From positions 1 to 57,901 of the IMG/VR virus record IMGVR_UViG_3300010042_000197: a stretch of DNA of 57,901 nucleotides; one strand, written 5' to 3'. Below, piece after piece: positions 1-57,901 of the stretch; within the stretch, counting starts at the first letter, position 1, and the number at the start of each line of letters is the position of its first letter. The stretch comes from a virus. The position numbers were made by a program, and so were the translations under genes. Below the pieces are notes generated by a model. That model did no database searches. It saw nothing but the letters and a program-made list of their open reading frames with translations, and had not been told where the DNA came from.

Positions 1-2
1 CC

Positions 3-1034
3 CGCCGGAGTCTCCCCTTCGCCTTCGCTCTCGTGTTCGCCCTTGGGGCCTGTGGCCCCACTCAGGACGAACCCGACGAGCGCCCCCGCCCGTCCGTGCC
101 GCGAGACGGCGGGACACCCCTGCCGGACGGTGGCACCTCCTCCAGCGAGGATGCTGGCACTCCTCCTCGGGATGGCGGAGGAGGCAGCCCGCCGCTCGAT
201 GGAGGTCCTCCGCCACGCCCGTGCACGCCGAGCTGTTCCGGCAAGCAGTGCGGCACCGACGGATGTGGTGGCACCTGCGGCACGTGCGGCGCCGACCAGG
301 CGTGCTCCGACGGGCGCTGCGTGTGCGTCCCCCGCTGCGACGGGCGGCAGTGCGGCCCAGACGGGTGCGGAGGGAGCTGTGGCACCTGCCGCTCCGGCAC
401 CACCTGCACGGCTGGCGGGGCCTGCGTCTGCGTGCCCCAGTGCCAGGGCAAGGTGTGTGGGCCGGATGGCTGTGGCGGTACGTGCGGCACCTGCCCGTCC
501 AACTCCACCTGCTCCGCTGCGGCGGACGCCTGCGGGTGCAACCCGGGCTACGTGCCCGACGCGGCCGGGGAAGCCTGCATCCGCATCGGTGGCCCATGCC
601 AGGGCGTCAGCGAGTATGGGCACTGCGCGGGCGACACCTGGGTGCGGTGCGATGCCCAGGCCGGTGTCGTCGCGCTGCCGTGCGGCGCCGGGCAGTGCAA
701 GACGGTGGACGCCCAGGGCACCGGGGCCTGCAGGTGCGGCAGCATCGACGCCAACGGCGTCTGCGCGGCGGCGGACGGCACCAGCACCGCCAGGCCCGGG
801 ACGCACTTCACCTGTGCGACAAGCCTGGGCATCCTCATGGCCGAGAACTGCGCGGCGAGCACGGGCTCGTCAACGGCGCTGTGCTCCACCTTCGTGACGT
901 CTGCGGGACACGTGACGTCCTGCTTCTGCGGCACCTGCTCCATGCCCGCTGGCGGGCAGTGCCGGACGCTGTGCAGCAACCCCAACGCCTGCCAGTACTA
1001 CCCCTCGGGCAACGTCCACACCTGCGGATTCTGA
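3..1034 (+). CDS. Cys-rich lipoprotein, 5' end cut by window edge
   Basis: The frame is open to the left edge, so the true start is outside or at the edge of the window. Upstream of a GTG at 33 the frame still reads a hydrophobic stretch ending in a lipobox (LGAC), so the protein is probably exported and lipid-anchored. After a low-complexity linker rich in Gly, Pro and Asp come three tandem Cys-rich repeats (about 222-545), each with the pattern CG-DGCGG-CG-C, a repeat familiar from myxobacterial surface proteins. The C-terminal third is also Cys-rich (six-plus Cys) without a domain I can name. The role is unknown; adhesion or an extracellular scaffold is inference. Confidence 0.85.
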   Translation, partial: RRSLPFAFALVFALGACGPTQDEPDERPRPSVPRDGGTPLPDGGTSSSEDAGTPPRDGGGGSPPLDGGPPPRPCTPSCSGKQCGTDGCGGTCGTCGADQACSDGRCVCVPRCDGRQCGPDGCGGSCGTCRSGTTCTAGGACVCVPQCQGKVCGPDGCGGTCGTCPSNSTCSAAADACGCNPGYVPDAAGEACIRIGGPCQGVSEYGHCAGDTWVRCDAQAGVVALPCGAGQCKTVDAQGTGACRCGSIDANGVCAAADGTSTARPGTHFTCATSLGILMAENCAASTGSSTALCSTFVTSAGHVTSCFCGTCSMPAGGQCRTLCSNPNACQYYPSGNVHTCGF

Positions 1035-1153
1035 CGTCTCCCCGCTGGGACCGCTGCGCAGCCGTGCCCTCCCCGTCCGTCCTGCGCGGCCCGACTCCGT
1101 CGGCATGGAGAACGCCCCTTGCAGTCGGAGCGAGCCTTCCACCCGGAGCATCC

Positions 1154-2209
1154 ATGCAATCCATCCAGTCACGAGTCCTTTCGCTGCTGGGCGCTGCCCC
1201 AGAGCCAGACGGCGGCCCGTCGCGCAAGGCCCCGCCGCCACGCAGCACCACCAGCACCGGCAACAGCATCGAACCCTTCCCGACGCGCTCGCCGACGGCC
1301 ACCAGGTCGTCCACGGAGAACAGCACGGCGCTCGCGCGCACCAGCCTCGCGCCGCCGGAGGCAGCTCCCGAAGCAGCGCTCAAGCCGCCCTCGGCGACTG
1401 AGGAGCAGGCCACTCCCAAGGCGGCTCAGAAGGGCTTCTTCAGCCGCATCGGGTCGGCCATCGGCGGGGTTGTCCGGCGCGTTGCCGACGGCGTGGGCGG
1501 CCTCGTGACGGGCGCCGTGGAGGCCACGGTCGGCACGCTGCGCAACACCGTGGAGTCGGTGAGGACTGTCCTCGGCGGCCTGGGGAACATCTTCACCGGC
1601 CGGTTCCGCGAGGGCTTCACCCAGTTCGGGGCCGGGCTCGTCAAGGCCGTGCAGACGCCGCTGGACGCCACCCTCATCATGGGCGGCCGGGCCGTCAGCG
1701 CGGTCCAGACGCTCCTGGGCATCGAGCCCGTGCGCAGAAGCCTCACCGACGACGAAGTCGCGGCGCTCCGCACGGTGTACGGGGACTCCATCGACTACTC
1801 GCGCATCAGCATCAAGGAGGGCGACGCGGGGCTCCTCACCCTGTCGAAGCGGCCGTTCACACACGGCGACACCATCTACATCCCCTCCGGCCACCTCCCC
1901 TTGCAGCTCGACCTGCTCGTCCACGAGGTGGCGCACGTCTGGCAGCACCAGAATGGCGGCACCGACTACATGAGCGAGGCGCTCTTCGCGCAGTTCTTTG
2001 GCGACGGGTACAACGTCCTCAAGGCGCTGAGGGAGGGGAAGTCCTGGGAGGAGATGAACCCGGAGCAGCAGGCGGAGTTGCTCGAGCTGGGCTTCAAGTC
2101 GGGACACATTGCAGACGCGTCCCTCCCCTTCATCCTGGAGGGTGAGGACTACACCGCTCACCTCGACGCGGCACTCCGCGAGGTTCGCGCGGGCCGGGGG
2201 GCACCGTAG
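1154..2209 (+). CDS. HExxH metallopeptidase-like protein (DUF4157-like)
   Basis: 351 aa from an ATG at 1154. A disordered Pro/Ser/Thr-rich N-terminus is followed by a Gly/Val-rich amphipathic stretch and then a globular C-terminal domain with the motif VHEVAHVWQHQ (about residues 257-267). This is an HExxH zinc-binding motif followed by the HxxQ-like context seen in DUF4157/eCIS-core type domains. No signal peptide is evident. The open frame extends upstream into the previous gene, but that part is its shadow. The stop lies 2 nt before the next ATG, so the pair is probably co-transcribed. Peptidase activity is inferred from the motif only; a structural or toxin-associated role is also possible. 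Confidence 0.78.
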   Translation: MQSIQSRVLSLLGAAPEPDGGPSRKAPPPRSTTSTGNSIEPFPTRSPTATRSSTENSTALARTSLAPPEAAPEAALKPPSATEEQATPKAAQKGFFSRIGSAIGGVVRRVADGVGGLVTGAVEATVGTLRNTVESVRTVLGGLGNIFTGRFREGFTQFGAGLVKAVQTPLDATLIMGGRAVSAVQTLLGIEPVRRSLTDDEVAALRTVYGDSIDYSRISIKEGDAGLLTLSKRPFTHGDTIYIPSGHLPLQLDLLVHEVAHVWQHQNGGTDYMSEALFAQFFGDGYNVLKALREGKSWEEMNPEQQAELLELGFKSGHIADASLPFILEGEDYTAHLDAALREVRAGRGAP

Positions 2210-2211
2210 CC

Positions 2212-2622
2212 ATGGCTCTACGCCTACGACTTCCCTTCCTCGCCGTGCTGCTCGTGGCGGCCCTCACCGGCGCCTGCGAGCCGCCCCTCCACGTGCAGCT
2301 CGCATCCTCCGGGGAGTCCCTGCCCTCCCCAGCGTTCATCATTCGCGAGCCATCCCGGGCCGAGGGCCTTCCAAGGTACGACCTCGTCCGCATCAGCCGC
2401 ATGGACGGGACTGCGATGTGGGCCATCCGCGCTCGCGGCTCGTTGGGAGGCACCGGCCCCGCGCGCCTCGTGTACGGGGTGGTGCCCGACGGCTTCGAGG
2501 AGGCACAGCCCGCCCTGCCGTTGGAAGCAGGCCGCACCTACTCCATCGCGGTGTCGGCAGAGGGACGAGGTGGGGAGCACTTCTGTGTTCGGCAGGACGG
2601 ACGAGTTGTGCACAGACCGTAA
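2212..2622 (+). CDS. small lipoprotein
   Basis: 136 aa with a positively charged N-terminus, a hydrophobic core and a lipobox LTGAC at about residues 18-22, so it is expected to be processed by signal peptidase II. The mature part is short and looks beta-rich, with no recognised domain. It starts 2 nt after the stop of the HExxH protein, which suggests one transcript and perhaps a joint envelope function. The function is unknown. Confidence 0.8.
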   Translation: MALRLRLPFLAVLLVAALTGACEPPLHVQLASSGESLPSPAFIIREPSRAEGLPRYDLVRISRMDGTAMWAIRARGSLGGTGPARLVYGVVPDGFEEAQPALPLEAGRTYSIAVSAEGRGGEHFCVRQDGRVVHRP

Positions 2623-2863
2623 GGGCGGTGCCACACCTGATCCGTCCGCCAATTGGCCTGGTCTAAGTCCAAGTCTTTGCTGCGAGAATCACCCGATGGA
2701 CTCGACGTAGACTCTCAGCGCGTCTCCAACTCACCACTTCTCCCATCAACCCAGCAGGCGCCTCTCAGCGAAGAGCACCGCACTGCTGATGTAGTCAACC
2801 ATGCCCCGCCTCACTCAAGCGGGTCACATATGACATATTGTTTTTTAAACAGCTCATGCAATC

Positions 2864-4339
2864 ATGCACTCACCAAGGATGGGGGGCCGCATGCATTGCC
2901 TTACACAACAACGAGTCAGATTCCTCCTGGCAACTCTGGGTACCCTAACTATCCTGGTTAGCAGGACCACTTACTCACAGGAGGCTAGTCAAGGCGACGG
3001 AGGAACCAATGCCGCTGCGGCTAGCCCTACCACTCCTCTCGTACCATCGGCGCAGGAGACTATTCAGCCATCGCAGGAGGCACCTAGCAGCCCTCGTACC
3101 GCACCGCCAGCGGCACGTACACGTGTACCCAATCCTCCAGCACCACCAGTCGCCCCCGTCGAGCGACAACAGGCTGCCCCAGCGATAGGTCTGGATGCCG
3201 TCAAGGACGAGGAAAGAGCAGAGCTTGCGTCTGCCAAGCTTGAAGCCGCAGTCTCTAAACTAAAAGAAGAAATCGCAACTCAAAAAGCCGAGGATGCAAT
3301 AGGCGCCAAAGCAGTAACCGAAAACGCCAAGCTCCTCAAGAGCGGCATTACCATTGGCGTTAGCGCTGGACTTCAGTTCCCACTCTTCGCCAGGAAAGGT
3401 ACAAGCCTCCAACAAGCCGCGTTTGTCGGAATGCCCTATGTACTTATTTTGCCAGGCTACTGGGGAGGCTCTGATGCAAGGCGCGAATACTGCGCAACCG
3501 CATGGGGTGGAGGGGGCGAGAGTGAAGCCACGTCAGCGGCGATGGAGGTAGCTCGACGGAAAGCCCTGACCAAGTTCGAAGCCTTCGTCAACTCAATCAA
3601 CGCTGGCCTACCAGATTCACAGATTCTCGCCTGGGACGACGTTAACGTCAGGGTAGCCTGGGAAGAATATGAAGGTGCCGAGATCGCCTTCAAATCAGCT
3701 TCAGACGAACTCAAGAAGTCCGACAATACTCTATCCAAAAAACTCCTCACCCTACAGGCACTATCAAAAAGCAAGAAACCTAACGACCCGACCCTCCTCA
3801 GCGCCTTGCAAGACTTCAACAATGCGCGCACCGACTACCTAGCCTCACAAGAAGCATTTCAAGATGCCGCCCAAATATACCTCAAAACAAAATCGCCAGA
3901 TCCCACGGCAATCCTTGTTGCAGAAACACGGATCTGGCAAACCACGCCACCACAAGACCCTGATGCCCGCGATGTCAAGAAGGCCAGCATTATCAATTCT
4001 CTAGCAAACACCGAGTGGAACTCCAATCTTCGAGGGAAGTGCTGGTGGACGAGATTTGGAGGATTCATTGGCATGCCCCTCGGAAACGAAGTTCGAGCCA
4101 AAGTTCGGGGCATCGGAATCGAGAAACGTGACTTCAATTCACATCTCGCATTCGGAATTACCTTCACTCCCAATGCGTATGTCTCCCTGCTCCTTGGCGT
4201 GACGGTTGGAGAAGTCACCCGTAAGGAGAGTGAGACAACAACGCCAGACCCGCGAACTGTGTGGGCGGGCAATTTCTCGCTCGGAGGAAATTTTGACCTA
4301 GCCGCAGCACTCCTCAAGGGAGCCCAATCCATCCCATAG
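2864..4339 (+). CDS. secreted protein with coiled coil, unknown function
   Basis: Up to 491 aa; ATGs at 2864, 2879 and 2891 are all possible, and the one at 2891 best places a signal peptide (hydrophobic core, cleavage near a Ser-Gln). A Pro/Ala/Thr-rich linker is followed by a Glu/Lys/Ala heptad-like region (about residues 110-160), a Gly-rich hydrophobic stretch, a second helical region and a beta-rich C-terminus that could belong to an outer-membrane or surface protein. Base composition is clearly less GC-rich than its neighbours (many A/T-ending codons), which suggests separate acquisition. The 240 bp upstream are AT-rich in part and probably hold its promoter. No family recognised. Confidence 0.75.
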   Translation: MHSPRMGGRMHCLTQQRVRFLLATLGTLTILVSRTTYSQEASQGDGGTNAAAASPTTPLVPSAQETIQPSQEAPSSPRTAPPAARTRVPNPPAPPVAPVERQQAAPAIGLDAVKDEERAELASAKLEAAVSKLKEEIATQKAEDAIGAKAVTENAKLLKSGITIGVSAGLQFPLFARKGTSLQQAAFVGMPYVLILPGYWGGSDARREYCATAWGGGGESEATSAAMEVARRKALTKFEAFVNSINAGLPDSQILAWDDVNVRVAWEEYEGAEIAFKSASDELKKSDNTLSKKLLTLQALSKSKKPNDPTLLSALQDFNNARTDYLASQEAFQDAAQIYLKTKSPDPTAILVAETRIWQTTPPQDPDARDVKKASIINSLANTEWNSNLRGKCWWTRFGGFIGMPLGNEVRAKVRGIGIEKRDFNSHLAFGITFTPNAYVSLLLGVTVGEVTRKESETTTPDPRTVWAGNFSLGGNFDLAAALLKGAQSIP

Positions 4340-4383
4340 AATACAGCAAGGGTGAACCAAGCAGCCAACGACTCCGTCATACA

Positions 4384-4415
4384 GATGGCCTGCTTATGAC
4401 TTACAGCAGGCCATC
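4384..4415. terminator. bidirectional hairpin between converging genes
   Basis: Perfect 11-bp inverted repeat: the left arm 4384-4394 and right arm 4405-4415 (AGCAGGCCATC) flank a 10-nt loop. It lies between the end of a plus-strand gene (4339) and the end of the minus-strand phage genes. There is no strong U-tract, so termination is inferred from position and stem strength. Confidence 0.65.
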
Positions 4416-4419
4416 CGAG

Positions 4420-4593
4420 CTACCATCCAAACGTGAGCCGAGCACCAATACCGGCCACCCGCTCGCGCACGTTCGCCTCGGCAAACCCAAACAGGACCAA
4501 GTTGTCCCTGACCCGGGCCCCTGCCTCCACGCGTGCGAACGCGCCCGTGAGAGAGGAGACGCCCGCATGGGCCTCCAAGTAGCCCGCCCCCAC
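4420..4593 (-). CDS. short ORF or out-of-frame extension of the upstream gene
   Basis: Minus-strand frame of 57 codons from a GTG at 4593. The frame is open further upstream and overlaps the 3' end of the gene that stops at 4632. Its translation looks protein-like (alternating hydrophobic residues, ending in an aromatic LTFGW as in many beta-barrel C-termini). There is no convincing SD. It may be a real small gene, a remnant, or the natural C-terminus of the preceding gene reached by a frameshift. Confidence 0.3.
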   Translation of the reverse strand: MGAGYLEAHAGVSSLTGAFARVEAGARVRDNLVLFGFAEANVRERVAGIGARLTFGW

Positions 4594-4631
4594 CGGGACC
4601 TCGGCGAGGACGCGGTCGAGCCCCGCGGCAA

Positions 4632-5195
4632 CTACGAGCCGCGGGGCGTCTGAGGGACCGCCGCCACCACCTGCTCCAGCGCGGCCTTGCTGCCGATGGC
4701 GCCCATGCTGAGCGCGGCATTGATGGCCTGGTTCGCAAGGGCTCCAGCCCCCTGCGACGCAATCTTCTCGGCGGTCAGCTCTGCGCCGTGCATGGCCGTC
4801 CAGGCCGCCTTCGCCTGGGCCTCCTCGGAGCTGGTGGGCACGTAGCCTTTCGTCGCGAGGTGCTCGCGGAAGACGCGCAGGGCCTCGGCCACCTTGTCGT
4901 CCACCTTGTTCTCCGTACGGAGCGCCAGGTCGTTGATGGTGTAGTAGGCGATATTGACGGCGTTGCCGAAGGTACGCAGGCGCTCCTCGGCCTTGTCCTT
5001 CCAGATGGTGCGCGCCAGCGCGATGACGCCAGCGACGGCGAAGCCGGCAACCAGCACCAGCACGTCGGGGTTGGTGAGAATGCCGACGAGGATGCCGCCA
5101 GCGACACTGCCGGCCGTGCTTCCGGCGTCGGCGAGAGCCACGGGCGCGGTGAGGACGGCCGCCGCGAGAGTGGCGAAGGTGAACAGCTTCTTCAT
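4632..5195 (-). CDS. signal-peptide membrane protein at the end of the lysis region
   Basis: 187 aa from an ATG preceded by AAGGAG at a good distance. It has an N-terminal signal peptide (MKKLFTF start, cleavage near ALADA), then one membrane helix (about residues 40-65), then a long Ala/Glu/Lys-rich helical domain. It follows the NlpC/P60 endolysin gene, so a role in lysis (holin or spanin-like) or in envelope passage is plausible but not shown. No named family recognised. Confidence 0.72.
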   Translation of the reverse strand: MKKLFTFATLAAAVLTAPVALADAGSTAGSVAGGILVGILTNPDVLVLVAGFAVAGVIALARTIWKDKAEERLRTFGNAVNIAYYTINDLALRTENKVDDKVAEALRVFREHLATKGYVPTSSEEAQAKAAWTAMHGAELTAEKIASQGAGALANQAINAALSMGAIGSKAALEQVVAAVPQTPRGS

Positions 5196-5266
5196 GTGGG
5201 GGACTCCTTGCGACTGCGAGAGGACTGCGGGGGTGAAAGCGAGCGCCGCGCGACAGGTCATGGCGC

Positions 5267-5719
5267 TCACGGCCAGAACGGCAGGCGTCGGATACCCATG
5301 CGACGAGCGCGGTAGTCGAGACTGGAGAACGTCTTCACGTACGCCCTGGCCTTGGCGGCGTCGGCCAGGGTGAGCGTCGTGCTCCCGCCTCCGGAGGCGC
5401 CCACCACCACGCCTCCGCCCACGTGCACCATGACGTGCTCCGCGTCGGTGGGGTCGCCCTTGCGGTGGTACAGCACCAGGTCTCCAGGGAGCAGCTCCGC
5501 CTTCGGCACGGGGGCGCACCGCGTCCACAGGACGTCCGTGTTGGCGTGTGCGCGCCAGTCCGGCCCACCCACCTCCTGGAAGGCCCAGGTGACAAGCCCC
5601 GAGCAGTCGAAGACGCGCTGGCCGGTGGCACTGTCGCGCTCGCCCTTGCCGTTCCACCGGTAGGGCGCATGCATCTGCGAGAGGACGGCGACGAGGAAGG
5701 CGTTGCGCTGGGCGGACAT
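5267..5719 (-). CDS. NlpC/P60 (C40) cell-wall peptidase, probable endolysin
   Basis: 150 aa from an ATG at 5719 preceded by a GGAG; an upstream in-frame extension to 5788 is possible but has no SD. It shows the C40 signature: a catalytic Cys in FDCSGLVTW (about residue 41), a His in the EHVMVHVGGG segment and the GDLVLY strand between them. The family cleaves peptide cross-links of peptidoglycan. As a stand-alone domain between two small membrane-protein genes at the far end of the late region it fits a phage endolysin better than a tail hydrolase; the tail hydrolase is the K homologue at 15189-15914. Confidence 0.9.
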   Translation of the reverse strand: MSAQRNAFLVAVLSQMHAPYRWNGKGERDSATGQRVFDCSGLVTWAFQEVGGPDWRAHANTDVLWTRCAPVPKAELLPGDLVLYHRKGDPTDAEHVMVHVGGGVVVGASGGGSTTLTLADAAKARAYVKTFSSLDYRARRMGIRRLPFWP

Positions 5720-5747
5720 GGGGACTCCGAAAGTGGACCGGGGAAAC

Positions 5748-6338
5748 TCACTGACGGCGCCGGGGCGGGATGGCGGGCTCCTCGACATGGACGACAGGCG
5801 GAGCGACCTGGACGAACCAGCGCCCCAACTCGCGCAGCCCCGCCAGCCCCAGCACCGCGACGAGAGCGCCCACCACCCAGAGGGCGCCCGCTATGCGCGA
5901 GGCGCGGTGCTCGCCACCTGTCATGCGCACGGACAGGTCGGGGATGGACTTCACCAGCGAGTCCTGGGCGCCGAGCCGCTCCTCCAACTCGTCCATGCGC
6001 TCGACGAGCTTGGGCACAGTCTCGACGACGGACTTCTGCTCGGTGACGCGCCTATCGACGCTGTCCACGCGCTCGTCCACCCGGCGCACATGCTCCTCGA
6101 GGCGTCGGACCTGCTCGGCAGTCGCCACCCGCTCGGCGAGCGCACGCAGCTCGTCGCGTACGCCCTCGATGAGGCGGTGCGTGTCGACGGCGTACCGCTC
6201 AGCAGCTCGCTTCGCCTCGTCGGAGCGGAGGCCAACGGACTCCAGCTTCTCCGTGGTGCGGAGGGCGACGGCCTCCAGCTTCTCGTCGAGCCTGACGACG
6301 TCCTCGCGGAGGGGGGAGCGGTGGGGCGTGGGGGACAT
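5748..6338 (-). CDS. coiled-coil membrane protein, lysis or tail-associated
   Basis: 196 aa from an ATG at 6338. Residues about 15-140 form an unbroken charged heptad pattern (LDEKLE, LEEHVRRVDERVDSVDRRV), followed by one hydrophobic helix (AGALWVVGALVAVLGLAGL) and a short Pro/Val tail. This architecture, a long coiled coil with a C-terminal membrane anchor, is common beside phage lysis genes. It lies 28 nt upstream of the endolysin. Holin or holin-accessory function is inference. Its start is divergent from a plus-strand gene. Confidence 0.72.
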   Translation of the reverse strand: MSPTPHRSPLREDVVRLDEKLEAVALRTTEKLESVGLRSDEAKRAAERYAVDTHRLIEGVRDELRALAERVATAEQVRRLEEHVRRVDERVDSVDRRVTEQKSVVETVPKLVERMDELEERLGAQDSLVKSIPDLSVRMTGGEHRASRIAGALWVVGALVAVLGLAGLRELGRWFVQVAPPVVHVEEPAIPPRRRQ

Positions 6339-6409
6339 GCGACGGCATGGTCCGTGCCCATGCGGACACCGTCCGGGGCACGGCACACCCTGTGCTCTCC
6401 CTCCCCTGC

Positions 6410-6658
6410 ATGGATACGAAGCAGGCGGAGGCGCTCGCACAGCGCATGGAGGAAGCGGAGGCGCGGTACCAGGATGCCGTCTCCAGCATGGACGGCAGTC
6501 CCGAGGCCGAGGCGATGGTGGCCTGGGCGCGCGAGCGCTACCGCGCGGCGGAGCACGACGCAGTCGCCACACTCGGCGTGCTGAGCGCGCTGGACCGCGT
6601 AGAGCGACTCCACGCACTCAGGGCTGGTGGCGCCAGCGCGCCCGCCGCAGATGCGTGA
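6410..6658 (+). CDS. small Ala/Glu-rich helical protein
   Basis: 82 aa from an ATG at 6410; a longer version from 6347 is possible. Codon third positions are strongly G/C as in neighbouring real genes, and the product reads as one amphipathic helix set. There is no clear SD and no family. Confidence 0.5.
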   Translation: MDTKQAEALAQRMEEAEARYQDAVSSMDGSPEAEAMVAWARERYRAAEHDAVATLGVLSALDRVERLHALRAGGASAPAADA

Positions 6659-6781
6659 TGGGCCTCGTCCAGCCGAGCGCCCAGAACCGAACGTTCCGCC
6701 CCATCGAGGGATGCAACACTCTGCCACCCTCTGGGTACGGTGGCGGCCTGTCGTCGCCGTCGCAACCGCAGGGGGGATTCT

Positions 6782-7492
6782 ATGTCTGAAGGCATCAAGT
6801 CAGTCGGTGTGTCCGCCGCCAAGACGTTCATCAATTCCGTGGTCGTCGCCCTCGTCGCGCTATCCGCCCTGGCTATCGGGTACCGGGCGCTTCGGCCCAC
6901 CCAGCCGACGGGCGAGGACCTCGCAATTGCGCTGGCAAAGCAGAGCCTCCAAAGCGGCGTCGAGGACTTCGCCACCATCGTCGCGCGCTACATGAACGTC
7001 TCCGATGCGGCCCGACTCGACAGCATGGTGCAAGCACGGCTCGGCGAGCTGAGGGGTGAGATTATGGCGAAGGGATGGACTGCCAAAGAGGTCGCGAGCG
7101 ACCTGTACGTCGTCAGCTTCACATGGGCCCACCCCACCAATGGCGAGCGTGGGTTCTTCTTCGAGGTCGACACCAAGAGCAGGTTCGCCCGCCCCATCGT
7201 TCCGGATGACGACCTGGCGCTGAAGTATGGGGTGCGTACCCAGGATGACTTCCAGAAGGACGAGGCGCTCACGCGCGATTTCATCAAGAAGAAGTTCCCG
7301 GAGGGTGCCGTCGAATACGCCAACCACGTTCTCACCATCAAGGGGAAGCCCGAAGGCGACTATGACCCGCGCGAGGTTGCGCAGCAGGTCCACCAAGGAC
7401 TGAAGGGCGCGTTCGAGCACCGCAAGGACCAGTACCTCCAGGTCAAGATGACGAAGGGGTCTCTCGTCGTCGAACACGCTGCGAAGTATTAG
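6782..7492 (+). CDS. membrane-anchored protein of unknown function
   Basis: 236 aa from an ATG at 6782 preceded by AGGGGG. One N-terminal membrane helix (about residues 15-35, SVVVALVALSALAIGYR) and a soluble alpha/beta domain follow, with no motif I can assign. It is on the plus strand between the lysis genes and the toxin/immunity pair, so it looks like cargo rather than part of the virion operon. Confidence 0.75.
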   Translation: MSEGIKSVGVSAAKTFINSVVVALVALSALAIGYRALRPTQPTGEDLAIALAKQSLQSGVEDFATIVARYMNVSDAARLDSMVQARLGELRGEIMAKGWTAKEVASDLYVVSFTWAHPTNGERGFFFEVDTKSRFARPIVPDDDLALKYGVRTQDDFQKDEALTRDFIKKKFPEGAVEYANHVLTIKGKPEGDYDPREVAQQVHQGLKGAFEHRKDQYLQVKMTKGSLVVEHAAKY

Positions 7493-7517
7493 GGCAGACT
7501 CCGGCCACCGAGGTCCG

Positions 7518-8096
7518 TCAGCGGAACGCTGAGGAGTCGCTCCACTCTTCCACCGGGATGAACCGGAGCCCCTCCGGCTGCGGGGTCATCGACTGCACCC
7601 GGTCCACCACGGAGCGGTGGAAGAGATGCACCACCGACTCCTCCAGCCTGAAGGCAAGGCGCTCTTCGAGGGGCACCTCTCGAAGTACCGCCTCGTCGAG
7701 CACGAGGCTGTCGATGCCCACCACATCCCCGTCATCCGGGTCGACGGTGAGCCGAGAGCGCTGCCGGTCCGCACAGGCGAGGCGCCTCCACATGTGGACC
7801 AGCCAGTAGCGCAACACAGAGTCAGCGACCTGGACATCTGCAGGAACGAACTGGACGCCCCGCAGATCCGCCGCATCAAGCACTTCCTTCAGCCGTGGCG
7901 ACACCACCGGGGCAGGCAGGCTGTGGTGGTCCACCATTGCCGGCGACGACGGCACCGGCTCCCCCAGGCGCAGCTTCACGGGAACCGATGCGTCCACCGG
8001 TCGTCCCTTGCGGAATGCCGAGGCGGACTGGTCCCACGCCAATATCGGATGCTGCTGGGAGCGAGCCCGCAGGAGAACGAAGTAGTCCCGCTGCAT
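7518..8096 (-). CDS. Imm11-family (DUF1629) immunity protein
   Basis: 192 aa. The sequence has the layout of Imm11/DUF1629 proteins, which are abundant in myxobacteria: an LPAPVVSPRLKEVLD-type segment, a region around YWLVHMWRRLACADRQRS, and a C-terminal GLRFIPVEEW-like strand. It begins 3 nt after the stop of the AHH nuclease gene, the usual order of toxin then immunity gene. It is expected to be cytoplasmic, binding and blocking the neighbouring nuclease. Family assignment is from memory of the pattern; the pairing is inferred from adjacency. Confidence 0.82.
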   Translation of the reverse strand: MQRDYFVLLRARSQQHPILAWDQSASAFRKGRPVDASVPVKLRLGEPVPSSPAMVDHHSLPAPVVSPRLKEVLDAADLRGVQFVPADVQVADSVLRYWLVHMWRRLACADRQRSRLTVDPDDGDVVGIDSLVLDEAVLREVPLEERLAFRLEESVVHLFHRSVVDRVQSMTPQPEGLRFIPVEEWSDSSAFR

Positions 8097-8099
8097 GGC

Positions 8100-8834
8100 C
8101 TACGTCCCCACCTGAAGTGGGCGGCGGACGAGGGGCTTCTTCGTCGTCCCATGACGTACTCCGTGGCGCCTTCCGCTGGGGCATGCCCGAATTGGCTTGT
8201 CCGAGATGCTCCGAACGCCTCCGCATCCTTTCCCGCCGGGTAGGTAGTCGAGGCCATCCGAAGTGATCGTCCATGAGCCGCTCGACAACTTGTCGAGGAT
8301 GTCCTTGCTCGTGCGGTCCAGCTTTTCAACCAGACGAGTGGGCTTCCCGCAGTATGCGCCCGCCTCCACGGACTCAGCGAGCTTCTCCAGCTTGGCCACC
8401 ACCGCAGAGGGGTAGGCCATGTTCAGGTCGAAGGCCCAGCCGTTGGAGTGCGGACCACGATGGACGGGCACGTGCAACTCGCACGCGACCGCCATGTTCA
8501 TCGGAAGGAAGACGCCATTTTCCGCTTTGTTGATGTCGTACCCGAACAGCCAGCAGTACCGAGTCCAGTCCTCATCGTCTGCCATGGCCTCAGAGCAGAT
8601 GAGGTGGTGAGCCGCGATGGAGCGGCGGCCCGTGTACCAGGGATGCGACGCAGGCTCGGCGCCCCTGAGGATGTTGCTGCCCAGCTTCTCGGGGTCTCCC
8701 ACACTCCAACCAGGGGCTTCTGCCGTTGCATGCGCTGGCTTCCCGCAGAACCGGCACGGCTGCCACTTCGCCGGCTCGGGCCACCCCTTCGACGTTTTGA
8801 CCGAAAGCGTCCGCTCCCACGTACCGACAGGCAT
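8100..8834 (-). CDS. AHH-family nuclease toxin
   Basis: 244 aa from an ATG at 8834. A CRFCG zinc-type pair lies near residues 27-30. The nuclease core has RRSIAAHHLICSE (about residues 69-81; the AHH motif of the HNH/His-Me superfamily) followed by an NGVFLPMN strand and a LHVPVHRGPHSNGW segment that supplies the later metal-binding or catalytic His residues. AHH domains are polymorphic-toxin nucleases. There is no delivery domain, signal peptide or repeat array, so this is a compact toxin. The Imm11 gene follows at once. A role in competition, superinfection exclusion or stable maintenance of the element is inference. Confidence 0.84.
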   Translation of the reverse strand: MPVGTWERTLSVKTSKGWPEPAKWQPCRFCGKPAHATAEAPGWSVGDPEKLGSNILRGAEPASHPWYTGRRSIAAHHLICSEAMADDEDWTRYCWLFGYDINKAENGVFLPMNMAVACELHVPVHRGPHSNGWAFDLNMAYPSAVVAKLEKLAESVEAGAYCGKPTRLVEKLDRTSKDILDKLSSGSWTITSDGLDYLPGGKGCGGVRSISDKPIRACPSGRRHGVRHGTTKKPLVRRPLQVGT

Positions 8835-8860
8835 TGCACCAGCAGACTCCCAGCCGAGCG

Positions 8861-8888
8861 AAAATTAAACACCCTGAAAGAACGTCAA
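8861..8888 (-). promoter_or_regulatory. candidate promoter of the toxin/immunity pair
   Basis: On the minus strand a TTGACG box (8883-8888) lies 16 bp upstream of an AATTTT box (8861-8866), inside a locally AT-rich patch just upstream of the nuclease start at 8834. The -35 matches 5 of 6 consensus bases and the -10 is weak. Confidence 0.3.
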
Positions 8889-8951
8889 ATCCAGACAAGC
8901 CCCCTCAGGTAGGGCTGTCCGGGACTCAGCGCTCCAACCCGGCATCTCCTC

Positions 8952-9485
8952 TCACAACATGCCCCCGAGGGCAGCGTCCTTGCCGATGAGGAGGAGGTAG
9001 TCCCGGAACGCTTCCCACGTGTTGCCGGCGACGTGCCCCCGCGCGACGGCGTTGGCCTGCCACTCGCGCAGCAGCCCGTCCGCGCGCCACAGCAGCCAGG
9101 GCCGGCCCGCCGCAGTTCGCGCCTCCAGCATGAGGCGCTCCAGCTCGCCCGCCGTCTCCAGGAAGGTGGCCGTCGGGTGCGCCACCAGCCAGTCGTAGGC
9201 GAGGGCCTTCGCGGGGTAGCGCTCCGCCTGGGCCGCCAGCTCGAGCGCGCTGTACTTGCCCCAGTCGTCGGTCAGCCCGGCCACGCCGCTGGCCGCCAGC
9301 GCCTGCAGCTCGCCCTCCAGTTCCGCACGGCGCACCTGGAGCGCCTGGCCAACGGTGGCGAAGTGCCGGGCGGAGGCGCCCGCGGCGTCGAGCTCTCCGC
9401 GCACACGGGCCAGCGTGCACGACACGTCGCGCTTGCGGGACTCGACAGCGTTTCGCCGGTACACCTCTTCGGACGTCAGTGACAT
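8952..9485 (-). CDS. phage protein downstream of the tail fibre
   Basis: 177 aa from an ATG preceded by GGAG at 6 nt. It is mostly helical, with charged N-terminal helices and a conserved-looking Trp-rich C-terminal half. It starts 16 nt after the fibre gene stop, so it belongs to the tail operon. Position suggests a fibre assembly or accessory protein, but no family is recognised. Confidence 0.72.
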   Translation of the reverse strand: MSLTSEEVYRRNAVESRKRDVSCTLARVRGELDAAGASARHFATVGQALQVRRAELEGELQALAASGVAGLTDDWGKYSALELAAQAERYPAKALAYDWLVAHPTATFLETAGELERLMLEARTAAGRPWLLWRADGLLREWQANAVARGHVAGNTWEAFRDYLLLIGKDAALGGML

Positions 9486-9501
9486 GGCGTCTCCGGGCGC
9501 G

Positions 9502-11607
9502 CTACTCGCGGGCCTTGATGTTGTGGGACAGGAGCCCCCGCACGTTGTACGTGCGTGCCCCGTGGACGGTGAGCTGCACGACGTCGCCCTCTCCTGCTTC
9601 CTCTACCCGCTGCACGCGGCCGGGCTGCACCCCTTGGATGGCGTCTCCCGGACACAGCGCGGACAGCGGTGTCCAGCCCCGCTCCTCCAGGTAGAAGCGG
9701 TGCCCCTCAGAGGCCACCACCTCTCGCCCATCCTCCAGCACCAGGCGCAGGCGCTCGGCCCGTGCCGGCCGCGCCGCCATCACCGAGTGCACGTCCCACA
9801 CCAACGTCTCGTCGTGCTGGGTGAGCACCTGCATGCCCGGCCGCACCGCGTCCGCGCGCAGCTCCGTCCCGTCCGCCATGAGGATGGGCTCCCATGGCGC
9901 CGGGCACGGCCGCGTGTCGTCTCCTCCGCCTCCACCGCCGCCACCGTCTGGAGCACCGCCGCCCACCGGCGAGTTGTACTGGGAGGTGAATGCCGCGTTG
10001 CGGCTGGCGACGGGGATGAACCACTTCGAGGCGCTCGGCCCGTACGCGTTGACGACGGACACCAGGAGATACCAGACGGACGTCGTCGTGGTGCTGAGCC
10101 CGGACACCGAGCCCGCTAGCATGTAGTTGAACGACGCGCGGCCCTCGTTGTTCGCCGAGGACTCGGTGGCGTCCCGGTACACCCTGTCCGTCAGCGCGAC
10201 GTGCAGCACCTGGTGGCGGAAGGCGCTTCCGGCCGTCGGCCGCACCCACAACTCCACGCGCGCGTACCGCATGGCATCGAAGTTGTCGTCCAGCGCCTGG
10301 GGCTGGAGGAAGAGCTGCCACGTCGCCCAGGACAGGGACGCGGTGGTGATGTTGTCCGCGCACTCCACGCGCACGCGGTCGATGTTGGGCGCGCCCCCGC
10401 GCACGGCGCCCTGGTTGTTGCCACGGTAGAAGCAGCGGTTGCCGGGGCCGGGGCCGTCGAGGCTGACGAGCCCCTTGTAGAAGAGCGCCTCCAGAGGGTA
10501 GCGGCCCACCTGGAGATTCTGGCTGGCCACCTTCAACGCCACCCCCACGTTGTCCAGCTTCGCGCCCGCTACGGGCACTCCGCTACCGTCCTCCGCGTAG
10601 TTGGACGTCTGCAACGTGTTGGCGCTCAGCAAGTCGAACGTCACCGACTTCCGCAAGCTGATGGCGTCCAGGTACACCGCCTTGCCGATGTCCGCGGCGG
10701 CCGCGTTGAGCTCCCAGACGAGAAGGAGTCCCGTGCACCCGGCCGGGCACGCCCCCTTCACCTTGTACGGCTGGTACGCGGTGGTGAGGCCGGACACCAG
10801 AGTGACGGTGTTGGCGCCCGCATAGTTGCCGGAGGCGTCCAACCAGAAGAAGTAGAGTCCTCCTCCGAAGTTGCCCGACAGCGGCGCGGAGGACTTCAAC
10901 CACGCCTCCGCGAAGAACTCGTCGCCCGCCGCGCACGAAATCCGCTTCGTCCAGACGACGGTGCGGTAACCGGCGGCGTTGAGAGGCACTCGGCGGCACC
11001 ACCGGCCCTCGCGCGCGTTGGCCGGCTCCTCCACCAGGAAGTCCCCCTCGGGAGAGATTCCCAGCGCGGCGGCACCCGCCTCGCCGTACCCGTTGGGCAC
11101 CAGGTTGTCCGAGGGCGGCAGGAGCAGGTGCTGCGTGGCGATGGCGGCCGGCGCCACCTTGCTGGACGTCACCGCCCCCGGGCTCAGGAGGGCGGTGTCG
11201 ACGCTGCCGTCGGGCACGTTGGAGAGCGTCTCGGTTGCCATTCCGATGGTGTCCGGGTCCGCCACTACGACGCCGCCCAGGACGCGCCAACTTCCCTGGT
11301 TGCCGTTGGAGTAGAGGGCCTGTACCGCCGACTTCGCGCTGGTGGTGGCCTTCACCCGCAGCGTCACCACCACGCGCCGCTCCGCGGGCCCCAAACGAAT
11401 GGGCGCCACGAGGTAGTTGTCCGTGTTGTTCGGGTCATCCCCCGTGAAGACGGCCACCTGGAAGCCCTCCAGGAGGTGCAGCGGAAGCGTCTCCTCGTGC
11501 GTCCAGCGGATGTCGAGGTACGTCGGTTTGATGACGCGCGGGCGCGGGAAGCCCGGCTCCCCGTCCTCGACAACGCCCCCCTGCATCTCCTGCTCGCGTG
11601 AGCGCAT
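9502..11607 (-). CDS. tail fibre/tip protein with C-terminal Hint domain
   Basis: 701 aa from an ATG at 11607, 11 nt after the stop of the J homologue; a later ATG at 11586 is too close to its SD. The N-terminal part resembles J-associated fibre proteins (a short ISW-like strand region, then an SNVPDGSVDTALLSPGAVTSSKV coil-like motif). The middle is a beta-sandwich carbohydrate-binding-like region (about 170-330), then beta-rich repeats. A Gly-rich linker (about 550-560) leads into a Hint domain from Cys568 to the end. The product probably sits at the tail tip and contacts the host surface; receptor specificity is unknown. The presence of a Hint domain suggests autoproteolytic release or cross-linking of the fibre. 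Confidence 0.83.
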   Translation of the reverse strand: MRSREQEMQGGVVEDGEPGFPRPRVIKPTYLDIRWTHEETLPLHLLEGFQVAVFTGDDPNNTDNYLVAPIRLGPAERRVVVTLRVKATTSAKSAVQALYSNGNQGSWRVLGGVVVADPDTIGMATETLSNVPDGSVDTALLSPGAVTSSKVAPAAIATQHLLLPPSDNLVPNGYGEAGAAALGISPEGDFLVEEPANAREGRWCRRVPLNAAGYRTVVWTKRISCAAGDEFFAEAWLKSSAPLSGNFGGGLYFFWLDASGNYAGANTVTLVSGLTTAYQPYKVKGACPAGCTGLLLVWELNAAAADIGKAVYLDAISLRKSVTFDLLSANTLQTSNYAEDGSGVPVAGAKLDNVGVALKVASQNLQVGRYPLEALFYKGLVSLDGPGPGNRCFYRGNNQGAVRGGAPNIDRVRVECADNITTASLSWATWQLFLQPQALDDNFDAMRYARVELWVRPTAGSAFRHQVLHVALTDRVYRDATESSANNEGRASFNYMLAGSVSGLSTTTTSVWYLLVSVVNAYGPSASKWFIPVASRNAAFTSQYNSPVGGGAPDGGGGGGGGDDTRPCPAPWEPILMADGTELRADAVRPGMQVLTQHDETLVWDVHSVMAARPARAERLRLVLEDGREVVASEGHRFYLEERGWTPLSALCPGDAIQGVQPGRVQRVEEAGEGDVVQLTVHGARTYNVRGLLSHNIKARE
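9505..9906 (-). other. Hint (intein-like) domain 1, at C-terminus of fibre
   Basis: 134 codons from Cys568 to the last residue. Visible blocks: CPAPWEPIL-DG (N1), VRPGMQVLTQ, LVLEDGREVVASEGH (the N3 region with the His, but Ser replaces the usual Thr), and VVQLTVHGARTYNVRGLLSHN (C-terminal block with penultimate His and Asn). The residue after Asn is Ile, not Cys/Ser/Thr, and only five residues (IKARE) follow. This favours cleavage rather than splicing, as in bacterial intein-like domains. Confidence 0.8.
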
Positions 11608-11618
11608 GGTGAGGCCCG

Positions 11619-14138
11619 CTAGACTGGCGGCGTGGACGACACCGTCATGGTGATGGAGGACGGCACCGTGGGCGCCACCACCACGGTGAGGCTGGGAGCG
11701 TTGGTGGAGTAGTTGCCCGAGGTGTCGATGGCCTTGATGCGCACCACCTGGTTGACGCCGAGCGCCGGCAGGGCCCACTCGAAGGAGGTGGCTCGCACCT
11801 TGGCGATGAGGGAGGCCGTCTCCCAGCTCGAGCCCCCGTGCCGCAGCTCGTACATGTCCCTGTCCAGGTCGGGGATTTCCGCCCACCGCAGCGTGGCGGT
11901 GACGCCGTTGAGGGAGGACACGAAGCCGGCCACGTCCGAGGGCGGGGCCGCCTTGCCCAGCACCGTGTACGCCGCCTCGGCGAAGGCGGTGGTGAAGCCG
12001 CCCAGCTCGGCCGCCACCTGCACCCGGTACGGGCCCGGCGCCACGTCCGCCAGCTCCCAGAAGTGCGTCTGGAGGCGCTCCTCGGCGCTCCAGTTGCCCT
12101 CGGACAGGCGCCAGCGCACCACATACGCGACGGCGCCGGGCCGCTGCGTCCACCGCGCATTGAGCTGCACCCTCACGCCGCCGTTGGTCGTCTTGTAGAG
12201 GCCTTCGCCCACCACCAGTCCCTCAGGTGGAGACGACGAGGGCAGCACGGAGGTGGGCAGGGGCTGGAGCTTCACGCCCTGCTCCACCGCGGCGTACTTG
12301 CCTGGGTGGTGCGCCAGCGCCGTCACCTCGTAGACGTGCGGCTCCACCTCGGCGACGGCCAGCACGCGCCAGAGGGTGGGCACCAAGTCCGTGGCCGCCA
12401 GCACCCAGACGGCCTGGGGCACGGGCGCGGCGGAGAATGGCGCCGCCAGCGTGAGGGCGCGGTACGGCGCCGCCGGCAGGGCCGCCACGGGCCGCTCTTC
12501 CACCGTGCCGTCGGGCAACACCACGGAGAGGGTGTACGTGTGCCCGGCTTCGAGGGTGACGTCCGCGTCCAGTTCCACGCGCGACGCGGTGGCCTCCACC
12601 ACCCGCCCGCCCCAGCGCCTGCCCGCGCGCGTCGGGTCCACCACCTTCACAACGGCCCCGGGGTTGCGCAGCGCGCCCTCCAGGCCCGTCCTGAAGACAA
12701 TGGTCTCCGTCTCCAGCCGCTCGGTGTGCAGCAGCCACCGGCCCACCCGCTGCGCCTGGCTGCGCGAGGTGCACCCCAGCGCCACCACGTCCGTGGGGTT
12801 GTAGCCGTAGTCGAGCATCCCCTCCTCGTCCGGCACGTGCTCCACCGCGGCCTTGTACTGGTTGGCCGGGTCGTTCCAGGTGACGAGCGCGACGGTGTGC
12901 CGCGCGCGCCGCGAGGTGCCCGAGTAGGTGAAGAGGCCGTCCACCACGTTGGCGGGCGTGAAGAGGTACTCGGCGTCCCGGGGCGCGTCCTGGGCGACGT
13001 ACACCGCGCCGCTGGCCCAGTAGACGAGGCCTCGGAAGACGGAGGCGAGGTTGCCCACCACCTGGTACGCGTCCGCCTGCGTCTGGAGGTAGAGGTTGCA
13101 GGTGAAGCGCGGCTCCATGCCGCCCTTGCCGTCCGGCACCAGCTCGTCGCAGTAGCGGGCCACCGTGTACAGGCCCCACTTGTCCACCTGGGCCTCGTCC
13201 AGGTAGCGGCCCAGGCCGTACCGCTTCGTCGTCAGCAAGTCGTACAGGCACCACGCAGGGTTGTCCGTCCACGCCACCTGGAAGGTGCCGTCCCACGTGC
13301 CCGAGTACTCGCGCGTGGCCGCGTTGTAGTTGCTGGGCACCCGCACCTTGAGGCCGCGAATCCGGTAGCTGCGCGTGGGGACGCTGCCGAACTGCCGGGC
13401 CGACACCTCGAGGGCCACAATGGCCGTGTTGGGGAAGCTCAGCTTCTCGTCGATGAGCGTGGCGTAGGACTTCCAGAACGTACGGTTCTGCAGGACGACG
13501 TATTCCGAATCGGGAGTGAGGCGCCGCACGCGGATGTCCCACGGCGGGCTGCCGGTGAGCTCCACGCGGTACGTCCTCTCGTAGGGACTGGTGCACTTCC
13601 CGCGGATGACGCCAGCGCCCTGCAGGTCCTGCTCCACCCAGCCGCCGCCGTTGCTCTGCAAGTCGATGGCGATGTTGAGGGTGGACGGCTGCAAGTCCCC
13701 CGTCTCCGGGTGCTGGTACGTCAGCTGCGGTACCTGCAAGGTGACGCGCACCGCGTCCACCTCCGAATCGAAGATGGTGCGGACGGCCGGCAGGCTCTTC
13801 TTCACCTCCGCGTTGACGCTGAACTCCGCCTCGGCCGCGGTGAAGCCGGGGATGTACTCCTGCCCCTGGGTGCCCGGCACGTCGTACACCGTGACGTCGC
13901 GGAAGTTGGGCGTGTCGTTGATGGTGTGGACCGGGACGCCGTCCAGGAAGACGCCCTTCAGCCCGCCGACGAGTCCTTCGATTTCCCCCTCACACAGCAC
14001 GTCCAGCACGCGCGCGTGCGCGGCGGACTTCAGCGTGTCCGGGGACTCCACGGGCGAGCGCTGGGCGTCGCCTCCGCCCTTCCCTCCGCTTCCTCCGCCC
14101 GCGCCTCGCAGCGCTCCCCGCTCAAGGTGCTTCGTCAT
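11619..14138 (-). CDS. J: tail tip attachment protein, lambda J homologue
   Basis: 839 aa from an ATG at 14138 that overlaps the 3' end of gene I by 17 nt. The N-terminus has the J signature: a Gly-rich start, the SPDTLKSAAHARVLDVLCEGEIEGL segment and the FLDGVPV strand. The centre holds the tail-hub region (NPAWCLYDLLTTKRYGLG, about residues 240-260), typical of J/GpJ host-specificity proteins. The C-terminal third contains fibronectin type III-like strands. It forms the tail tip hub and, in lambda, binds the receptor. It lacks an obvious distal receptor-binding tail, which may be supplied by the separate fibre gene that follows. Confidence 0.95.
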   Translation of the reverse strand: MTKHLERGALRGAGGGSGGKGGGDAQRSPVESPDTLKSAAHARVLDVLCEGEIEGLVGGLKGVFLDGVPVHTINDTPNFRDVTVYDVPGTQGQEYIPGFTAAEAEFSVNAEVKKSLPAVRTIFDSEVDAVRVTLQVPQLTYQHPETGDLQPSTLNIAIDLQSNGGGWVEQDLQGAGVIRGKCTSPYERTYRVELTGSPPWDIRVRRLTPDSEYVVLQNRTFWKSYATLIDEKLSFPNTAIVALEVSARQFGSVPTRSYRIRGLKVRVPSNYNAATREYSGTWDGTFQVAWTDNPAWCLYDLLTTKRYGLGRYLDEAQVDKWGLYTVARYCDELVPDGKGGMEPRFTCNLYLQTQADAYQVVGNLASVFRGLVYWASGAVYVAQDAPRDAEYLFTPANVVDGLFTYSGTSRRARHTVALVTWNDPANQYKAAVEHVPDEEGMLDYGYNPTDVVALGCTSRSQAQRVGRWLLHTERLETETIVFRTGLEGALRNPGAVVKVVDPTRAGRRWGGRVVEATASRVELDADVTLEAGHTYTLSVVLPDGTVEERPVAALPAAPYRALTLAAPFSAAPVPQAVWVLAATDLVPTLWRVLAVAEVEPHVYEVTALAHHPGKYAAVEQGVKLQPLPTSVLPSSSPPEGLVVGEGLYKTTNGGVRVQLNARWTQRPGAVAYVVRWRLSEGNWSAEERLQTHFWELADVAPGPYRVQVAAELGGFTTAFAEAAYTVLGKAAPPSDVAGFVSSLNGVTATLRWAEIPDLDRDMYELRHGGSSWETASLIAKVRATSFEWALPALGVNQVVRIKAIDTSGNYSTNAPSLTVVVAPTVPSSITMTVSSTPPV

Positions 14139-15195
14139 GGGGCCGCTCCGGGTCCTCGTTCTTGGTGTTGTGCGAGAGGAAGCCCACCGTCTGGTAGGTG
14201 TGCGCGCCGGCCACGGTGATGCGCACCACCGGGCCCCGCCCGGCCGCCTCCGCGCAGGCCACCACGCCCGGGCGCTCGCCGACGAGGCGCATGCCCGCAT
14301 CCAGGTGCCGCAGCTCCTCCCATGCGGCCTCAGTGCGCACGCGGTGGTTGTACGTGCCCACCAGCTCCCGGCCGTCCTCCAGCACCAGGCGCCAGCACTC
14401 CGCCTCCAGCGTGGAGGCGTGGGAGACGGGGTAGTCGCCCCACTCCAGCGTCACCTCGTCCTGGGTGCGCACCCACGCGCCCACGCGCACGTCACCCGCG
14501 GGCACCTCGCGGCCGTCCGAAAGCAGAATGGGTACCCACGGCGCCGGGCACCCTCCGCCCACGGGCCCCTGCCCTCCCGGGCCGTGCTGCCCTCCCGCGC
14601 CTCCGCCGAAGCCGCCGCCCGCGCTCCACTCAGTGGAGATGCCGGCGGACACCACGCAGCTCCCCACCACCATTTCCCCGTAGCAGAGCGGCACCGGGTG
14701 GCCCTGGGCCAACGTATTCACGGGCCCGTTGAAGACGTAGTTGGGCTGGGCGTCAGGCTTCTCCAGTGGCCCCGTGGCCGGGGGCGGTTTGAAGAGGAGC
14801 TGCGCGGCGCCTCCCACCATGAGGCTGCTGCCCAGGGCGATGAGCTGCCCGCCCACCGCGCCGTAGTCGTAGACGGAGAGCACCGCACCGCCAGCGATGA
14901 GCACCGCCCCCAGCACCACCTGGAGGACGCCCGCCTGCTTCGCGCCCGCCAGCGCCGGCAGAATCGTGATGCGCTTCCCCGTGGTGACGCCCAGCTCCTC
15001 GGCGCCGACGTCGCGCTCTCCGACGAGGACGTGGTAGCCGGGAGCGCTGTTCTCCGCGAGGTAGCGGCTGAAGCCCTCGCAGACCGCGCAGAGGGCGCGC
15101 ACCGCCTCCGCGGGCGTGGGCACGCCCAGCTCCAGCGTCCACTCCCGCCCGAAGCGCTGGCCCAGGGGCCCGCCGAGCACCACCGTCGTCAGCAT
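14122..15195 (-). CDS. I: tail assembly protein I with C-terminal Hint domain
   Basis: 357 aa from an ATG at 15195 overlapping the K stop by 7 nt. Residues 1-95 match the beta-grasp (ubiquitin-like) region of lambda I-type proteins. Two hydrophobic segments (about 100-150) and a conserved NTLAQGHPVPLCYGEMVVG stretch, also typical of the family, follow. Then comes a Gly/Pro linker and a Hint domain from Cys216. Lambda I is about 223 aa, so removing the Hint domain would leave a normal-sized protein (215 aa plus a 14-aa tail). I acts with K and J in tail-tip assembly. JAB-domain K and ubiquitin-like I are a known phage pairing. Confidence 0.9.
   Translation of the reverse strand: MLTTVVLGGPLGQRFGREWTLELGVPTPAEAVRALCAVCEGFSRYLAENSAPGYHVLVGERDVGAEELGVTTGKRITILPALAGAKQAGVLQVVLGAVLIAGGAVLSVYDYGAVGGQLIALGSSLMVGGAAQLLFKPPPATGPLEKPDAQPNYVFNGPVNTLAQGHPVPLCYGEMVVGSCVVSAGISTEWSAGGGFGGGAGGQHGPGGQGPVGGGCPAPWVPILLSDGREVPAGDVRVGAWVRTQDEVTLEWGDYPVSHASTLEAECWRLVLEDGRELVGTYNHRVRTEAAWEELRHLDAGMRLVGERPGVVACAEAAGRGPVVRITVAGAHTYQTVGFLSHNTKNEDPERPHDEAP
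14167..14550 (-). other. Hint (intein-like) domain 2, in tail protein I
   Basis: 128 residues, Cys216 to Asn343 of the I homologue. All standard splicing residues are present: Cys1, a TYNH block (Thr and His of the N3/B block), penultimate His, terminal Asn, and Thr as the +1 residue. The 14-residue C-extein (TKNEDPERPHDEAP) overlaps the start of J at the DNA level. It is clearly related to Hint domain 1: both begin CPAPW-PIL--DG and share LVLEDGRE and LSHN. Confidence 0.85.
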
Positions 15196-15914
15196 AGGGT
15201 GCGATGCCGCACAACCTTCCGAGTCACCCGTGCCCAGAAGCCGCTGTACGTCTCCCTCTTGGAGAGCGAAGCCTGGAGGTGGTGGAGGACGACGTCCGCG
15301 CCCAGGTACACGCCTGCGTGGTTGGGGACCTTCGCGCGCAGCTGCATGAGGAGGACGTCGTGCTGACGCAGCGACTGGCCGGTGACGTCGACGAAGCCCG
15401 CCTTCTCGTAGCCCTCCAGGTAGAGGTTGGCGCCCTTGGCCCACCAGTCGTCGGGGCGCTCGAAGTCGGGCAACTCGAGCCCCAGCGTCTCGCGGTAGTA
15501 GTCGCGGATGAGGCTGAAGCAGTCCAGGACGCCGTGGGAAAACTCCCGTCCCACCAGGGGTGCTCTGTAGCCCGAGGGGTACAGCACCTGCCAGTGCCCC
15601 ACCGGCACGTTGACGATGAGCCAGGGCAGGCCCCAGCGCTCGCACATGACGCGGTCCGCCTCGCTCGGCTCCGGGGAGGCGTTCGGGTGCGAGTGCACCA
15701 CCGCCACCACCTCCCCCTCCGCCTCGGCGCTGGCGAAGTCCTCGGGCGCCAGGTGGAAGTGGGCCTGGCCCTCGGCGAGATTGCGGCAGGGCCGATACGC
15801 CAGCTCGCCTGCGGCGCGCACTACGAGGCCGCAGGACTCGCGGGGAGCCTCCGCGCTGGCGTGCTCCAGGGCGGCGATGACTGGGGCACAAGGCAACGCG
15901 AAGCCGGATATCAT
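15189..15914 (-). CDS. K: tail tip protein K: JAMM plus NlpC/P60 peptidase
   Basis: 241 aa from an ATG at 15914, which has a GGGGA SD 9 nt upstream; an ATG at 15929 is an alternative without SD. The N-terminal JAMM/Mov34 domain has the Glu in RESCGLVV and the HxHx7SxxD motif in HSHPNASPEPSEAD. The C-terminal NlpC/P60 domain has a Cys in LDCFSLIRDYY and a His in NHAGVYLG. This two-domain fusion is the hallmark of lambda K, which acts in tail-tip assembly and is thought to open peptidoglycan. The gene precedes I and J, but it is separated from its usual partner L by about 3 kb of inserted genes. Confidence 0.93.
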   Translation of the reverse strand: MISGFALPCAPVIAALEHASAEAPRESCGLVVRAAGELAYRPCRNLAEGQAHFHLAPEDFASAEAEGEVVAVVHSHPNASPEPSEADRVMCERWGLPWLIVNVPVGHWQVLYPSGYRAPLVGREFSHGVLDCFSLIRDYYRETLGLELPDFERPDDWWAKGANLYLEGYEKAGFVDVTGQSLRQHDVLLMQLRAKVPNHAGVYLGADVVLHHLQASLSKRETYSGFWARVTRKVVRHRTLC

Positions 15915-16062
15915 ACCAATAATCCCCATTTCGGGCGCACGGCGAACCGCACCAACTTCACCCGCCCAGGGGACAAATTCCGAGCCGCTCAGAACAAACT
16001 ATCGGTCTGACATCGACAGCCACACCAATAGACACACCCCTTCCTCGATGCGCGAAGGGTGG

Positions 16063-16099
16063 AACGAGTGGTGCTTCACGATGACAAACACCACTCGTT
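16063..16099. repeat. perfect 11-bp inverted repeat
   Basis: Left arm 16063-16073 (AACGAGTGGTG) and right arm 16089-16099 are exact complements around a 15-nt loop. It lies just after the last gene of the 2TM/zinc-ribbon pair and before K. A terminator of the inserted operon, or an operator for the K promoter, are both possible. Confidence 0.55.
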
Positions 16100-16108
16100 C
16101 GCTCGCAA

Positions 16109-16339
16109 CTACATTGGACGACCACATCCAGGACAGGCCTGCGCCGAGGCAAAATACCCACCCGATGCGACATTCGCAGATTTCTGCATCAACTGAGGCA
16201 TCCCCTTGACGCCCTCGCTCAACTGCGCAATCAAAAAACGAAGCTGCTCTTGACTGAGTCCCCCCTTGAGTTGCGCAGCAACGGCAGCCAATCGCGCCTT
16301 CTCAGCAGCATCAAGCATCACAACCCCCTGGACTTTCAT
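16109..16339 (-). CDS. small protein with C-terminal zinc-ribbon half
   Basis: 76 aa from an ATG at 16339, overlapping the previous stop by 4 nt (ATGA). It is a helical protein ending in ACPGCGRPM, a CxxC knuckle that could pair with another Cys pair in a partner. Its coupling to the 2TM gene upstream indicates a two-gene unit. The function is unknown. Confidence 0.65.
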   Translation of the reverse strand: MKVQGVVMLDAAEKARLAAVAAQLKGGLSQEQLRFLIAQLSEGVKGMPQLMQKSANVASGGYFASAQACPGCGRPM

Positions 16340-17049
16340 TTTACTCTCTCCTGCGCACACCGCTTACATCTTGAAGAAAACTTCCCTGCTTGCCATTTTT
16401 TCTTAAACTTCCGCGCCTCCGCAAGGCGACTAAACATATCGGAGCCCGCGCCCCACTTCTGGCTACAGAACGGGCACGACATCCACAAATGAGACGAGAG
16501 CGCTCGCTGCGCCGCATAGATCTCAATCTCTTCCGAAACATGTGCCTGCTTCGCCTGGAGCAACCCCAAAACGCGCTCAAATTCCTTCGCAATAAGACGG
16601 ACCTTCTCGATGGCTGGCGCACGTTCCGCTGGTGTCGTAGCGCTCACCACCTCAGCGAGCGCGGTTTTCATCTCATTCTCCGCCGTATGCAGCGGCATCT
16701 GAACCGTCTGACTCGCCTCCAACTGCGAGTCCAACTGATTAGTCAAACTAAAAATAGACCAAGCAAACGACAGCACACCCAGAATACCAGACGTCACCAC
16801 CGCAGCTTTAAACATTACTGAACCCGCGTCCGCCAACCCCGTACCAGCAAGCATGAAGACAGCGGGCCCCAGGCCAATTCCCACGAAGTTCGCGCGCCTT
16901 TGCCACCTAGTAATCTGGGCAGCGCGCTGCTCATAGGCCACCCTGGAATGGGTACCCTCACCGGCCAATCGATTAGCTGTCGCAAGCAGAGCGTTGTCAC
17001 CGGGCGACAAAGGAAGTGACGCTGAACCTTCTGGCAGACTTGAAGTCAT
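16336..17049 (-). CDS. 2TM protein with C-terminal zinc finger, SLATT-like
   Basis: 237 aa from an ATG preceded by GGAGG at 8 nt. A soluble N-terminal helix (YEQRAAQITRWQRRANFVG) runs into two closely spaced membrane helices (about residues 53-75 and 82-102), then an amphipathic helical region, then two CxxC pairs (CPFC and CKRC, 33 residues apart) forming a likely zinc finger. A pair of TM helices after a basic helix resembles SLATT-type 2TM effectors of defence islands, but I cannot confirm the family. Base composition is lower in GC than the flanking tail genes, so the pair is probably foreign cargo between K and L. Confidence 0.65.
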   Translation of the reverse strand: MTSSLPEGSASLPLSPGDNALLATANRLAGEGTHSRVAYEQRAAQITRWQRRANFVGIGLGPAVFMLAGTGLADAGSVMFKAAVVTSGILGVLSFAWSIFSLTNQLDSQLEASQTVQMPLHTAENEMKTALAEVVSATTPAERAPAIEKVRLIAKEFERVLGLLQAKQAHVSEEIEIYAAQRALSSHLWMSCPFCSQKWGAGSDMFSRLAEARKFKKKWQAGKFSSRCKRCAQERVK

Positions 17050-17457
17050 TGGATGGCCTCCGCAACCTGCAAGGAGTCACGCTGCAGGGTCACACAATCC
17101 GACTACGCCACTCCGCATTGTTAGACTTACTACCTAGGATCGACCCAATTGCATGTCCACACCTTTCCACATGCCACATGCACCCACCAAGAACGCCATG
17201 TCCAGCGCACTTGCCGCAGCAGTCCGCCCCCCCTGACACCTGGGACCTGAATCGGGGCCACGCCCTGCATGCTTAGTCTGTAAGGCGCCACTGGCTGAAT
17301 GGCCTAGCGTGGCTTACCCCTGGGTCACCCCTATCCCACCACCCGTCCAGTAGCCCCAGCCCCTCTTGCACAAGGTGTTTCGGAACAGGAATACCCTTGA
17401 CGACCGCATTGGTCCCGATGTGCCTTATGGGCGCATCCACCAGCAACGGAGAATGCC
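17050..17457. other. divergent intergenic region
   Basis: No gene supported. It separates a minus-strand operon from a plus-strand gene and so should carry divergent promoters. A TTGACG box occurs at about 17393 on the plus strand without a well-spaced -10. I see no repeat or RNA gene in it. Confidence 0.4.
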
Positions 17458-17973
17458 ATGTCGACGTATGACCCACGCGAAGCATTGCTGCTCATGGCCG
17501 ACGCGCAGGAGCGCGCCACGCCAGATGGCAAAGCAAGACACAACGGCGCGCTGAAGTTGTTGGAGTCGCTGCTGGAACTCAACGGGAAAAATGGCTTCAT
17601 CATCAATGCGGAGAACAGCACCGCAATCCGGATGTCGTATCCAACTCCCCAGCCACCACAGCGAAGAGCCGACGCGGTGCTCTCTTACATGGCGGGCGCC
17701 TTCATTGTTCGGCGGGACCAGACGAACAGCCCCGTCGAGGGGCTTACCTGGGATCATCGGAGCGGACAGTGGCAGGGCCCTCCACTGGGCGAGAAGGACG
17801 GCACGCCAGTGCGATGCTCGGCGCTGGCGGTTCTCGTGGGAGCAGCACTCGGGCTCCCCGACGCCGCCCTTAGAAACGCACTCGGCCCATCACCGGTTTC
17901 CCCTCAGGACTGGAGCAACACATTTGGGTCCGAGGTCATCCCAAGTGAGTCTCGCTGGGGGGATGACGAGTAG
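17458..17973 (+). CDS. cargo protein of unknown function
   Basis: 171 aa from an ATG preceded by GGAG. Soluble, mixed alpha/beta, no signal peptide and no motif recognised. It is plus-strand, against the direction of the tail genes on both sides, so it is a moron-like insertion. Confidence 0.7.
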   Translation: MSTYDPREALLLMADAQERATPDGKARHNGALKLLESLLELNGKNGFIINAENSTAIRMSYPTPQPPQRRADAVLSYMAGAFIVRRDQTNSPVEGLTWDHRSGQWQGPPLGEKDGTPVRCSALAVLVGAALGLPDAALRNALGPSPVSPQDWSNTFGSEVIPSESRWGDDE

Positions 17974-18061
17974 TTTCCGCAGTCCGAGAGGACGTCCGGG
18001 GCTCTCGACGACGAGTCCTCGGAGGACGAGGCTTCCGTCATCATCAGCCCCGGAGCATCCC

Positions 18062-18220
18062 GTGCCCGTCCCCGTTGCACTCCAGGCCACACCACAAGAG
18101 TTGGCCGCCATCACCGCTGCGGCGAAGGTCAGCTCGCTCCCAATGGAGCGTTTCATCGAGCATGCCGCCGTCGACGGCACCTCAATGGAACTGCGGGGCG
18201 TGATGAATCGCCCGACCTGA
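18062..18220 (+). CDS. small ribbon-helix-helix-like protein
   Basis: 52 aa from a GTG at 18062. A short beta strand is followed by two helices (TPQELAAITAAAKVSSLPMERFIEHAA), a pattern like RHH DNA-binding or antitoxin proteins. Its TGA shares one base with the next ATG (TGATG), implying coupling. The start is uncertain because the frame is open upstream. Confidence 0.45.
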   Translation: MPVPVALQATPQELAAITAAAKVSSLPMERFIEHAAVDGTSMELRGVMNRPT

Positions 18221-18402
18221 TGGCCAAGCCCCCGCACGTCGACATCGGCAACGCCGAATACGAGCAGGCCTCCCAAACAGCTCACCGATTGAATGTCCCT
18301 GTCGGGAGGTACGCCGTCCTGTCCGCGCTGCGCTACATTCGCATCATGCAGATGAGCCACTCGCCCGAGTCCGCTTGGCGGGGAGTCTCCCTGCCGGCCT
18401 GA
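18220..18402 (+). CDS. second small ribbon-helix-helix-like protein
   Basis: 60 aa. The layout is similar to its upstream neighbour (strand, then ASQTAHRLNVPVGRYAVLSALRYIR helices). It starts on the last base of the previous stop codon. Two tandem RHH-like genes could form a heteromeric regulator or an antitoxin pair that has lost its toxin; this is inference. Confidence 0.45.
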   Translation: MAKPPHVDIGNAEYEQASQTAHRLNVPVGRYAVLSALRYIRIMQMSHSPESAWRGVSLPA

Positions 18403-18432
18403 AGCATCACGGCCAGGTACCCCAACAATCCA

Positions 18433-19056
18433 TCATGACTGCGAGTCCCTCACCGGCTCCGACAATGCCCGCTCGATGGGCCACCCCAACCTGAGCCGGT
18501 CGTAGACGGTTGCCCTCTTCCGACCAAGACGCTCACACCACTCCAGGACGGTCAGCGTCACTCCTTCAAGAGTGACACGCCTGTTGGAGCGCTTGTTTAG
18601 ACTCTGCTCTCGGAGGCTAGCCCAGCGGCAGTTCTCCGGCGCGTAGGGGCCGTCGTTGTCGATGCGGTCGAGCGTTGTACCAGGCGGACGCTCGCCCATG
18701 TCCGCCAGGAAGTTCTCGAAGGAGCGCCACCGCTCGCACACGGTGATGCCGCGCGCTCCATACTTCACATAGCCCGGGTACTTCGGGTTCGTACAGCGCG
18801 TGAGCAGCGACTTCCAGGTCCGGTGGGTGGGGGAGCCCGCCCGACCATGGGTACGGTTCCGCGTCGCAAGTTGCTCACGCCGCAGACACCCGCATGACGA
18901 GGTGTGCCCGCGCTGAAGATTGGCCGCGGCTACCGCCTTCATCGAGCCACAGGCACACCTGCACCACCGCCGCACCGTCCTTCCCGTCTTCGGAGATTCC
19001 TCCACCACCACGAAGCGACCGAATGTCCGCCCAGTGAGGTTAATCTTGCACGGCAT
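18433..19056 (-). CDS. HNH-type homing endonuclease-like protein
   Basis: 207 aa from an ATG preceded by GAGAGAGGG. An N-terminal zinc-finger-like region (CRCACGS, then CGC) is followed by the core typical of phage HNH/AP2-associated nucleases (YGARGITVCERWRSFENFL, then TTLDRIDNDGPYAPENCRWA), then a C-terminal HTH-like region (LEWCERLGRKRATVYDRL) of NUMOD type. It sits 15 nt after the stop of tail gene L and is probably a free-standing homing endonuclease inserted in the tail operon. Confidence 0.85.
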   Translation of the reverse strand: MPCKINLTGRTFGRFVVVEESPKTGRTVRRWCRCACGSMKAVAAANLQRGHTSSCGCLRREQLATRNRTHGRAGSPTHRTWKSLLTRCTNPKYPGYVKYGARGITVCERWRSFENFLADMGERPPGTTLDRIDNDGPYAPENCRWASLREQSLNKRSNRRVTLEGVTLTVLEWCERLGRKRATVYDRLRLGWPIERALSEPVRDSQS

Positions 19057-19071
19057 CGAGTCCGCCCTCTC

Positions 19072-19767
19072 TCACCTGAGAAGTCCACAACCGGGAAAGC
19101 CTCCGAAGGGGAGAACAGCCGTCTGCCCGAAGCGCGCCTTGCAGCTTGAGAGGCGCTTGCCACACCTGTCCTGGGCCGGGTCCGACGTCGGCGTGTCGTC
19201 CGCCTTCGCGGCGGGTGGCCCCGCGTACCCGCACCCCTCGCCCCGGTACTGCCAGCCGCACATCTGGGTGATGACGCGCAGGGGAATCCGGACAGCCTCC
19301 AGGTCACACCGGGCCGCGAGGGTGAACTCGATGAGGTGCTTGTTCTCCGTCGTCTTCGCGTCCACGACGAACTCGTCGTCCGGGAAGCCCTCCGATGGGC
19401 TCGCGGTGGGGTTGACGCCGCCGGGGAAGTTCACCGCGTCCAGGTAGCGGACGAAGGTGCGCTTGCGGATGACGCGCGCGCCCAGCAGGTCGTTGCAGTC
19501 CCGCGCGAGGGCGCCCAGCGTGCCCTGCAGGTTGGCCATGGTGAGAGTGGGCCGGGGGAAGCGCCCGGTGCCCGACTTCTCGAAGCCGCGGGCCTGCACG
19601 GGCCAGGGCTGGTAGGAGGCGCCCTGCCACACCACGGGCCCGCCCAGGCCGTTGGTGCCCGCGTGGAAGTGGCTGATGCCGCCTCCGGGGATGGACGACG
19701 CGTCCAGGACGAAGAGCTCCACCAGGGCACCTGGCTCCAGCTTCTGGATGTCCTCGGCGATGCTCAC
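19072..19767 (-). CDS. L: minor tail protein L (iron-sulfur tail tip protein)
   Basis: 231 aa from a GTG at 19767. It matches the lambda L layout: a beta-rich N-terminal domain (EPGALVELFVLDAS), a PRPTLTMANLQG strand, then a Cys-rich C-terminal domain with CGWQYRGEGCGY, DRCGKRLSSCKARF and FGGFPGC. In gpL the conserved Cys residues of this domain bind an iron-sulfur cluster. L lies between the tape measure and K/I/J and forms part of the tail tip. HNH and cargo genes now separate it from K. Confidence 0.93.
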   Translation of the reverse strand: MSIAEDIQKLEPGALVELFVLDASSIPGGGISHFHAGTNGLGGPVVWQGASYQPWPVQARGFEKSGTGRFPRPTLTMANLQGTLGALARDCNDLLGARVIRKRTFVRYLDAVNFPGGVNPTASPSEGFPDDEFVVDAKTTENKHLIEFTLAARCDLEAVRIPLRVITQMCGWQYRGEGCGYAGPPAAKADDTPTSDPAQDRCGKRLSSCKARFGQTAVLPFGGFPGCGLLR

Positions 19768-19884
19768 GGGTGGTCCCCGGGACTGGGCCCCGTGGGCAGG
19801 ACGTCAACGCGTGACTGAGCGGCGGCAGCAGGGGCATGGCGGTGCATGTCCCCTGTCTTCGCCCTCGGCGTGGACGTCGTCCGC

Positions 19885-20232
19885 TCACCCCACCTGTGAG
19901 AGCTGCGCGCCCTCGGCCGACCGAGAGGCAGCCACCGCAGCATCGGCAGCCCGGCGCGTGTTGGCCTCGATGGCCACGCTACACAGCGCCGACTGCGCCT
20001 GGAGCTGGAGCGCGAAGGCGCGGCTTCTCGCCATGGCGACGCCGATGATGGCCAGGAGAATCCCTCCAACGACGGCCAGGGTGGGCCCCGCATTGTTCCC
20101 ACCGACAGCGTATCCAACGAGCGCTCCCACAGCGAAGCCAGCGAGGCCACCGCGCACAACAAGTCCCTTCGCTTGCGCGTAGAGGGCCTCGGCGTGCGTC
20201 TGGATGATGTTCGGGTCGTAGTGGACAGGCAT
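19885..20232 (-). CDS. small glycine-zipper membrane protein
   Basis: 115 aa from an ATG preceded by GGGGGA. Two hydrophobic helices rich in Gly (AGFAVGALVGYAVGG and LAVVGGILLAIIGVAM) are followed by an Ala-rich helix. It is placed between tail genes M and L. It could be a cargo membrane protein active during infection (exclusion or holin-like); no family is certain. Confidence 0.68.
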   Translation of the reverse strand: MPVHYDPNIIQTHAEALYAQAKGLVVRGGLAGFAVGALVGYAVGGNNAGPTLAVVGGILLAIIGVAMARSRAFALQLQAQSALCSVAIEANTRRAADAAVAASRSAEGAQLSQVG

Positions 20233-20413
20233 GTCATTCCCCCAAGGGTTGAGCGCTGCGCTCGCAGGCTGACGCACCCTCGCATAGCAAGGCGCGCCGT
20301 GTAAGCGAGGCAACCACCACCCCCCCGGGTAGGCCATACCACCCGCGAGGTATTCCATTGGGACGAGCGACGGGCCTGGGGCAGAGCGGCGGCGCTGTGT
20401 CTGTCCGCAACCG

Positions 20414-21001
20414 CTACCCCGCCACTTCCTGGAACTCCGCGCTGACGTCGTGGGAGTTGAAGCCCTTCACAGTGGACGACCAGCTCTCGCAGACGACGCG
20501 CGCCACACGCTCGCCGTTGGCCGTGAAGGAGAGCGCCGCGCTAGGCGCTGGGGCAGCGGTGAAGGTGACGAGTCCGGAACTGGAAAGCACGTAGTCCACG
20601 CCCGCGGATAGGAGCACCCCGTTCCGGTACACCTGCGGAGGTGCCGTCCAGCCAGTCGCCGGCACCCTCTCGCCGGGCACTTCGGGCGCCACGGGCCGCT
20701 CGAGGAGGTACTGCGTACGCGCGCCATCGCCGGTGCCCAGCGGGAAGCCGGTGACGTCCCAGGCGCTGGACGGCACGACGAACTCGAAGGACTCCACGCC
20801 CCTGCGCGCAAGGAGAAAGGCCTCGATGGCGTCGGCCTCCTTCTTCCGGCGGGCGTTGAACTGAAGAGCCCATCGAGGGAGGACGGTCCGCATCCCATCC
20901 TCCGAGCGCTGGGCGTAGCCATCACCGAACTGGGCCTTCAGGACGCGCGGCTGGGTTTGTTGCTGGGCGCCGTAGTCCGGCGTGAAGTAGAAGGTCTCCA
21001 T
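20414..21001 (-). CDS. M: minor tail protein M with an inserted domain
   Basis: 195 aa from an ATG at 21001; a GTG at 21037 is possible. The N-terminal part has the lambda M motif (LKAQFGDGYAQRSEDGM) and the LARRGVESFEF strand, and the protein ends in VSAEFQEVAG like the FSAEF end of gpM. Between these (about residues 90-165) is an extra beta-rich segment with an LPATGWTAPPQVYRNG-type strand set not found in the 109-aa lambda M; similar insertions occur in DUF2460-type tail proteins. It acts in tail-tip assembly between the tape measure and L. Confidence 0.85.
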   Translation of the reverse strand: METFYFTPDYGAQQQTQPRVLKAQFGDGYAQRSEDGMRTVLPRWALQFNARRKKEADAIEAFLLARRGVESFEFVVPSSAWDVTGFPLGTGDGARTQYLLERPVAPEVPGERVPATGWTAPPQVYRNGVLLSAGVDYVLSSSGLVTFTAAPAPSAALSFTANGERVARVVCESWSSTVKGFNSHDVSAEFQEVAG

Positions 21002-21060
21002 GCCCTGATCGTCAAAGCCCAGGAGGACGTCGTCCACGACGACGCATTGCGTCGCAGCGG

Positions 21061-21553
21061 CTACATCCTCTCAGGGCATGGACCGAACGATGCGAGCAGC
21101 TTGCCGAGGAGAGCCTTGTCGTCGCTCTCCCACGTTCTCTCGGTGCTCTTGTTGAGCCCCGAGAGAGACTTGTTTACGCTCTCCTCATACCGATAGGTCG
21201 CCACCCGATCCCCCGGAGTAGGCTGCGACCTGCTCGGCTGACCATCACGCCTGAAGCTTCCCTTCTCCCATCCACGCGGAGTCAGGTGGTACTCCGTCCA
21301 CTCATCGCCAAGTCCCATGTGCCCAATCATCGCGCACATCTTGGTGCGCACGCCATTAGCACACGAGCATTCAAGAGTCTGCTGGCGGCGGCGTCCCGCC
21401 GAAGGGCACCGAGTATGTCTGGACCTCATGCACAGGATGTCCCTCGCCCGCGCCGTCGGGCAGCCACGCCGCACAGGTGACACACCGGTGGACGGCGAGC
21501 CCACCCGCGAGCACCTGCGCGGCCAGCTCGGCGTGAACGAGGAGAAGGTCCAA
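21061..21553 (-). pseudogene. frameshifted myxobacterial cargo gene
   Basis: Two minus-strand frames read as parts of one protein. The upstream part (TTG at 21553, stop at 21371) contains HRCVTCAAW, a CxxC pair. The downstream part (about 21400 to 21061) has LECSCANG and a WTEYHLTPRGWEKGSF segment ending GPCPERM, a pattern I associate with small myxobacterial proteins. The shift lies near 21371-21400. Either the gene is broken or the sequence has an indel. Confidence 0.5.
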
Positions 21554-21617
21554 AGTGCCCCGATGGCGCGCTCCTCCACCGCAAGCGCGCCATCGGAAAC
21601 CGAGTCACATCAAGCTG

Positions 21618-22211
21618 TCACGCGGCCCTACGGCTCTCGTTCGGCAGATACCCCCAGCGCCGTTGGTAGTCGAACGGCCGCCCGTGACGGAAGATGCCGC
21701 CCGACGTCGCCTCGATAAGGAACCACCCCAGGTGGTCGAGCCCCTCGACCCATGCGTGCTCCCCCCACCCGCGCTCCGTCCACATCTGCCCAATTGTGAG
21801 TTCAGCGGTGACGCCACGCGCAGTCAGAAGCGAGAGCACCACAAGAGCGAAGTCTTCGCAGTCCCCGACGCCACCGCGCAGGGTCTCAGCCGGGGAGCGC
21901 CAGTAGTCCCAACTGCCACCAGGATCGAGCCTGTAGGCGAACTTCCCGGATCTGTAATGCTCAACCAGCCATTGCGCGACCCGCTCGGGAAGGGGGGCCG
22001 CCCACGGTGACTCGTGACGGGGCAAGAGGTGTTGAACTTCCCACGGCCTCACCAGCTCTTGAACAGCACGGTTCTGGTTGACGAACGACGGTTTCATACG
22101 AACGACGGACGGCGAAAAGAGCCTTCGCAACATGTCAGCGATCTCGATGCCCTCGTTGAGGGCGCAAGGTGAGAACAAGCTGCGGCAGGAAGCGATGGCC
22201 GCCTCTGGCAT
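21618..22211 (-). CDS. transglutaminase-like cysteine peptidase
   Basis: 197 aa; an ATG at 22133 (171 aa) is an alternative start. The transglutaminase-like fold is indicated by a Cys in GGVGDCEDFALVVL, a His in GEHAWVEG and an acidic residue in FLIEATSG, in the correct order and spacing for a Cys-His-Glu/Asp triad. No signal peptide. It is located in the tail operon between the tape measure and M, so it may modify a virion component or be independent cargo. Confidence 0.78.
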   Translation of the reverse strand: MPEAAIASCRSLFSPCALNEGIEIADMLRRLFSPSVVRMKPSFVNQNRAVQELVRPWEVQHLLPRHESPWAAPLPERVAQWLVEHYRSGKFAYRLDPGGSWDYWRSPAETLRGGVGDCEDFALVVLSLLTARGVTAELTIGQMWTERGWGEHAWVEGLDHLGWFLIEATSGGIFRHGRPFDYQRRWGYLPNESRRAA

Positions 22212-22606
22212 GCCGCAGCGAACGACGCAGGTTTAGGGCACCGGCACCCCATTCGGGACACCGGAACCACACATGAAGGGCGACGATGTGGCCTACGTAC
22301 TCACGTTCATTCTGGCCTCCAGACAGCGAAGGCCCGCTCTCAACCCCGCGCCGTATAGGACAACCCGCTTCAAAAATCCGGGCTGTTGCTTGACGGCAAT
22401 AGAGGTTCGGCTCTATTACGCAGATTAGCGTGTCGCGTATGAACCTGTTAGCTGAGAAGCGGGCATGGTTTGCGCCAAGAGGCCCCATGGTGGTGAGACA
22501 CCATGGGGTACCTCGGTGGAACGGCTTCCTCTAGATACTATCAGGGACCGTTTCACAAACGCGCAGCCTTGTCAAGCATTAAGCGCGGTTGGCTTCACTA
22601 CGCGTT
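22212..22606. other. intergenic region with a perfect hairpin
   Basis: No gene supported. Positions 22483-22508 form a perfect 10-bp inverted repeat (CCCCATGGTG) around a 6-nt loop without a U-tract. The sequence is less GC-rich than the structural genes. It probably holds the promoter or leader of the transglutaminase-like gene. Confidence 0.45.
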
Positions 22607-22795
22607 CTAGTGTCTGGCTCCGTTCCCGCGCGGCACATGTAAGCCCCGGACGGGCAGGTGGCACTTCCCCTCGTGCTGCACCGACGCGTCTGGGCAGTCC
22701 GGCGCCTTCGCCGCCAACTCCGCCCAGCACGCCTTGCGGATGGCGACGTAGCCTTTGCCGCACGGCGGGGTGTCGGCCGGCCCGACCCTCAGCAC
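22607..22795 (-). pseudogene. remnant of a Cys-rich myxobacterial protein
   Basis: 62-aa frame that opens right after an in-frame TAA. It carries PPCGKGYVAIRKACWAEL and a later HEGKCHLPV, a four-Cys C-terminal motif I recall from the tails of larger myxobacterial proteins linked to protein kinases. The N-terminal part is missing, so it is most likely a fragment left by an insertion. Confidence 0.4.
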
Positions 22796-22815
22796 TACTT
22801 AGGGTCGGAGCACCA

Positions 22816-22842
22816 AAGGGTCTCAGTATTACTGAGACCCTT
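22816..22842 (-). terminator. hairpin after the P63C gene
   Basis: A 27-nt near-perfect palindrome: 13-base arms 22816-22828 and 22830-22842 are exact complements around a single central T, so a stem of 11 or so with a tight loop. It is placed 8 nt after the P63C gene stop. On the minus strand it is followed by a short T-run, as in intrinsic terminators. Confidence 0.65.
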
Positions 22843-22849
22843 CGCGGGC

Positions 22850-23761
22850 TCACGCGCGCATGGGCTGGCCGGGAGCGGTGCCACGGAGCTGGTCGGTCCA
22901 GTCCAGTTGGAGTGGCGTGTTCTTGAAGACGTGCGCGAACCTGCCCCGGAAGTCCCACATGCTGTGGCATGTCTTCATGACGCCGATGACTTGCCAGAGG
23001 TGCTTCACGAGCCTGTCCTTCCCGTACTCGGCCAGCCACTGGTGGTGGTTCTTGCGGAAGCGGGGGTTGGGGTTGATTTCGCGCAGCTTGTTCCCCACGT
23101 CCTTGTCCATCGCGTCGTAGATGAAGGCCATCACGTACTTGCCCCACCGCAGTGGCCGCACCTTCGGTGCCTCGTCGAGTCCCTCCAGGCGCGCCATTTC
23201 CTCCCAGAAGTCGTCGGGGAACATCTTGTCCCACTCGCGCATGTCGCCGGAGATGTACGCGTCGAGCTTGCGCTGCATGGCATCTGCGGCGCGCTCCTTC
23301 TGGTAGCCAGTCGCCTCGTCGACGAGTGCGATGATGCCCAGGTTGGCGAAGGCACTCAGAAGGCGTCCGGCCTGCTGGCCTATGTGCTCCTGCTGCTTCT
23401 GGAGACGTCTTTCTGCCATCGCCACCACGACGGCTCCGCAGATGGCGGCCAGGGCCGTGGCCTCGTACCCACTTCCTGCCGGCCCACCGTCCTTCGGGAT
23501 GAAGGGAATCGGCACTTCGATCCGCGCCGCCAACGCCTCGGAAACAAAGGGCTTTATCCGCTTCTGGCCGACGAAACGGCCCAAACGATCCGCACCCCCC
23601 TTCGCGCTACTTCCGAAGGACATTCCGAGCGCCGTCAACACCTGGCCCTGCGAGAGCACTCGAGTCCCGTCACTCAGGACGTGGCAGGCCAGCTCAGCAC
23701 CGCCAACGCGGAGAACACCGGAGTGGGTGGCTCTGAGGGGCGGGGCGATGCAGTTCGTCAT
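22850..23761 (-). CDS. P63C-domain phage regulatory protein
   Basis: 303 aa from an ATG at 23761. The N-terminal half has a short DNA-binding-like region (TRVLSQGQVLTALGMS). The C-terminal half has the P63C signature (DEATGYQKERAADAMQRKL, then REWDKMFPDDFWEEMARLEG). P63C domains occur in phage antirepressor-like proteins. The gene lies between the tape measure and M, an unusual place for an early regulator, and has its own terminator hairpin. It may therefore be a transferred antirepressor-like cargo gene. Confidence 0.85.
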   Translation of the reverse strand: MTNCIAPPLRATHSGVLRVGGAELACHVLSDGTRVLSQGQVLTALGMSFGSSAKGGADRLGRFVGQKRIKPFVSEALAARIEVPIPFIPKDGGPAGSGYEATALAAICGAVVVAMAERRLQKQQEHIGQQAGRLLSAFANLGIIALVDEATGYQKERAADAMQRKLDAYISGDMREWDKMFPDDFWEEMARLEGLDEAPKVRPLRWGKYVMAFIYDAMDKDVGNKLREINPNPRFRKNHHQWLAEYGKDRLVKHLWQVIGVMKTCHSMWDFRGRFAHVFKNTPLQLDWTDQLRGTAPGQPMRA

Positions 23762-23926
23762 GCGGGCTCCTGGGCGGCTGGGATGGGGCCAGCGGAGGGC
23801 GTGCCTCCGGGCCGTACCCGCATACCAGTCAAGTCTGACATGCCTAGGACACCCGCTAGGTTGCCGGATGTACGACTACGTCACACCTCGTTGACCGCCA
23901 CACGGACAGTGCGGGAGTCTGGTGGG

Positions 23927-24679
23927 ATGCGACATCTCATCGCCTTGGTCCTCGCGCTGCTAGCGGCGCGGTCGAATGCGGCCGCCCCCAAGCCGGAGGC
24001 GCCACCCCTGTTCGTCAACATCCCTGCGGTGGCAGAGAACGCGTGGCTGACGATGGACTGTACGGGGACTGGCAGCCTCCAGACGGTTCGCTGTCGGTTC
24101 ACTCAAATCCGCGTTCATCGCAAGAGCCCGGAAGAGGTCGCTGCGGCCGTTGCGGCGGCGAAGGCCGAGTTTCAGTCGAAACCCGATGAGCCTAACAAAC
24201 TCCTTGAGGAGGTCTGCTCTGAGTGGAACATCATCGGTGACGGCTATCTGACGGGGACAGAGGAATGGAGCGCCGCACGTCAGCGCACTCGTGCCCTTGC
24301 CATCCAACGGATAGCCAAGATGTGCGGCTGTCCCGATGATGCATGCAGGCTTGACTACTTTCTTACCGAGGTGGAGGACGCGGCGAAGGCCTGCCGAATA
24401 ATTTCAACTCAATTCGAGGCGACGCTAAAGCGTGTCGGCAAGAACAAATGGATCAACGAGCCGAAGCCCGTGGGTGCGTGCAATGCGGTGACGGCCATGG
24501 TGGCCGAGAAGGCCGAGGACAATTCGTGGACGTTCACCCAGACCCGCCTGACGGTGGACACAGAGATTCCGCTCTGCGTTGGCATGGCACGGAACGTGAA
24601 CCAACCGTTCGTTTTCAAGACAGATCCGAACGTCGACATCTCGCTCGACTGTTCGACAATCCGGGCCGACATTCTTTAG
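23927..24679 (+). CDS. secreted protein of unknown function
   Basis: 250 aa from an ATG preceded by GGAG. It has a cleavable signal peptide (LIALVLALLAARSNA) and eight or more Cys in the mature part (including MCGCPDDAC), consistent with a disulfide-stabilised periplasmic protein. No family recognised. Plus-strand cargo between P63C and the tape measure. Confidence 0.72.
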   Translation: MRHLIALVLALLAARSNAAAPKPEAPPLFVNIPAVAENAWLTMDCTGTGSLQTVRCRFTQIRVHRKSPEEVAAAVAAAKAEFQSKPDEPNKLLEEVCSEWNIIGDGYLTGTEEWSAARQRTRALAIQRIAKMCGCPDDACRLDYFLTEVEDAAKACRIISTQFEATLKRVGKNKWINEPKPVGACNAVTAMVAEKAEDNSWTFTQTRLTVDTEIPLCVGMARNVNQPFVFKTDPNVDISLDCSTIRADIL

Positions 24680-24719
24680 TTGGGCTGAATTGAGCACAGC
24701 CAGCCCACGCGATCCGACC

Positions 24720-24797
24720 TCATGGCGTCGCATCTCCATGCTGGGCCACCATGGCGCGCCGCCTGTTCGCGTACTCCGGACTCGACTGAGCGAGCAT
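24720..24797 (-). CDS. very short ORF after the tape measure
   Basis: 25-codon ATG frame; the same frame is open upstream into the tape-measure 3' end and reads protein-like (FFDVRAGRALQDYMLAQSS). There is no SD. It may be a truncated gene or a non-coding coincidence. Confidence 0.22.
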   Translation of the reverse strand: MLAQSSPEYANRRRAMVAQHGDATP

Positions 24798-24865
24798 GTA
24801 GTCCTGGAGGGCGCGCCCGGCCCTGACATCAAAAAAGCGACCGACTGACTTGCAAGACTTTACAG

Positions 24866-27800
24866 TCAGCTCCGCTGCCTCCTGATGCCATTGTAGAGGA
24901 CGCCACCAGGCTGGAGTTGCTCGACCAGCACCTTGAGAACGACCGTGCCCAGGCCACGCGCCAGCTTCTCTGACTCGGCCTTTCCTCCAGGAGACTGCAC
25001 CTCGGACTTTACAGTGCCGTCCTGGTGGACGTGGATATGGAGGGTGATGGGTGCCGCTCCTCCGCCCTCCCCCGCCGGCGGGAGGATGTCCGCCTTGCTG
25101 GGCACGTAGAGCTTCGGCACCTGGGCCGCCCCGCTTCCCAGGCTCAGCTTCCCCGCCCCTCCCAGCGAAGCCCCACCCGAGGCGCCAACCGGTGACGCTG
25201 TCGCACCAACGAGCGCAGTGGTGGCCGTGTCCACCAGCGCGACGAAGGCCTTGTGGGCCAGCAGGCGCGCCAGGTCCTTCAACATGCCGTCCACCATGCT
25301 CCGGAAGCTGAACTGCCCGGTGGTGGCGAAGGTGACGAAGGCGTCCTCCATGTTCTGCGCGGCGCTGGAGACGGCGTCCTGGGCGAGCGCGAAGCCCGCG
25401 GAGAGCTGTTCCTGGAGCTTCGCCACCTCCTTCCGGTACGCCGCAGCGCTGATGCGCTGGTTGTCGAAGAGCTTCTGCACGGACTCCATGCGCTTCTGCG
25501 CGTCGGCCAGCGGGTTGAGCTGCCGCTCGAGCTGCTCCAGCTCCTTCGCGAGCTGGGCCTCGGCGCGCCCCTCCGGCGTCCACAGACTGCGCGCCTTGGC
25601 GAGCTGGGCGTTGTACTGCGCCATCCCCATCCGGCCCGCGTCCACCTCCACACGGAGAGCCTTCTGTGCCTCGGCGTACTTCATGCCGGCCGGGTCCCCG
25701 AGCTCTCGGTTCAGCTCCTGGAGCACCTGGACCCGCTTCTCCTCGGCCTTGGCGAGTTCCTTCGCGACCTCCGCCTCGCGCAGCTTCGCGATGGCCACGT
25801 CCGCCTGCTTCTTCTGCGCGGCGGAGAGCGCCTTGTACTCGTCGGTGAGGTTGAGCGCCTCTGCCTTCGCCTTTCCAACAGCGCGCGTCTCTTCTTCGAT
25901 GCGCTCAAGCCACGTCTTCGCCTTCCTCGCCAGCTCCTCCCGCGCCTGGGCCTGCTTCTTCGTGGCCTCCGCGTCCTGGAGCTTCGCAATGGCCACGTCG
26001 GCGAGCTTCTTCTGCTCCTCCGTGAGCGCCTTGTACTCGTCCGACTGGTTGAGGGCGCCCGCCTTCGTCTTCCCGATACCCCGAACGTCCTCCTCCAGCT
26101 TCTCCAGCCACGCTGTGGCCTTCTTCGCCTCCGCGGCCTTGGCCCTGGCCCCGTCAATCATCTCGGTAGCCGAGCGCGTGGCGGCTGCGCCCGCACGCGC
26201 GTGGGCATCAGCCACTCCGTTCACGACCGCCGCCTCCTGCTTCGCGGCGTGATCCAGGATAATGAGTGCCTTCTGAATTTCGGCAGCACGCTGTTGATGG
26301 ACGGCGAGTTCTTTCTCCAACGGGACAAGCTTCTCCTCGATCTGTTCAGCGAACTTGGGATCCTTTCGGTTCTCTGAGAACGGCTTCCCCGCGCCCATCC
26401 ACTTATAGTTCACTGCCACGATGTAGCTCTGCTTGTCCTTGACCGCCGCCGTCAGCCTCTCGATCTCTGCGGTTGCCACCCGAAGATCTTCAGCTGCGAC
26501 GTTCCGAACGACCGCCGAAAGCTCCTTCACGGTGTCGACTTCACTCGTCAGCAAGTCTTGGTACTTCCCCCCGAGGGCAGCAATCTCTTCCTTCGCGATC
26601 TTGAGGCGCTGAAGCGCCTCAGTCTGGTCGTTGGTGGCCTTGGTCTGGCTCATGAGGTCCACCACGATCTGCGTGCCACGACCCACGGCAGCAGCGGACT
26701 CCTGTGCGTGCTGCATCGCTTTTTCCCGGGCCTCCTCCGCAGCCCGCCCAAATTCGGCGAACGCTGTGACCGCCGCGCCGAGCGCGATGACCACCACGCC
26801 GATGGGACCACCCATGGCCGCGAGCGCGGCGGAGCCCGCCCGGGTAGCGAACGTCGCGCCTTCAATTGCAATTGCCTCGCGCACCTTCGCCTGGGCAAGC
26901 GTGTTGGACGCGATGGCTGCCCGCGTGTGCGCCACGGTGAACGGCCCTTCGATGGCGGCAGCGGCCTCGAGCATGGCCTGCCGCTTTTCTAGCTGGGCCA
27001 GGGCAGCCTTCAGCGCTTCGGCCCGGCTCTCCACCTGGACCCGCTTGTAGCTGGCCTCGGCCAGCGCAGCATCGGAGACGGCATCCCGCGCCTTCTTCGC
27101 TGCGGCGGCCTTGTCCAGCAGCGCCTTCGTCCACTCCTGCCCCCAGGCCGCTCCGCGCGCGGCACCGAGCACAGCCAGCGCCTGGGCGAGATAGCGCGCT
27201 GCCGTCGTCACATCGTCGAAGTTGCGCAGCAGCCCATCCATCGCGGGCGAGATGGTGTCGAGCAGGTCCTCGCCCACCGCGATGCGCAGCGCGGCGAAGC
27301 GCGCTCGTAGCTGGTCCACCTTCATCTGTGGCGTTTCCGCCATCTTTCTAAAGGCGGACTCCGTCTTCCCCGCCGACGTCTCCATGTGCTGGAGCGACGC
27401 CGCGAAGTCCGCCGAGGCAGTCCCCGAGAGGGTCATCGCGGGGAGTAGCGCCTCGACTCCACCGACGAGCGCGGCGAGCAACTCGGTGCTGCCACCCGTC
27501 TTGTCCTTCATGTCCTGGAGGAAACCCGAAAGCCCCTTGGACTTCAGCCCCGCGGTGTCGAACTGGATGCCAAGCTCCTGCGCGAGGATCGCCGCCTCGC
27601 TGGAGGGCTTGGCCACCTGGGCGAGGATGCTCCGGACGCCCTCCATGGCCGTCTCCGTCTTGATGCCGGCCTTTGTGAGCGCCGCGTTCGCCGCGAGCAA
27701 CTCCTGAAGGGACACGCCCGTCTGCGACGCGATGGGAGCCACCTTGCCGATGTGCCGGGCGATGGTCTCGATGGACGTCTTCCCGTCAGCGGCGGAGATG

Positions 27801-28744
27801 AACATGGCGTCGGCGGCCTGGGTGGCGCTTCGGAGTTGGTTGCCATAGCTGGCCATAATGCTGGTGAGACCGTCCGCCGCGACGCTCACATCGGTCACGC
27901 CGCCTATGGCCAGCTTGTTCGCGACGGCGAGCATCTCCGTGGCCTTCGCCGCGTCGGCCGCGCCAGCGCTCATGATTTCGTACAACGCCTTTGCCTGGTC
28001 GGTAGGCCCTCGGCCGAACTCCGCCCCCAAACGCTTCGCGCTGTCGGCGAGTTGCCCCATCATCCCGAGCTGGTCGTCCTCCAGCAGAGTGCTCACCTGC
28101 GCCATGGCTGTGGAGAACCCCAGCGCCTCCGTGGTGACGCTGCGGAACGTCGCACCCACCGCAACCATGCCCATGAGGCTGCTAGCGACACCTCCGATCC
28201 CCTTCGAGAACTGGTCCAATGGCGACTGCGCCGTCTCTGCCGCCGTCGCCACCTCTCGGATGGTCTTCGCAGCACGCGTGTTGTCGCTCATTTGCGCCAG
28301 CGCGGACGCGGCCCGGTTCATCTCCGTCATGAACCGACTGATGATGGCCGTGTCACCGAGTGCGGAGGAGAGCCGCCCGGTCGCCCCCTCAAGCGCAGCC
28401 ACCTTGGCGTGGAAGGCATCCACTGCCTTTGTATCTGCCAGAGACTGCTGGAAGCGCTTGGCCGCCTCGGCCATCTGGTTCATGTGCTTCGTGATTGAGC
28501 TCAGCCGCTCCAGGTCCTTGAGCTTGCTCCGCATCTCCTCGAAGGCCCTAACGTTGGCCTCCACCTCCTTGTTCATCCGCGCCAGCTCCTTCTGGAACTG
28601 TTCGGACGCTGTCTCCGTCTTCTTCGCGGCCGTCTCCGCCTTCTCGGAGGCCTTCGTCAGGTCGTTGAGTCCCTGAACTCCGGCGGCAGTCTCAGAGGTA
28701 TCGATGCGAATCGACAACGCCGCCAGGTCGACCCCCTCAGACAT
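24866..28744 (-). CDS. H: tail tape measure protein (lambda H-like)
   Basis: 1292 aa from an ATG preceded by GGGAGG. The N-terminus is coiled coil (about 1-165), then comes the TP901-type core (about 180-420, with ALYEIMSAGA and the ASQTGVSLQELLAANAALTKAGI segment), a hydrophobic stretch (about 660-690, GPIGVVVIALGAAVTAF), a long helical region with an internal 66-residue duplication, and a lambda H-type C-terminal domain (NMEDAFVTFATTGQFSFRSM). It sets tail length and occupies the tail lumen. The G/GT chaperones are encoded upstream as expected. Confidence 0.95.
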   Translation of the reverse strand: MSEGVDLAALSIRIDTSETAAGVQGLNDLTKASEKAETAAKKTETASEQFQKELARMNKEVEANVRAFEEMRSKLKDLERLSSITKHMNQMAEAAKRFQQSLADTKAVDAFHAKVAALEGATGRLSSALGDTAIISRFMTEMNRAASALAQMSDNTRAAKTIREVATAAETAQSPLDQFSKGIGGVASSLMGMVAVGATFRSVTTEALGFSTAMAQVSTLLEDDQLGMMGQLADSAKRLGAEFGRGPTDQAKALYEIMSAGAADAAKATEMLAVANKLAIGGVTDVSVAADGLTSIMASYGNQLRSATQAADAMFISAADGKTSIETIARHIGKVAPIASQTGVSLQELLAANAALTKAGIKTETAMEGVRSILAQVAKPSSEAAILAQELGIQFDTAGLKSKGLSGFLQDMKDKTGGSTELLAALVGGVEALLPAMTLSGTASADFAASLQHMETSAGKTESAFRKMAETPQMKVDQLRARFAALRIAVGEDLLDTISPAMDGLLRNFDDVTTAARYLAQALAVLGAARGAAWGQEWTKALLDKAAAAKKARDAVSDAALAEASYKRVQVESRAEALKAALAQLEKRQAMLEAAAAIEGPFTVAHTRAAIASNTLAQAKVREAIAIEGATFATRAGSAALAAMGGPIGVVVIALGAAVTAFAEFGRAAEEAREKAMQHAQESAAAVGRGTQIVVDLMSQTKATNDQTEALQRLKIAKEEIAALGGKYQDLLTSEVDTVKELSAVVRNVAAEDLRVATAEIERLTAAVKDKQSYIVAVNYKWMGAGKPFSENRKDPKFAEQIEEKLVPLEKELAVHQQRAAEIQKALIILDHAAKQEAAVVNGVADAHARAGAAATRSATEMIDGARAKAAEAKKATAWLEKLEEDVRGIGKTKAGALNQSDEYKALTEEQKKLADVAIAKLQDAEATKKQAQAREELARKAKTWLERIEEETRAVGKAKAEALNLTDEYKALSAAQKKQADVAIAKLREAEVAKELAKAEEKRVQVLQELNRELGDPAGMKYAEAQKALRVEVDAGRMGMAQYNAQLAKARSLWTPEGRAEAQLAKELEQLERQLNPLADAQKRMESVQKLFDNQRISAAAYRKEVAKLQEQLSAGFALAQDAVSSAAQNMEDAFVTFATTGQFSFRSMVDGMLKDLARLLAHKAFVALVDTATTALVGATASPVGASGGASLGGAGKLSLGSGAAQVPKLYVPSKADILPPAGEGGGAAPITLHIHVHQDGTVKSEVQSPGGKAESEKLARGLGTVVLKVLVEQLQPGGVLYNGIRRQRS
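25715..26110 (-). repeat. 66-residue tandem duplication inside the tape measure
   Basis: Two consecutive 198-bp units (26110-25913 and 25912-25715), each encoding WLE-[KR]-[LI]-EE followed by DEYKAL--[EA]-QKK-ADVAIAKL and an Ala/Lys/Glu tail. The similarity shows a recent in-frame duplication, which would lengthen the tail by a fixed step. Confidence 0.75.
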
Positions 28745-28835
28745 GGGCGCCTCCCATCAGCGAAGGGCTGTAGCCGGCCGCCTGAACGCGCGACCAGTGG
28801 ACCGCCTGGGCCCGGCTGTGGTCGCCTCCCGACCC

Positions 28836-29276
28836 ATGCGTGCGCCCTACGCCTTCCTGGCCGTGACTCTTCTCGTGGCTGCTTGTGACCTCCGCACTGA
28901 GGAGGCGAAACAGCTCGAAGCCAAACGGCTCCAGATGATCCAGCAGAGCAACGACACCGAAGGCACCCCTCAACTTCGCTGGGCCACCAAGGGAAAGCAC
29001 CACACGACCTTCCTCCGCATCCAGCCGTTTGGCTCGCCGGACCCGAACGAGATTCGAGCCGCGATGATGAAGGAGATGCCGAACTACGACGCTGGGAAGG
29101 AGCTGATGGAGGAAGAGGGCTGGACGCACGTCGGGTTCCGCGACCGAGACACCGGCATCGAGTTGGTCAAACCAGTGTCCGAGCTTCGCGGGGTCGACGC
29201 CGTCATGGCGGACCTTGCAGCCAAAAAGCGAGCCGAGGAGGAGCGCCAGCAGAAAGCCGTCCCCGCTAAGCAGTAG
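28836..29276 (+). CDS. small lipoprotein cargo
   Basis: 146 aa from an ATG at 28836; the frame is open upstream but that part overlaps the tape-measure start. The signal peptide ends in a lipobox (LLVAACD). The mature part is charged and helical. Plus-strand gene inserted exactly between the tape measure and the G/GT genes. A lysogenic-conversion or exclusion role is possible. Confidence 0.72.
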   Translation: MRAPYAFLAVTLLVAACDLRTEEAKQLEAKRLQMIQQSNDTEGTPQLRWATKGKHHTTFLRIQPFGSPDPNEIRAAMMKEMPNYDAGKELMEEEGWTHVGFRDRDTGIELVKPVSELRGVDAVMADLAAKKRAEEERQQKAVPAKQ

Positions 29277-29301
29277 CAGCCACGTCACCACGAGCACCTC
29301 C

Positions 29302-30047
29302 TCACTTCGGGTTGAGCTCCTCGCGGAAAACGTCATCGAGCTGGCGGAGCAGCCCCACCTCCGCGGGTGAAGGTCGGTGTCCGGTGAGCCGGGCCCAGGC
29401 CTCGATGTCCTGGAAGGTGATGGGGGCCAGCGAGTACATCCCCGCCCCGCGCGCGCCGCTCAGCTCGCAGAACCAGGCCCAGACGTGGGCGAGCGCGGGC
29501 GGCAACGAGTACTCGCGCACCAGCTCCGCCGGCACCTGCCCCGTCGCCTTTTGCACCTGCTCCAGGTGAGCCCGGAGGGAGACGTCACCTCCCTCCGGTG
29601 GCTTGCTCAGTCGGAATTCGTGGCGAGCGAAGCCGAGGAGCTGCTCACCGAGTCCTCGAAAAAACGGGCGCGGTCCGCGCACGCCTCGTCCACCTGCCGG
29701 CGCAGCCACGGGAGGGCGATGTACAGGCGCCGGGCGTTGTCCGGGGTGTGAGGCAGCGGCTTGCCACCCTCCAGCACACCGCTCCAGGACACGGTGCGGC
29801 GCACCAGCAACTCCAGGGCCTCGGACTCCACCTCCTTCGCCGTCAGCGCGGCGCCACGGTTGAGCTGGTAGCGCGCCATGGCCTGATCCCTCAGCTCCCG
29901 CTCCGCCTCGCGGCCGCGAGAGGAGTCGGCGCTGGCCACCTCCACCTGGACGCCGAGGGGCTTGGCGGTGACGGGGTGGCGGACTTCCACCACCGAGGTG
30001 TCACGGTGCTGGATGGAAGCGAGATCAAAACCGGTGAGTCCATTCAT
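29302..30047 (-). CDS. GT: tail assembly chaperone GT (made by -1 frameshift)
   Basis: Predicted 248-aa fusion: translation of G continues to codons CGT-TTT-TTC, slips back one base on T-TTT-TTC (29664-29658) and carries on in the downstream frame to 29302 (FFRGLGEQLLGF... ending FREELNPK). The downstream frame lacks its own plausible start and SD, its amino-acid composition is protein-like, and its order matches lambda G then T before H. G and GT coat the tape measure during tail assembly in lambda. Confidence 0.8.
29607..30047 (-). CDS. G: tail assembly chaperone G
   Basis: 146 aa from an ATG preceded by AAGGAG. N-terminal beta region (TSVVEVRHPVTAKPLGVQVEV), then helices. The non-slipped product ends in a Ser-rich tail soon after the slippery heptamer, as expected when most ribosomes do not shift. 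It lies directly between the tail-tube gene and the tape measure. Confidence 0.83.
   Translation of the reverse strand: MNGLTGFDLASIQHRDTSVVEVRHPVTAKPLGVQVEVASADSSRGREAERELRDQAMARYQLNRGAALTAKEVESEALELLVRRTVSWSGVLEGGKPLPHTPDNARRLYIALPWLRRQVDEACADRARFFEDSVSSSSASLATNSD
29658..29664 (-). promoter_or_regulatory. -1 ribosomal slippery heptamer T TTT TTC
   Basis: The minus-strand heptamer TTTTTTC is read in the G frame as T-TTT-TTC (X-XXY-YYZ with X=Y=T), which lets both tRNAs re-pair after a -1 slip. The -1 frame is open for the next 119 codons (GT). It is the only such run in this GC-rich gene. Confidence 0.8.
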
Positions 30048-30107
30048 GGGGTGCTCCTTCAGGAACAGCAGGGGTGAGCGCGCACGTGCAGTCGCGCCGA
30101 GGAAGGG

Positions 30108-31259
30108 CTACGGGTTGCTGCGCTGGTAGACGAGGGTGGCGCCGGACGCGGAGTCGATGAGCGCGGTGAATGGCATCGAGAGGACGACGGGGCCCTCCTT
30201 CGGATTGTCCAAGTCGCCGCCCGTGTACTTGATGCGGGGCAGGTAGAGTCGGTGGAAGTCCACGCCGTTGACGTCCTTCAGCAGCACCTCCAGGGAGGAC
30301 TCCTCCTCGTTGATGAAGCGATTCACGAGGGTGCCGTCCTGGAAGTAGGCGCTGAGGGTGCCGGACACAGCGAAGCCGCCCTCGTGCACCTCGGTGGGCG
30401 ACGCCTGGCCGACGACGCCCTTGGTGGTGCGGCCGTTGCTGATGTCCAGCTCCACGCCGGTGACGTTGGCCACCACCACCCCGCCCTCCAGCAACGTGCC
30501 GGTGAAGGCGTCGAAGGGGCTGCCGGTGCCAGGAGGAGTGACGGTGGTGGCATGCGAGGCCGTGGCCTGCACCATGTCCTTGCCCAGCAGGGTGACGCTG
30601 CCTGTGACGATTTCCCCGGGCTGGATGGAGAGCTTCAGCCCGTTGACCGCGCACCCCCGGTACAGCAGGAACTGGGAGATGTCGGTGAAGGCGCGCTCGA
30701 AGCTGTACGTCTTCAGCTCCGTCCCATTCTTCAGCCGCCGGCCCACCAGCGCCACGGTGCGCCCCGCGGCGGCGGCGTCCGCGAAGAGCAACTTGTCCAC
30801 GGTGAGGGACAGCGCGGTGACGGACACCACCTTGGCGCGGCCGTTGTTGCCCGCCGTCGCGAAGCCGGTGGCGGCCACCTCGTCGCCCGGCAGGAAGCCG
30901 TCCGCGAGGAAGCTGCCGGTGGTGCGGACGAAGGACTCGTCATCCGCATCCGCCTCCAGCGACACCGCGCCCGTCGTCACCGCCTCCCAGGTGCCAGAGA
31001 GGGCCCCCGCGAGCATCTCGTCGAAGGTGCCCCGGGAGAGCTCGAAGGAGATGTCGCCGGCCGCGCTGCGCATGCCGTGACGGAGGTCCGCCACCTGCCT
31101 GTCCGCGCGAATCTCGTTGGACTGGAACGTCTCCTTGCCGAGGTTGAGGCTGGTGCCGGTGAAGCGCAGCGCCTGGTACGTGGTGCTGGCGGGGACGCCG
31201 TAGTCGCCCTCCGCGACGAAGCGCACCGCGGTGCGCTGCCCTGAAGCCGAAGAAGCCAT
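30108..31259 (-). CDS. major tail tube protein
   Basis: 383 aa from an ATG at 31259 with GGAGGT upstream. It is beta-rich throughout, with a TTYQALRFTGTSLNLGKE N-terminus and an ISFELSRGTFDEMLAGAL segment characteristic of phage tail-tube proteins, and Ig-like strands in the C-terminal half. It is located directly after the tail terminator and before G/GT. Polymerises around the tape measure to form the tail tube. Confidence 0.9.
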   Translation of the reverse strand: MASSASGQRTAVRFVAEGDYGVPASTTYQALRFTGTSLNLGKETFQSNEIRADRQVADLRHGMRSAAGDISFELSRGTFDEMLAGALSGTWEAVTTGAVSLEADADDESFVRTTGSFLADGFLPGDEVAATGFATAGNNGRAKVVSVTALSLTVDKLLFADAAAAGRTVALVGRRLKNGTELKTYSFERAFTDISQFLLYRGCAVNGLKLSIQPGEIVTGSVTLLGKDMVQATASHATTVTPPGTGSPFDAFTGTLLEGGVVVANVTGVELDISNGRTTKGVVGQASPTEVHEGGFAVSGTLSAYFQDGTLVNRFINEEESSLEVLLKDVNGVDFHRLYLPRIKYTGGDLDNPKEGPVVLSMPFTALIDSASGATLVYQRSNP

Positions 31260-31287
31260 GTGAGTACCTCCTGCCGCGCATGGCGGC

Positions 31288-31713
31288 TCAGTCGATTGAG
31301 TGCACCAACCACCAGACGGAGACGGGCACCGCCCACCACGGCTCGTCCCGGAAGCCCGGGGCGACGGAGGCGGACTGGACACGGACGGTGGTGTCCCCGC
31401 GCGTCAGCGTGGTGCCCCGCTTGAAGCCGTCACACACCGACTGGGCGGCAGCGAGGGACGGCGCGGCGCCCGCGCCCAGGGGAAAGAAGAGGGACACCTG
31501 GAGGACGCCAGGGCGGCGCGTGTACGCGTCCACGCCCGCGCTGCCCGGCCCGGTGCGCGCCGGCAGGTGGTCCACCTTCGCCCACGGGGTGCCCGCCACC
31601 GGGGTGAAGGGCACGTTGGGGAAGGCCAGGCGGGCCGGGCCCAGCACGGGCTCCAGCACCTCCAGCACCCGCGCCTCCAGTGCCTGGGTGATGTCCAAGA
31701 GGACGGTGCTCAC
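31288..31713 (-). CDS. tail terminator (lambda U-like)
   Basis: 141 aa from a GTG that overlaps the previous stop by 4 nt. The N-terminal helix (LDITQALEARVLEVLEPVL), the NVPF strand and the beta sheet of U-type terminators are visible. It caps the tail tube at the head-proximal end; its position just before the tube gene is canonical. Confidence 0.8.
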   Translation of the reverse strand: MSTVLLDITQALEARVLEVLEPVLGPARLAFPNVPFTPVAGTPWAKVDHLPARTGPGSAGVDAYTRRPGVLQVSLFFPLGAGAAPSLAAAQSVCDGFKRGTTLTRGDTTVRVQSASVAPGFRDEPWWAVPVSVWWLVHSID

Positions 31714-32177
31714 GTGCCACCGCCCCCGTTGTCCCCACCCTGCTTCGCCGCGTCCACCGCGCCCTCGAGGATTTCTCGCAGGCGGGCGACGGTGACGCGC
31801 ACCATGCCGCGAGGGGCCTGGGCCGAGTGGCCGAACTCCAGCCGGCGGGCGTACGGCAGGTTGTTGGTGACGTACACCGAGTCACCCAGCTTCGCGGCTT
31901 CGAGCTGGGACGCCGCGGCGGTGACGACACCGCTGCCGTCCTTGTCCGAGGCCTCCGTGGTGCCCGAGGGCCGCGCGCCGATGCCCACCTGCCAGTTGCC
32001 CCGGAAGCGCCCGGTGTCCACCGGCGACGCCTCGACGACGTTGGCGAGCAGGCCGAGGGCCGTCTTCCTCACCACGACGTTGGCCTTCTCCTTCGCCATG
32101 CCGACGAAGGCCTCCACCTGCCGGGAGAAGCTGGCGCCTTTGCGGACCTTGGCGTCCGTACGGTTGAGGGTGCTCAT
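31710..32177 (-). CDS. head-tail connector (HK97 gp10/lambda Z-like)
   Basis: 155 aa. It shows the features of gp10/Z-type proteins: an N-terminal basic helix, SPVDTGRFRGNWQVG (a VDTGxxxxxW signature) and a NNLPYARRLEFG motif. It forms the tail-completion or connector ring. It overlaps both neighbours by 4 nt. Confidence 0.85.
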   Translation of the reverse strand: MSTLNRTDAKVRKGASFSRQVEAFVGMAKEKANVVVRKTALGLLANVVEASPVDTGRFRGNWQVGIGARPSGTTEASDKDGSGVVTAAASQLEAAKLGDSVYVTNNLPYARRLEFGHSAQAPRGMVRVTVARLREILEGAVDAAKQGGDNGGGGT

Positions 32178-32563
32178 GTCGAGGCCACCCGCAGCGTGTA
32201 GAGGATGGGCGTCCCACCAAGCTGGACGGGCGGGTCCGTCGCCAGGACAGTCCAGGCGCGGCCCTCCAGCGGGCCCACCTCGTCACCTGGCGCCGGCACC
32301 ACAGCCAGGCCGCCGGCCGCCACCAGCAGCTTGCGGCGCGCAGCGCGCACCGTGCTGCCCTTGGCCAGCGAGTCGCCCTCCTTGTCCTGCCCGCTGTCGG
32401 CCTGCACCTGCACCGTCACCGGGTAGGTGTCCACCACCACGGCCGGCGCCGAGGTGGCCACGTCGTACGCGCCCGTCGTGCGCCGGGTGAGCGTCGCCTC
32501 CTCCCCGTACTTCTTCAGCAGGGCGAGGGACTTGCGCACCAGCCTGTCCGCCTGGGCACTCAC
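32174..32563 (-). CDS. head closure/adaptor protein
   Basis: 129 aa from a GTG with a 4-nt overlap to the upstream gene. Helical start (ADRLVRKSLALLKKYGEEATLTRR) then beta strands (VDTYPVTVQVQ), the layout of head-closure stopper proteins. Function is inferred mainly from synteny between the connector genes. Confidence 0.7.
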   Translation of the reverse strand: MSAQADRLVRKSLALLKKYGEEATLTRRTTGAYDVATSAPAVVVDTYPVTVQVQADSGQDKEGDSLAKGSTVRAARRKLLVAAGGLAVVPAPGDEVGPLEGRAWTVLATDPPVQLGGTPILYTLRVAST

Positions 32564-33051
32564 CCTCGCACCACCTGCAGGGAGCCAATGCCGCTTGGCC
32601 GCGAGCGCACCAGCGGCGCCAGCATCTGAGCCACCTGGGCCGGAATGGGCACGTGCGTCTCCGCCGTCGTCTTCAGGGGGCCGACCTGGACGCCGCTGTC
32701 CACCACGGGCCCCAGCCCCGCCGTCCAGTCCTCGGGCATGAGGCGGAAGGCGAACTCCGCCACCGCGCCGCGCAGGCGCAGCGGCACCGTGAGGGGCGAC
32801 ACGTCCACGCCGTCCAGGCGCACGCCACGCCGGGGCCACGCCAGCGCCTGGGCCTCGCTGACGCGCGCGCCCAGGTACTGGTAGTGGGTGTCCAAGAGAC
32901 TCGTGGCCCACTTCAGGTGGCGCTCCTTCTGCTCCACCGTGGCGGCCTCCCACGCGGCGTTGTGTGCGCGCGCGGAGTGGTAGGCGTCCGCCTCCACCAC
33001 GGTGCAGTACGAGTCGGCGGCAGGCCCGCCCGGCGTCGCGTCGAGAGGCAC
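32560..33051 (-). CDS. DnaT-like head-tail adaptor protein
   Basis: 163 aa. The YCTVVEADAYHSARA start, RHLKWATSLLDTHYQYLG helix and QALAWPRRGVRLDG strand match the phage family annotated as DnaT-like ssDNA-binding, which in head modules acts as a head-tail adaptor. It follows the coiled-coil protein gene and precedes the closure protein with a 4-nt overlap. Confidence 0.82.
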   Translation of the reverse strand: MPLDATPGGPAADSYCTVVEADAYHSARAHNAAWEAATVEQKERHLKWATSLLDTHYQYLGARVSEAQALAWPRRGVRLDGVDVSPLTVPLRLRGAVAEFAFRLMPEDWTAGLGPVVDSGVQVGPLKTTAETHVPIPAQVAQMLAPLVRSRPSGIGSLQVVRG

Positions 33052-33054
33052 GGG

Positions 33055-33540
33055 CTACTCCGCCTTGCCCTTCGCGCCCTTGCCCTTCGGCGCGGGAGGC
33101 TCTTCGGTGGGCACCGGGGCGGAGGCCTTCGCCACCTCGGCGAGCTTCGCCTCCGCCGCCTTCTTCGCCTCGCGCTCGGTGCGCAGCTCCGCCCGCAGGC
33201 GCTCCGCCTCGGCCTGCTCTTCTTCGAGCACGGACCGCGCCGCTGCGAGCCGATTCTCCAGCTCCGAGCGCTCGTCCTCCAGAGCGGACACCAGCTTCGG
33301 GTCCACCGGGACAGCCTCCGCTCTCGCCTTCGTCTTCCTCCACTTCGCCTGGGCCTCCTCGTACTCGCGCGAGTCCACCTGGAAGGCGTTGTGGTACTTG
33401 CCGAGGATGTGGAGGGCCACCGTCGCGCCTCTCGGCACCGCAGCCACCCCGTCCTTGAAGTCGAAGCCCGCGAGGCTGCATGTCTCCTCCTCGCGCGGCC
33501 CCACCAACGCCACGTCCACCGTCAGTCGGTTTCCAGCCAT
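33055..33540 (-). CDS. head-module coiled-coil protein
   Basis: 161 aa from an ATG at 33540 with GGAG upstream. A small beta domain (LTVDVALVGPREEETCSLAGF) is followed by a long charged coiled coil (about 65-135) and a Lys/Pro-rich tail (PKGKGAKGK). It sits between the major capsid and adaptor genes. It could be a decoration or internal head protein; not recognised. Confidence 0.7.
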   Translation of the reverse strand: MAGNRLTVDVALVGPREEETCSLAGFDFKDGVAAVPRGATVALHILGKYHNAFQVDSREYEEAQAKWRKTKARAEAVPVDPKLVSALEDERSELENRLAAARSVLEEEQAEAERLRAELRTEREAKKAAEAKLAEVAKASAPVPTEEPPAPKGKGAKGKAE

Positions 33541-33649
33541 GTCCTGCTCCACAGGGAATGCGCCCAGCACATGCCGGGCGCGAGGTTGAGGGCCGCGCCC
33601 GCCCAGGCAGGAAGTCCCCGCGGGCAGGCCCTGCCGAGAAGCGCGTCGC

Positions 33650-34570
33650 TCAGTTCTTCACGCCCTGGAGCACCGCCAGCCCCAGGTCGCTGAACACGGC
33701 CAGGCCGCAGTAGAACTTCACGCGGGTGATGGACTCGTCCTTGTCCTCGGACTCGCCGATGTCCGCGACGTGGATGCCCATCTGCTTCTTCGCGTGCAGG
33801 CCGGCGATGCCCACCTTGCGGGTGCCGTCGTCCAGGCACCCGGCGAGGATGCTGGTGCAGGTGGTGCTGGTGCCCTGCGTCTGGTTGGTGGGAATCCAGT
33901 CGTTCCGGAAGATGGGGACGCCCTCGTACACGAGGACCTCCTCCACACCATCCGCGAGTTGCACCGTCTCGATGATGCCGGCACCACCCTGCGTGCGCAG
34001 CAGCGTCTTGAAGGAGCGGATGGTGCGGCCCGGCATCATGTAGAAGTCGAGCTTCCCGTCCTTCGCGGTGACCTTCTGCCGGAGCTGGTCCAGCAGGTCG
34101 AAGGAGAGGTCGGCGCCGTTCGGCCCGGCCACCAGCGTCTGGCCCGGGCTCACCAGCCCCAGCAGGCCCTCGAACTCGTCATTGGCCCCGGTGCCGTTGA
34201 CGAGCAGGTTGGCGTACTTGCGGCCCACCGCCTTGGCCTTGCCGGCCACCTGGAGCGCCTTCTGGTCGGTGGTGTCCGAGTGCGTCGCCTCGATGAAGTT
34301 GTCCACCTCGGCGTCGCCGATGATGCGCTTCAGGGCGCTCGTCACCTGGACGAAGGTGGTGGGCGACTTGGCGGTGATGGTGCCGCCGACGCCCAGCATC
34401 TGCACGTCGCCCAGCGAGGACTCGCGGTTGTAGACGATGGCCGGCCCTTCCACGGACTCCCAGCGGAGGCGCTGGTAGAAGGCGTCGACGGTGACGATGT
34501 TGTCGATGATTCCACCGACCAGGTCGTCCTGGCTGAGCTTGGCGGCTTCGACAAGGGTGATTGAAGGCAT
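33650..34570 (-). CDS. major capsid protein
   Basis: 306 aa. It has the profile of HK97-fold capsid proteins without a long N-terminal propeptide: an N-terminal helix (TLVEAAKLSQDDLVGGIID), a FYQRLRWESVEG strand, an E-loop-like segment, the spine helix around FDLLDQLRQKVT and a C-terminal VKFYCGLAVFSDLGLAVLQ strand. It follows the scaffold gene and precedes the connectors, the standard place. Because there is a separate scaffold gene and no delta domain, maturation may need removal of the scaffold. Confidence 0.9.
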   Translation of the reverse strand: MPSITLVEAAKLSQDDLVGGIIDNIVTVDAFYQRLRWESVEGPAIVYNRESSLGDVQMLGVGGTITAKSPTTFVQVTSALKRIIGDAEVDNFIEATHSDTTDQKALQVAGKAKAVGRKYANLLVNGTGANDEFEGLLGLVSPGQTLVAGPNGADLSFDLLDQLRQKVTAKDGKLDFYMMPGRTIRSFKTLLRTQGGAGIIETVQLADGVEEVLVYEGVPIFRNDWIPTNQTQGTSTTCTSILAGCLDDGTRKVGIAGLHAKKQMGIHVADIGESEDKDESITRVKFYCGLAVFSDLGLAVLQGVKN

Positions 34571-34738
34571 AGGAAGGCGCTCCTCCTCGGAGCGAGGGAA
34601 AGAAAGACAGGCGGTGGGTGCGCCAAGGGCGGGGCTGTCAGAAGCCCTCGGTCATGTCTGGCTTTGAGGAAGAGTGACTGCTGCCGGGAATCCCTCCCGG
34701 TTTGTCGCGGGCCGCATCACGCGCACCTGCGACGGGTG

Positions 34739-35494
34739 CTACTTCTTCAGCCCCTTGGAAATGCGATCCAGCGGGGTCAGCTTCGTACTCCCGGGAATCC
34801 CTCCCGAGTTCGTCCCCGGCGGCGTCCCGCCGCCCGAGGAACCCGTGCCCTTGAAGGCACGAGCGAAGCGCGGATCCTTCTTGAGCTCCAGGACGTACTC
34901 TTCAACCGTCATGGGGCTGCCCGACTTGCTGTCGCGAGGGTTGCCCTTCTCGTCAGTAATTCGGACCAAAAACTCGCCGTCTTCCTCCACCAAAGTCACG
35001 TTGGGCGCGACGATTGGTAAGAGAAGATCGACAGCTCCTTCATTTTTCACGAGCGCGTCTCGGACAGCGGACTCGGCGATGCGGGTGTGGAGAACGGACG
35101 TCAGCCGCTTCACCTCGGCATCTTTCTCGCCCAGGGTCTTGGTGTGGTTCGACTCCAGCGTGGTGCGCTGCTTCTCCCACGCCTCCGCGCCCTCCTTCCC
35201 CTTTCGCGCCTCGGCCAGCTCGGCGCGCAAGTCGGCCAACTGCCTCTCGACATCCTCCGGCGCCTTCCCCAGCTTCGTGAATCCGGCGAGCTGATTCTTC
35301 AGCTCCTTGCCGATGTCGCGCTCCTTCTTCAGCGTGTTGGCGAGGGCGGAGGTGTCCAGCCGCTTCGCCAAGTCACCGTCGAGGGTGAACTTCGGGGCCT
35401 CGCCCTCCGCGCCGTCCTTCTTCGCGTACAGCCCGCGGTACGTCTCGGGCACCTCGTCCAGCTTCTCCAGCTCCGGCTGCCACTCGAACGGCAT
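34739..35494 (-). CDS. capsid scaffolding protein
   Basis: 251 aa from an ATG with GAGGAGA upstream. N-terminus EWQPELEKLDEVPETYRGLY, a long coiled coil (about 55-140), a small C-terminal domain (EDGEFLVRITDEKGNP) and a Lys-rich end, as in GP20/DUF4355-like scaffolds. Immediately upstream of the capsid gene. The 168-bp gap to the capsid gene holds a second copy of a 15-bp motif from its 3' end (34685-34699 and 34792-34806). Confidence 0.87.
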   Translation of the reverse strand: MPFEWQPELEKLDEVPETYRGLYAKKDGAEGEAPKFTLDGDLAKRLDTSALANTLKKERDIGKELKNQLAGFTKLGKAPEDVERQLADLRAELAEARKGKEGAEAWEKQRTTLESNHTKTLGEKDAEVKRLTSVLHTRIAESAVRDALVKNEGAVDLLLPIVAPNVTLVEEDGEFLVRITDEKGNPRDSKSGSPMTVEEYVLELKKDPRFARAFKGTGSSGGGTPPGTNSGGIPGSTKLTPLDRISKGLKK

Positions 35495-35529
35495 GTGCGT
35501 CTTCTCCTCTCGTCCTGCGCGCGGGCCCG

Positions 35530-36747
35530 CTACAACTTCGCCCGCTTGAAAGCCGCGGCTTCCACCGCGTGCAGCTGCTCCAGCGTCAGCGTCTTCCCGC
35601 TGGCATCGGTGAAGCGCCCCAACGGCAAGCGGCCGTCGCGCCACAGCCGGGCGCGCGTGGGCCCGAGCACCACGTCCTGGAATGGCGTGGGCTGCTTCCG
35701 GAGCCACTCCTCGTAGGACAGGCCCTTGGGCACCTGGCCGACGTTCTCCCGCGTCCACTTGTCGCGCTGCCGGCCAATGGCCGCGCGCCGCTCCGCCTCC
35801 GACATGCGCGCCCAGCGCGCCTCGCCGGCCTTGGCCTTCGCGTCCGCGCGGAAGTCGATGTCCCGCTGACGCCTTGTGCGTGTGTCCGTGACAGAGGGCC
35901 TGTCTCCCACCATTTTCACGCCGTCAATGACTGGCGACGTGGTTGTGCGACAGCCTCGGTGGAAAGGAGGACGGCGTCCGTCGCGCACGGGGAACACCTT
36001 CCCGTCCAGCGCCATGCACCCCAGCGTGGTGCGGCCATCGAGGGTGGCCACCATGCGGACGGACTGGACGATGTCTGCGTTCGCCTTGAACACCTCCTCC
36101 CGGGCCTGGGTGGCGACGTGGCTGGTGGCGGTGCGAATCACCGACTCCGCGTTGCGCCGGCTCGTCTCCAGGATGCCGTTGGAGTAGCCCTCGGCTCGGG
36201 TGCCCATGACTTCGCGCACCATCTGCTGCGTCGTCTTTCCCTCCACCACGCCCTGACGCACGACACGCCCCAGCCTGTCCACGTCGGCGGGGGCGAGGGC
36301 GTCCGCCCAGTCCTTCAACACGTGCCCCTCGAAGGGGCGGGAGAAGGCGGCCGCGCGCAGCACCTCCGCGGAGGGCGTGGCCACGGACAGCTCGACGATG
36401 AGCGTCTCCTGCAGCACCGCCGCCTGCCACCTGGCCTCGTGCAGCGCGAAGGCGCCAAGCTCCTCCGTCATGAGGCCCATCGCCGTGCCGTACGCCTCGG
36501 CGCGCACGCCGCCCACCCTGGCCAGCATCTCCTCCAGGCGCTTCGTAACCTGGGGCCCGGCGTCATACCCGCCCGCCGCCTCGATGCGGGACAGGCGCTT
36601 CGTCAGCTCGGCTTCCAGGTCCTCCTCGGACTCGTTGAGGACCTCCACCACGCGCCGAACGAGGCCCGCCTTGTAGCGCTCGACCTGCACCCCATGAGCA
36701 ATGGAGCGCTCCAGCAGCTCCTCGTTCATCGTCGGGCCGGCGCTCAC
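35530..36747 (-). CDS. MuF/SPP1 gp7-like head morphogenesis protein
   Basis: 405 aa from a GTG at 36747 that overlaps the upstream stop by 4 nt (GTGA); an ATG at 36729 is an alternative. A long helical N-terminal half and a C-terminal MuF-type core: RNAESVIRTATSHVATQAREEVFKANADIV, then CMALDGKVFPV and a PPFHRGCRTTTSPV motif. MuF-type proteins are minor head proteins ejected or bound near the portal. The C-terminal extension after the core is short and shows no toxin domain. Confidence 0.88.
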   Translation of the reverse strand: MSAGPTMNEELLERSIAHGVQVERYKAGLVRRVVEVLNESEEDLEAELTKRLSRIEAAGGYDAGPQVTKRLEEMLARVGGVRAEAYGTAMGLMTEELGAFALHEARWQAAVLQETLIVELSVATPSAEVLRAAAFSRPFEGHVLKDWADALAPADVDRLGRVVRQGVVEGKTTQQMVREVMGTRAEGYSNGILETSRRNAESVIRTATSHVATQAREEVFKANADIVQSVRMVATLDGRTTLGCMALDGKVFPVRDGRRPPFHRGCRTTTSPVIDGVKMVGDRPSVTDTRTRRQRDIDFRADAKAKAGEARWARMSEAERRAAIGRQRDKWTRENVGQVPKGLSYEEWLRKQPTPFQDVVLGPTRARLWRDGRLPLGRFTDASGKTLTLEQLHAVEAAAFKRAKL

Positions 36748-36845
36748 CAGCAGCCCCAGGGAAGGCAGTCGTAGGACCCGACGGCGGTCTCCACCCGGAC
36801 GTCCGTGTCGGAACTCGACGTGGCTATGAGGGTGGGCCCGCTCAC
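36744..36845 (-). CDS. 33-aa peptide in the head operon
   Basis: 33 aa from a GTG at 36845. Both ends are GTGA overlaps: its start overlaps the stop of 36842-37183 and its stop overlaps the GTG start of the MuF-like gene. The product ends in GSYDCLPWGCW with two Cys. The double coupling argues that it is translated. The function is unknown. Confidence 0.5.
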   Translation of the reverse strand: MSGPTLIATSSSDTDVRVETAVGSYDCLPWGCW

Positions 36846-37183
36846 CGTCCGGCGCCGTCCTCTGACGCTGGCACCGTCCCCTGACGCGGCGCGAACTCCA
36901 GGCTCGCGCTCCACATGTCCGATGGGTCGGCCATGTACCGAATGCGCCGGACGAGGTAGCGCGTGGAGCCAGGCCCGTTCCGGAGCAGCAGAAAGTGGCC
37001 TTCCTCGATGCCGCAGCCCCACCCCATGGCAGTGAGGTTCCGCCCATCGTCGCGGACCTCCTGAATGACGTAGTCGTGCCCCCAGTACCTCTCCGTGTAG
37101 TCGTGCGTCTTCGGGGAGTTGGAGAGTGCGCGAAGAGCCGCCCCCGTCGCCTTCAGCAACGCATCCAGGCCGAGAGCCCTCAC
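36842..37183 (-). CDS. small head-module protein
   Basis: 113 aa from a GTG at 37183 overlapping the previous stop by 4 nt. Helical start, then a beta-rich part (YWGHDYVIQEVRD, HFLLLRNGPGSTRYLVRRI). Unknown family; conserved position before the MuF-like gene suggests a virion or assembly role. Confidence 0.68.
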   Translation of the reverse strand: MRALGLDALLKATGAALRALSNSPKTHDYTERYWGHDYVIQEVRDDGRNLTAMGWGCGIEEGHFLLLRNGPGSTRYLVRRIRYMADPSDMWSASLEFAPRQGTVPASEDGAGR

Positions 37184-37431
37184 GCCTCGCCCCCTCGCAT
37201 GCACTGGCACTCGGTGGAGTCCGTCCAGGTGGGGCACCCCGTCTCCTCCGGGTGCCACCGGGCGCCGGCGAGCACCATGAAGAACTCGCTCATGTGCCGG
37301 ACGAAGAGCGTGTCGCCCCAACGGACCATGCGGCCCGATGGAACAACTGCTGCAGAGACCTGGACAGACACACCGGACAGGAGGCGCCCAGCATCGGGAA
37401 CCTCGGGCTGAACGGCCGCGCGGAAGCTCAT
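37180..37431 (-). CDS. small protein with a C-terminal Cys cluster
   Basis: 83 aa from an ATG at 37431. Beta-rich centre (SVQVSAAVVPSGRMVRWGDTLFV) and a Cys-rich end (ETGCPTWTDSTECQCM). It is the first gene of a chain of four coupled by GTGA overlaps ending in the MuF-like gene, and the last phage gene before the 37.4-39.9 kb insertion. Confidence 0.62.
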   Translation of the reverse strand: MSFRAAVQPEVPDAGRLLSGVSVQVSAAVVPSGRMVRWGDTLFVRHMSEFFMVLAGARWHPEETGCPTWTDSTECQCMRGGEA

Positions 37432-37589
37432 GCGCCCGAGGCTGGCCTACGTCGAGGACGCCGTCCGGGCGGGGCACTAGGGACTCACGCCGCTGGGCTG
37501 ACCCGGGTTGCCCGCAGGAATCGAATCCCGGAGGATGCTGCCAGCCCGGTCGCCCCCCTCTCGCACACCTCCACGAGAGAAAATCGGCA

Positions 37590-38030
37590 ATGAAGAGCTT
37601 GAAACTGTGGCTGTTGGCCTGTGCGGTCAGTCTCGCGATGGGTTGTGGTGGCACGCCGACCGATATGGCCAGCGAGGGCAAGGAGATGAGTGTTTCCTCG
37701 CAAGAACTGACGGGATGTACCGCCACCTGTGCGCTGGGCACGGTCAGCTGCCCGTCGTCGACTCAAACCTGTTCCGCGACGAACAACGTGGGCGTGACAT
37801 GCGACGGCGTCGCAATTGCCTGCCCACCCACGGGATGCACGCAATGGATGATGAGCTGTGCTGTCATGCAGACCTTGCTCTGCTCCGAGGCCGAGACTAT
37901 TCCATGCTGTAGGGATGACTCGGAAATCGGTGAGTGCATTTGCACCGAATTCGGGCGACGCCCCCCGGTGCTTCTAATACTACCCGGTCAGATGAATCGA
38001 GCGTTGGCGCCCCGTGTTGATGAGGCATGA
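37590..38030 (+). CDS. Cys-rich lipoprotein cargo
   Basis: 146 aa from an ATG at 37590. Signal peptide with lipobox (SLAMGCGG) and about 14 Cys in the mature part (TATCALGTVSCPSS, CEAETIPCCRDD-like spacing), typical of myxobacterial surface lipoproteins. It is the first gene of the inserted island in the head operon. Confidence 0.72.
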   Translation: MKSLKLWLLACAVSLAMGCGGTPTDMASEGKEMSVSSQELTGCTATCALGTVSCPSSTQTCSATNNVGVTCDGVAIACPPTGCTQWMMSCAVMQTLLCSEAETIPCCRDDSEIGECICTEFGRRPPVLLILPGQMNRALAPRVDEA

Positions 38031-38317
38031 CACCCGCAAAGTTACGCAAGCTCGACCGGGAACTGAACGAGTTTCTGGACTCAATGACGGTGGGACTGGG
38101 CCGCACCGAGGGACGTCGCGCCCTCGGCGGCTACGTCACGGACCTGCTGCTGGACGGAGAGCGCAAGAGCATCGAGCCCATGGCGGCCCGGCTCGTTGAG
38201 GAGCCGGGCCAGACGGAGGCCATGCGCCAAAGGTTGCAGCAATGCGGGTCCGGCGCGAGCTGGGAGGATTCCGAAATGCGACGGCGCCTGGCGCAGCAGC
38301 TTGAGCGAGAGCTGCCC
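38027..38317 (+). pseudogene. IS701-family transposase N-terminal fragment
   Basis: About 97 codons starting with MTPAKLRKLDRELNEFL and including LLLDGERKSIEPMAARL and MRQRLQQCGSGASW, the N-terminal region of IS701-type DDE transposases. The catalytic domain is missing: the frame runs on into unrelated sequence. It is therefore a decayed insertion-sequence remnant. Confidence 0.72.
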
Positions 38318-38438
38318 CCCGTATATGGAGCGGGACTTCGGCAGGTACCTGGAATGCGGAGTGCTGGCGCACGGCTTCGCGCGGGTGCGCTGCGAGAGTT
38401 GCAAGGACAAACTGCTCGTCGCCTTCTCGTGCAAGGGG
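38316..38438 (+). pseudogene. IS91-family transposase zinc-finger fragment
   Basis: In another frame directly after the IS701 piece, 41 codons read PPYMERDFGRYLECGVLAHG then VRCESCKDKLLVAFSCKG. This is the N-terminal zinc-binding region of IS91-type transposases. The rest is absent. The join of two unrelated transposase fragments shows repeated insertion and deletion at this site. Confidence 0.7.
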
Positions 38439-38519
38439 CTGACTGCGTTGACTCGGTCGCCCACCGGCAGTATCTTGCGCTATCCGCAGTCTTTTACATT
38501 GTTTGATGAATGGGGGAAC

Positions 38520-38927
38520 ATGTCAGGTTCAGCGCTTGAATCACGTCGTATCATCGACATTTCGGAGCTCGGCCAGAACCCCGGCCTCTTTTCCTGCCCG
38601 CAAAGCCAGACGACCCAGTTTTTTTTCTTCGGGGTGCAGGTGAGTGGGTTGGCCGTGGGGACGACGAAGGTGACCATCAATCTGCTCTCCCCATTGCAGC
38701 TTGATGGCGACACGCAGGGGACTAGCACGACTGAGGTCCCAATAGTCGTACTGGCAGCGGCGGCCGTCATACCTGGTAAGGGTGGGGCCATCGTGGGTAC
38801 GGTCGATGTCACCTTCACGACCGACTTCAACGCACAGACCGTGACGGCGAAGCTCACGGGCAGGTACCTTTTCTCTTCCCTAGCGTACACGGGTATCGTC
38901 GCTTCCTGGGCCAACTCGGCCACGTAG
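38520..38927 (+). CDS. beta-rich cargo protein, unknown
   Basis: 135 aa from an ATG preceded by GGGGGA. Alternating hydrophobic strands (QFFFFGVQVSGLAVGTTKVTINL, in two pieces) suggest a small beta-sandwich. No signal peptide seen. Lies after the transposase fragments in the inserted island. Confidence 0.6.
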   Translation: MSGSALESRRIIDISELGQNPGLFSCPQSQTTQFFFFGVQVSGLAVGTTKVTINLLSPLQLDGDTQGTSTTEVPIVVLAAAAVIPGKGGAIVGTVDVTFTTDFNAQTVTAKLTGRYLFSSLAYTGIVASWANSAT

Positions 38928-39063
38928 CCTGCGGTGCGCGCCGCCGACGGGCCCGGCCGCCCATCGACCTGCGACATGGTGATGGGCTTACGCATCCCAG
39001 AGCCAAAAGGCCCAGTCACCTACCGCGCACCCCATGGAAGCGCGGCCTGTCCACCCGCTTGGC

Positions 39064-39287
39064 TCACTGCTCGGGCGGCCCCTGCAGTTCCTCGCCGGGC
39101 GCGGGCTGCTGGGCACCTGACTCCACGAGCTGCGCCACGGCGTACCGCCAGCCCTGCTCCCGCGCCCTCACCTTCTGGGCCGCGCGGGCGCTGAACACCG
39201 TCCCGTCGGGCAGTAGTGAAGGGTGAGCGGCGTCGCACGCCCCCGGTACACCGCGTTGTGCGCCTGATAGATGTTCGGGGATGACAC
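39064..39287 (-). pseudogene. frameshifted small head-operon gene
   Basis: A GTG at 39287 opens SSPNIYQAHNAVYRGRATP, which after one missing base continues in the next frame as LPDGTVFSARAAQKVRA and ends GPPEQ at 39064. The whole would be 74 aa. It has the same strand as the head operon and lies inside the island, so it may be a phage gene broken when the island arrived. Confidence 0.45.
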
Positions 39288-39332
39288 GTCAGGTTTGCGT
39301 GTGGACGTGTCAATGCCCACGCTGACACGTCA
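39282..39332. repeat. three copies of TGACACGTC
   Basis: Direct copies at 39282-39290 and 39323-39331 (41 bp apart) and an inverted copy at 39304-39312. The outer copies are part of the near-palindrome TGACACGTCA. The spacing of about two plus two helical turns suggests a regulator binding site near the starts of the flanking genes. Confidence 0.45.
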
Positions 39333-39495
39333 GCTCGAAGTTCTGAACGGTATCTCCAGACGAGCAGCGAATGACTATTCTCCTGGCATCTCGCTTGCTG
39401 TAGTCCCGGACCGACGTTCCTTCACCAAAGGCTGGCTGCAGACCACCACGCCAAAGGTCGCGTCGCCGTCCATTTTCCGCCTGGAGCTACAGACA

Positions 39496-39837
39496 ATGCG
39501 TATCCATCAAGCGGCCTTGATCATTCTCGCCCTGCAGGTTCTCGCCCCCTCCACCGCATTCGCTGAATTCTGGTGCGAGTGCCAAGGCGAGGGAAAGCTC
39601 ACCACAGCAGAGGCCAGCCTCACGTCATCAGTGGCCCAAGGCCTCTCTGGATGGGCAAACTTCAAGGTCGATAAGATTAGATTTTCAAGCTGGGGCCGTC
39701 TCTGGAATAATCCGGATACCGCCTGGACTGAATGCAAGCATTGCTTGTCCAGATGCGCTAACGAAAGGGCCCCCATTGGAGTATGCAAGCAAAAAGCCAG
39801 CCTTGCTTGGTTTGAAGCCAGCTACAGGCGTGAATGA
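39496..39837 (+). CDS. small secreted Cys-rich protein
   Basis: 113 aa from an ATG at 39496. Signal peptide (AALIILALQVLAPSTAFA) and a mature part with WCECQG, CKHCLSRC and a further Cys, likely disulfide-bonded. Composition is less GC-rich than the phage genes. Last gene of the island. Confidence 0.62.
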   Translation: MRIHQAALIILALQVLAPSTAFAEFWCECQGEGKLTTAEASLTSSVAQGLSGWANFKVDKIRFSSWGRLWNNPDTAWTECKHCLSRCANERAPIGVCKQKASLAWFEASYRRE

Positions 39838-39851
39838 CAGAGAGAGGCGAC

Positions 39852-39992
39852 TCAAGCGCTGCGCTGGATGTAGCGATTGAGAACGTACCACACGACAGCG
39901 CAACCGAGGGCGCGCAACACGCTGCGCCGAGGTGCCGCTCCTACAGGAGGTGCCGACTCCGCGCCCACTGCCCGCACCTCTACGCTCGACAC
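39852..39992 (-). CDS. 46-aa single-pass membrane protein
   Basis: 46 aa from a GTG at 39992, overlapping the previous stop by 13 nt. One hydrophobic helix (VLRALGCAVVWYVLNRYI) near the C-terminus. Coupled to the head operon. The function is unknown. Confidence 0.5.
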   Translation of the reverse strand: MSSVEVRAVGAESAPPVGAAPRRSVLRALGCAVVWYVLNRYIQRSA

Positions 39993-40288
39993 GTGGCACC
40001 TCCGCCCCTGGCGAACACCTGCGGCGTGACGAGCGCTGTGATGAACACTTCCCGCGTCAGCACCATGTCGCCGTCCAGCACCAGAGCCCGGCACTGCCGG
40101 TGGAAGAGTCGGGACAGAGAGTCCCGCGTCCATTCCCGCAGGACACGGCGCATCTTCCTCACCCCGCCCCGGTTCCCCTGGACGTCGAAGGCCGCGCGGG
40201 CCCGCGAAGGCACCAGGCACGGCAGCTCCGAGACGCGTTCCCCGCCTCCCAGCTCGTAGTGAACGAAGTGCCACTCCAGCGCCCTCAC
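39980..40288 (-). CDS. small protein after the portal
   Basis: 102 aa from a GTG overlapping the portal stop by 4 nt. It starts with ALEWHFVHYELGGGERVSELPC and ends with an antiparallel strand set. Synteny indicates a virion or assembly protein; no family recognised. Confidence 0.68.
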   Translation of the reverse strand: MRALEWHFVHYELGGGERVSELPCLVPSRARAAFDVQGNRGGVRKMRRVLREWTRDSLSRLFHRQCRALVLDGDMVLTREVFITALVTPQVFARGGGATCRA

Positions 40289-41841
40289 GCGACACCTCCA
40301 GCAGCGACACCATGCCCGCCGCCAGCGGGGGGCGGCTGCGGGGACGTCGTGCGGCCGGGAGGCCGGGGCTCGTCCTTCGGCGCCGAGCGAAGCGTGCCCA
40401 ACCTCGGCCCCTCGGCCGCCAGCTCCTCCTCATTCACTCCCACGTCGAAGTCCGCGGAGAGAGTCCCCCGCCGCTTGAGCTCCTTCAGGTAGTTCGGGCG
40501 GGAGAGGTCTTGCGCCTGGCGCGTCTTGAAGAGCACCTCCAGCCCCTGCGCGTCCCCCTCCTCCACGCCGAAGTCCGTGTGGACGGACACCTTCAGCTGG
40601 TCGTCCGGTACCTCCAGGGACACCCACCGGGCCGCGAAGTGGAAGGCCAGGGCCAGCGAATCGCCGAAGCGGCGGGCCATGGACTGGAGCTTCGAGTAGC
40701 TCTGGCCAGTGTTGATGTCCTTCTCCGTCGCCGTGGTGTTGCCCTTCCGCCTGACGACCAGCTCGATGCTGAGCGCCGCCATCTGGTCCTCCAGGCGCTC
40801 CAGGTCCTTCGCACCGGCCTCGATGGCCGCGCCGCCATGCTCGACGTAATAGAACTTCCCCTGGGGGTTGGTGGTGGTGAGCAGCGAGTGGGGGCCAATG
40901 GTGATGCCGGACCGCGCACCGGGACGCCCGAGGAACTCCACGTCCTCGGCGCTCATCCCTTCCGTGCTGGTGCGCTCTTCTCGCGGCGACTCCTCCGTCA
41001 CGCCCGAGGCCGCCAGGATGGGGAACCGCGCCACGGTGAGGATGTTTCGCTGGTCACTGGCGGACTGCCAGTGCTCCAGGTTCTTCTCCGCCAGGGACAG
41101 CAACGGCGGGCGGATGAGCATGAAGCCCTTCGGCTTGCCCGCGTACCAGGTGACGAGGGGGATGAAGCCCAGCGTGTTCTCCCCGCCATCCACCAGCGTC
41201 CAGGTGTCCTTCCCCTCCCGCTCGAAGAGTTTCCACGCCTCCCGCTCGATGACGCGCACCCGCTCCACGGCGGCTTCCTCGTAGCCAGACACCTTCGTCA
41301 CCACCTCGCGGATGCGGACCTGCGTCAGCACCTGGGCGCCGCCCTCCACGGTGGCGTAGGCAGCCAGGAGCGCGTCAGCAGGCACGTGGACGAAGTAGGG
41401 GCGGATGTCCGCCTCCACCTCGTCCGCCCGCGTCTGCACCCGGGCCCTGTCCACCTTGGGGAAGTCGACGAGGATGTGCGTCAGCCCGTTGGCCAGCCCA
41501 TCGGTGAAGACGTTGCGGGCCCAGGACGTCAGGTCGTTGCCCTGCCTGTCCACGTCGCCCACGAGGTTGTGCAGCTCCTCGGGCGCGGAGTCCGCCAGCA
41601 CCACCGGCTTGGTGAAGGGCATCTCCGCCAGCGTGGAGAGGGACGTCTCGAAGTAGTTGAAGAGGAAGCTGCGCTGGAGGCGCTCCTTGTAGGCCTCGTC
41701 GGACTCGCGCGCGTGCCGAGGCAGGTACGTCGTCGCAGCGGCGCGCATGGCCTCCGTGCCCCCCTGGAGGGCCTTCACCATGGCCCAGTGCGGCTCCATC
41801 GCCTTGTAGGCGCTGCTCTTGTTGCTCACGTCGGACGTCAT
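40285..41841 (-). CDS. portal protein (DUF4055-like)
   Basis: 518 aa from an ATG at 41841 with GAGAGGG upstream. Contains the helical wing, the RSFLFNYFETSLSTLAEMPF segment, and a long stem region (LERLEDQMAALSIELVVRRKGNTTATEKDI, in pieces) typical of portals annotated DUF4055. It follows terminase and the JAMM/Ntn genes. Forms the dodecameric DNA gate. Pro/Gly-rich C-terminus probably disordered. Confidence 0.9.
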   Translation of the reverse strand: MTSDVSNKSSAYKAMEPHWAMVKALQGGTEAMRAAATTYLPRHARESDEAYKERLQRSFLFNYFETSLSTLAEMPFTKPVVLADSAPEELHNLVGDVDRQGNDLTSWARNVFTDGLANGLTHILVDFPKVDRARVQTRADEVEADIRPYFVHVPADALLAAYATVEGGAQVLTQVRIREVVTKVSGYEEAAVERVRVIEREAWKLFEREGKDTWTLVDGGENTLGFIPLVTWYAGKPKGFMLIRPPLLSLAEKNLEHWQSASDQRNILTVARFPILAASGVTEESPREERTSTEGMSAEDVEFLGRPGARSGITIGPHSLLTTTNPQGKFYYVEHGGAAIEAGAKDLERLEDQMAALSIELVVRRKGNTTATEKDINTGQSYSKLQSMARRFGDSLALAFHFAARWVSLEVPDDQLKVSVHTDFGVEEGDAQGLEVLFKTRQAQDLSRPNYLKELKRRGTLSADFDVGVNEEELAAEGPRLGTLRSAPKDEPRPPGRTTSPQPPPAGGGHGVAAGGVA

Positions 41842-42080
41842 GGGCGGGCCCTCTCTGCGTGGCCGGGGCGGCGGAGGTGGACGTACTGCCAGGCCCGGAG
41901 GGACAGCCGGGACAGGCGTCGGGAGGTGCGGTCCGCGAGGTAGGCGTAGAAGCGCAGCACCAACACGGTGGAGTCGCGCCGGGCCGCGCGCGGCAGGCCT
42001 CGCCCGCGCAGGCGCCAGGTGGAGGCGGCACGGCGGCGTCCGGCCACCGGCGGCGTGGGTGCGCGGCAGGTGGCGCTCAC
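41838..42080 (-). CDS. small basic protein before the portal
   Basis: 80 aa, about a quarter Arg. 4-nt overlaps at both ends tie it to the Ntn-hydrolase upstream and the portal downstream. One amphipathic hydrophobic helix (VLVLRFYAYLADR). It may bind DNA or another head component; unknown. Confidence 0.6.
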   Translation of the reverse strand: MSATCRAPTPPVAGRRRAASTWRLRGRGLPRAARRDSTVLVLRFYAYLADRTSRRLSRLSLRAWQYVHLRRPGHAERARP

Positions 42081-42613
42081 CCGGACACCACCCGGAAGGG
42101 GCCACGCACGCCCGCACTGAGTCGCTCAGCCGCGCGCAACGCCATGCGCACCCGGGACTCGGGCTTGAGGTGCCAGGACGCGAAGAGGGCCCCACGCGCA
42201 GCCTCGCTGCCACACCCCACGGCGTCGTAGCCGTCACGGGCCTCGCCCACCTGGTAGTCGGCCTCGAGGCGGAAGAGGTGTCCCGCCACGCCGACGAGAA
42301 AGGTGCCGCCCAGCTCCTGCTCGCTCTGCTTCGTCGCCCAGCCCTTGTCCTTCAGCGCCGCGCGCACGGCGTCGACGAAGTCCACCACCATGTACCGGCC
42401 CAGCGCCCCGGGCTTCCTCGGCGGCGGTGGCGGGCTGAAGGCATGCTGGAGCAACTGCCCCATGCGGTAGGACGAGGTGAAGCCAATGAGGAAAGGGCCG
42501 TTGGAGAACACCTTCACGTCCGAGCGGACGGTGAGCTCGTACCCACCGACTCCAGCGCTGTCCCCGCCCAGGTACACGCGGCCCTTCGCCACCACGCCAG
42601 CAATGCACGTCAC
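42077..42613 (-). CDS. proteasome-type Ntn-hydrolase (HslV/beta-subunit fold)
   Basis: 178 aa from a GTG at 42613. After removal of the initiator Met, Thr becomes residue 1 (TCIAGVVAKGRVYLGGDSAG). Asp falls at position 17 and Lys at position 33, exactly the Thr1/Asp17/Lys33 catalytic set of proteasome beta and HslV subunits. The GGDSAG turn and a following VKVF strand match the family. No ATPase partner is encoded nearby. It overlaps the JAMM gene by 4 nt and lies between terminase and portal. A role in head maturation or in host protein turnover is possible; processing of the scaffold is an attractive inference because no classical prohead protease is visible. Confidence 0.87.
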   Translation of the reverse strand: MTCIAGVVAKGRVYLGGDSAGVGGYELTVRSDVKVFSNGPFLIGFTSSYRMGQLLQHAFSPPPPPRKPGALGRYMVVDFVDAVRAALKDKGWATKQSEQELGGTFLVGVAGHLFRLEADYQVGEARDGYDAVGCGSEAARGALFASWHLKPESRVRMALRAAERLSAGVRGPFRVVSG

Positions 42614-43113
42614 GTTGTCACCTCCTGCGCCATGCGGCGGACAGCGGACTCGCCGCGCACCAGGGTGAAGAGAGAGGCCATGGGGGCACCCATGTCGGCC
42701 GGGCCCGCCAGCAGCAGGTGCAGCACCTCGGGCCGGGAGGGCGTCAGCGCCCCTTGAATGGAGGCCACGTCCGTCGCGGACAGCACCGCGGGGCCGCCCG
42801 GGTGGGTGTGCCAGTCGCCCAGGTAGCCCAGCCGGGGGTGGATGCGCGCCACCAGCTGGGTGTCCCGCGCCCCGTCCGACTCGTAGCCCAGGCGGCTGCG
42901 ACGCGCGCGCCTTCCCGGGCCCGTCAGCGCCAGCACGTGGGCCTCGCCGTCCACCACCTGCCCCAGCAGCAGCCCGCCCGTCTCCAGCGGGGCGCGCACG
43001 CGGGCCAAGCGCTGGGCCTTCGCCAGCACCGCACTCCGCACCCAGACGCGGTACGGGCCGGACACGTACAGGGCGGCACCTGGTGCCGGTGCCATGGCGC
43101 ACGCGACGCTCAC
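42610..43113 (-). CDS. JAMM/Mov34 metalloprotease
   Basis: 167 aa from a GTG at 43113 overlapping the terminase stop by 4 nt; an ATG at 43095 is an alternative. JAMM motif complete: Glu in ETGGLLLG, and HxHx7SxxD in HTHPGGPAVLSATD, the zinc site of Rpn11/RadC/AMSH-type peptidases. A stand-alone JAMM domain here is distinct from the K JAMM-NlpC fusion. Being coupled to a proteasome-like peptidase recalls the Rpn11-proteasome pairing of eukaryotes and archaea. The substrate is unknown; possibly a head protein or a beta-grasp protein such as I. Confidence 0.87.
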   Translation of the reverse strand: MSVACAMAPAPGAALYVSGPYRVWVRSAVLAKAQRLARVRAPLETGGLLLGQVVDGEAHVLALTGPGRRARRSRLGYESDGARDTQLVARIHPRLGYLGDWHTHPGGPAVLSATDVASIQGALTPSRPEVLHLLLAGPADMGAPMASLFTLVRGESAVRRMAQEVTT

Positions 43114-44726
43114 CGGTAGCTCCCCACCTTGAAGGTGTCGGCATCCTTGCCCAGCATCAGCTCCGTCAGTGCCCACACCGCGGCGTCCATGCGGTTGGGG
43201 CTCCAGGTGGACTCTCCCGGCACCCAGGTCGTCATCTCGTCCTCGAGGGCAGGCAGCAGGCCCACGTGGTGCACCTTCCCGCGCTCGTACAGGGCGGCCA
43301 CGGGCTCGGCGCGCTTCGCCTTGCCGCGAGAGGCCGTCACCACCTTCACGTTGACGGGCTTGCGCATCTCCTTCGCCTTGCTGCGAATGGTGGTCTCCAC
43401 CATGTCGCCGCCGAAGTTCTTCTCGCCCACCACGGCGTCGGCCACCTCCCGCTCGTAGGCCGCCAGCGCCTTCGTGGCCCACGCCTCGGCGGAGAGCTTC
43501 CCAGAGGCGTCCAGCCACACGTAGGCGTGCCCGTTGGAGGCCTTGCCGGCGCAGACAATACCCACCTCATCGTTGCTGGGGCCGTCCCCGCCTGCCGGGT
43601 CCACTGCCACCACCACGCGCACCATGGGCAGCGGCTTGCCCTCGGCGTCCACAGGCTTCGGCGCGCGCGTGTTCTCCAGCGTCTCCGGCGTCCACAGCGC
43701 GCCCACCGCCGCCGCCTTGAAGGCCTCCTCCACCGTCGCCGGGTACTCGCGCCGGAAGTCGGCCACGCCCTTCTCGAAGCCGGACACCTTCGAGCGGCGC
43801 CACGCCAGCTGCCCATCGTCCAGGGCGTAGCCGTGCACCTGGTGGCACAGCTCCGCGTACCGCACCTCCTCCGAGGTGCGCTCGAAGCCCGCGGGCACCG
43901 CCAGGCGGTACTCGTCCTGCCAGAACCACGGGATGAAGATGAGCTCGTACTCGTTCTCCCCCTTCTGCGCCGCGAGGCAGAGCCGGTAGAAGAGTCCCTG
44001 CGGCCCGTCGCTGGTGGACTCGAGGATGATTTCCGTCCCCGGCACGTTGCCCACGGCCTCCAGCACGCCGCGCATGTGGCCCGAGGCGTTGGGCCAGAAG
44101 GCGACTTCCGAGCCGTGGAAATACTGCAGCGTCGACGAGCGCCCCGTCCCCTTGCTCCCTGCGGTGCCCACCTTGTATCCAGAGGCGAGCTTGTCGAAGA
44201 GCAGCTCCTTCGCGTTGGACGCGCTCGTGGTGGGCTTCACGAGCGCCGGGCAGTGCTCGTGGTACGTCTTCGCCATCTTGAAGAGGTTCGCCGTCGCCGG
44301 GTCCTCGTGCGTCAGGATGTAGGCGCTCACGCCCTTCCGGTGCGTCACCCGCCAGTAGAAGCGCGCCTCCACGTACGTGCTGCACCCCTGCTGCCGCCCC
44401 TTGAGGATGATGGCGCGCACCCTCCCCGTCTTCCGGAGCTGCGCCTCCAGCCTCTCGTGCAGGTACAGCTGGGCCTTGTTCAGCTTCAGCTGCGGCAGCT
44501 CCGCCCCAGACACCTCCTTCGGGCGAATCCGCAGGCACTTCTCCGCGTAGTGGGGGAAGTCGTCCTTCAGTCGCTGGCGGATGGCCTTCTCTCGCGGCGA
44601 CAGCTCCTTCTGCACCTCCTGCGCCGCCGGCCGCCCACCACGCCCCCTCAGCTCGCGCGGCTGACGGCGCCGAGCCACCTGCGACCGGAGGGAGGGCTTC
44701 TTCCGCGCCTGCCGGGCCGCGCTCAC
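43110..44726 (-). CDS. terL: terminase large subunit
   Basis: 538 aa from a GTG overlapping the small-subunit stop. ATPase domain: Walker A-type ILKGRQQGCST (about residues 107-117), a Walker B-type ILEST region (about 235), C-motif nearby. Nuclease domain: VVAVDPAGGDGPSNDEVG (acidic metal ligand, about 355) and NFGGD and DAAVWAL at later acidic positions. It packages DNA into the prohead through the portal. Confidence 0.93.
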   Translation of the reverse strand: MSAARQARKKPSLRSQVARRRQPRELRGRGGRPAAQEVQKELSPREKAIRQRLKDDFPHYAEKCLRIRPKEVSGAELPQLKLNKAQLYLHERLEAQLRKTGRVRAIILKGRQQGCSTYVEARFYWRVTHRKGVSAYILTHEDPATANLFKMAKTYHEHCPALVKPTTSASNAKELLFDKLASGYKVGTAGSKGTGRSSTLQYFHGSEVAFWPNASGHMRGVLEAVGNVPGTEIILESTSDGPQGLFYRLCLAAQKGENEYELIFIPWFWQDEYRLAVPAGFERTSEEVRYAELCHQVHGYALDDGQLAWRRSKVSGFEKGVADFRREYPATVEEAFKAAAVGALWTPETLENTRAPKPVDAEGKPLPMVRVVVAVDPAGGDGPSNDEVGIVCAGKASNGHAYVWLDASGKLSAEAWATKALAAYEREVADAVVGEKNFGGDMVETTIRSKAKEMRKPVNVKVVTASRGKAKRAEPVAALYERGKVHHVGLLPALEDEMTTWVPGESTWSPNRMDAAVWALTELMLGKDADTFKVGSYR

Positions 44727-45316
44727 TCCAACTCCCCCAGCGCTTCCTCGTGGCTCTTCTTCACCTCCGTCAGCTCCACCTTGTCGGTGAAGAGCTTCAG
44801 GTACTTGCCCAGCAGTTCCAGCGCCTTGTCCTTCGGCCAGAGCTTCAGCTTCGTCACCGTGCCGACCTGGACGCGCTCCTCCCCCTTCCCCGCGAAGAGC
44901 TCTTCCACCTCGATGCTGGAGATGGCCCGGCGGAAGTCCTCGGGCATGTCCTTCAGCATGAGCACCCCACCGCGCTCGCCCACCCCCTGCCCGATGTCGG
45001 AGAACGCCAGGCGCCGCAACTCGCGCAGCACCTCTGACACCTCGACCCGGACCTCGTCCTGGACCGCCTCCTCGAGCGCGGCTTGGCCAGCCTCCACGGC
45101 CGCCAGAACCTTGGCATTCCTCAACAGGCGGGAGCCCTGCGACTCCGCCGTCTTCGCGGAGTAGCCGGCGCGAATGGCGGCCTGGGCCGCGCAGGAGTCC
45201 TTCAGGTACTCCCGGACGAAGGCGCGCTGCTTGGGCGTCAGCTCGCGCGAGGCATCGCCCGTGCCGTCGTCCGGCTCCGGGGCGTCAGGCGGGGTGGTGG
45301 GGGGCTTTCGTGCCAC
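44723..45316 (-). CDS. terS: terminase small subunit
   Basis: 197 aa from a GTG at 45316; a longer form from 45379 would include the conserved leader described separately. Typical TerS helix-turn-helix: ELTPKQRAFVREYLKDSCAAQAAIRAGYSAKTAESQGSRLL, given here in outline (residues about 25-65), then an oligomerisation helix. Recognises the packaging site and recruits TerL. Confidence 0.88.
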   Translation of the reverse strand: MARKPPTTPPDAPEPDDGTGDASRELTPKQRAFVREYLKDSCAAQAAIRAGYSAKTAESQGSRLLRNAKVLAAVEAGQAALEEAVQDEVRVEVSEVLRELRRLAFSDIGQGVGERGGVLMLKDMPEDFRRAISSIEVEELFAGKGEERVQVGTVTKLKLWPKDKALELLGKYLKLFTDKVELTEVKKSHEEALGELE

Positions 45317-45357
45317 GGCGCCGAGTGTTGGCGCGGGTGGGGACGGTGTCCGGGTCG
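45314..45357 (-). repeat. 44-bp leader repeat, copy 1 (upstream of terS)
   Basis: 44 bp ending at the GTG of terS. Without gaps, 31 of 44 positions match copy 2 by eye. Shared cores include CCCGGAC, CGTCCCC and CTCGG. Read in frame it encodes TRTPSPPAPTLGAV, and several differences from copy 2 are at third codon positions. Confidence 0.65.
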
Positions 45358-45459
45358 CCGACCAACGACGGGCTGTCAACCGGGAGCCACCCGGAGTGGG
45401 CTACAGTCTTCTCGGTTGGGTCACCCACGCGGCAAAGCCGCATTGCCCGGACGAGTTGC

Positions 45460-45822
45460 ATGTCGATCATCGAGCGGTTGATCGAGTTGAAGGCAAAGGC
45501 TCGCAGGAAGCACGGGGGCGAGGAATTCTACCTCCGCGCTACCGAGGATATCGAGGGAGACCTCGCGTGTCTGCGCTACGACGACGTCGGCCCCCTCGCG
45601 ACAGAGATCGTCCTCAAAGGACCTGAAGCCGCGATTGGCGCTTCAATCCTTGGAATGACTGTCATCTGGCGCGCCTTACCCAAGGCGAAGGCGGTCGAAG
45701 AAGATGATTTGGTCGTCCCCTTCAGCGAGCTCAATGCTAGGGAGCGCGCCGACCTTGAGGGGAAGGGGCGCAAGGTGAAACAACCGCCCCCGGCAGCGCC
45801 AACCACAAAGCGCCGGAAGTAG
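45460..45822 (+). CDS. cargo protein between terS and the sigma-like gene
   Basis: 120 aa from an ATG at 45460. Short charged helical start (IERLIELKAKARRKHG), central mixed region, Lys/Pro-rich C-terminus. No family. Plus strand, opposed to the packaging genes. Confidence 0.68.
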   Translation: MSIIERLIELKAKARRKHGGEEFYLRATEDIEGDLACLRYDDVGPLATEIVLKGPEAAIGASILGMTVIWRALPKAKAVEEDDLVVPFSELNARERADLEGKGRKVKQPPPAAPTTKRRK

Positions 45823-45899
45823 CCCGGCCCTCGCCAACTCCCCTCTGCGCAAGGCCACCAAGGTGCTGGCGCCAGGGGTTGACCGTGCCAGCGCATCCT

Positions 45900-46577
45900 T
45901 CAGCGAGTCCGCTCGGCCCACACACCGAGTGCTGACTCGCCCCGCACCGCCCTCACCCACGCAGCGAAGACGCGCTCCACCCGGGCCACCCGCTGCGCCA
46001 CAGCCTGGCGCGACACCCCGCGCCCCCGCCCCATCGTAGCCATGCTGCGGCCCTCCATCGCGCACCCCCACCAGGTCTCGAAGGCCTCGTGTGCCTGACG
46101 GCGGGCCACATCCCCATCCCGCCCTTGGACCAGCCGGGCGACAATCTCCGCCTCCGCCCGCCGAGCCAGCTCCCGGGCATCGCTGGCGGCGCCCTCCTCC
46201 TCGAGTTCGGCCGCGAGCCGGCTGGCGAAGGTGTCCAGGTCGCTGCCGGGGAGCAATTCGTCCAGGCTCGTCGTCTCGGGGTGTCGGTAGATGAAGCGCG
46301 ACATCACCGCGCGGACACGCATCCGGAGGTACCAGGGGAACCGGCTCTCGGAGGGCACCCACCGCTGGGCGGCACTCACCAGCGCATCGGCCGCCAGCCC
46401 CGCGGCCTCGTCCTCGTGGTGCCCGAGCCCAGCCCCGTGCAGGCGCTTCAACGTCAGCCCCAGGGCCAGCGGGCGCCACCGCTCACACAGGTGCTGCTGC
46501 TCCACCGTTAGAGGGCGGGCAGCCCCTTCTCCACCATCCCCCGACTCGCCCCGGGCACGGGCATCAACGCCTGCCAT
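45900..46577 (-). CDS. sigma-70-like transcription factor
   Basis: 225 aa from an ATG at 46577; an ATG at 46658 would add the leader peptide. Region 2-like helices (LAADALVSAAQRW, FPWYLRMRVRAVMSRFIYRH), a linker with TSLDELLPG, and a C-terminal helix-turn-helix (MATMGRGRGVSRQAVAQRVARVERVF) similar to sigma region 4. It sits immediately upstream of terS, where phages often place a late-gene activator, and is a good candidate for switching on the packaging, head and tail operon. Confidence 0.78.
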   Translation of the reverse strand: MAGVDARARGESGDGGEGAARPLTVEQQHLCERWRPLALGLTLKRLHGAGLGHHEDEAAGLAADALVSAAQRWVPSESRFPWYLRMRVRAVMSRFIYRHPETTSLDELLPGSDLDTFASRLAAELEEEGAASDARELARRAEAEIVARLVQGRDGDVARRQAHEAFETWWGCAMEGRSMATMGRGRGVSRQAVAQRVARVERVFAAWVRAVRGESALGVWAERTR

Positions 46578-46618
46578 GCCTCCGAGCGTCGGTGTGAGCG
46601 GGGACGGCGTCCGGGAAC
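46575..46618 (-). repeat. 44-bp leader repeat, copy 2 (upstream of sigma-like gene)
   Basis: Same length and position as copy 1: ends at the ATG at 46577. In frame it encodes SRTPSPLTPTLGGM. Differs from copy 1 at 13 of 44 positions, several of them synonymous. Confidence 0.65.
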
Positions 46619-46659
46619 CTGGGTGGCTTCCCCTGAGTCGAGCAAGGGAATACGCCATG

Positions 46660-46767
46660 TTACTCGCGGGCGAAGGCCTCCTGCTTCGCAGTCAGCGCGC
46701 GCAACGTGTCAGCCGGGGCAGACGTGCTCTCGGCCGTGCTCGACGCGCTGATGCGTTTTCGTGCCAC
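46660..46767 (-). pseudogene. 5' fragment of a terS-like gene
   Basis: 35 codons from a GTG at 46767, ending in TAA after LTAKQEAFARE. This matches the terS N-terminus (LTPKQRAFVRE) and starts with the same VARK. The rest of the small-subunit gene is missing. It carries the third copy of the leader repeat. Confidence 0.6.
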
Positions 46768-46808
46768 GCGCCCGAGTCTCGGGGCGGGCGAGGACAGCGC
46801 CCGGGAAC
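46765..46808 (-). repeat. 44-bp leader repeat, copy 3 (upstream of terS remnant)
   Basis: Ends at the GTG at 46767. Shares CCCGG, CGC, GTCC and ACTCGG blocks with copies 1 and 2 in a gapless 44-bp alignment; in frame it encodes SRALSSPAPRLGRV. Confidence 0.6.
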
Positions 46809-47615
46809 ACTCCATACCTCGCAACGGCTGCGGACAGGATCCGCGAGCACTCATCTACGACGCCGGCAGTCCCCTTGTGTCACTTCCTACTTGTCACGGC
46901 AGTAAGTGAATGCCGTGTCTTGGCCGCAACCAGGAATCAATTACAACCGACACAGCAAAAACAACAACGCAGGGCAGGGCCCCAATTTGGGCGCATTTTT
47001 GAGCCCATCTAGCCGGGACATTGAGGAAATGAGTTGCCGGGACCTCGCCCAACAATCATGTAATCGCGGCCCCGATCCAACCCACTGGGTCCTACGCCAA
47101 ATAAGGGTGTGAGCGGGTACGCGCTGCGACTGTAGGTCCGGCTCACGAAGGAGCAGTTGCCGTCTCGGGATGACCCGGAAAGATTCAGCCAACCGGCTGA
47201 TTTTCTTCGCACTTTTGCAGTTTCATACCCACACGGTGCTGTAAGCCGGCTAGGGATGAACGGCAAGCGGTGCGTCCACTCGCAGTCCTTGACATGACCC
47301 CAGACGGCAGCTATCTGAGGCCACTACAGAAGGGAGGCGGCTCAACAGGCGAGCACACAAAGTCTTATCAAGCGGGGGAAAAAGAGCCCTTACGGTCTGC
47401 AAACCATAAAGGCTCCGAATTTCCCGCAAATCCTGACAAGCAATGCTCGACAGAGGCTGGCGGTTGGTCGTGATGGACAGACCGCGAGGATAGATATCAC
47501 CTATCCTTTCTCCGTCAAGCGCTGTGTCGTCAGGAAGTGGTTGTCTGTGCGCAGGCAGCGCAATCACAGCAGAATCGGACACCCCTGCCGCAAACAAGTC
47601 CTGCTTCAGTGGACG
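46809..47615. other. about 800 bp without a supported gene
   Basis: Less GC-rich than the phage genes. A few open frames run through it but none has good codon usage plus an SD. A short GGGC-GCCC hairpin with a T-run loop lies near 46990-47007. No tRNA, CRISPR or transposon end recognised. It separates the packaging side from the early side and may include regulatory DNA or the packaging site. Confidence 0.4.
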
Positions 47616-47951
47616 ATGCGGCAAACACCTGACATCAAATCTATCCAGAACGTCTGGATGAAGGCGCAAGACGTGAATTATCTGATCACTGGAGTTCGAC
47701 GCATCAGCCCCAAGAAGGGGATCGCGTATTACGCAGTGCGCGAAGTCGCGAATAATAAGGTGAGCGACACGGCCGTGCTGTGGACCAAGGAGCAGGTCGC
47801 AGGAGCGATTCTCAACGGGATCACGTTCACTACCGCTACGTGGAGCCCGATTTTCAAGAAGTGGATTGCCGGTGCAGCGGTCGAAGTAACCCTGCGCAGC
47901 CATGCCGACGGAACGCCCGTCGATAACCTCGAAAATCTTCCCGAGGTGTGA
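47616..47951 (+). CDS. DUF3892-like cargo protein
   Basis: 111 aa from an ATG at 47616; an ATG at 47658 is an alternative. The YLITGVRR start strand, WTKEQVAGAILNG helix, a GAAVEV strand and the end DNLENLPEV match DUF3892 proteins. Function of the family is unknown. Plus strand. Confidence 0.72.
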   Translation: MRQTPDIKSIQNVWMKAQDVNYLITGVRRISPKKGIAYYAVREVANNKVSDTAVLWTKEQVAGAILNGITFTTATWSPIFKKWIAGAAVEVTLRSHADGTPVDNLENLPEV

Positions 47952-48250
47952 GCGTCGTGGGCCGGGGGCATCCACCTCCCTGACCGTCCCATTTGGAGAT
48001 GAGAAGCCCGGCTGTACGCAGCCGGGCATGTAGTCACCGATGCCTGGGCGCCACGCACTAGGCACACTGGTTGCGTTCGACCTGTGGATACAAAGGCGAG
48101 AGGCGTCTGGCGGGTCGCGAGCAGCCCACGACCGCGTCCGCTCCATCCGGGTCCAGCGATCCAGGCCGATGAACCGACGTCTCCATGCTCACGTGACCAC
48201 CACCCCGGACGCGGGCCCTGCCAATCGCACAGGACCCGCGTCGCGTACCG
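47952..48250. other. intergenic, no gene seen
   Basis: Begins with a possible hairpin downstream of the DUF3892-like gene (GCCCGGCTG / CAGCCGGGC at 48006-48014 and 48018-48026), which fits a terminator. Nothing else recognised. Confidence 0.45.
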
Positions 48251-48589
48251 TCAGCTCAACGGGAAAACGAGCCCGCAGGACGTACATCTCCCCCATCCAG
48301 AGGCACCTCCCCCCGACGTCAATCGAGGATGAACGCAGTTGGATGCCAACCACCGTTCGTACTCGTCCTGAATGACGAACACGTCTACCCAGGCATCGTC
48401 GTCGCTCTGGATGCAGTCACTCAGGTCCTTCAACTCATCCAGGCACTGCTTCGCACCTTCACAAGAAACAGGCTCGTCTAGCCTGGGCGTGGCGTATCCG
48501 GGCGAAAACACGCACTTCTCATCGGCGAGGTGGAAACCTCGCGGCTCCAAACAGCTGGTGCACGTCAACTCCTCTTTCGTCTTAGCCAT
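48251..48589 (-). CDS. small Cys-rich protein (zinc-binding-like)
   Basis: 112 aa from an ATG with AAGGA upstream. CxxC pairs at both ends (CTSC near residue 10 and CTSC near 103) plus internal Cys, with an acidic helical middle (ELKDLSDCIQSDDDAW). Likely a zinc-binding early protein; no family named. Confidence 0.65.
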   Translation of the reverse strand: MAKTKEELTCTSCLEPRGFHLADEKCVFSPGYATPRLDEPVSCEGAKQCLDELKDLSDCIQSDDDAWVDVFVIQDEYERWLASNCVHPRLTSGGGASGWGRCTSCGLVFPLS

Positions 48590-48675
48590 CCGTATCCGTC
48601 CTTAGCGCTTCTAGAGAAACCCACACCGTCGGTACCAACGGGGGGACGCTGAGATGCGCGGACAGTCGCGGCGTT

Positions 48676-49029
48676 TCACTTCTGAATTTCCGGCCACAGC
48701 TCAAGCTGCCCGCCCCCTCGCACCCTCCTCAGCCGGATACTGGGGGCGGGCGAGGGCTGGAGCAGAAGTCCGCGGGCGTAGGACTGGGCGGCCTTCCGGA
48801 GTCGGTCCTTCGCCTTCGCGAACTCCTCCTCGTCGTCTCCCGCGTCCGCGTAGGCCAGGGCGGCCGCGACGAGCCTCTCCCACGGGGTGGCGTACGTCTC
48901 CGCCACCGGCGTGGACAAGGGCTGGCCCCGCGTCGCTCGCTTTTGGTGCGCATGGCAGTGCTTCCGTCCAGGCGCGGCGTTCCGCGTGCAATCGGCCACC
49001 GTGCACTGCTCCGGGGGGCACGGCGTCAC
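48676..49029 (-). CDS. small zinc-finger protein
   Basis: 117 aa from a GTG overlapping the previous stop by 4 nt. N-terminal CTVADCTRNAAPGRKHCHAH gives a C-C-C-H type zinc site; the rest is helical. Part of the early coupled operon. Confidence 0.68.
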   Translation of the reverse strand: MTPCPPEQCTVADCTRNAAPGRKHCHAHQKRATRGQPLSTPVAETYATPWERLVAAALAYADAGDDEEEFAKAKDRLRKAAQSYARGLLLQPSPAPSIRLRRVRGGGQLELWPEIQK

Positions 49030-49550
49030 GTCGCCCTCCCCTCGTGGGGCTTCGGGCCCTCCTCGAAGATCAGGTTGTCGAAGTTGAGCGCCTGAATGCG
49101 CTCCCTCAACTCACGGATGGCCGCACGTGCCGAATCGAACTGGATAGCGAGGCGCAGACGACCAGCCTCGAAGTCCGCGCGCGCCTCGGCGGCCACCGAC
49201 ACCTCGTCGTCCACACCATCGGCGGCACGGAGCGCGTCCCGCTCCAGGTGCCAGTCGTCGATGTAGGCATTTCGGCAGGGGGACGCGGCACACAAGAAGC
49301 GCTGGAGGCCCGAGAGCTGGCACTCGCAGTACACGCACAGCCCCTCCGGGACTTCGGCCCGTAGCTCGCGGATGAACCGCGGCTTCACTTTGATGGACCG
49401 CCCCGGGTTGGCCTCGTGCCGTCGGCGGCGTGCACTGGCCCGACGCCGGCACTTCGGCCCGCAGTAGGTCCCCGGATTGTCGTCGGCCAGGGCGGTGGCG
49501 CAGTGCTCGTCGGCGCACGCTCGCTTCCGGGGCTCCTCCAGGCACGTCAC
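49026..49550 (-). CDS. Cys-rich early protein with two zinc-site clusters
   Basis: 174 aa from a GTG overlapping the upstream stop by 4 nt. The first cluster is RACADEHCATA followed by YCGPKCRRRASARRRR; the second is LCVYCECQLSG followed by CAASPCRNAY. A helical C-terminus follows. Looks like a DNA-binding or nuclease-associated zinc protein; no family certain. Confidence 0.68.
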   Translation of the reverse strand: MTCLEEPRKRACADEHCATALADDNPGTYCGPKCRRRASARRRRHEANPGRSIKVKPRFIRELRAEVPEGLCVYCECQLSGLQRFLCAASPCRNAYIDDWHLERDALRAADGVDDEVSVAAEARADFEAGRLRLAIQFDSARAAIRELRERIQALNFDNLIFEEGPKPHEGRAT

Positions 49551-50086
49551 CGCACACCTCCCTTCCGATAGGCCGGCGTCACCAGGTCCGCCCAGGACTT
49601 CGCGGGGCTGGCCTTCGTCACCTTCGGGGCCGGCACCTTCGCCTTCCTGGGCGCGCGCTCCGGCCGCGCCCGAGGGGCCAGTGCCACGGGTGGTGGCGGG
49701 GGCGCCACTGCGTCCTGTGCGCGGACCGCCGCCGCGAGCGCGTCCTCGCCCCAGGACAGCTCCACCAGCACGGAGGCCTCGCCTTGCGCTTGTGCGTATC
49801 TCCACCGCACCAGGGGTGAGGAGTCGTCGACGCGAAGCTGCCGGGCCACCTCGTCGCGGACGCTCTTCAGTGCGATAGGCAGGTTGTCGTCCTCGTCCAG
49901 CAGCCGCGGCGACACCCGCGTCAGCCGCACCACCAGCAGCGCCGGCCCCGTCCACCCAGGCCAGAGCAACTCCGTCGCCTGGCGCTGCCCCCTCGCCCGC
50001 TTCGCCCGCTCCTGGTGGTGCTCCCGGACGTTGCTGGTGTTCTTCGTGTCTACGGGCAGCACGAACTCGATGCGCGAGCACGTCAC
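49547..50086 (-). CDS. RusA-like protein
   Basis: 179 aa from a GTG. The centre reads VRLTRVSPRLLDEDDNLPIALKSVRDEVARQL in outline: an acidic LDxDN-type site followed by an IALKSVRD helix and RVDD, the pattern of RusA-type Holliday-junction resolvase-like phage proteins. A Pro/Ala/Lys-rich C-terminal tail is unusual. Probable role in late DNA recombination intermediates. Confidence 0.68.
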   Translation of the reverse strand: MTCSRIEFVLPVDTKNTSNVREHHQERAKRARGQRQATELLWPGWTGPALLVVRLTRVSPRLLDEDDNLPIALKSVRDEVARQLRVDDSSPLVRWRYAQAQGEASVLVELSWGEDALAAAVRAQDAVAPPPPPVALAPRARPERAPRKAKVPAPKVTKASPAKSWADLVTPAYRKGGVR

Positions 50087-50625
50087 CGGAGGACCTCCAG
50101 CACCACGCGCACCGCCCACTTCCCGGACGCGCCCCGGTGGCGAGCCAGCAGCTCCGCCAGCACCTGGGCCTTCCACGCGTCCGCCGACAACCACCCGCCC
50201 GCCGCTCCCGCGTTGCAGTCGTAGACGGACAGCGCACCACCCGTCCGGTGGAGCCCCACCCAGTGCGTGTGCCGGTACTGCGCTCGCTCGGGTGCGGAGT
50301 CCCACGTGCCCCGGAGCTGGACGAAGGCCACGCCGTGGACACTTCCGCGCGGCATGCCCTGCTGGACGCGGTGGCGGACGCCCTGGGCGACGAGCGCGGC
50401 CGCCATGCTGGTGGGCGTCGTCCAGGGCTTCGCGGGGAAGCTGGGGAAGGACGCGCGCACCTCGCGCAGCGGAACCCCGAGCACCGCGGCGAGCGCGGAC
50501 GGGCCGCAGTTCGCCTTCCAGGTCTCGTTCTCCGCGAGGAGGTCCGGCGGTCTGTAGAGCTCGGGGCACGGCGTCATCGCGGTGGCTCCATCCTCATCAC
50601 CAGCCGCGCGCAGGAACTGCTTCAC
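50083..50625 (-). CDS. papain-like cysteine peptidase-fold protein
   Basis: 180 aa from a GTG. Cys in ANCGPSALAAVLGVPL and His in RHTHWVGL followed by an Asp in VYDCNAG give a Cys-His-Asp order as in C39/papain-like folds. Similar proteins occur in many phage early modules. Activity not established; the residues are the only evidence. Confidence 0.7.
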   Translation of the reverse strand: MKQFLRAAGDEDGATAMTPCPELYRPPDLLAENETWKANCGPSALAAVLGVPLREVRASFPSFPAKPWTTPTSMAAALVAQGVRHRVQQGMPRGSVHGVAFVQLRGTWDSAPERAQYRHTHWVGLHRTGGALSVYDCNAGAAGGWLSADAWKAQVLAELLARHRGASGKWAVRVVLEVLR

Positions 50626-51440
50626 GGCTTCCCTCCCCGCCGCAGGTCCACCTTCCCGCAGTCGGCCAGGTGGAACGTCCCCTGGCGGCTCATACGCGAG
50701 ACGACGCGGGCGCCCACGTGGACGGCGAAATCAGAGGGCACGCCGTCCCTCCGCTGCACGGAGAGGTTGGTGGTGTACGCCGTCACCATGCCGGGACTGT
50801 CCCGCCGGTCCACCAGCTCCTCGAGGAGTTCCCGGTGGCGCGGGCCCAGCTCCTCGCCCGGCAGCCCACCGACGTCGTCCAGCACCAGGACGCGCGCTCG
50901 GTGCGCCCGGTGGAGAAGCTGCCTGTCCTCCGCCTCGTAGTCGCTGACGCGCTTCACCTGCGACCAGCGCACGAAGAGCCCGGCGGACGCGTCCCACTCG
51001 GACAGCCGCTGGCCGGTGCGCGTCTCGTAACGCACCGCGGAGCGGAAGAGGTGGCACGCTCCGGCCGTCTTCCCCACCCCGGTGCCGCCGGACAAGAGCA
51101 GCGTGCGCAGCCCCTCCTGCAGGACGTGCCGCGCGGCGCGGAGGGCCGGCGTCTCCAGCAGCTTGTCCCCGGTGAGGGCTTCCACGGCCTCCGGAGGGGC
51201 GAGGCACAGCTTCAGGTGCAGCGGCCATGCGGCGGCCTGGGCAGCCTCGTGCCGGGCCCGCTCCGCCGCCTCGGCCTGCTGCAGCTCCACCTCTCGCTGC
51301 TTCCAGTCGGCCTCAAGCTGGGCCAGCCCCGCCGGAGGCTGCTCACGCGCCTGGGACATGGCCTTTCGCATCAGGTCCGCCAGCCGTTGGGGCCCCTGCC
51401 GCTGGGGCGCGGGCGGTGCCTTCGTGTCGTCTCGGCTCAT
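50622..51440 (-). CDS. DnaC-like AAA+ helicase loader
   Basis: 272 aa from an ATG overlapping the upstream stop by 4 nt. A helical N-terminal region (about 1-95) precedes an AAA+ domain with Walker A GGTGVGKTAG (about residue 118) and Walker B VLVLDDVGG (about 185), then sensor segments (TAYTTNLSV, ARVVSRM). Pairs with the O-like initiator to load the host replicative helicase. Confidence 0.87.
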   Translation of the reverse strand: MSRDDTKAPPAPQRQGPQRLADLMRKAMSQAREQPPAGLAQLEADWKQREVELQQAEAAERARHEAAQAAAWPLHLKLCLAPPEAVEALTGDKLLETPALRAARHVLQEGLRTLLLSGGTGVGKTAGACHLFRSAVRYETRTGQRLSEWDASAGLFVRWSQVKRVSDYEAEDRQLLHRAHRARVLVLDDVGGLPGEELGPRHRELLEELVDRRDSPGMVTAYTTNLSVQRRDGVPSDFAVHVGARVVSRMSRQGTFHLADCGKVDLRRGGKP

Positions 51441-53179
51441 AGGCTGTCCACCACCCCTTCCTGGTAGTCGTCGTCGTTGAGCGGGCGTCCTGGCGCGCGC
51501 GCGGACGAGGGGCGCGCCTCGGGCGTGGCGTTGTCGTTCCATTTCCGCACCAGGTTGGCCAGGGTGTCGCAGCGCTGCTTGAAGTTGGCCCGAAGGCCGT
51601 GGCTCCACCGGCGCAACACCTCCAGGACTCCACCGCCGCCAGCGAGCGACAGCAGCGTCCGGGTGGCGTTGTCATCGAAGTGCCCCCACGAGTACTCGCA
51701 CCCCTTCACCTCGCGGAAGACGCGCTCCACGCCGTCGCGCAGGGACTCGGTGTGCGGCCCCTGCGGCGGCAGCTCGAATGGCAGGGTGTCTCCCGGCGCG
51801 GCCAGTGGGACTGGGGGCGCGGCCTGTGGGGGTTGCTCGTCGCCGTCCTGGCCCTCGACGACGAAGCGGACGCCCGCCAGGGCCAGGCGTCGGGTGTAGC
51901 CGTCCAGCAGCCCCCGGCAGGTGTCCTGCACCCAGTCCAGGGCGAAGCGGTCCGGCAGCGCCACCACGAGGCGCTCCTCCTCGATGGCCACCGCGCGGGA
52001 GCGCTGGAGTTGGTCGGCGGTGTAGCTCTTCCCGTCCCCGCGCATGGCGCCCAGCACCTGGGCCCAGGCACGCGCCGCTTCGGTGCCCTCGGGCACGCCC
52101 TCCCGGCACATGGCGGCCCCGGGCTCCTCATGGGGTGGCGCCAGAGTGCGCTCCGGGTCCAGGCTCCAGGCGCCGCCGAGGAGCTGCTCCGCCACCTCGA
52201 GGCCCGCGCGCGTCCAGCCCAGCACCCAGACGACGTTGGCGCGCAGGCGGTTGGAGAGCTCTCCGCGACATGCCGGTGAGCGCGGGACGAGGGCGAATAC
52301 ACGGCGCCACTCTTCCAGCGGATGGCGCCCCAGTGCGTCCAGGGCGTCCTCCAGCATGCGCCGCGACGTGCGCTCCCCCCACGCGGGGAAGCCGTGGGCC
52401 AGCGCCATGGCATTCCAGGCCTCGCGCAGCTCTCGGACGTCCACGGGGAGGGAGTCCGGCTTGCGGTGCTCCCGTACCAGCCCGCGGACGTCACGCTGGC
52501 TGTCACGCACCTTGCGCGCGTCCTGCGTGACAGCCACCAGCGCCCCCCTCGTTTCCGAGGCAGAGGGAGGGGGAGGAGGGGGTGACTTCTGGGGTGTCAC
52601 GCTGGTTGTCACGCTGTCACGCTGCGCTTTCCGCGCGCGCTCCAGTCGCTTCCGCAGCGTCGCAGGCTTCGGATTTTCCAAGGCTTTTACCTCCCCCCCT
52701 CCCCCCTCCACCTCCGGCGTCACGCTGACTGTCACGCTGGAATGGGGGGTGTCACGCTGGGCCTGCGTGACACCGAGCGCGGCTTGCGTGACAGGGCTGG
52801 CTGCGGTGGTTGAGGGCGTCACGGCGGCAGGAGCTGGTGCAGTGCGCGGGCCGGCCGCCGGAGCCAGCAGCGCCACGGCCCTCTCCCACCCGTGGCTCAC
52901 GCCGGCCGCGTAGCTCTCCACGCGCAGCCGCGCCTCGCGCTCCGCCAGCAACTGCGCGCGCAGCTCCGCGACCTGGGCCTGGGCGCACGGGCATGCGTCC
53001 GCGAAGAAGCTGTCGGGCACTCCCGGGTCCTCGCCGCGAGCACGGCTCGCGGTGCCGCTCCCCACGGGCGGAATCACCTGGTGCGCCTCGGCCTCGGTGA
53101 CGAGCTGGCCCCCCAGCAGGCGCACCATGCCGGGCGGCACCTCTTCCTCGGGCGATGAGGGGTGGTTGCAGACGGCCAT
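51437..53179 (-). CDS. replication initiation protein (lambda O-like) containing the origin
   Basis: 580 aa from an ATG at 53179. The N-terminal third is low-complexity and encodes the iteron repeats (VTQ, RDS, SVT peptides); the C-terminal two thirds are helical, with REAWNAMALAHGFPAWGE and two later DnaA domain-I/N-like segments (RAWAQVLGAMRG, EERLVVALPDRFALDWVQ) resembling replication-initiator C-terminal domains. The next gene is the DnaC-like loader, mirroring lambda O-P. Origin inside the gene as in lambda O. Confidence 0.78.
   Translation of the reverse strand: MAVCNHPSSPEEEVPPGMVRLLGGQLVTEAEAHQVIPPVGSGTASRARGEDPGVPDSFFADACPCAQAQVAELRAQLLAEREARLRVESYAAGVSHGWERAVALLAPAAGPRTAPAPAAVTPSTTAASPVTQAALGVTQAQRDTPHSSVTVSVTPEVEGGGGEVKALENPKPATLRKRLERARKAQRDSVTTSVTPQKSPPPPPPSASETRGALVAVTQDARKVRDSQRDVRGLVREHRKPDSLPVDVRELREAWNAMALAHGFPAWGERTSRRMLEDALDALGRHPLEEWRRVFALVPRSPACRGELSNRLRANVVWVLGWTRAGLEVAEQLLGGAWSLDPERTLAPPHEEPGAAMCREGVPEGTEAARAWAQVLGAMRGDGKSYTADQLQRSRAVAIEEERLVVALPDRFALDWVQDTCRGLLDGYTRRLALAGVRFVVEGQDGDEQPPQAAPPVPLAAPGDTLPFELPPQGPHTESLRDGVERVFREVKGCEYSWGHFDDNATRTLLSLAGGGGVLEVLRRWSHGLRANFKQRCDTLANLVRKWNDNATPEARPSSARAPGRPLNDDDYQEGVVDSL
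52489..52793. repeat. iteron array, candidate replication origin
   Basis: At least ten copies of the 8-mer [TC]GTCACGC. Forward: 52489, 52501, 52595, 52607, 52615, 52718, 52730, 52750. Inverted (GCGTGACA): 52525, 52765, 52786. Several occur with 8- or 12-bp spacing, in a GC-rich gene. A purine/pyrimidine-asymmetric tract (52555-52590 and 52688-52709) lies between the clusters. In lambda the O-binding iterons also lie inside gene O. Confidence 0.75.
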
Positions 53180-53182
53180 GGG

Positions 53183-53548
53183 CTACGGCTCCTCGGGGTG
53201 GACGGGCATGCCCTCAAGAAGGGGCGACGGAGGCGCGGAGCGCAGGTGGAGGCAGGCGGAGCCAGCGAGCAGCGGAAGGCGCAAGCTCAGGCGGGGCGGT
53301 GGCGTCCACGCGCAGGGCGGGTGGATGCAGCACGCGGGCGGCACCGGCTGGTCCTTGCAGCCCGCCCGCCAGTTCACGCCGTGGCGGCACGTCGGCCAGG
53401 GCGCCTGGTACTTCCTGTGGGCGGACGCGCCGCCGGCAGTCGCCGCGTGGAAGGACACCGTCCCCGCGTCCGTGACGTCTCCGCCCATCCGCATGGCACC
53501 GCAGCGCGGGCAGCGCTCGTATCGTGTCGGGTACAGGCACCGGCTCAC
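53183..53548 (-). CDS. zinc-finger protein
   Basis: 121 aa from a GTG overlapping the methyltransferase stop. ERCPRCGAMRM gives a CxxC knuckle; further CRH, CCIHPPC residues may complete a site. Pro-rich C-terminus. Unknown. Confidence 0.6.
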   Translation of the reverse strand: MSRCLYPTRYERCPRCGAMRMGGDVTDAGTVSFHAATAGGASAHRKYQAPWPTCRHGVNWRAGCKDQPVPPACCIHPPCAWTPPPRLSLRLPLLAGSACLHLRSAPPSPLLEGMPVHPEEP

Positions 53549-55173
53549 GCCGCCCTCCGGCCCGCGAAGGCGTCGCCCAGGTTCGCGCGCACCACTGCTT
53601 CGGCCGCCTCCGGGCACACGCTGTTTCCGATGAGTCTGACCTTCCCTGCCTTGCTGGAGACGGCACTCAGGTCGTAGCCCTCGGCGTACTTCCCGAACTG
53701 GGCGCGGAGCAACTCGTGGGGCTCCAGCATCCGAAGGCCGATGTCGACAATTTGGTGTTCGACACCCTCCACGAGCACCAAACCCATGCGCCTGACGGCG
53801 GTGATGGTCCGCAGCGGCGCCGTCAGGCGCTGCCCCTCGCTCCCGGACCCGTAGTAGGCGGTGAGGAAGGCGCGGACCTCCGCGACGTGGTTGCCGCCCG
53901 CGGTGATGGTGCCGAGCGGCTCCTCCACCGAAGGCGCGCCCGGCTGGTTCGCTGCGGTGCCGCGGAACGTCGCAAGCGTCACCGCAGCCAGGGCGTGGTG
54001 GTCCTGGGTGGTGATGGTGTCCAACGGCCCATCCGCCCGGATGCCGGGCGTCACATGCCCGCCGTACCCCTTGGCGATGAACGGGGCCACCAACTGGTGC
54101 TCCTGGAGGAACGTCTGGACGAGGGCGTGCTTGCGACCCTGCGCGACGACGGTGCCCAGCGGCGCGTGCAGATTGAGCGTCCGCGCCTCCTGCCCAGGTC
54201 GCTCGCCGTACCCCGCCTGGATGAGCGTGGGCGCCACCAGGGCATGGCCTCTGCGCGTCGCCGTCACCGTGGACAGCGGCGCGTCGATGGATTCACTCCT
54301 GTCCACCAGCCCGCCGTGGTTCACCTTGATGATGAACGGGCGCGGATTCTCGAACACGTACTTCCGGATGCCTTGCGCGACCCGCCACAGCGTCTTCTTC
54401 ACGAGAGGCTTCTTGCGCCCGAAGATGGAGCGAACCGGCAGGCTCCAGTCAATGCACTCCGCCGCGGTGTGCATAGGCAGGAGGCTGGGGCCGTGCGTGG
54501 GCTCGGGCCAGACGATGGGCTGGCCGTCGCGCCGCGCGACGAGGAAGAGACGCTTGCGATTCGTCGGTGCGCCGTACTTGCTCGCGGTGAGCAGGCGCCA
54601 CTCGATGTGGTAGCCAAGCAGATCGAGCTGGCCGCGCCACGTATCGAAGTACTCGCCCTTCCGCTCCGGGATGGGCATGTCGATGAGCTTGTCCCCCGCC
54701 TTCAGGATGCGCCCATCCGGCATGACGTGGCCCAGCTCGTAGAGCGGCCCCCACCCGACGAACTCCTCCACATTCTCCAGGAAGATGATTTCCGGCGCGA
54801 CGTCGCGCGCCCAGCGCACCACGACGTGCGCCAGCGAGCGGATGTTCTTCTGGCGGGGCTTCGAGCCGCGCGCCTTCGCGAAGTGGGTGCAGTCCGGGGA
54901 CGCCCAAAGGGCCCACACCTTCCAGGACCTCAACGGGCGTCCGGACCTGGCGCGGTGCTTTCGCAGCAGCTTCACCACCTCACGAGGCGGCGTCTTCCAG
55001 ATGTCCTCGGCGAGGCACAGCGTGTTGGGGTGGTTGGCCTTGTAGACGCGCATGGCCAGTGGGTCGTGGTTGAGAGCCACATCCGGGTCCCGCCCGACGG
55101 CAGCGGCAACCCCGGTGGACGCGCCGCCACCGCCCGCGAACAGGTCCACAATGATGCCCTGGCTGCAGCTCAT
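53545..55173 (-). CDS. C5-cytosine DNA methyltransferase
   Basis: 542 aa from an ATG at 55173. Motif I DLFAGGGGAST, motif IV region SPDCTHFAKARG (catalytic Cys in PDC instead of PCQ), motif VI ENVEEF, motif VIII-like RKRLFLVARRDG, and C-terminal motif X IGNSVCPEAAEAV. Between VIII and X about 250 residues hold repeated PL-[TG]-T-[IV]-T strands followed by HALV (APLSTVTA, APLGTVVA, GPLDTITT, EPLGTITA, APLRTITA), probably a repetitive target-recognition region. No matching restriction gene is visible, so it is probably an orphan enzyme protecting phage DNA. Confidence 0.92.
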   Translation of the reverse strand: MSCSQGIIVDLFAGGGGASTGVAAAVGRDPDVALNHDPLAMRVYKANHPNTLCLAEDIWKTPPREVVKLLRKHRARSGRPLRSWKVWALWASPDCTHFAKARGSKPRQKNIRSLAHVVVRWARDVAPEIIFLENVEEFVGWGPLYELGHVMPDGRILKAGDKLIDMPIPERKGEYFDTWRGQLDLLGYHIEWRLLTASKYGAPTNRKRLFLVARRDGQPIVWPEPTHGPSLLPMHTAAECIDWSLPVRSIFGRKKPLVKKTLWRVAQGIRKYVFENPRPFIIKVNHGGLVDRSESIDAPLSTVTATRRGHALVAPTLIQAGYGERPGQEARTLNLHAPLGTVVAQGRKHALVQTFLQEHQLVAPFIAKGYGGHVTPGIRADGPLDTITTQDHHALAAVTLATFRGTAANQPGAPSVEEPLGTITAGGNHVAEVRAFLTAYYGSGSEGQRLTAPLRTITAVRRMGLVLVEGVEHQIVDIGLRMLEPHELLRAQFGKYAEGYDLSAVSSKAGKVRLIGNSVCPEAAEAVVRANLGDAFAGRRAA

Positions 55174-55349
55174 GACCGGCTCCGCGTGAAGGCGATGGCG
55201 CCGAGGAGTCCGGCGCCCAGGAAGAGGACGAAGGCCACCGCGGCGAAGGCGATGGCGTGCGAGAGGTGCGGCTCGCTGTGCGCGGCGCGCGCGGCCAGGC
55301 CAGAGCCACCCAGGGCGATGGCGCCGAGCACCATGAGGCGACAGCTCAC
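55170..55349 (-). CDS. small two-helix membrane protein
   Basis: 59 aa from a GTG overlapping the previous stop by 4 nt. Two hydrophobic helices (LMVLGAIALGGSGL and FAAVAFVLFLGAGLLGAIAF). Early-operon membrane peptide; possible exclusion or host-membrane role. Confidence 0.55.
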   Translation of the reverse strand: MSCRLMVLGAIALGGSGLAARAAHSEPHLSHAIAFAAVAFVLFLGAGLLGAIAFTRSRS

Positions 55350-56029
55350 CGGGGCACCTCGCGGAGTTGCGCCACACCGGCGCGCACCTGGTCGAGCACG
55401 CCGGCGGGGAGCTGCCAGAGCCCCTGCGCGCCCTTGCACGGCACCGGGCTGGGCAGCCGCACGACGTTGTCGAGGCGCCAGCCGAAGGGGCCGACAAACC
55501 AGGGCGAGTCGGACGACGTGATGACGGCGCCGAGCTGCGCGACGGCGACGATGACGCCGCTGCGATCCTCGTCCTTCGCGGGCACTCCGACGTGCCGGGA
55601 GTCCACCCGTCCGCGAATCCAGGGCACGGCGGAGGCGTCCCACTTCTGGCCCGCGTGAATGGCCAGCCAGCCACCAACGGCCGCGCGCGGCGCCTCCCAG
55701 GTGCGGTTCTCCACGTTCTTGCCGGCGCAGGCCACAGCCCACGCCCACGGGCGGATGAGCGTCACGCCGCGAGGGACGACGTCGACGGGGACAGCGGCGA
55801 GGCGCGCCTCGTAGCCCACGCTCCCGCGAGGCGGCGGCATCCCGTGTTCGGGCGACTTCCTGCCGCTCGCCTTGAACTCGCACGCGTCACAACGGCTGGT
55901 GTCCCCGTCCATGGCGAACCAGCCCTCGCAGTGAGCATCCACCCAGCGAAGGCAGGCCGAGCACCGGAAGAGGTCCGCATCGGGCAGGCCCACCGGATGG
56001 TTCAGGCTCTCGCAGCGGTGATCACTCAT
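55346..56029 (-). CDS. ASCH-domain protein with N-terminal zinc finger
   Basis: 227 aa from an ATG at 56029. Cys cluster FRCSACLRWVDAHCEGW and SRCDAC near residues 21-50, then an ASCH-like domain: GVTLIRPWAWAVACAGKNVENRTW, GWLAIHAGQKWD, in the usual order. ASCH domains are RNA-binding or base-processing related; here with DUF5131 next door. Overlaps the DUF5131 gene by 8 nt. Confidence 0.8.
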   Translation of the reverse strand: MSDHRCESLNHPVGLPDADLFRCSACLRWVDAHCEGWFAMDGDTSRCDACEFKASGRKSPEHGMPPPRGSVGYEARLAAVPVDVVPRGVTLIRPWAWAVACAGKNVENRTWEAPRAAVGGWLAIHAGQKWDASAVPWIRGRVDSRHVGVPAKDEDRSGVIVAVAQLGAVITSSDSPWFVGPFGWRLDNVVRLPSPVPCKGAQGLWQLPAGVLDQVRAGVAQLREVPR

Positions 56030-57029
56030 GGGGCAACTCCCGGACGTGCAAGTCCTCGGGCCACTCGGCCATGTCCCCGCCCTTCTTGTCGTTGAGGCGC
56101 TGCGACACCATCTCGACGGCGTCCGCATTGACCTGGAGGAGCGCGCCCGCGAGGCCGTTCACTTCGTCGATGGCACGCGCGCCGAGCTGCTTCACGAAGC
56201 ACGGCACAGCGGCGGCGCGGCACTGTTGAACGACGTCCCGCACCCACTCGACCCGGCATGGCCGCGCCTTGCTCTGCGATTCGCCTCCGACGATGACCCA
56301 GTCGATGATGTTCTTGAGCGGTCGGTGCCACCGGAGCATCCGCTCGCTCTTGCGGTTCTGCTGAAGCCCCATGTCCACCGGGCTGACAAGCGGCTCCAGG
56401 GAGACGAAGAGCCGCCGGAATCCCTCTGCCTCGGCGAGCTTGTCCACGCCGTCTTCCCACGTGGCCTGGTCGCTCGCGGACGTGCCGAGCCACACCAGCG
56501 GGCGCACGTCCTCGGGCACCAAGGCCCAGTTCTCGGGGCGCTTCGTGAGGAGCAGCCAGTCGAGGCCGGGATAGTTCGTCCAGTGCGGCATCCCGAGGCT
56601 GGTTCCCCCCTCGACCACCGCCGTCTCGCGGATGACATCCCAGAGCCGCGAACGTGCGGCGTCGAGCGCCTTCCGTACCGCCCACACCTTGTCGCGCGCC
56701 AGAGACCGCCGTGACTCCGTCCACCCGGACGGCCAGGACGACGGCTCGCCGGGCACTTCCAGCACGTCCGCCAACGAGGCGCAGAACACGCGACGGCGCT
56801 CGCCAGCCTTCGCCGCGGCGCGTGCCCAGGTGCGCGGGTGCTGCCACGCGCTCTCGGCCGCGACGACGCGCTGGCCGCCCTGCCACACCTCGCCCCAGCG
56901 GATGCCGTGCATCGCCACGCCGACGTTGCGCTCGGCGTAGCAGTGCGTGCAGCCCACGTGTACCTTCGCGCACCCTCTCCAGGGGTTGAGCGTGTGGTGG
57001 CACCACTCGATAGAAGTCGCCTCACCCAT
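56022..57029 (-). CDS. DUF5131 (Gp37/Gp68) radical SAM-like protein
   Basis: 335 aa from an ATG at 57029. SIEWCHHTLNPWRGCAKVHVGCTHCYAER contains a CxxxxxxCxxC cluster at about residues 20-30, as in Gp37/Gp68 proteins, then LLLTKRPENW, WLGTSASDQATWEDGVD and VIVGGESQSKARPC segments diagnostic of DUF5131. Cluster suggests an iron-sulfur, radical SAM-like enzyme; reaction unknown. Confidence 0.87.
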   Translation of the reverse strand: MGEATSIEWCHHTLNPWRGCAKVHVGCTHCYAERNVGVAMHGIRWGEVWQGGQRVVAAESAWQHPRTWARAAAKAGERRRVFCASLADVLEVPGEPSSWPSGWTESRRSLARDKVWAVRKALDAARSRLWDVIRETAVVEGGTSLGMPHWTNYPGLDWLLLTKRPENWALVPEDVRPLVWLGTSASDQATWEDGVDKLAEAEGFRRLFVSLEPLVSPVDMGLQQNRKSERMLRWHRPLKNIIDWVIVGGESQSKARPCRVEWVRDVVQQCRAAAVPCFVKQLGARAIDEVNGLAGALLQVNADAVEMVSQRLNDKKGGDMAEWPEDLHVRELPHE

Positions 57030-57384
57030 TCACGCCCCCGCCCCGCGCAGGGAACATCTGCCGCGCCACCGCCTCCAGGCGAGACACCTCGGAGGCGGAG
57101 AGCTCGCGGTACTCGATGAAGGAGCGCAGCCCGGCGCTCACGTCCTCCCGCGGATGCTCACCGACGGGCGTCAGAAGGGTCGCCACAGTCACCCCCAGCG
57201 CTTCCGACAGGGACAACAGCGTCTGGAGATGAGGCGCGCGCTCGCCACGCTCAATCATCGACAGGAAAGAGACGCTGATGTCGGCGCGCTCGGCCAGCGC
57301 CTCCTGCGTCAGCTTCCGCTCGGTGCGCTGCTGCTGGATGTACTTGCCCACCTGCTTGACCAACGACTTCGTGTTCACGTTCAC
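57022..57384 (-). CDS. XRE-family HTH regulator
   Basis: 120 aa from a GTG at 57384. Residues about 10-65 are a classic XRE helix-turn-helix (RTERKLTQEALAERADISVSFLSMIERGERAPHLQTLLSLSEAL in outline). Possible repressor or early regulator. Overlaps both neighbours. Confidence 0.87.
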   Translation of the reverse strand: MNVNTKSLVKQVGKYIQQQRTERKLTQEALAERADISVSFLSMIERGERAPHLQTLLSLSEALGVTVATLLTPVGEHPREDVSAGLRSFIEYRELSASEVSRLEAVARQMFPARGGGVNG

Positions 57385-57638
57385 GGCGACCTCGAGTTGT
57401 TGTTGGGGCGCGCATGCCCGCTGGGGCGACGCACCGGAGGGAGAGACAGCTCTTCGACGGGAGACGTGCTCAGCCAGCCGACGGCGGCGAGCACCAGCAG
57501 TCCGGCGGAGGCCAGCAACCAGCAGGCCGACGCATGGCCCGGGTGGTACGCGCGCAGGTCGGCGCCGAGCCACACGAGCGCGGCGGACGACACGAGCAAC
57601 CACGCGCACACGACGGGGAGGAGGAAGGGCCGCGTCAC
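57381..57638 (-). CDS. small two-helix membrane protein
   Basis: 85 aa from a GTG overlapping the previous stop by 4 nt. Two hydrophobic helices (VVCAWLLVSSAALVWLG and WLLASAGLLVLAAVGWL) and a basic tail. Unknown. Confidence 0.55.
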   Translation of the reverse strand: MTRPFLLPVVCAWLLVSSAALVWLGADLRAYHPGHASACWLLASAGLLVLAAVGWLSTSPVEELSLPPVRRPSGHARPNNNSRSP

Positions 57639-57901
57639 GCGTCGTCCCTCGACTTCCGGGGCGGCATCAGCTCGAAGAGGGTGACCTGATTCTCCCTGTA
57701 CTCGCCCTTCTGCCGGATGACGGTGGCGAGCTTCCGGGCCTCGGTGGACAGGTCCCGCTTCCGGTCCGCGAAGTCCTTCGCCGCGGCCTTCCTCTGTTCC
57801 TCCAGTTCGTCGAGCTGCGTGAGGGCGGCGGCCAGCTCCGCGCCCTTCCGCTCCAGCTCGTGCTCGGTGAGGGGGACGAACTCCTGACTCAATTCGCTCA
57901 C
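57635..57901 (-). CDS. coiled-coil early protein
   Basis: 88 aa from a GTG at the very edge of the window (57901). Charged coiled coil (LDELEEQRKAAAKDFADRKRDL). The reading may be complete, but an upstream extension cannot be excluded. Overlaps the next gene by 4 nt. Confidence 0.6.
   Translation of the reverse strand: MSELSQEFVPLTEHELERKGAELAAALTQLDELEEQRKAAAKDFADRKRDLSTEARKLATVIRQKGEYRENQVTLFELMPPRKSRDDA

Follow-up and report, generated by a model that had tools for sequence, protein, structure and literature searches.

The best explanation of two adjoining genes in a myxobacterial prophage, where they form part of the late packaging operon, is that they encode independent accessory peptidases, both presumably catalytically competent: a Cap3-like JAMM isopeptidase (JAMM) and an N-terminal-Thr hydrolase homologous to the proteasome beta subunit (Ntn), the latter being neither a head-maturation protease nor a dedicated partner of the former. 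We give this reading a probability of about 0.45. The DNA analysed, here called the window in its whole length, is a linear IMG/VR virus record of 57.9 kb with a GC content of 68%; it is a lambda-tailed myxobacterial prophage, and its nearest relatives turned out to be prophages of Myxococcus eversor and Corallococcus. The enzyme families of both proteins are already known, and the Ntn group has been described but is uncharacterised.

Genes and proteins

The late genes lie on the minus strand in the order terminase small subunit (TerS), terminase large subunit (TerL), JAMM, Ntn, an 80-aa ORF, and portal, followed downstream by the genes for a MuF-like head protein, the scaffold, the capsid, and a lambda-like tail (Table 1). 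Around JAMM and Ntn the operon is tight, with stop-start overlaps: Ntn starts with a GTG at 42613, sharing 4 nt with the end of JAMM, and a strong Shine-Dalgarno sequence (core GGAGG, 7-nt spacer) precedes this start. An earlier note on this DNA had described two overlapping genes between terminase and portal and no visible classical prohead protease, and this description was borne out; no such protease was recognised in the window, and neither JAMM nor Ntn matched families of this kind. Likewise, no AAA+ unfoldase family was recognised among the 59 ORFs of the window, and no E1, E2, or Cap2 in the window. The 80-aa ORF, for which neither PHROG nor Pfam gave a family match, varies among relatives, is conserved in six of them (L002, L003, L004, L015, L021, and L022), and has a dN/dS of ~0.2.

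Table 1. Features of the late operon, with window coordinates
Feature	Coordinates	Strand	Remarks
Terminase small subunit	44723..45379	-	PF03592 E 7.7e-34; phrog_51
Terminase large subunit (TerL)	43110..44726	-	PF17289 E 4.7e-13; phrog_38
JAMM/JAB isopeptidase, Cap3-like	42610..43113	-	GTG start 43113; alternative ATG 43095
Shine-Dalgarno AGGAGGTGA of the Ntn gene	42618..42626	-	within JAMM coding end
N-terminal-Thr (Ntn) hydrolase, proteasome-beta homologue, AAH/BPH/HslV type	42077..42613	-	GTG start, Met-Thr1
80-aa Arg-rich ORF	41838..42080	-	between Ntn and portal
Portal protein	40285..41841	-	phrog_145 E 5e-122; PF13264
MuF/SPP1 gp7-like head morphogenesis protein	35530..37047	-	phrog_241 E 5e-129; true start probably further in
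Head scaffolding protein	34739..35758	-	phrog_206 E 2e-32
Major capsid protein, 306 aa	33650..34570	-	phrog_212 E 3e-66

The portal and MuF genes are separated by a stretch of about 2.5 kb (37338-39837) whose ORFs run on the plus strand, opposite to the late operon, and have starts resembling those of lipoproteins or secreted proteins; since portal and MuF are almost adjacent in a related prophage (L016), this stretch may be an inserted moron region. The window also holds a phage-type C5 cytosine DNA methyltransferase of 710 aa (53545-55677, minus strand). Close to where the tail genes end, a gene for an AHH-family nuclease (8100-8834) has an Imm11 immunity-like gene (7518-8096) immediately after it, and the two resemble a toxin-immunity pair (7518-8834, minus strand).

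JAMM matched the Prok-JAB family (PF14464) with an E value of 1.3e-11, over the family cut-off, and its zinc-site residues E44, H102, H104, S112, and D115 were invariant in an alignment of 16 sequences, so that the complete JAMM site announced in the earlier note is present, in the E-(x)n-HxH-(x)7-S-(x)2-D form and in a predicted MPN fold. A profile of 18 sequences had its best PDB match in Cap3 (9ild, E 7e-20), with Rpn11 homologues at ~5e-6, and the AlphaFold2 model (pLDDT 89) was likewise closest in fold to Cap3 (TM 0.80/0.84; Rpn11, ~0.7). Of the Rpn11/JAMM kinship suspected before, the JAMM family thus stands, while the nearest relative is Cap3, ahead of Rpn11. The JAB models of PADLOC also matched (E 1.6e-16). 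We call the protein Cap3-like and do not file it as Cap3 because it scored under the NCBIfam Cap3 cut-off (NF050170; 31.7 bits vs 200) and no Cap2 or cyclase was recognised alongside; the search of the window recognised no Cap2, CD-NTase, or effector beside it. Its dN/dS was 0.41-0.66. A second, independent JAMM of the lambda tail K type, with Prok-JAB and NlpC/P60 domains, is encoded at 15189-15929 (minus strand), directly followed by an ORF positioned like that of tail protein I (14122-15195, minus strand); this ORF had no Pfam match at 0.01, and its C-terminal part resembles a putative intein/HINT block (CPAPW start, SHNT end).

Removal of the Met from Ntn would turn Thr, the second residue, into the N-terminus (Thr1). 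In mature numbering, T1, D17, K33, and the oxyanion-hole G43 were identical in 96/96 aligned sequences, only rows with T at position 2 having been kept and the relatives having been fetched by patterns that covered residues 43-50 and included neither D17 nor K33; the agreement of Thr1, Asp17, and Lys33 with proteasome numbering, which had been pointed out before, thus extends to all these relatives. The protein has 178 aa, and its model (pLDDT 96, pTM 0.91), with helices at 49-58 and 71-89, has the HslV/proteasome (Ntn) fold that the earlier note had expected, matching BPH with a TM of 0.81 and HslV with 0.70; the nearest match among viral predicted structures had a TM of 0.93. The single sequence was not recognised by Pfam Proteasome (E 0.22; 11.6 bits vs a cut-off of 22.4), had no match in NCBIfam, and gave only chance matches to helicase in a phmmer search of the PDB. 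It did match PHROG 1040, "peptidase HslV family" (E 4e-20), and a profile of 12 sequences matched BPH (2.6e-5) and HslV (1.7e-4) in the PDB. The dN/dS of Ntn was 0.23-0.42. Since the sites are intact and the genes are under purifying selection, both peptidases are probably active.

Two phage-borne groups of proteasome homologues, AAH and PPH, have been described (Fuchs, Alva and Lupas 2021, PMC8665760). Judged by the published description, Ntn most likely belongs to AAH, since its length, helix H2, and host range fit. Two other assignments were rejected: PPH, which has ~140 residues and lacks the helix H2 present in the 178-aa Ntn, and HslV with a cryptic HslU, as no unfoldase family was recognised in the window.

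Pairing and spread of the two genes

The order TerL-JAMM-Ntn-(80-aa ORF)-portal recurs in Myxococcus and Corallococcus prophages (L002, L003, L004, L017-L019, and L122), and in several distinct ones among them the JAMM and Ntn genes usually overlap or abut. This adjacency would suit a true module, something like Rpn11 and the 20S core in minimal form, in which JAMM would strip a ubiquitin-like tag and an Ntn ring would degrade the untagged protein. JAMM, however, is followed by portal with no Ntn in L015, L016, L020, L021, and L022, and is found without Ntn in G089 and G098 as well. The absence in L016 and L020 is at a precise junction, the JAMM and portal genes being 89-95% identical in nucleotides to those of L017 and L018. 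In L004, Ntn shares 71% of its nucleotides with that of the window and the flanking genes share 90-98%, which points to an allele swap with JAMM staying in place. Among 116 genomes of the order, JAMM was found at 7 places and Ntn at 9, where one Ntn copy is split and one of its two pieces contains a stop; the two genes adjoined at 5 places. No JAMM was found near Ntn in the other fetched Ntn loci, whether of viruses or of bacteria. As nearly all other Ntn loci are without JAMM and the window showed neither a recognisable E1 for tag conjugation nor an unfoldase, we regard such a module as very improbable.

Because of the absence of Ntn from some relatives, the swap in L004, the few adjoining places, and the JAMM-free Ntn loci, the pair is a lineage-specific neighbourhood and not a conserved two-gene system. 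The coupling of the two peptidases proposed in the earlier note does not hold in general: they were seen paired in one myxobacterial prophage lineage only, and each also occurs alone. Ntn is an optional, exchangeable cassette, and JAMM a stable member of the prophage lineage, kept in every fetched member (most of which had been fetched via their JAMM or Ntn). One myxobacterial genome (L243 and L245; G084:C10) has a broken Ntn copy, split into two pieces of which one is interrupted by a TGA.

Relatives of Ntn were found in Azospirillum, Rhizobium, Mesorhizobium, Streptomyces, Dactylosporangium, and Frankia and in phages, with matches in 202 INPHARED phage records. Some bacterial chromosomes carry Ntn outside recognisable prophage genes (e.g., Azospirillum L165 and the MAG L118), so its role may be a general one. 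These chromosomal copies and the optional character of the cassette would suit a lysogenic-conversion (moron) gene, Ntn helping the lysogen by protein quality control and playing no part in the lytic cycle. Speaking against this is the location of Ntn among closely packed late genes whose stops and starts overlap, as well as its common occurrence in phages that are probably lytic, such as the T5-like and 121Q-like ones; we consider this explanation improbable. One phage contig carries two tandem, divergent Ntn genes (L010:4431-5570), both with T1, D17, and a lysine near position 33, whose products could form a mixed ring.

Position relative to head genes

The earlier note had proposed that a mini-proteasome matures the head or clears the scaffold, and Ntn might, in a phage with no recognised classical prohead protease, be thought to mature the capsid or scaffold in its stead. 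Such a mini-proteasome was rejected on account of the absence of the cassette and its coexistence with U35 proteases. L016 and L020 have TerL, JAMM, portal, MuF, scaffold, and capsid genes in common with the carriers of Ntn, yet the cassette is cleanly missing from them. HK97-type prohead proteases of the classical kind, whose seed proteins PHROG confirmed, accompanied Ntn at 25 of the 119 non-redundant loci. In all five isolated phages inspected, Ntn lay outside the head genes, among DNA-metabolism or unknown ones: it adjoins thymidylate synthase and dihydrofolate reductase in Geobacillus E3 and the T5-like AAS21, and sits among other non-head genes in the Moorella, Psychrobacter, and Ochrobactrum phages. 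From the coexistence and the non-head positions it follows that Ntn is no general replacement for the prohead protease and is not restricted to heads. Furthermore, capsid (phrog_212) and scaffold (phrog_206) are separate genes in the window, and heads of the SPP1/P22 type generally release their scaffold unprocessed, which also counts against a substitute for the prohead protease; we judge this role extremely unlikely.

A looser connection with the head is the main rival of our reading, although a rather unlikely one: JAMM, together with Ntn where present, might cleave a head or packaging protein or clear scaffold and assembly waste, a role resembling the one proposed for the JAB domain of lambda tail protein K, the processing of tail protein I (PMC1779556). 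Terminase or portal genes lie no more than 5 kb from Ntn at 47 of the 119 loci. JAMM is retained throughout the fetched lineage, with the bias of fetching by JAMM or Ntn mentioned above, and its relatives recur near terminase, portal, capsid, and head-protease genes of unrelated phages. Six distant viral relatives lie beside head or packaging genes, namely directly after TerL (L025), before TerL (L030), between the portal-type connector and capsid genes (L029), between portal and MuF (MW202482), next to a head protease (L026), and after Hc3 (L023). Against such processing stand the lack of Ntn in relatives with the same head genes, its coexistence with U35 proteases, its distance from the head genes in the large phages inspected, and the second JAMM (tail K, 15189-15929), which already serves the tail.

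Single-domain Cap3-like JAMMs near terminase, portal, or capsid genes were thus seen in unrelated phages, and a general head-module isopeptidase is possible. A tblastn search of phage records with the window JAMM gave one match, and searches with two distant relatives gave none. Other distant JAMM relatives, on virus contigs, adjoin E1-type genes matching Cap2 (L027 and L213), as, judging by sequence, seems to be the case in L216, which agrees with the likeness to Cap3; these three loci look like defence cassettes, CBASS-like or 6A-MBL-like, carried by mobile elements.

Proposed roles and comparison with known systems

A host-directed accessory role seems a better reading than head maturation, and among the options of the earlier note an attack on host defence is the most attractive, since JAMM is Cap3-like. 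Cap3 reverses the conjugates made by Cap2 (PMC11153139), and the Cap2 system can modify phage proteins, e.g., T4 fibritin (PMC10449767). By its likeness to Cap3, the most probable task of JAMM is to reverse ubiquitin-like conjugation in the host. As a zinc isopeptidase, it would cleave isopeptide or C-terminal bonds formed by a conjugation defence of the host (type II CBASS, Bil, or a relative), and we infer that, being expressed late, it would undo conjugate tags on phage proteins, so that new virion proteins would be protected or the cyclase disarmed. Ntn, for its part, would lose Met1 and probably form an ATPase-free peptidase ring like that of BPH, trimming or destroying particular unfolded or peptide substrates; the folds on which these proposals draw are predicted ones. 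Some points count against the counter-defence role. Several distant JAMM relatives lie beside head and not defence genes, which fits the processing of head proteins too; expression from a late operon would be late for disarming a cyclase; and, since Cap3 can aid as well as hinder CBASS (PMC11153139), a phage enzyme resembling it need not be an inhibitor.

It could also be imagined that Cap3-like isopeptidases of head operons strip ubiquitin-like tags of the host from virion proteins and that the optional myxobacterial Ntn destroys the host conjugation components so released. Such joint action, which we hold to be very doubtful, would amount to a phage counter-defence by de-conjugation and degradation. 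In the open-access literature searched, neither a phage JAMM adjoining a proteasome homologue nor a phage Cap3-like anti-CBASS enzyme turned up; an isopeptidase of head operons, should it act on CBASS or Bil conjugates, would thus be a counter-defence not found there. As for Ntn, AAH relatives are widespread in phages, and near-identical prophages with and without the cassette make its function directly testable.

Among known systems, Cap3 of type II CBASS (9ild) is the closest to JAMM: it is the best profile and fold match and shares the complete zinc site. The two have, however, only ~18% identity in the fold alignment, and Cap3 is encoded with Cap2 and a CD-NTase, neither of which was recognised near JAMM in the window. 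The JAB of lambda tail protein K is, like JAMM, a phage-encoded Prok-JAB peptidase, but JAMM has a gene to itself, with a single domain and no NlpC/P60. The AAH proteins share with Ntn the Group-I proteasome-like fold, T1/D17/K33, the Met-Thr start without a propeptide, a length of ~180 aa, helices H1 and H2, and a spread in many phages, alpha-proteobacteria, and Actinobacteria; the window Ntn stands apart in that it adjoins a JAMM gene in the late operon of a myxobacterial prophage. To our knowledge, no biological role is known for the AAH homologues. The nearest solved folds are BPH (5ovs and 5ovt) and HslV, which share Thr1, Asp17, and Lys33 with Ntn but only ~20% of the sequence. HslV differs in having a partner ATPase, HslU, of which none was recognised in the window, whereas BPH, which does without an unfoldase and is bound by epoxomicin at Thr1 (PMC5777263), resembles Ntn in having no unfoldase gene nearby.
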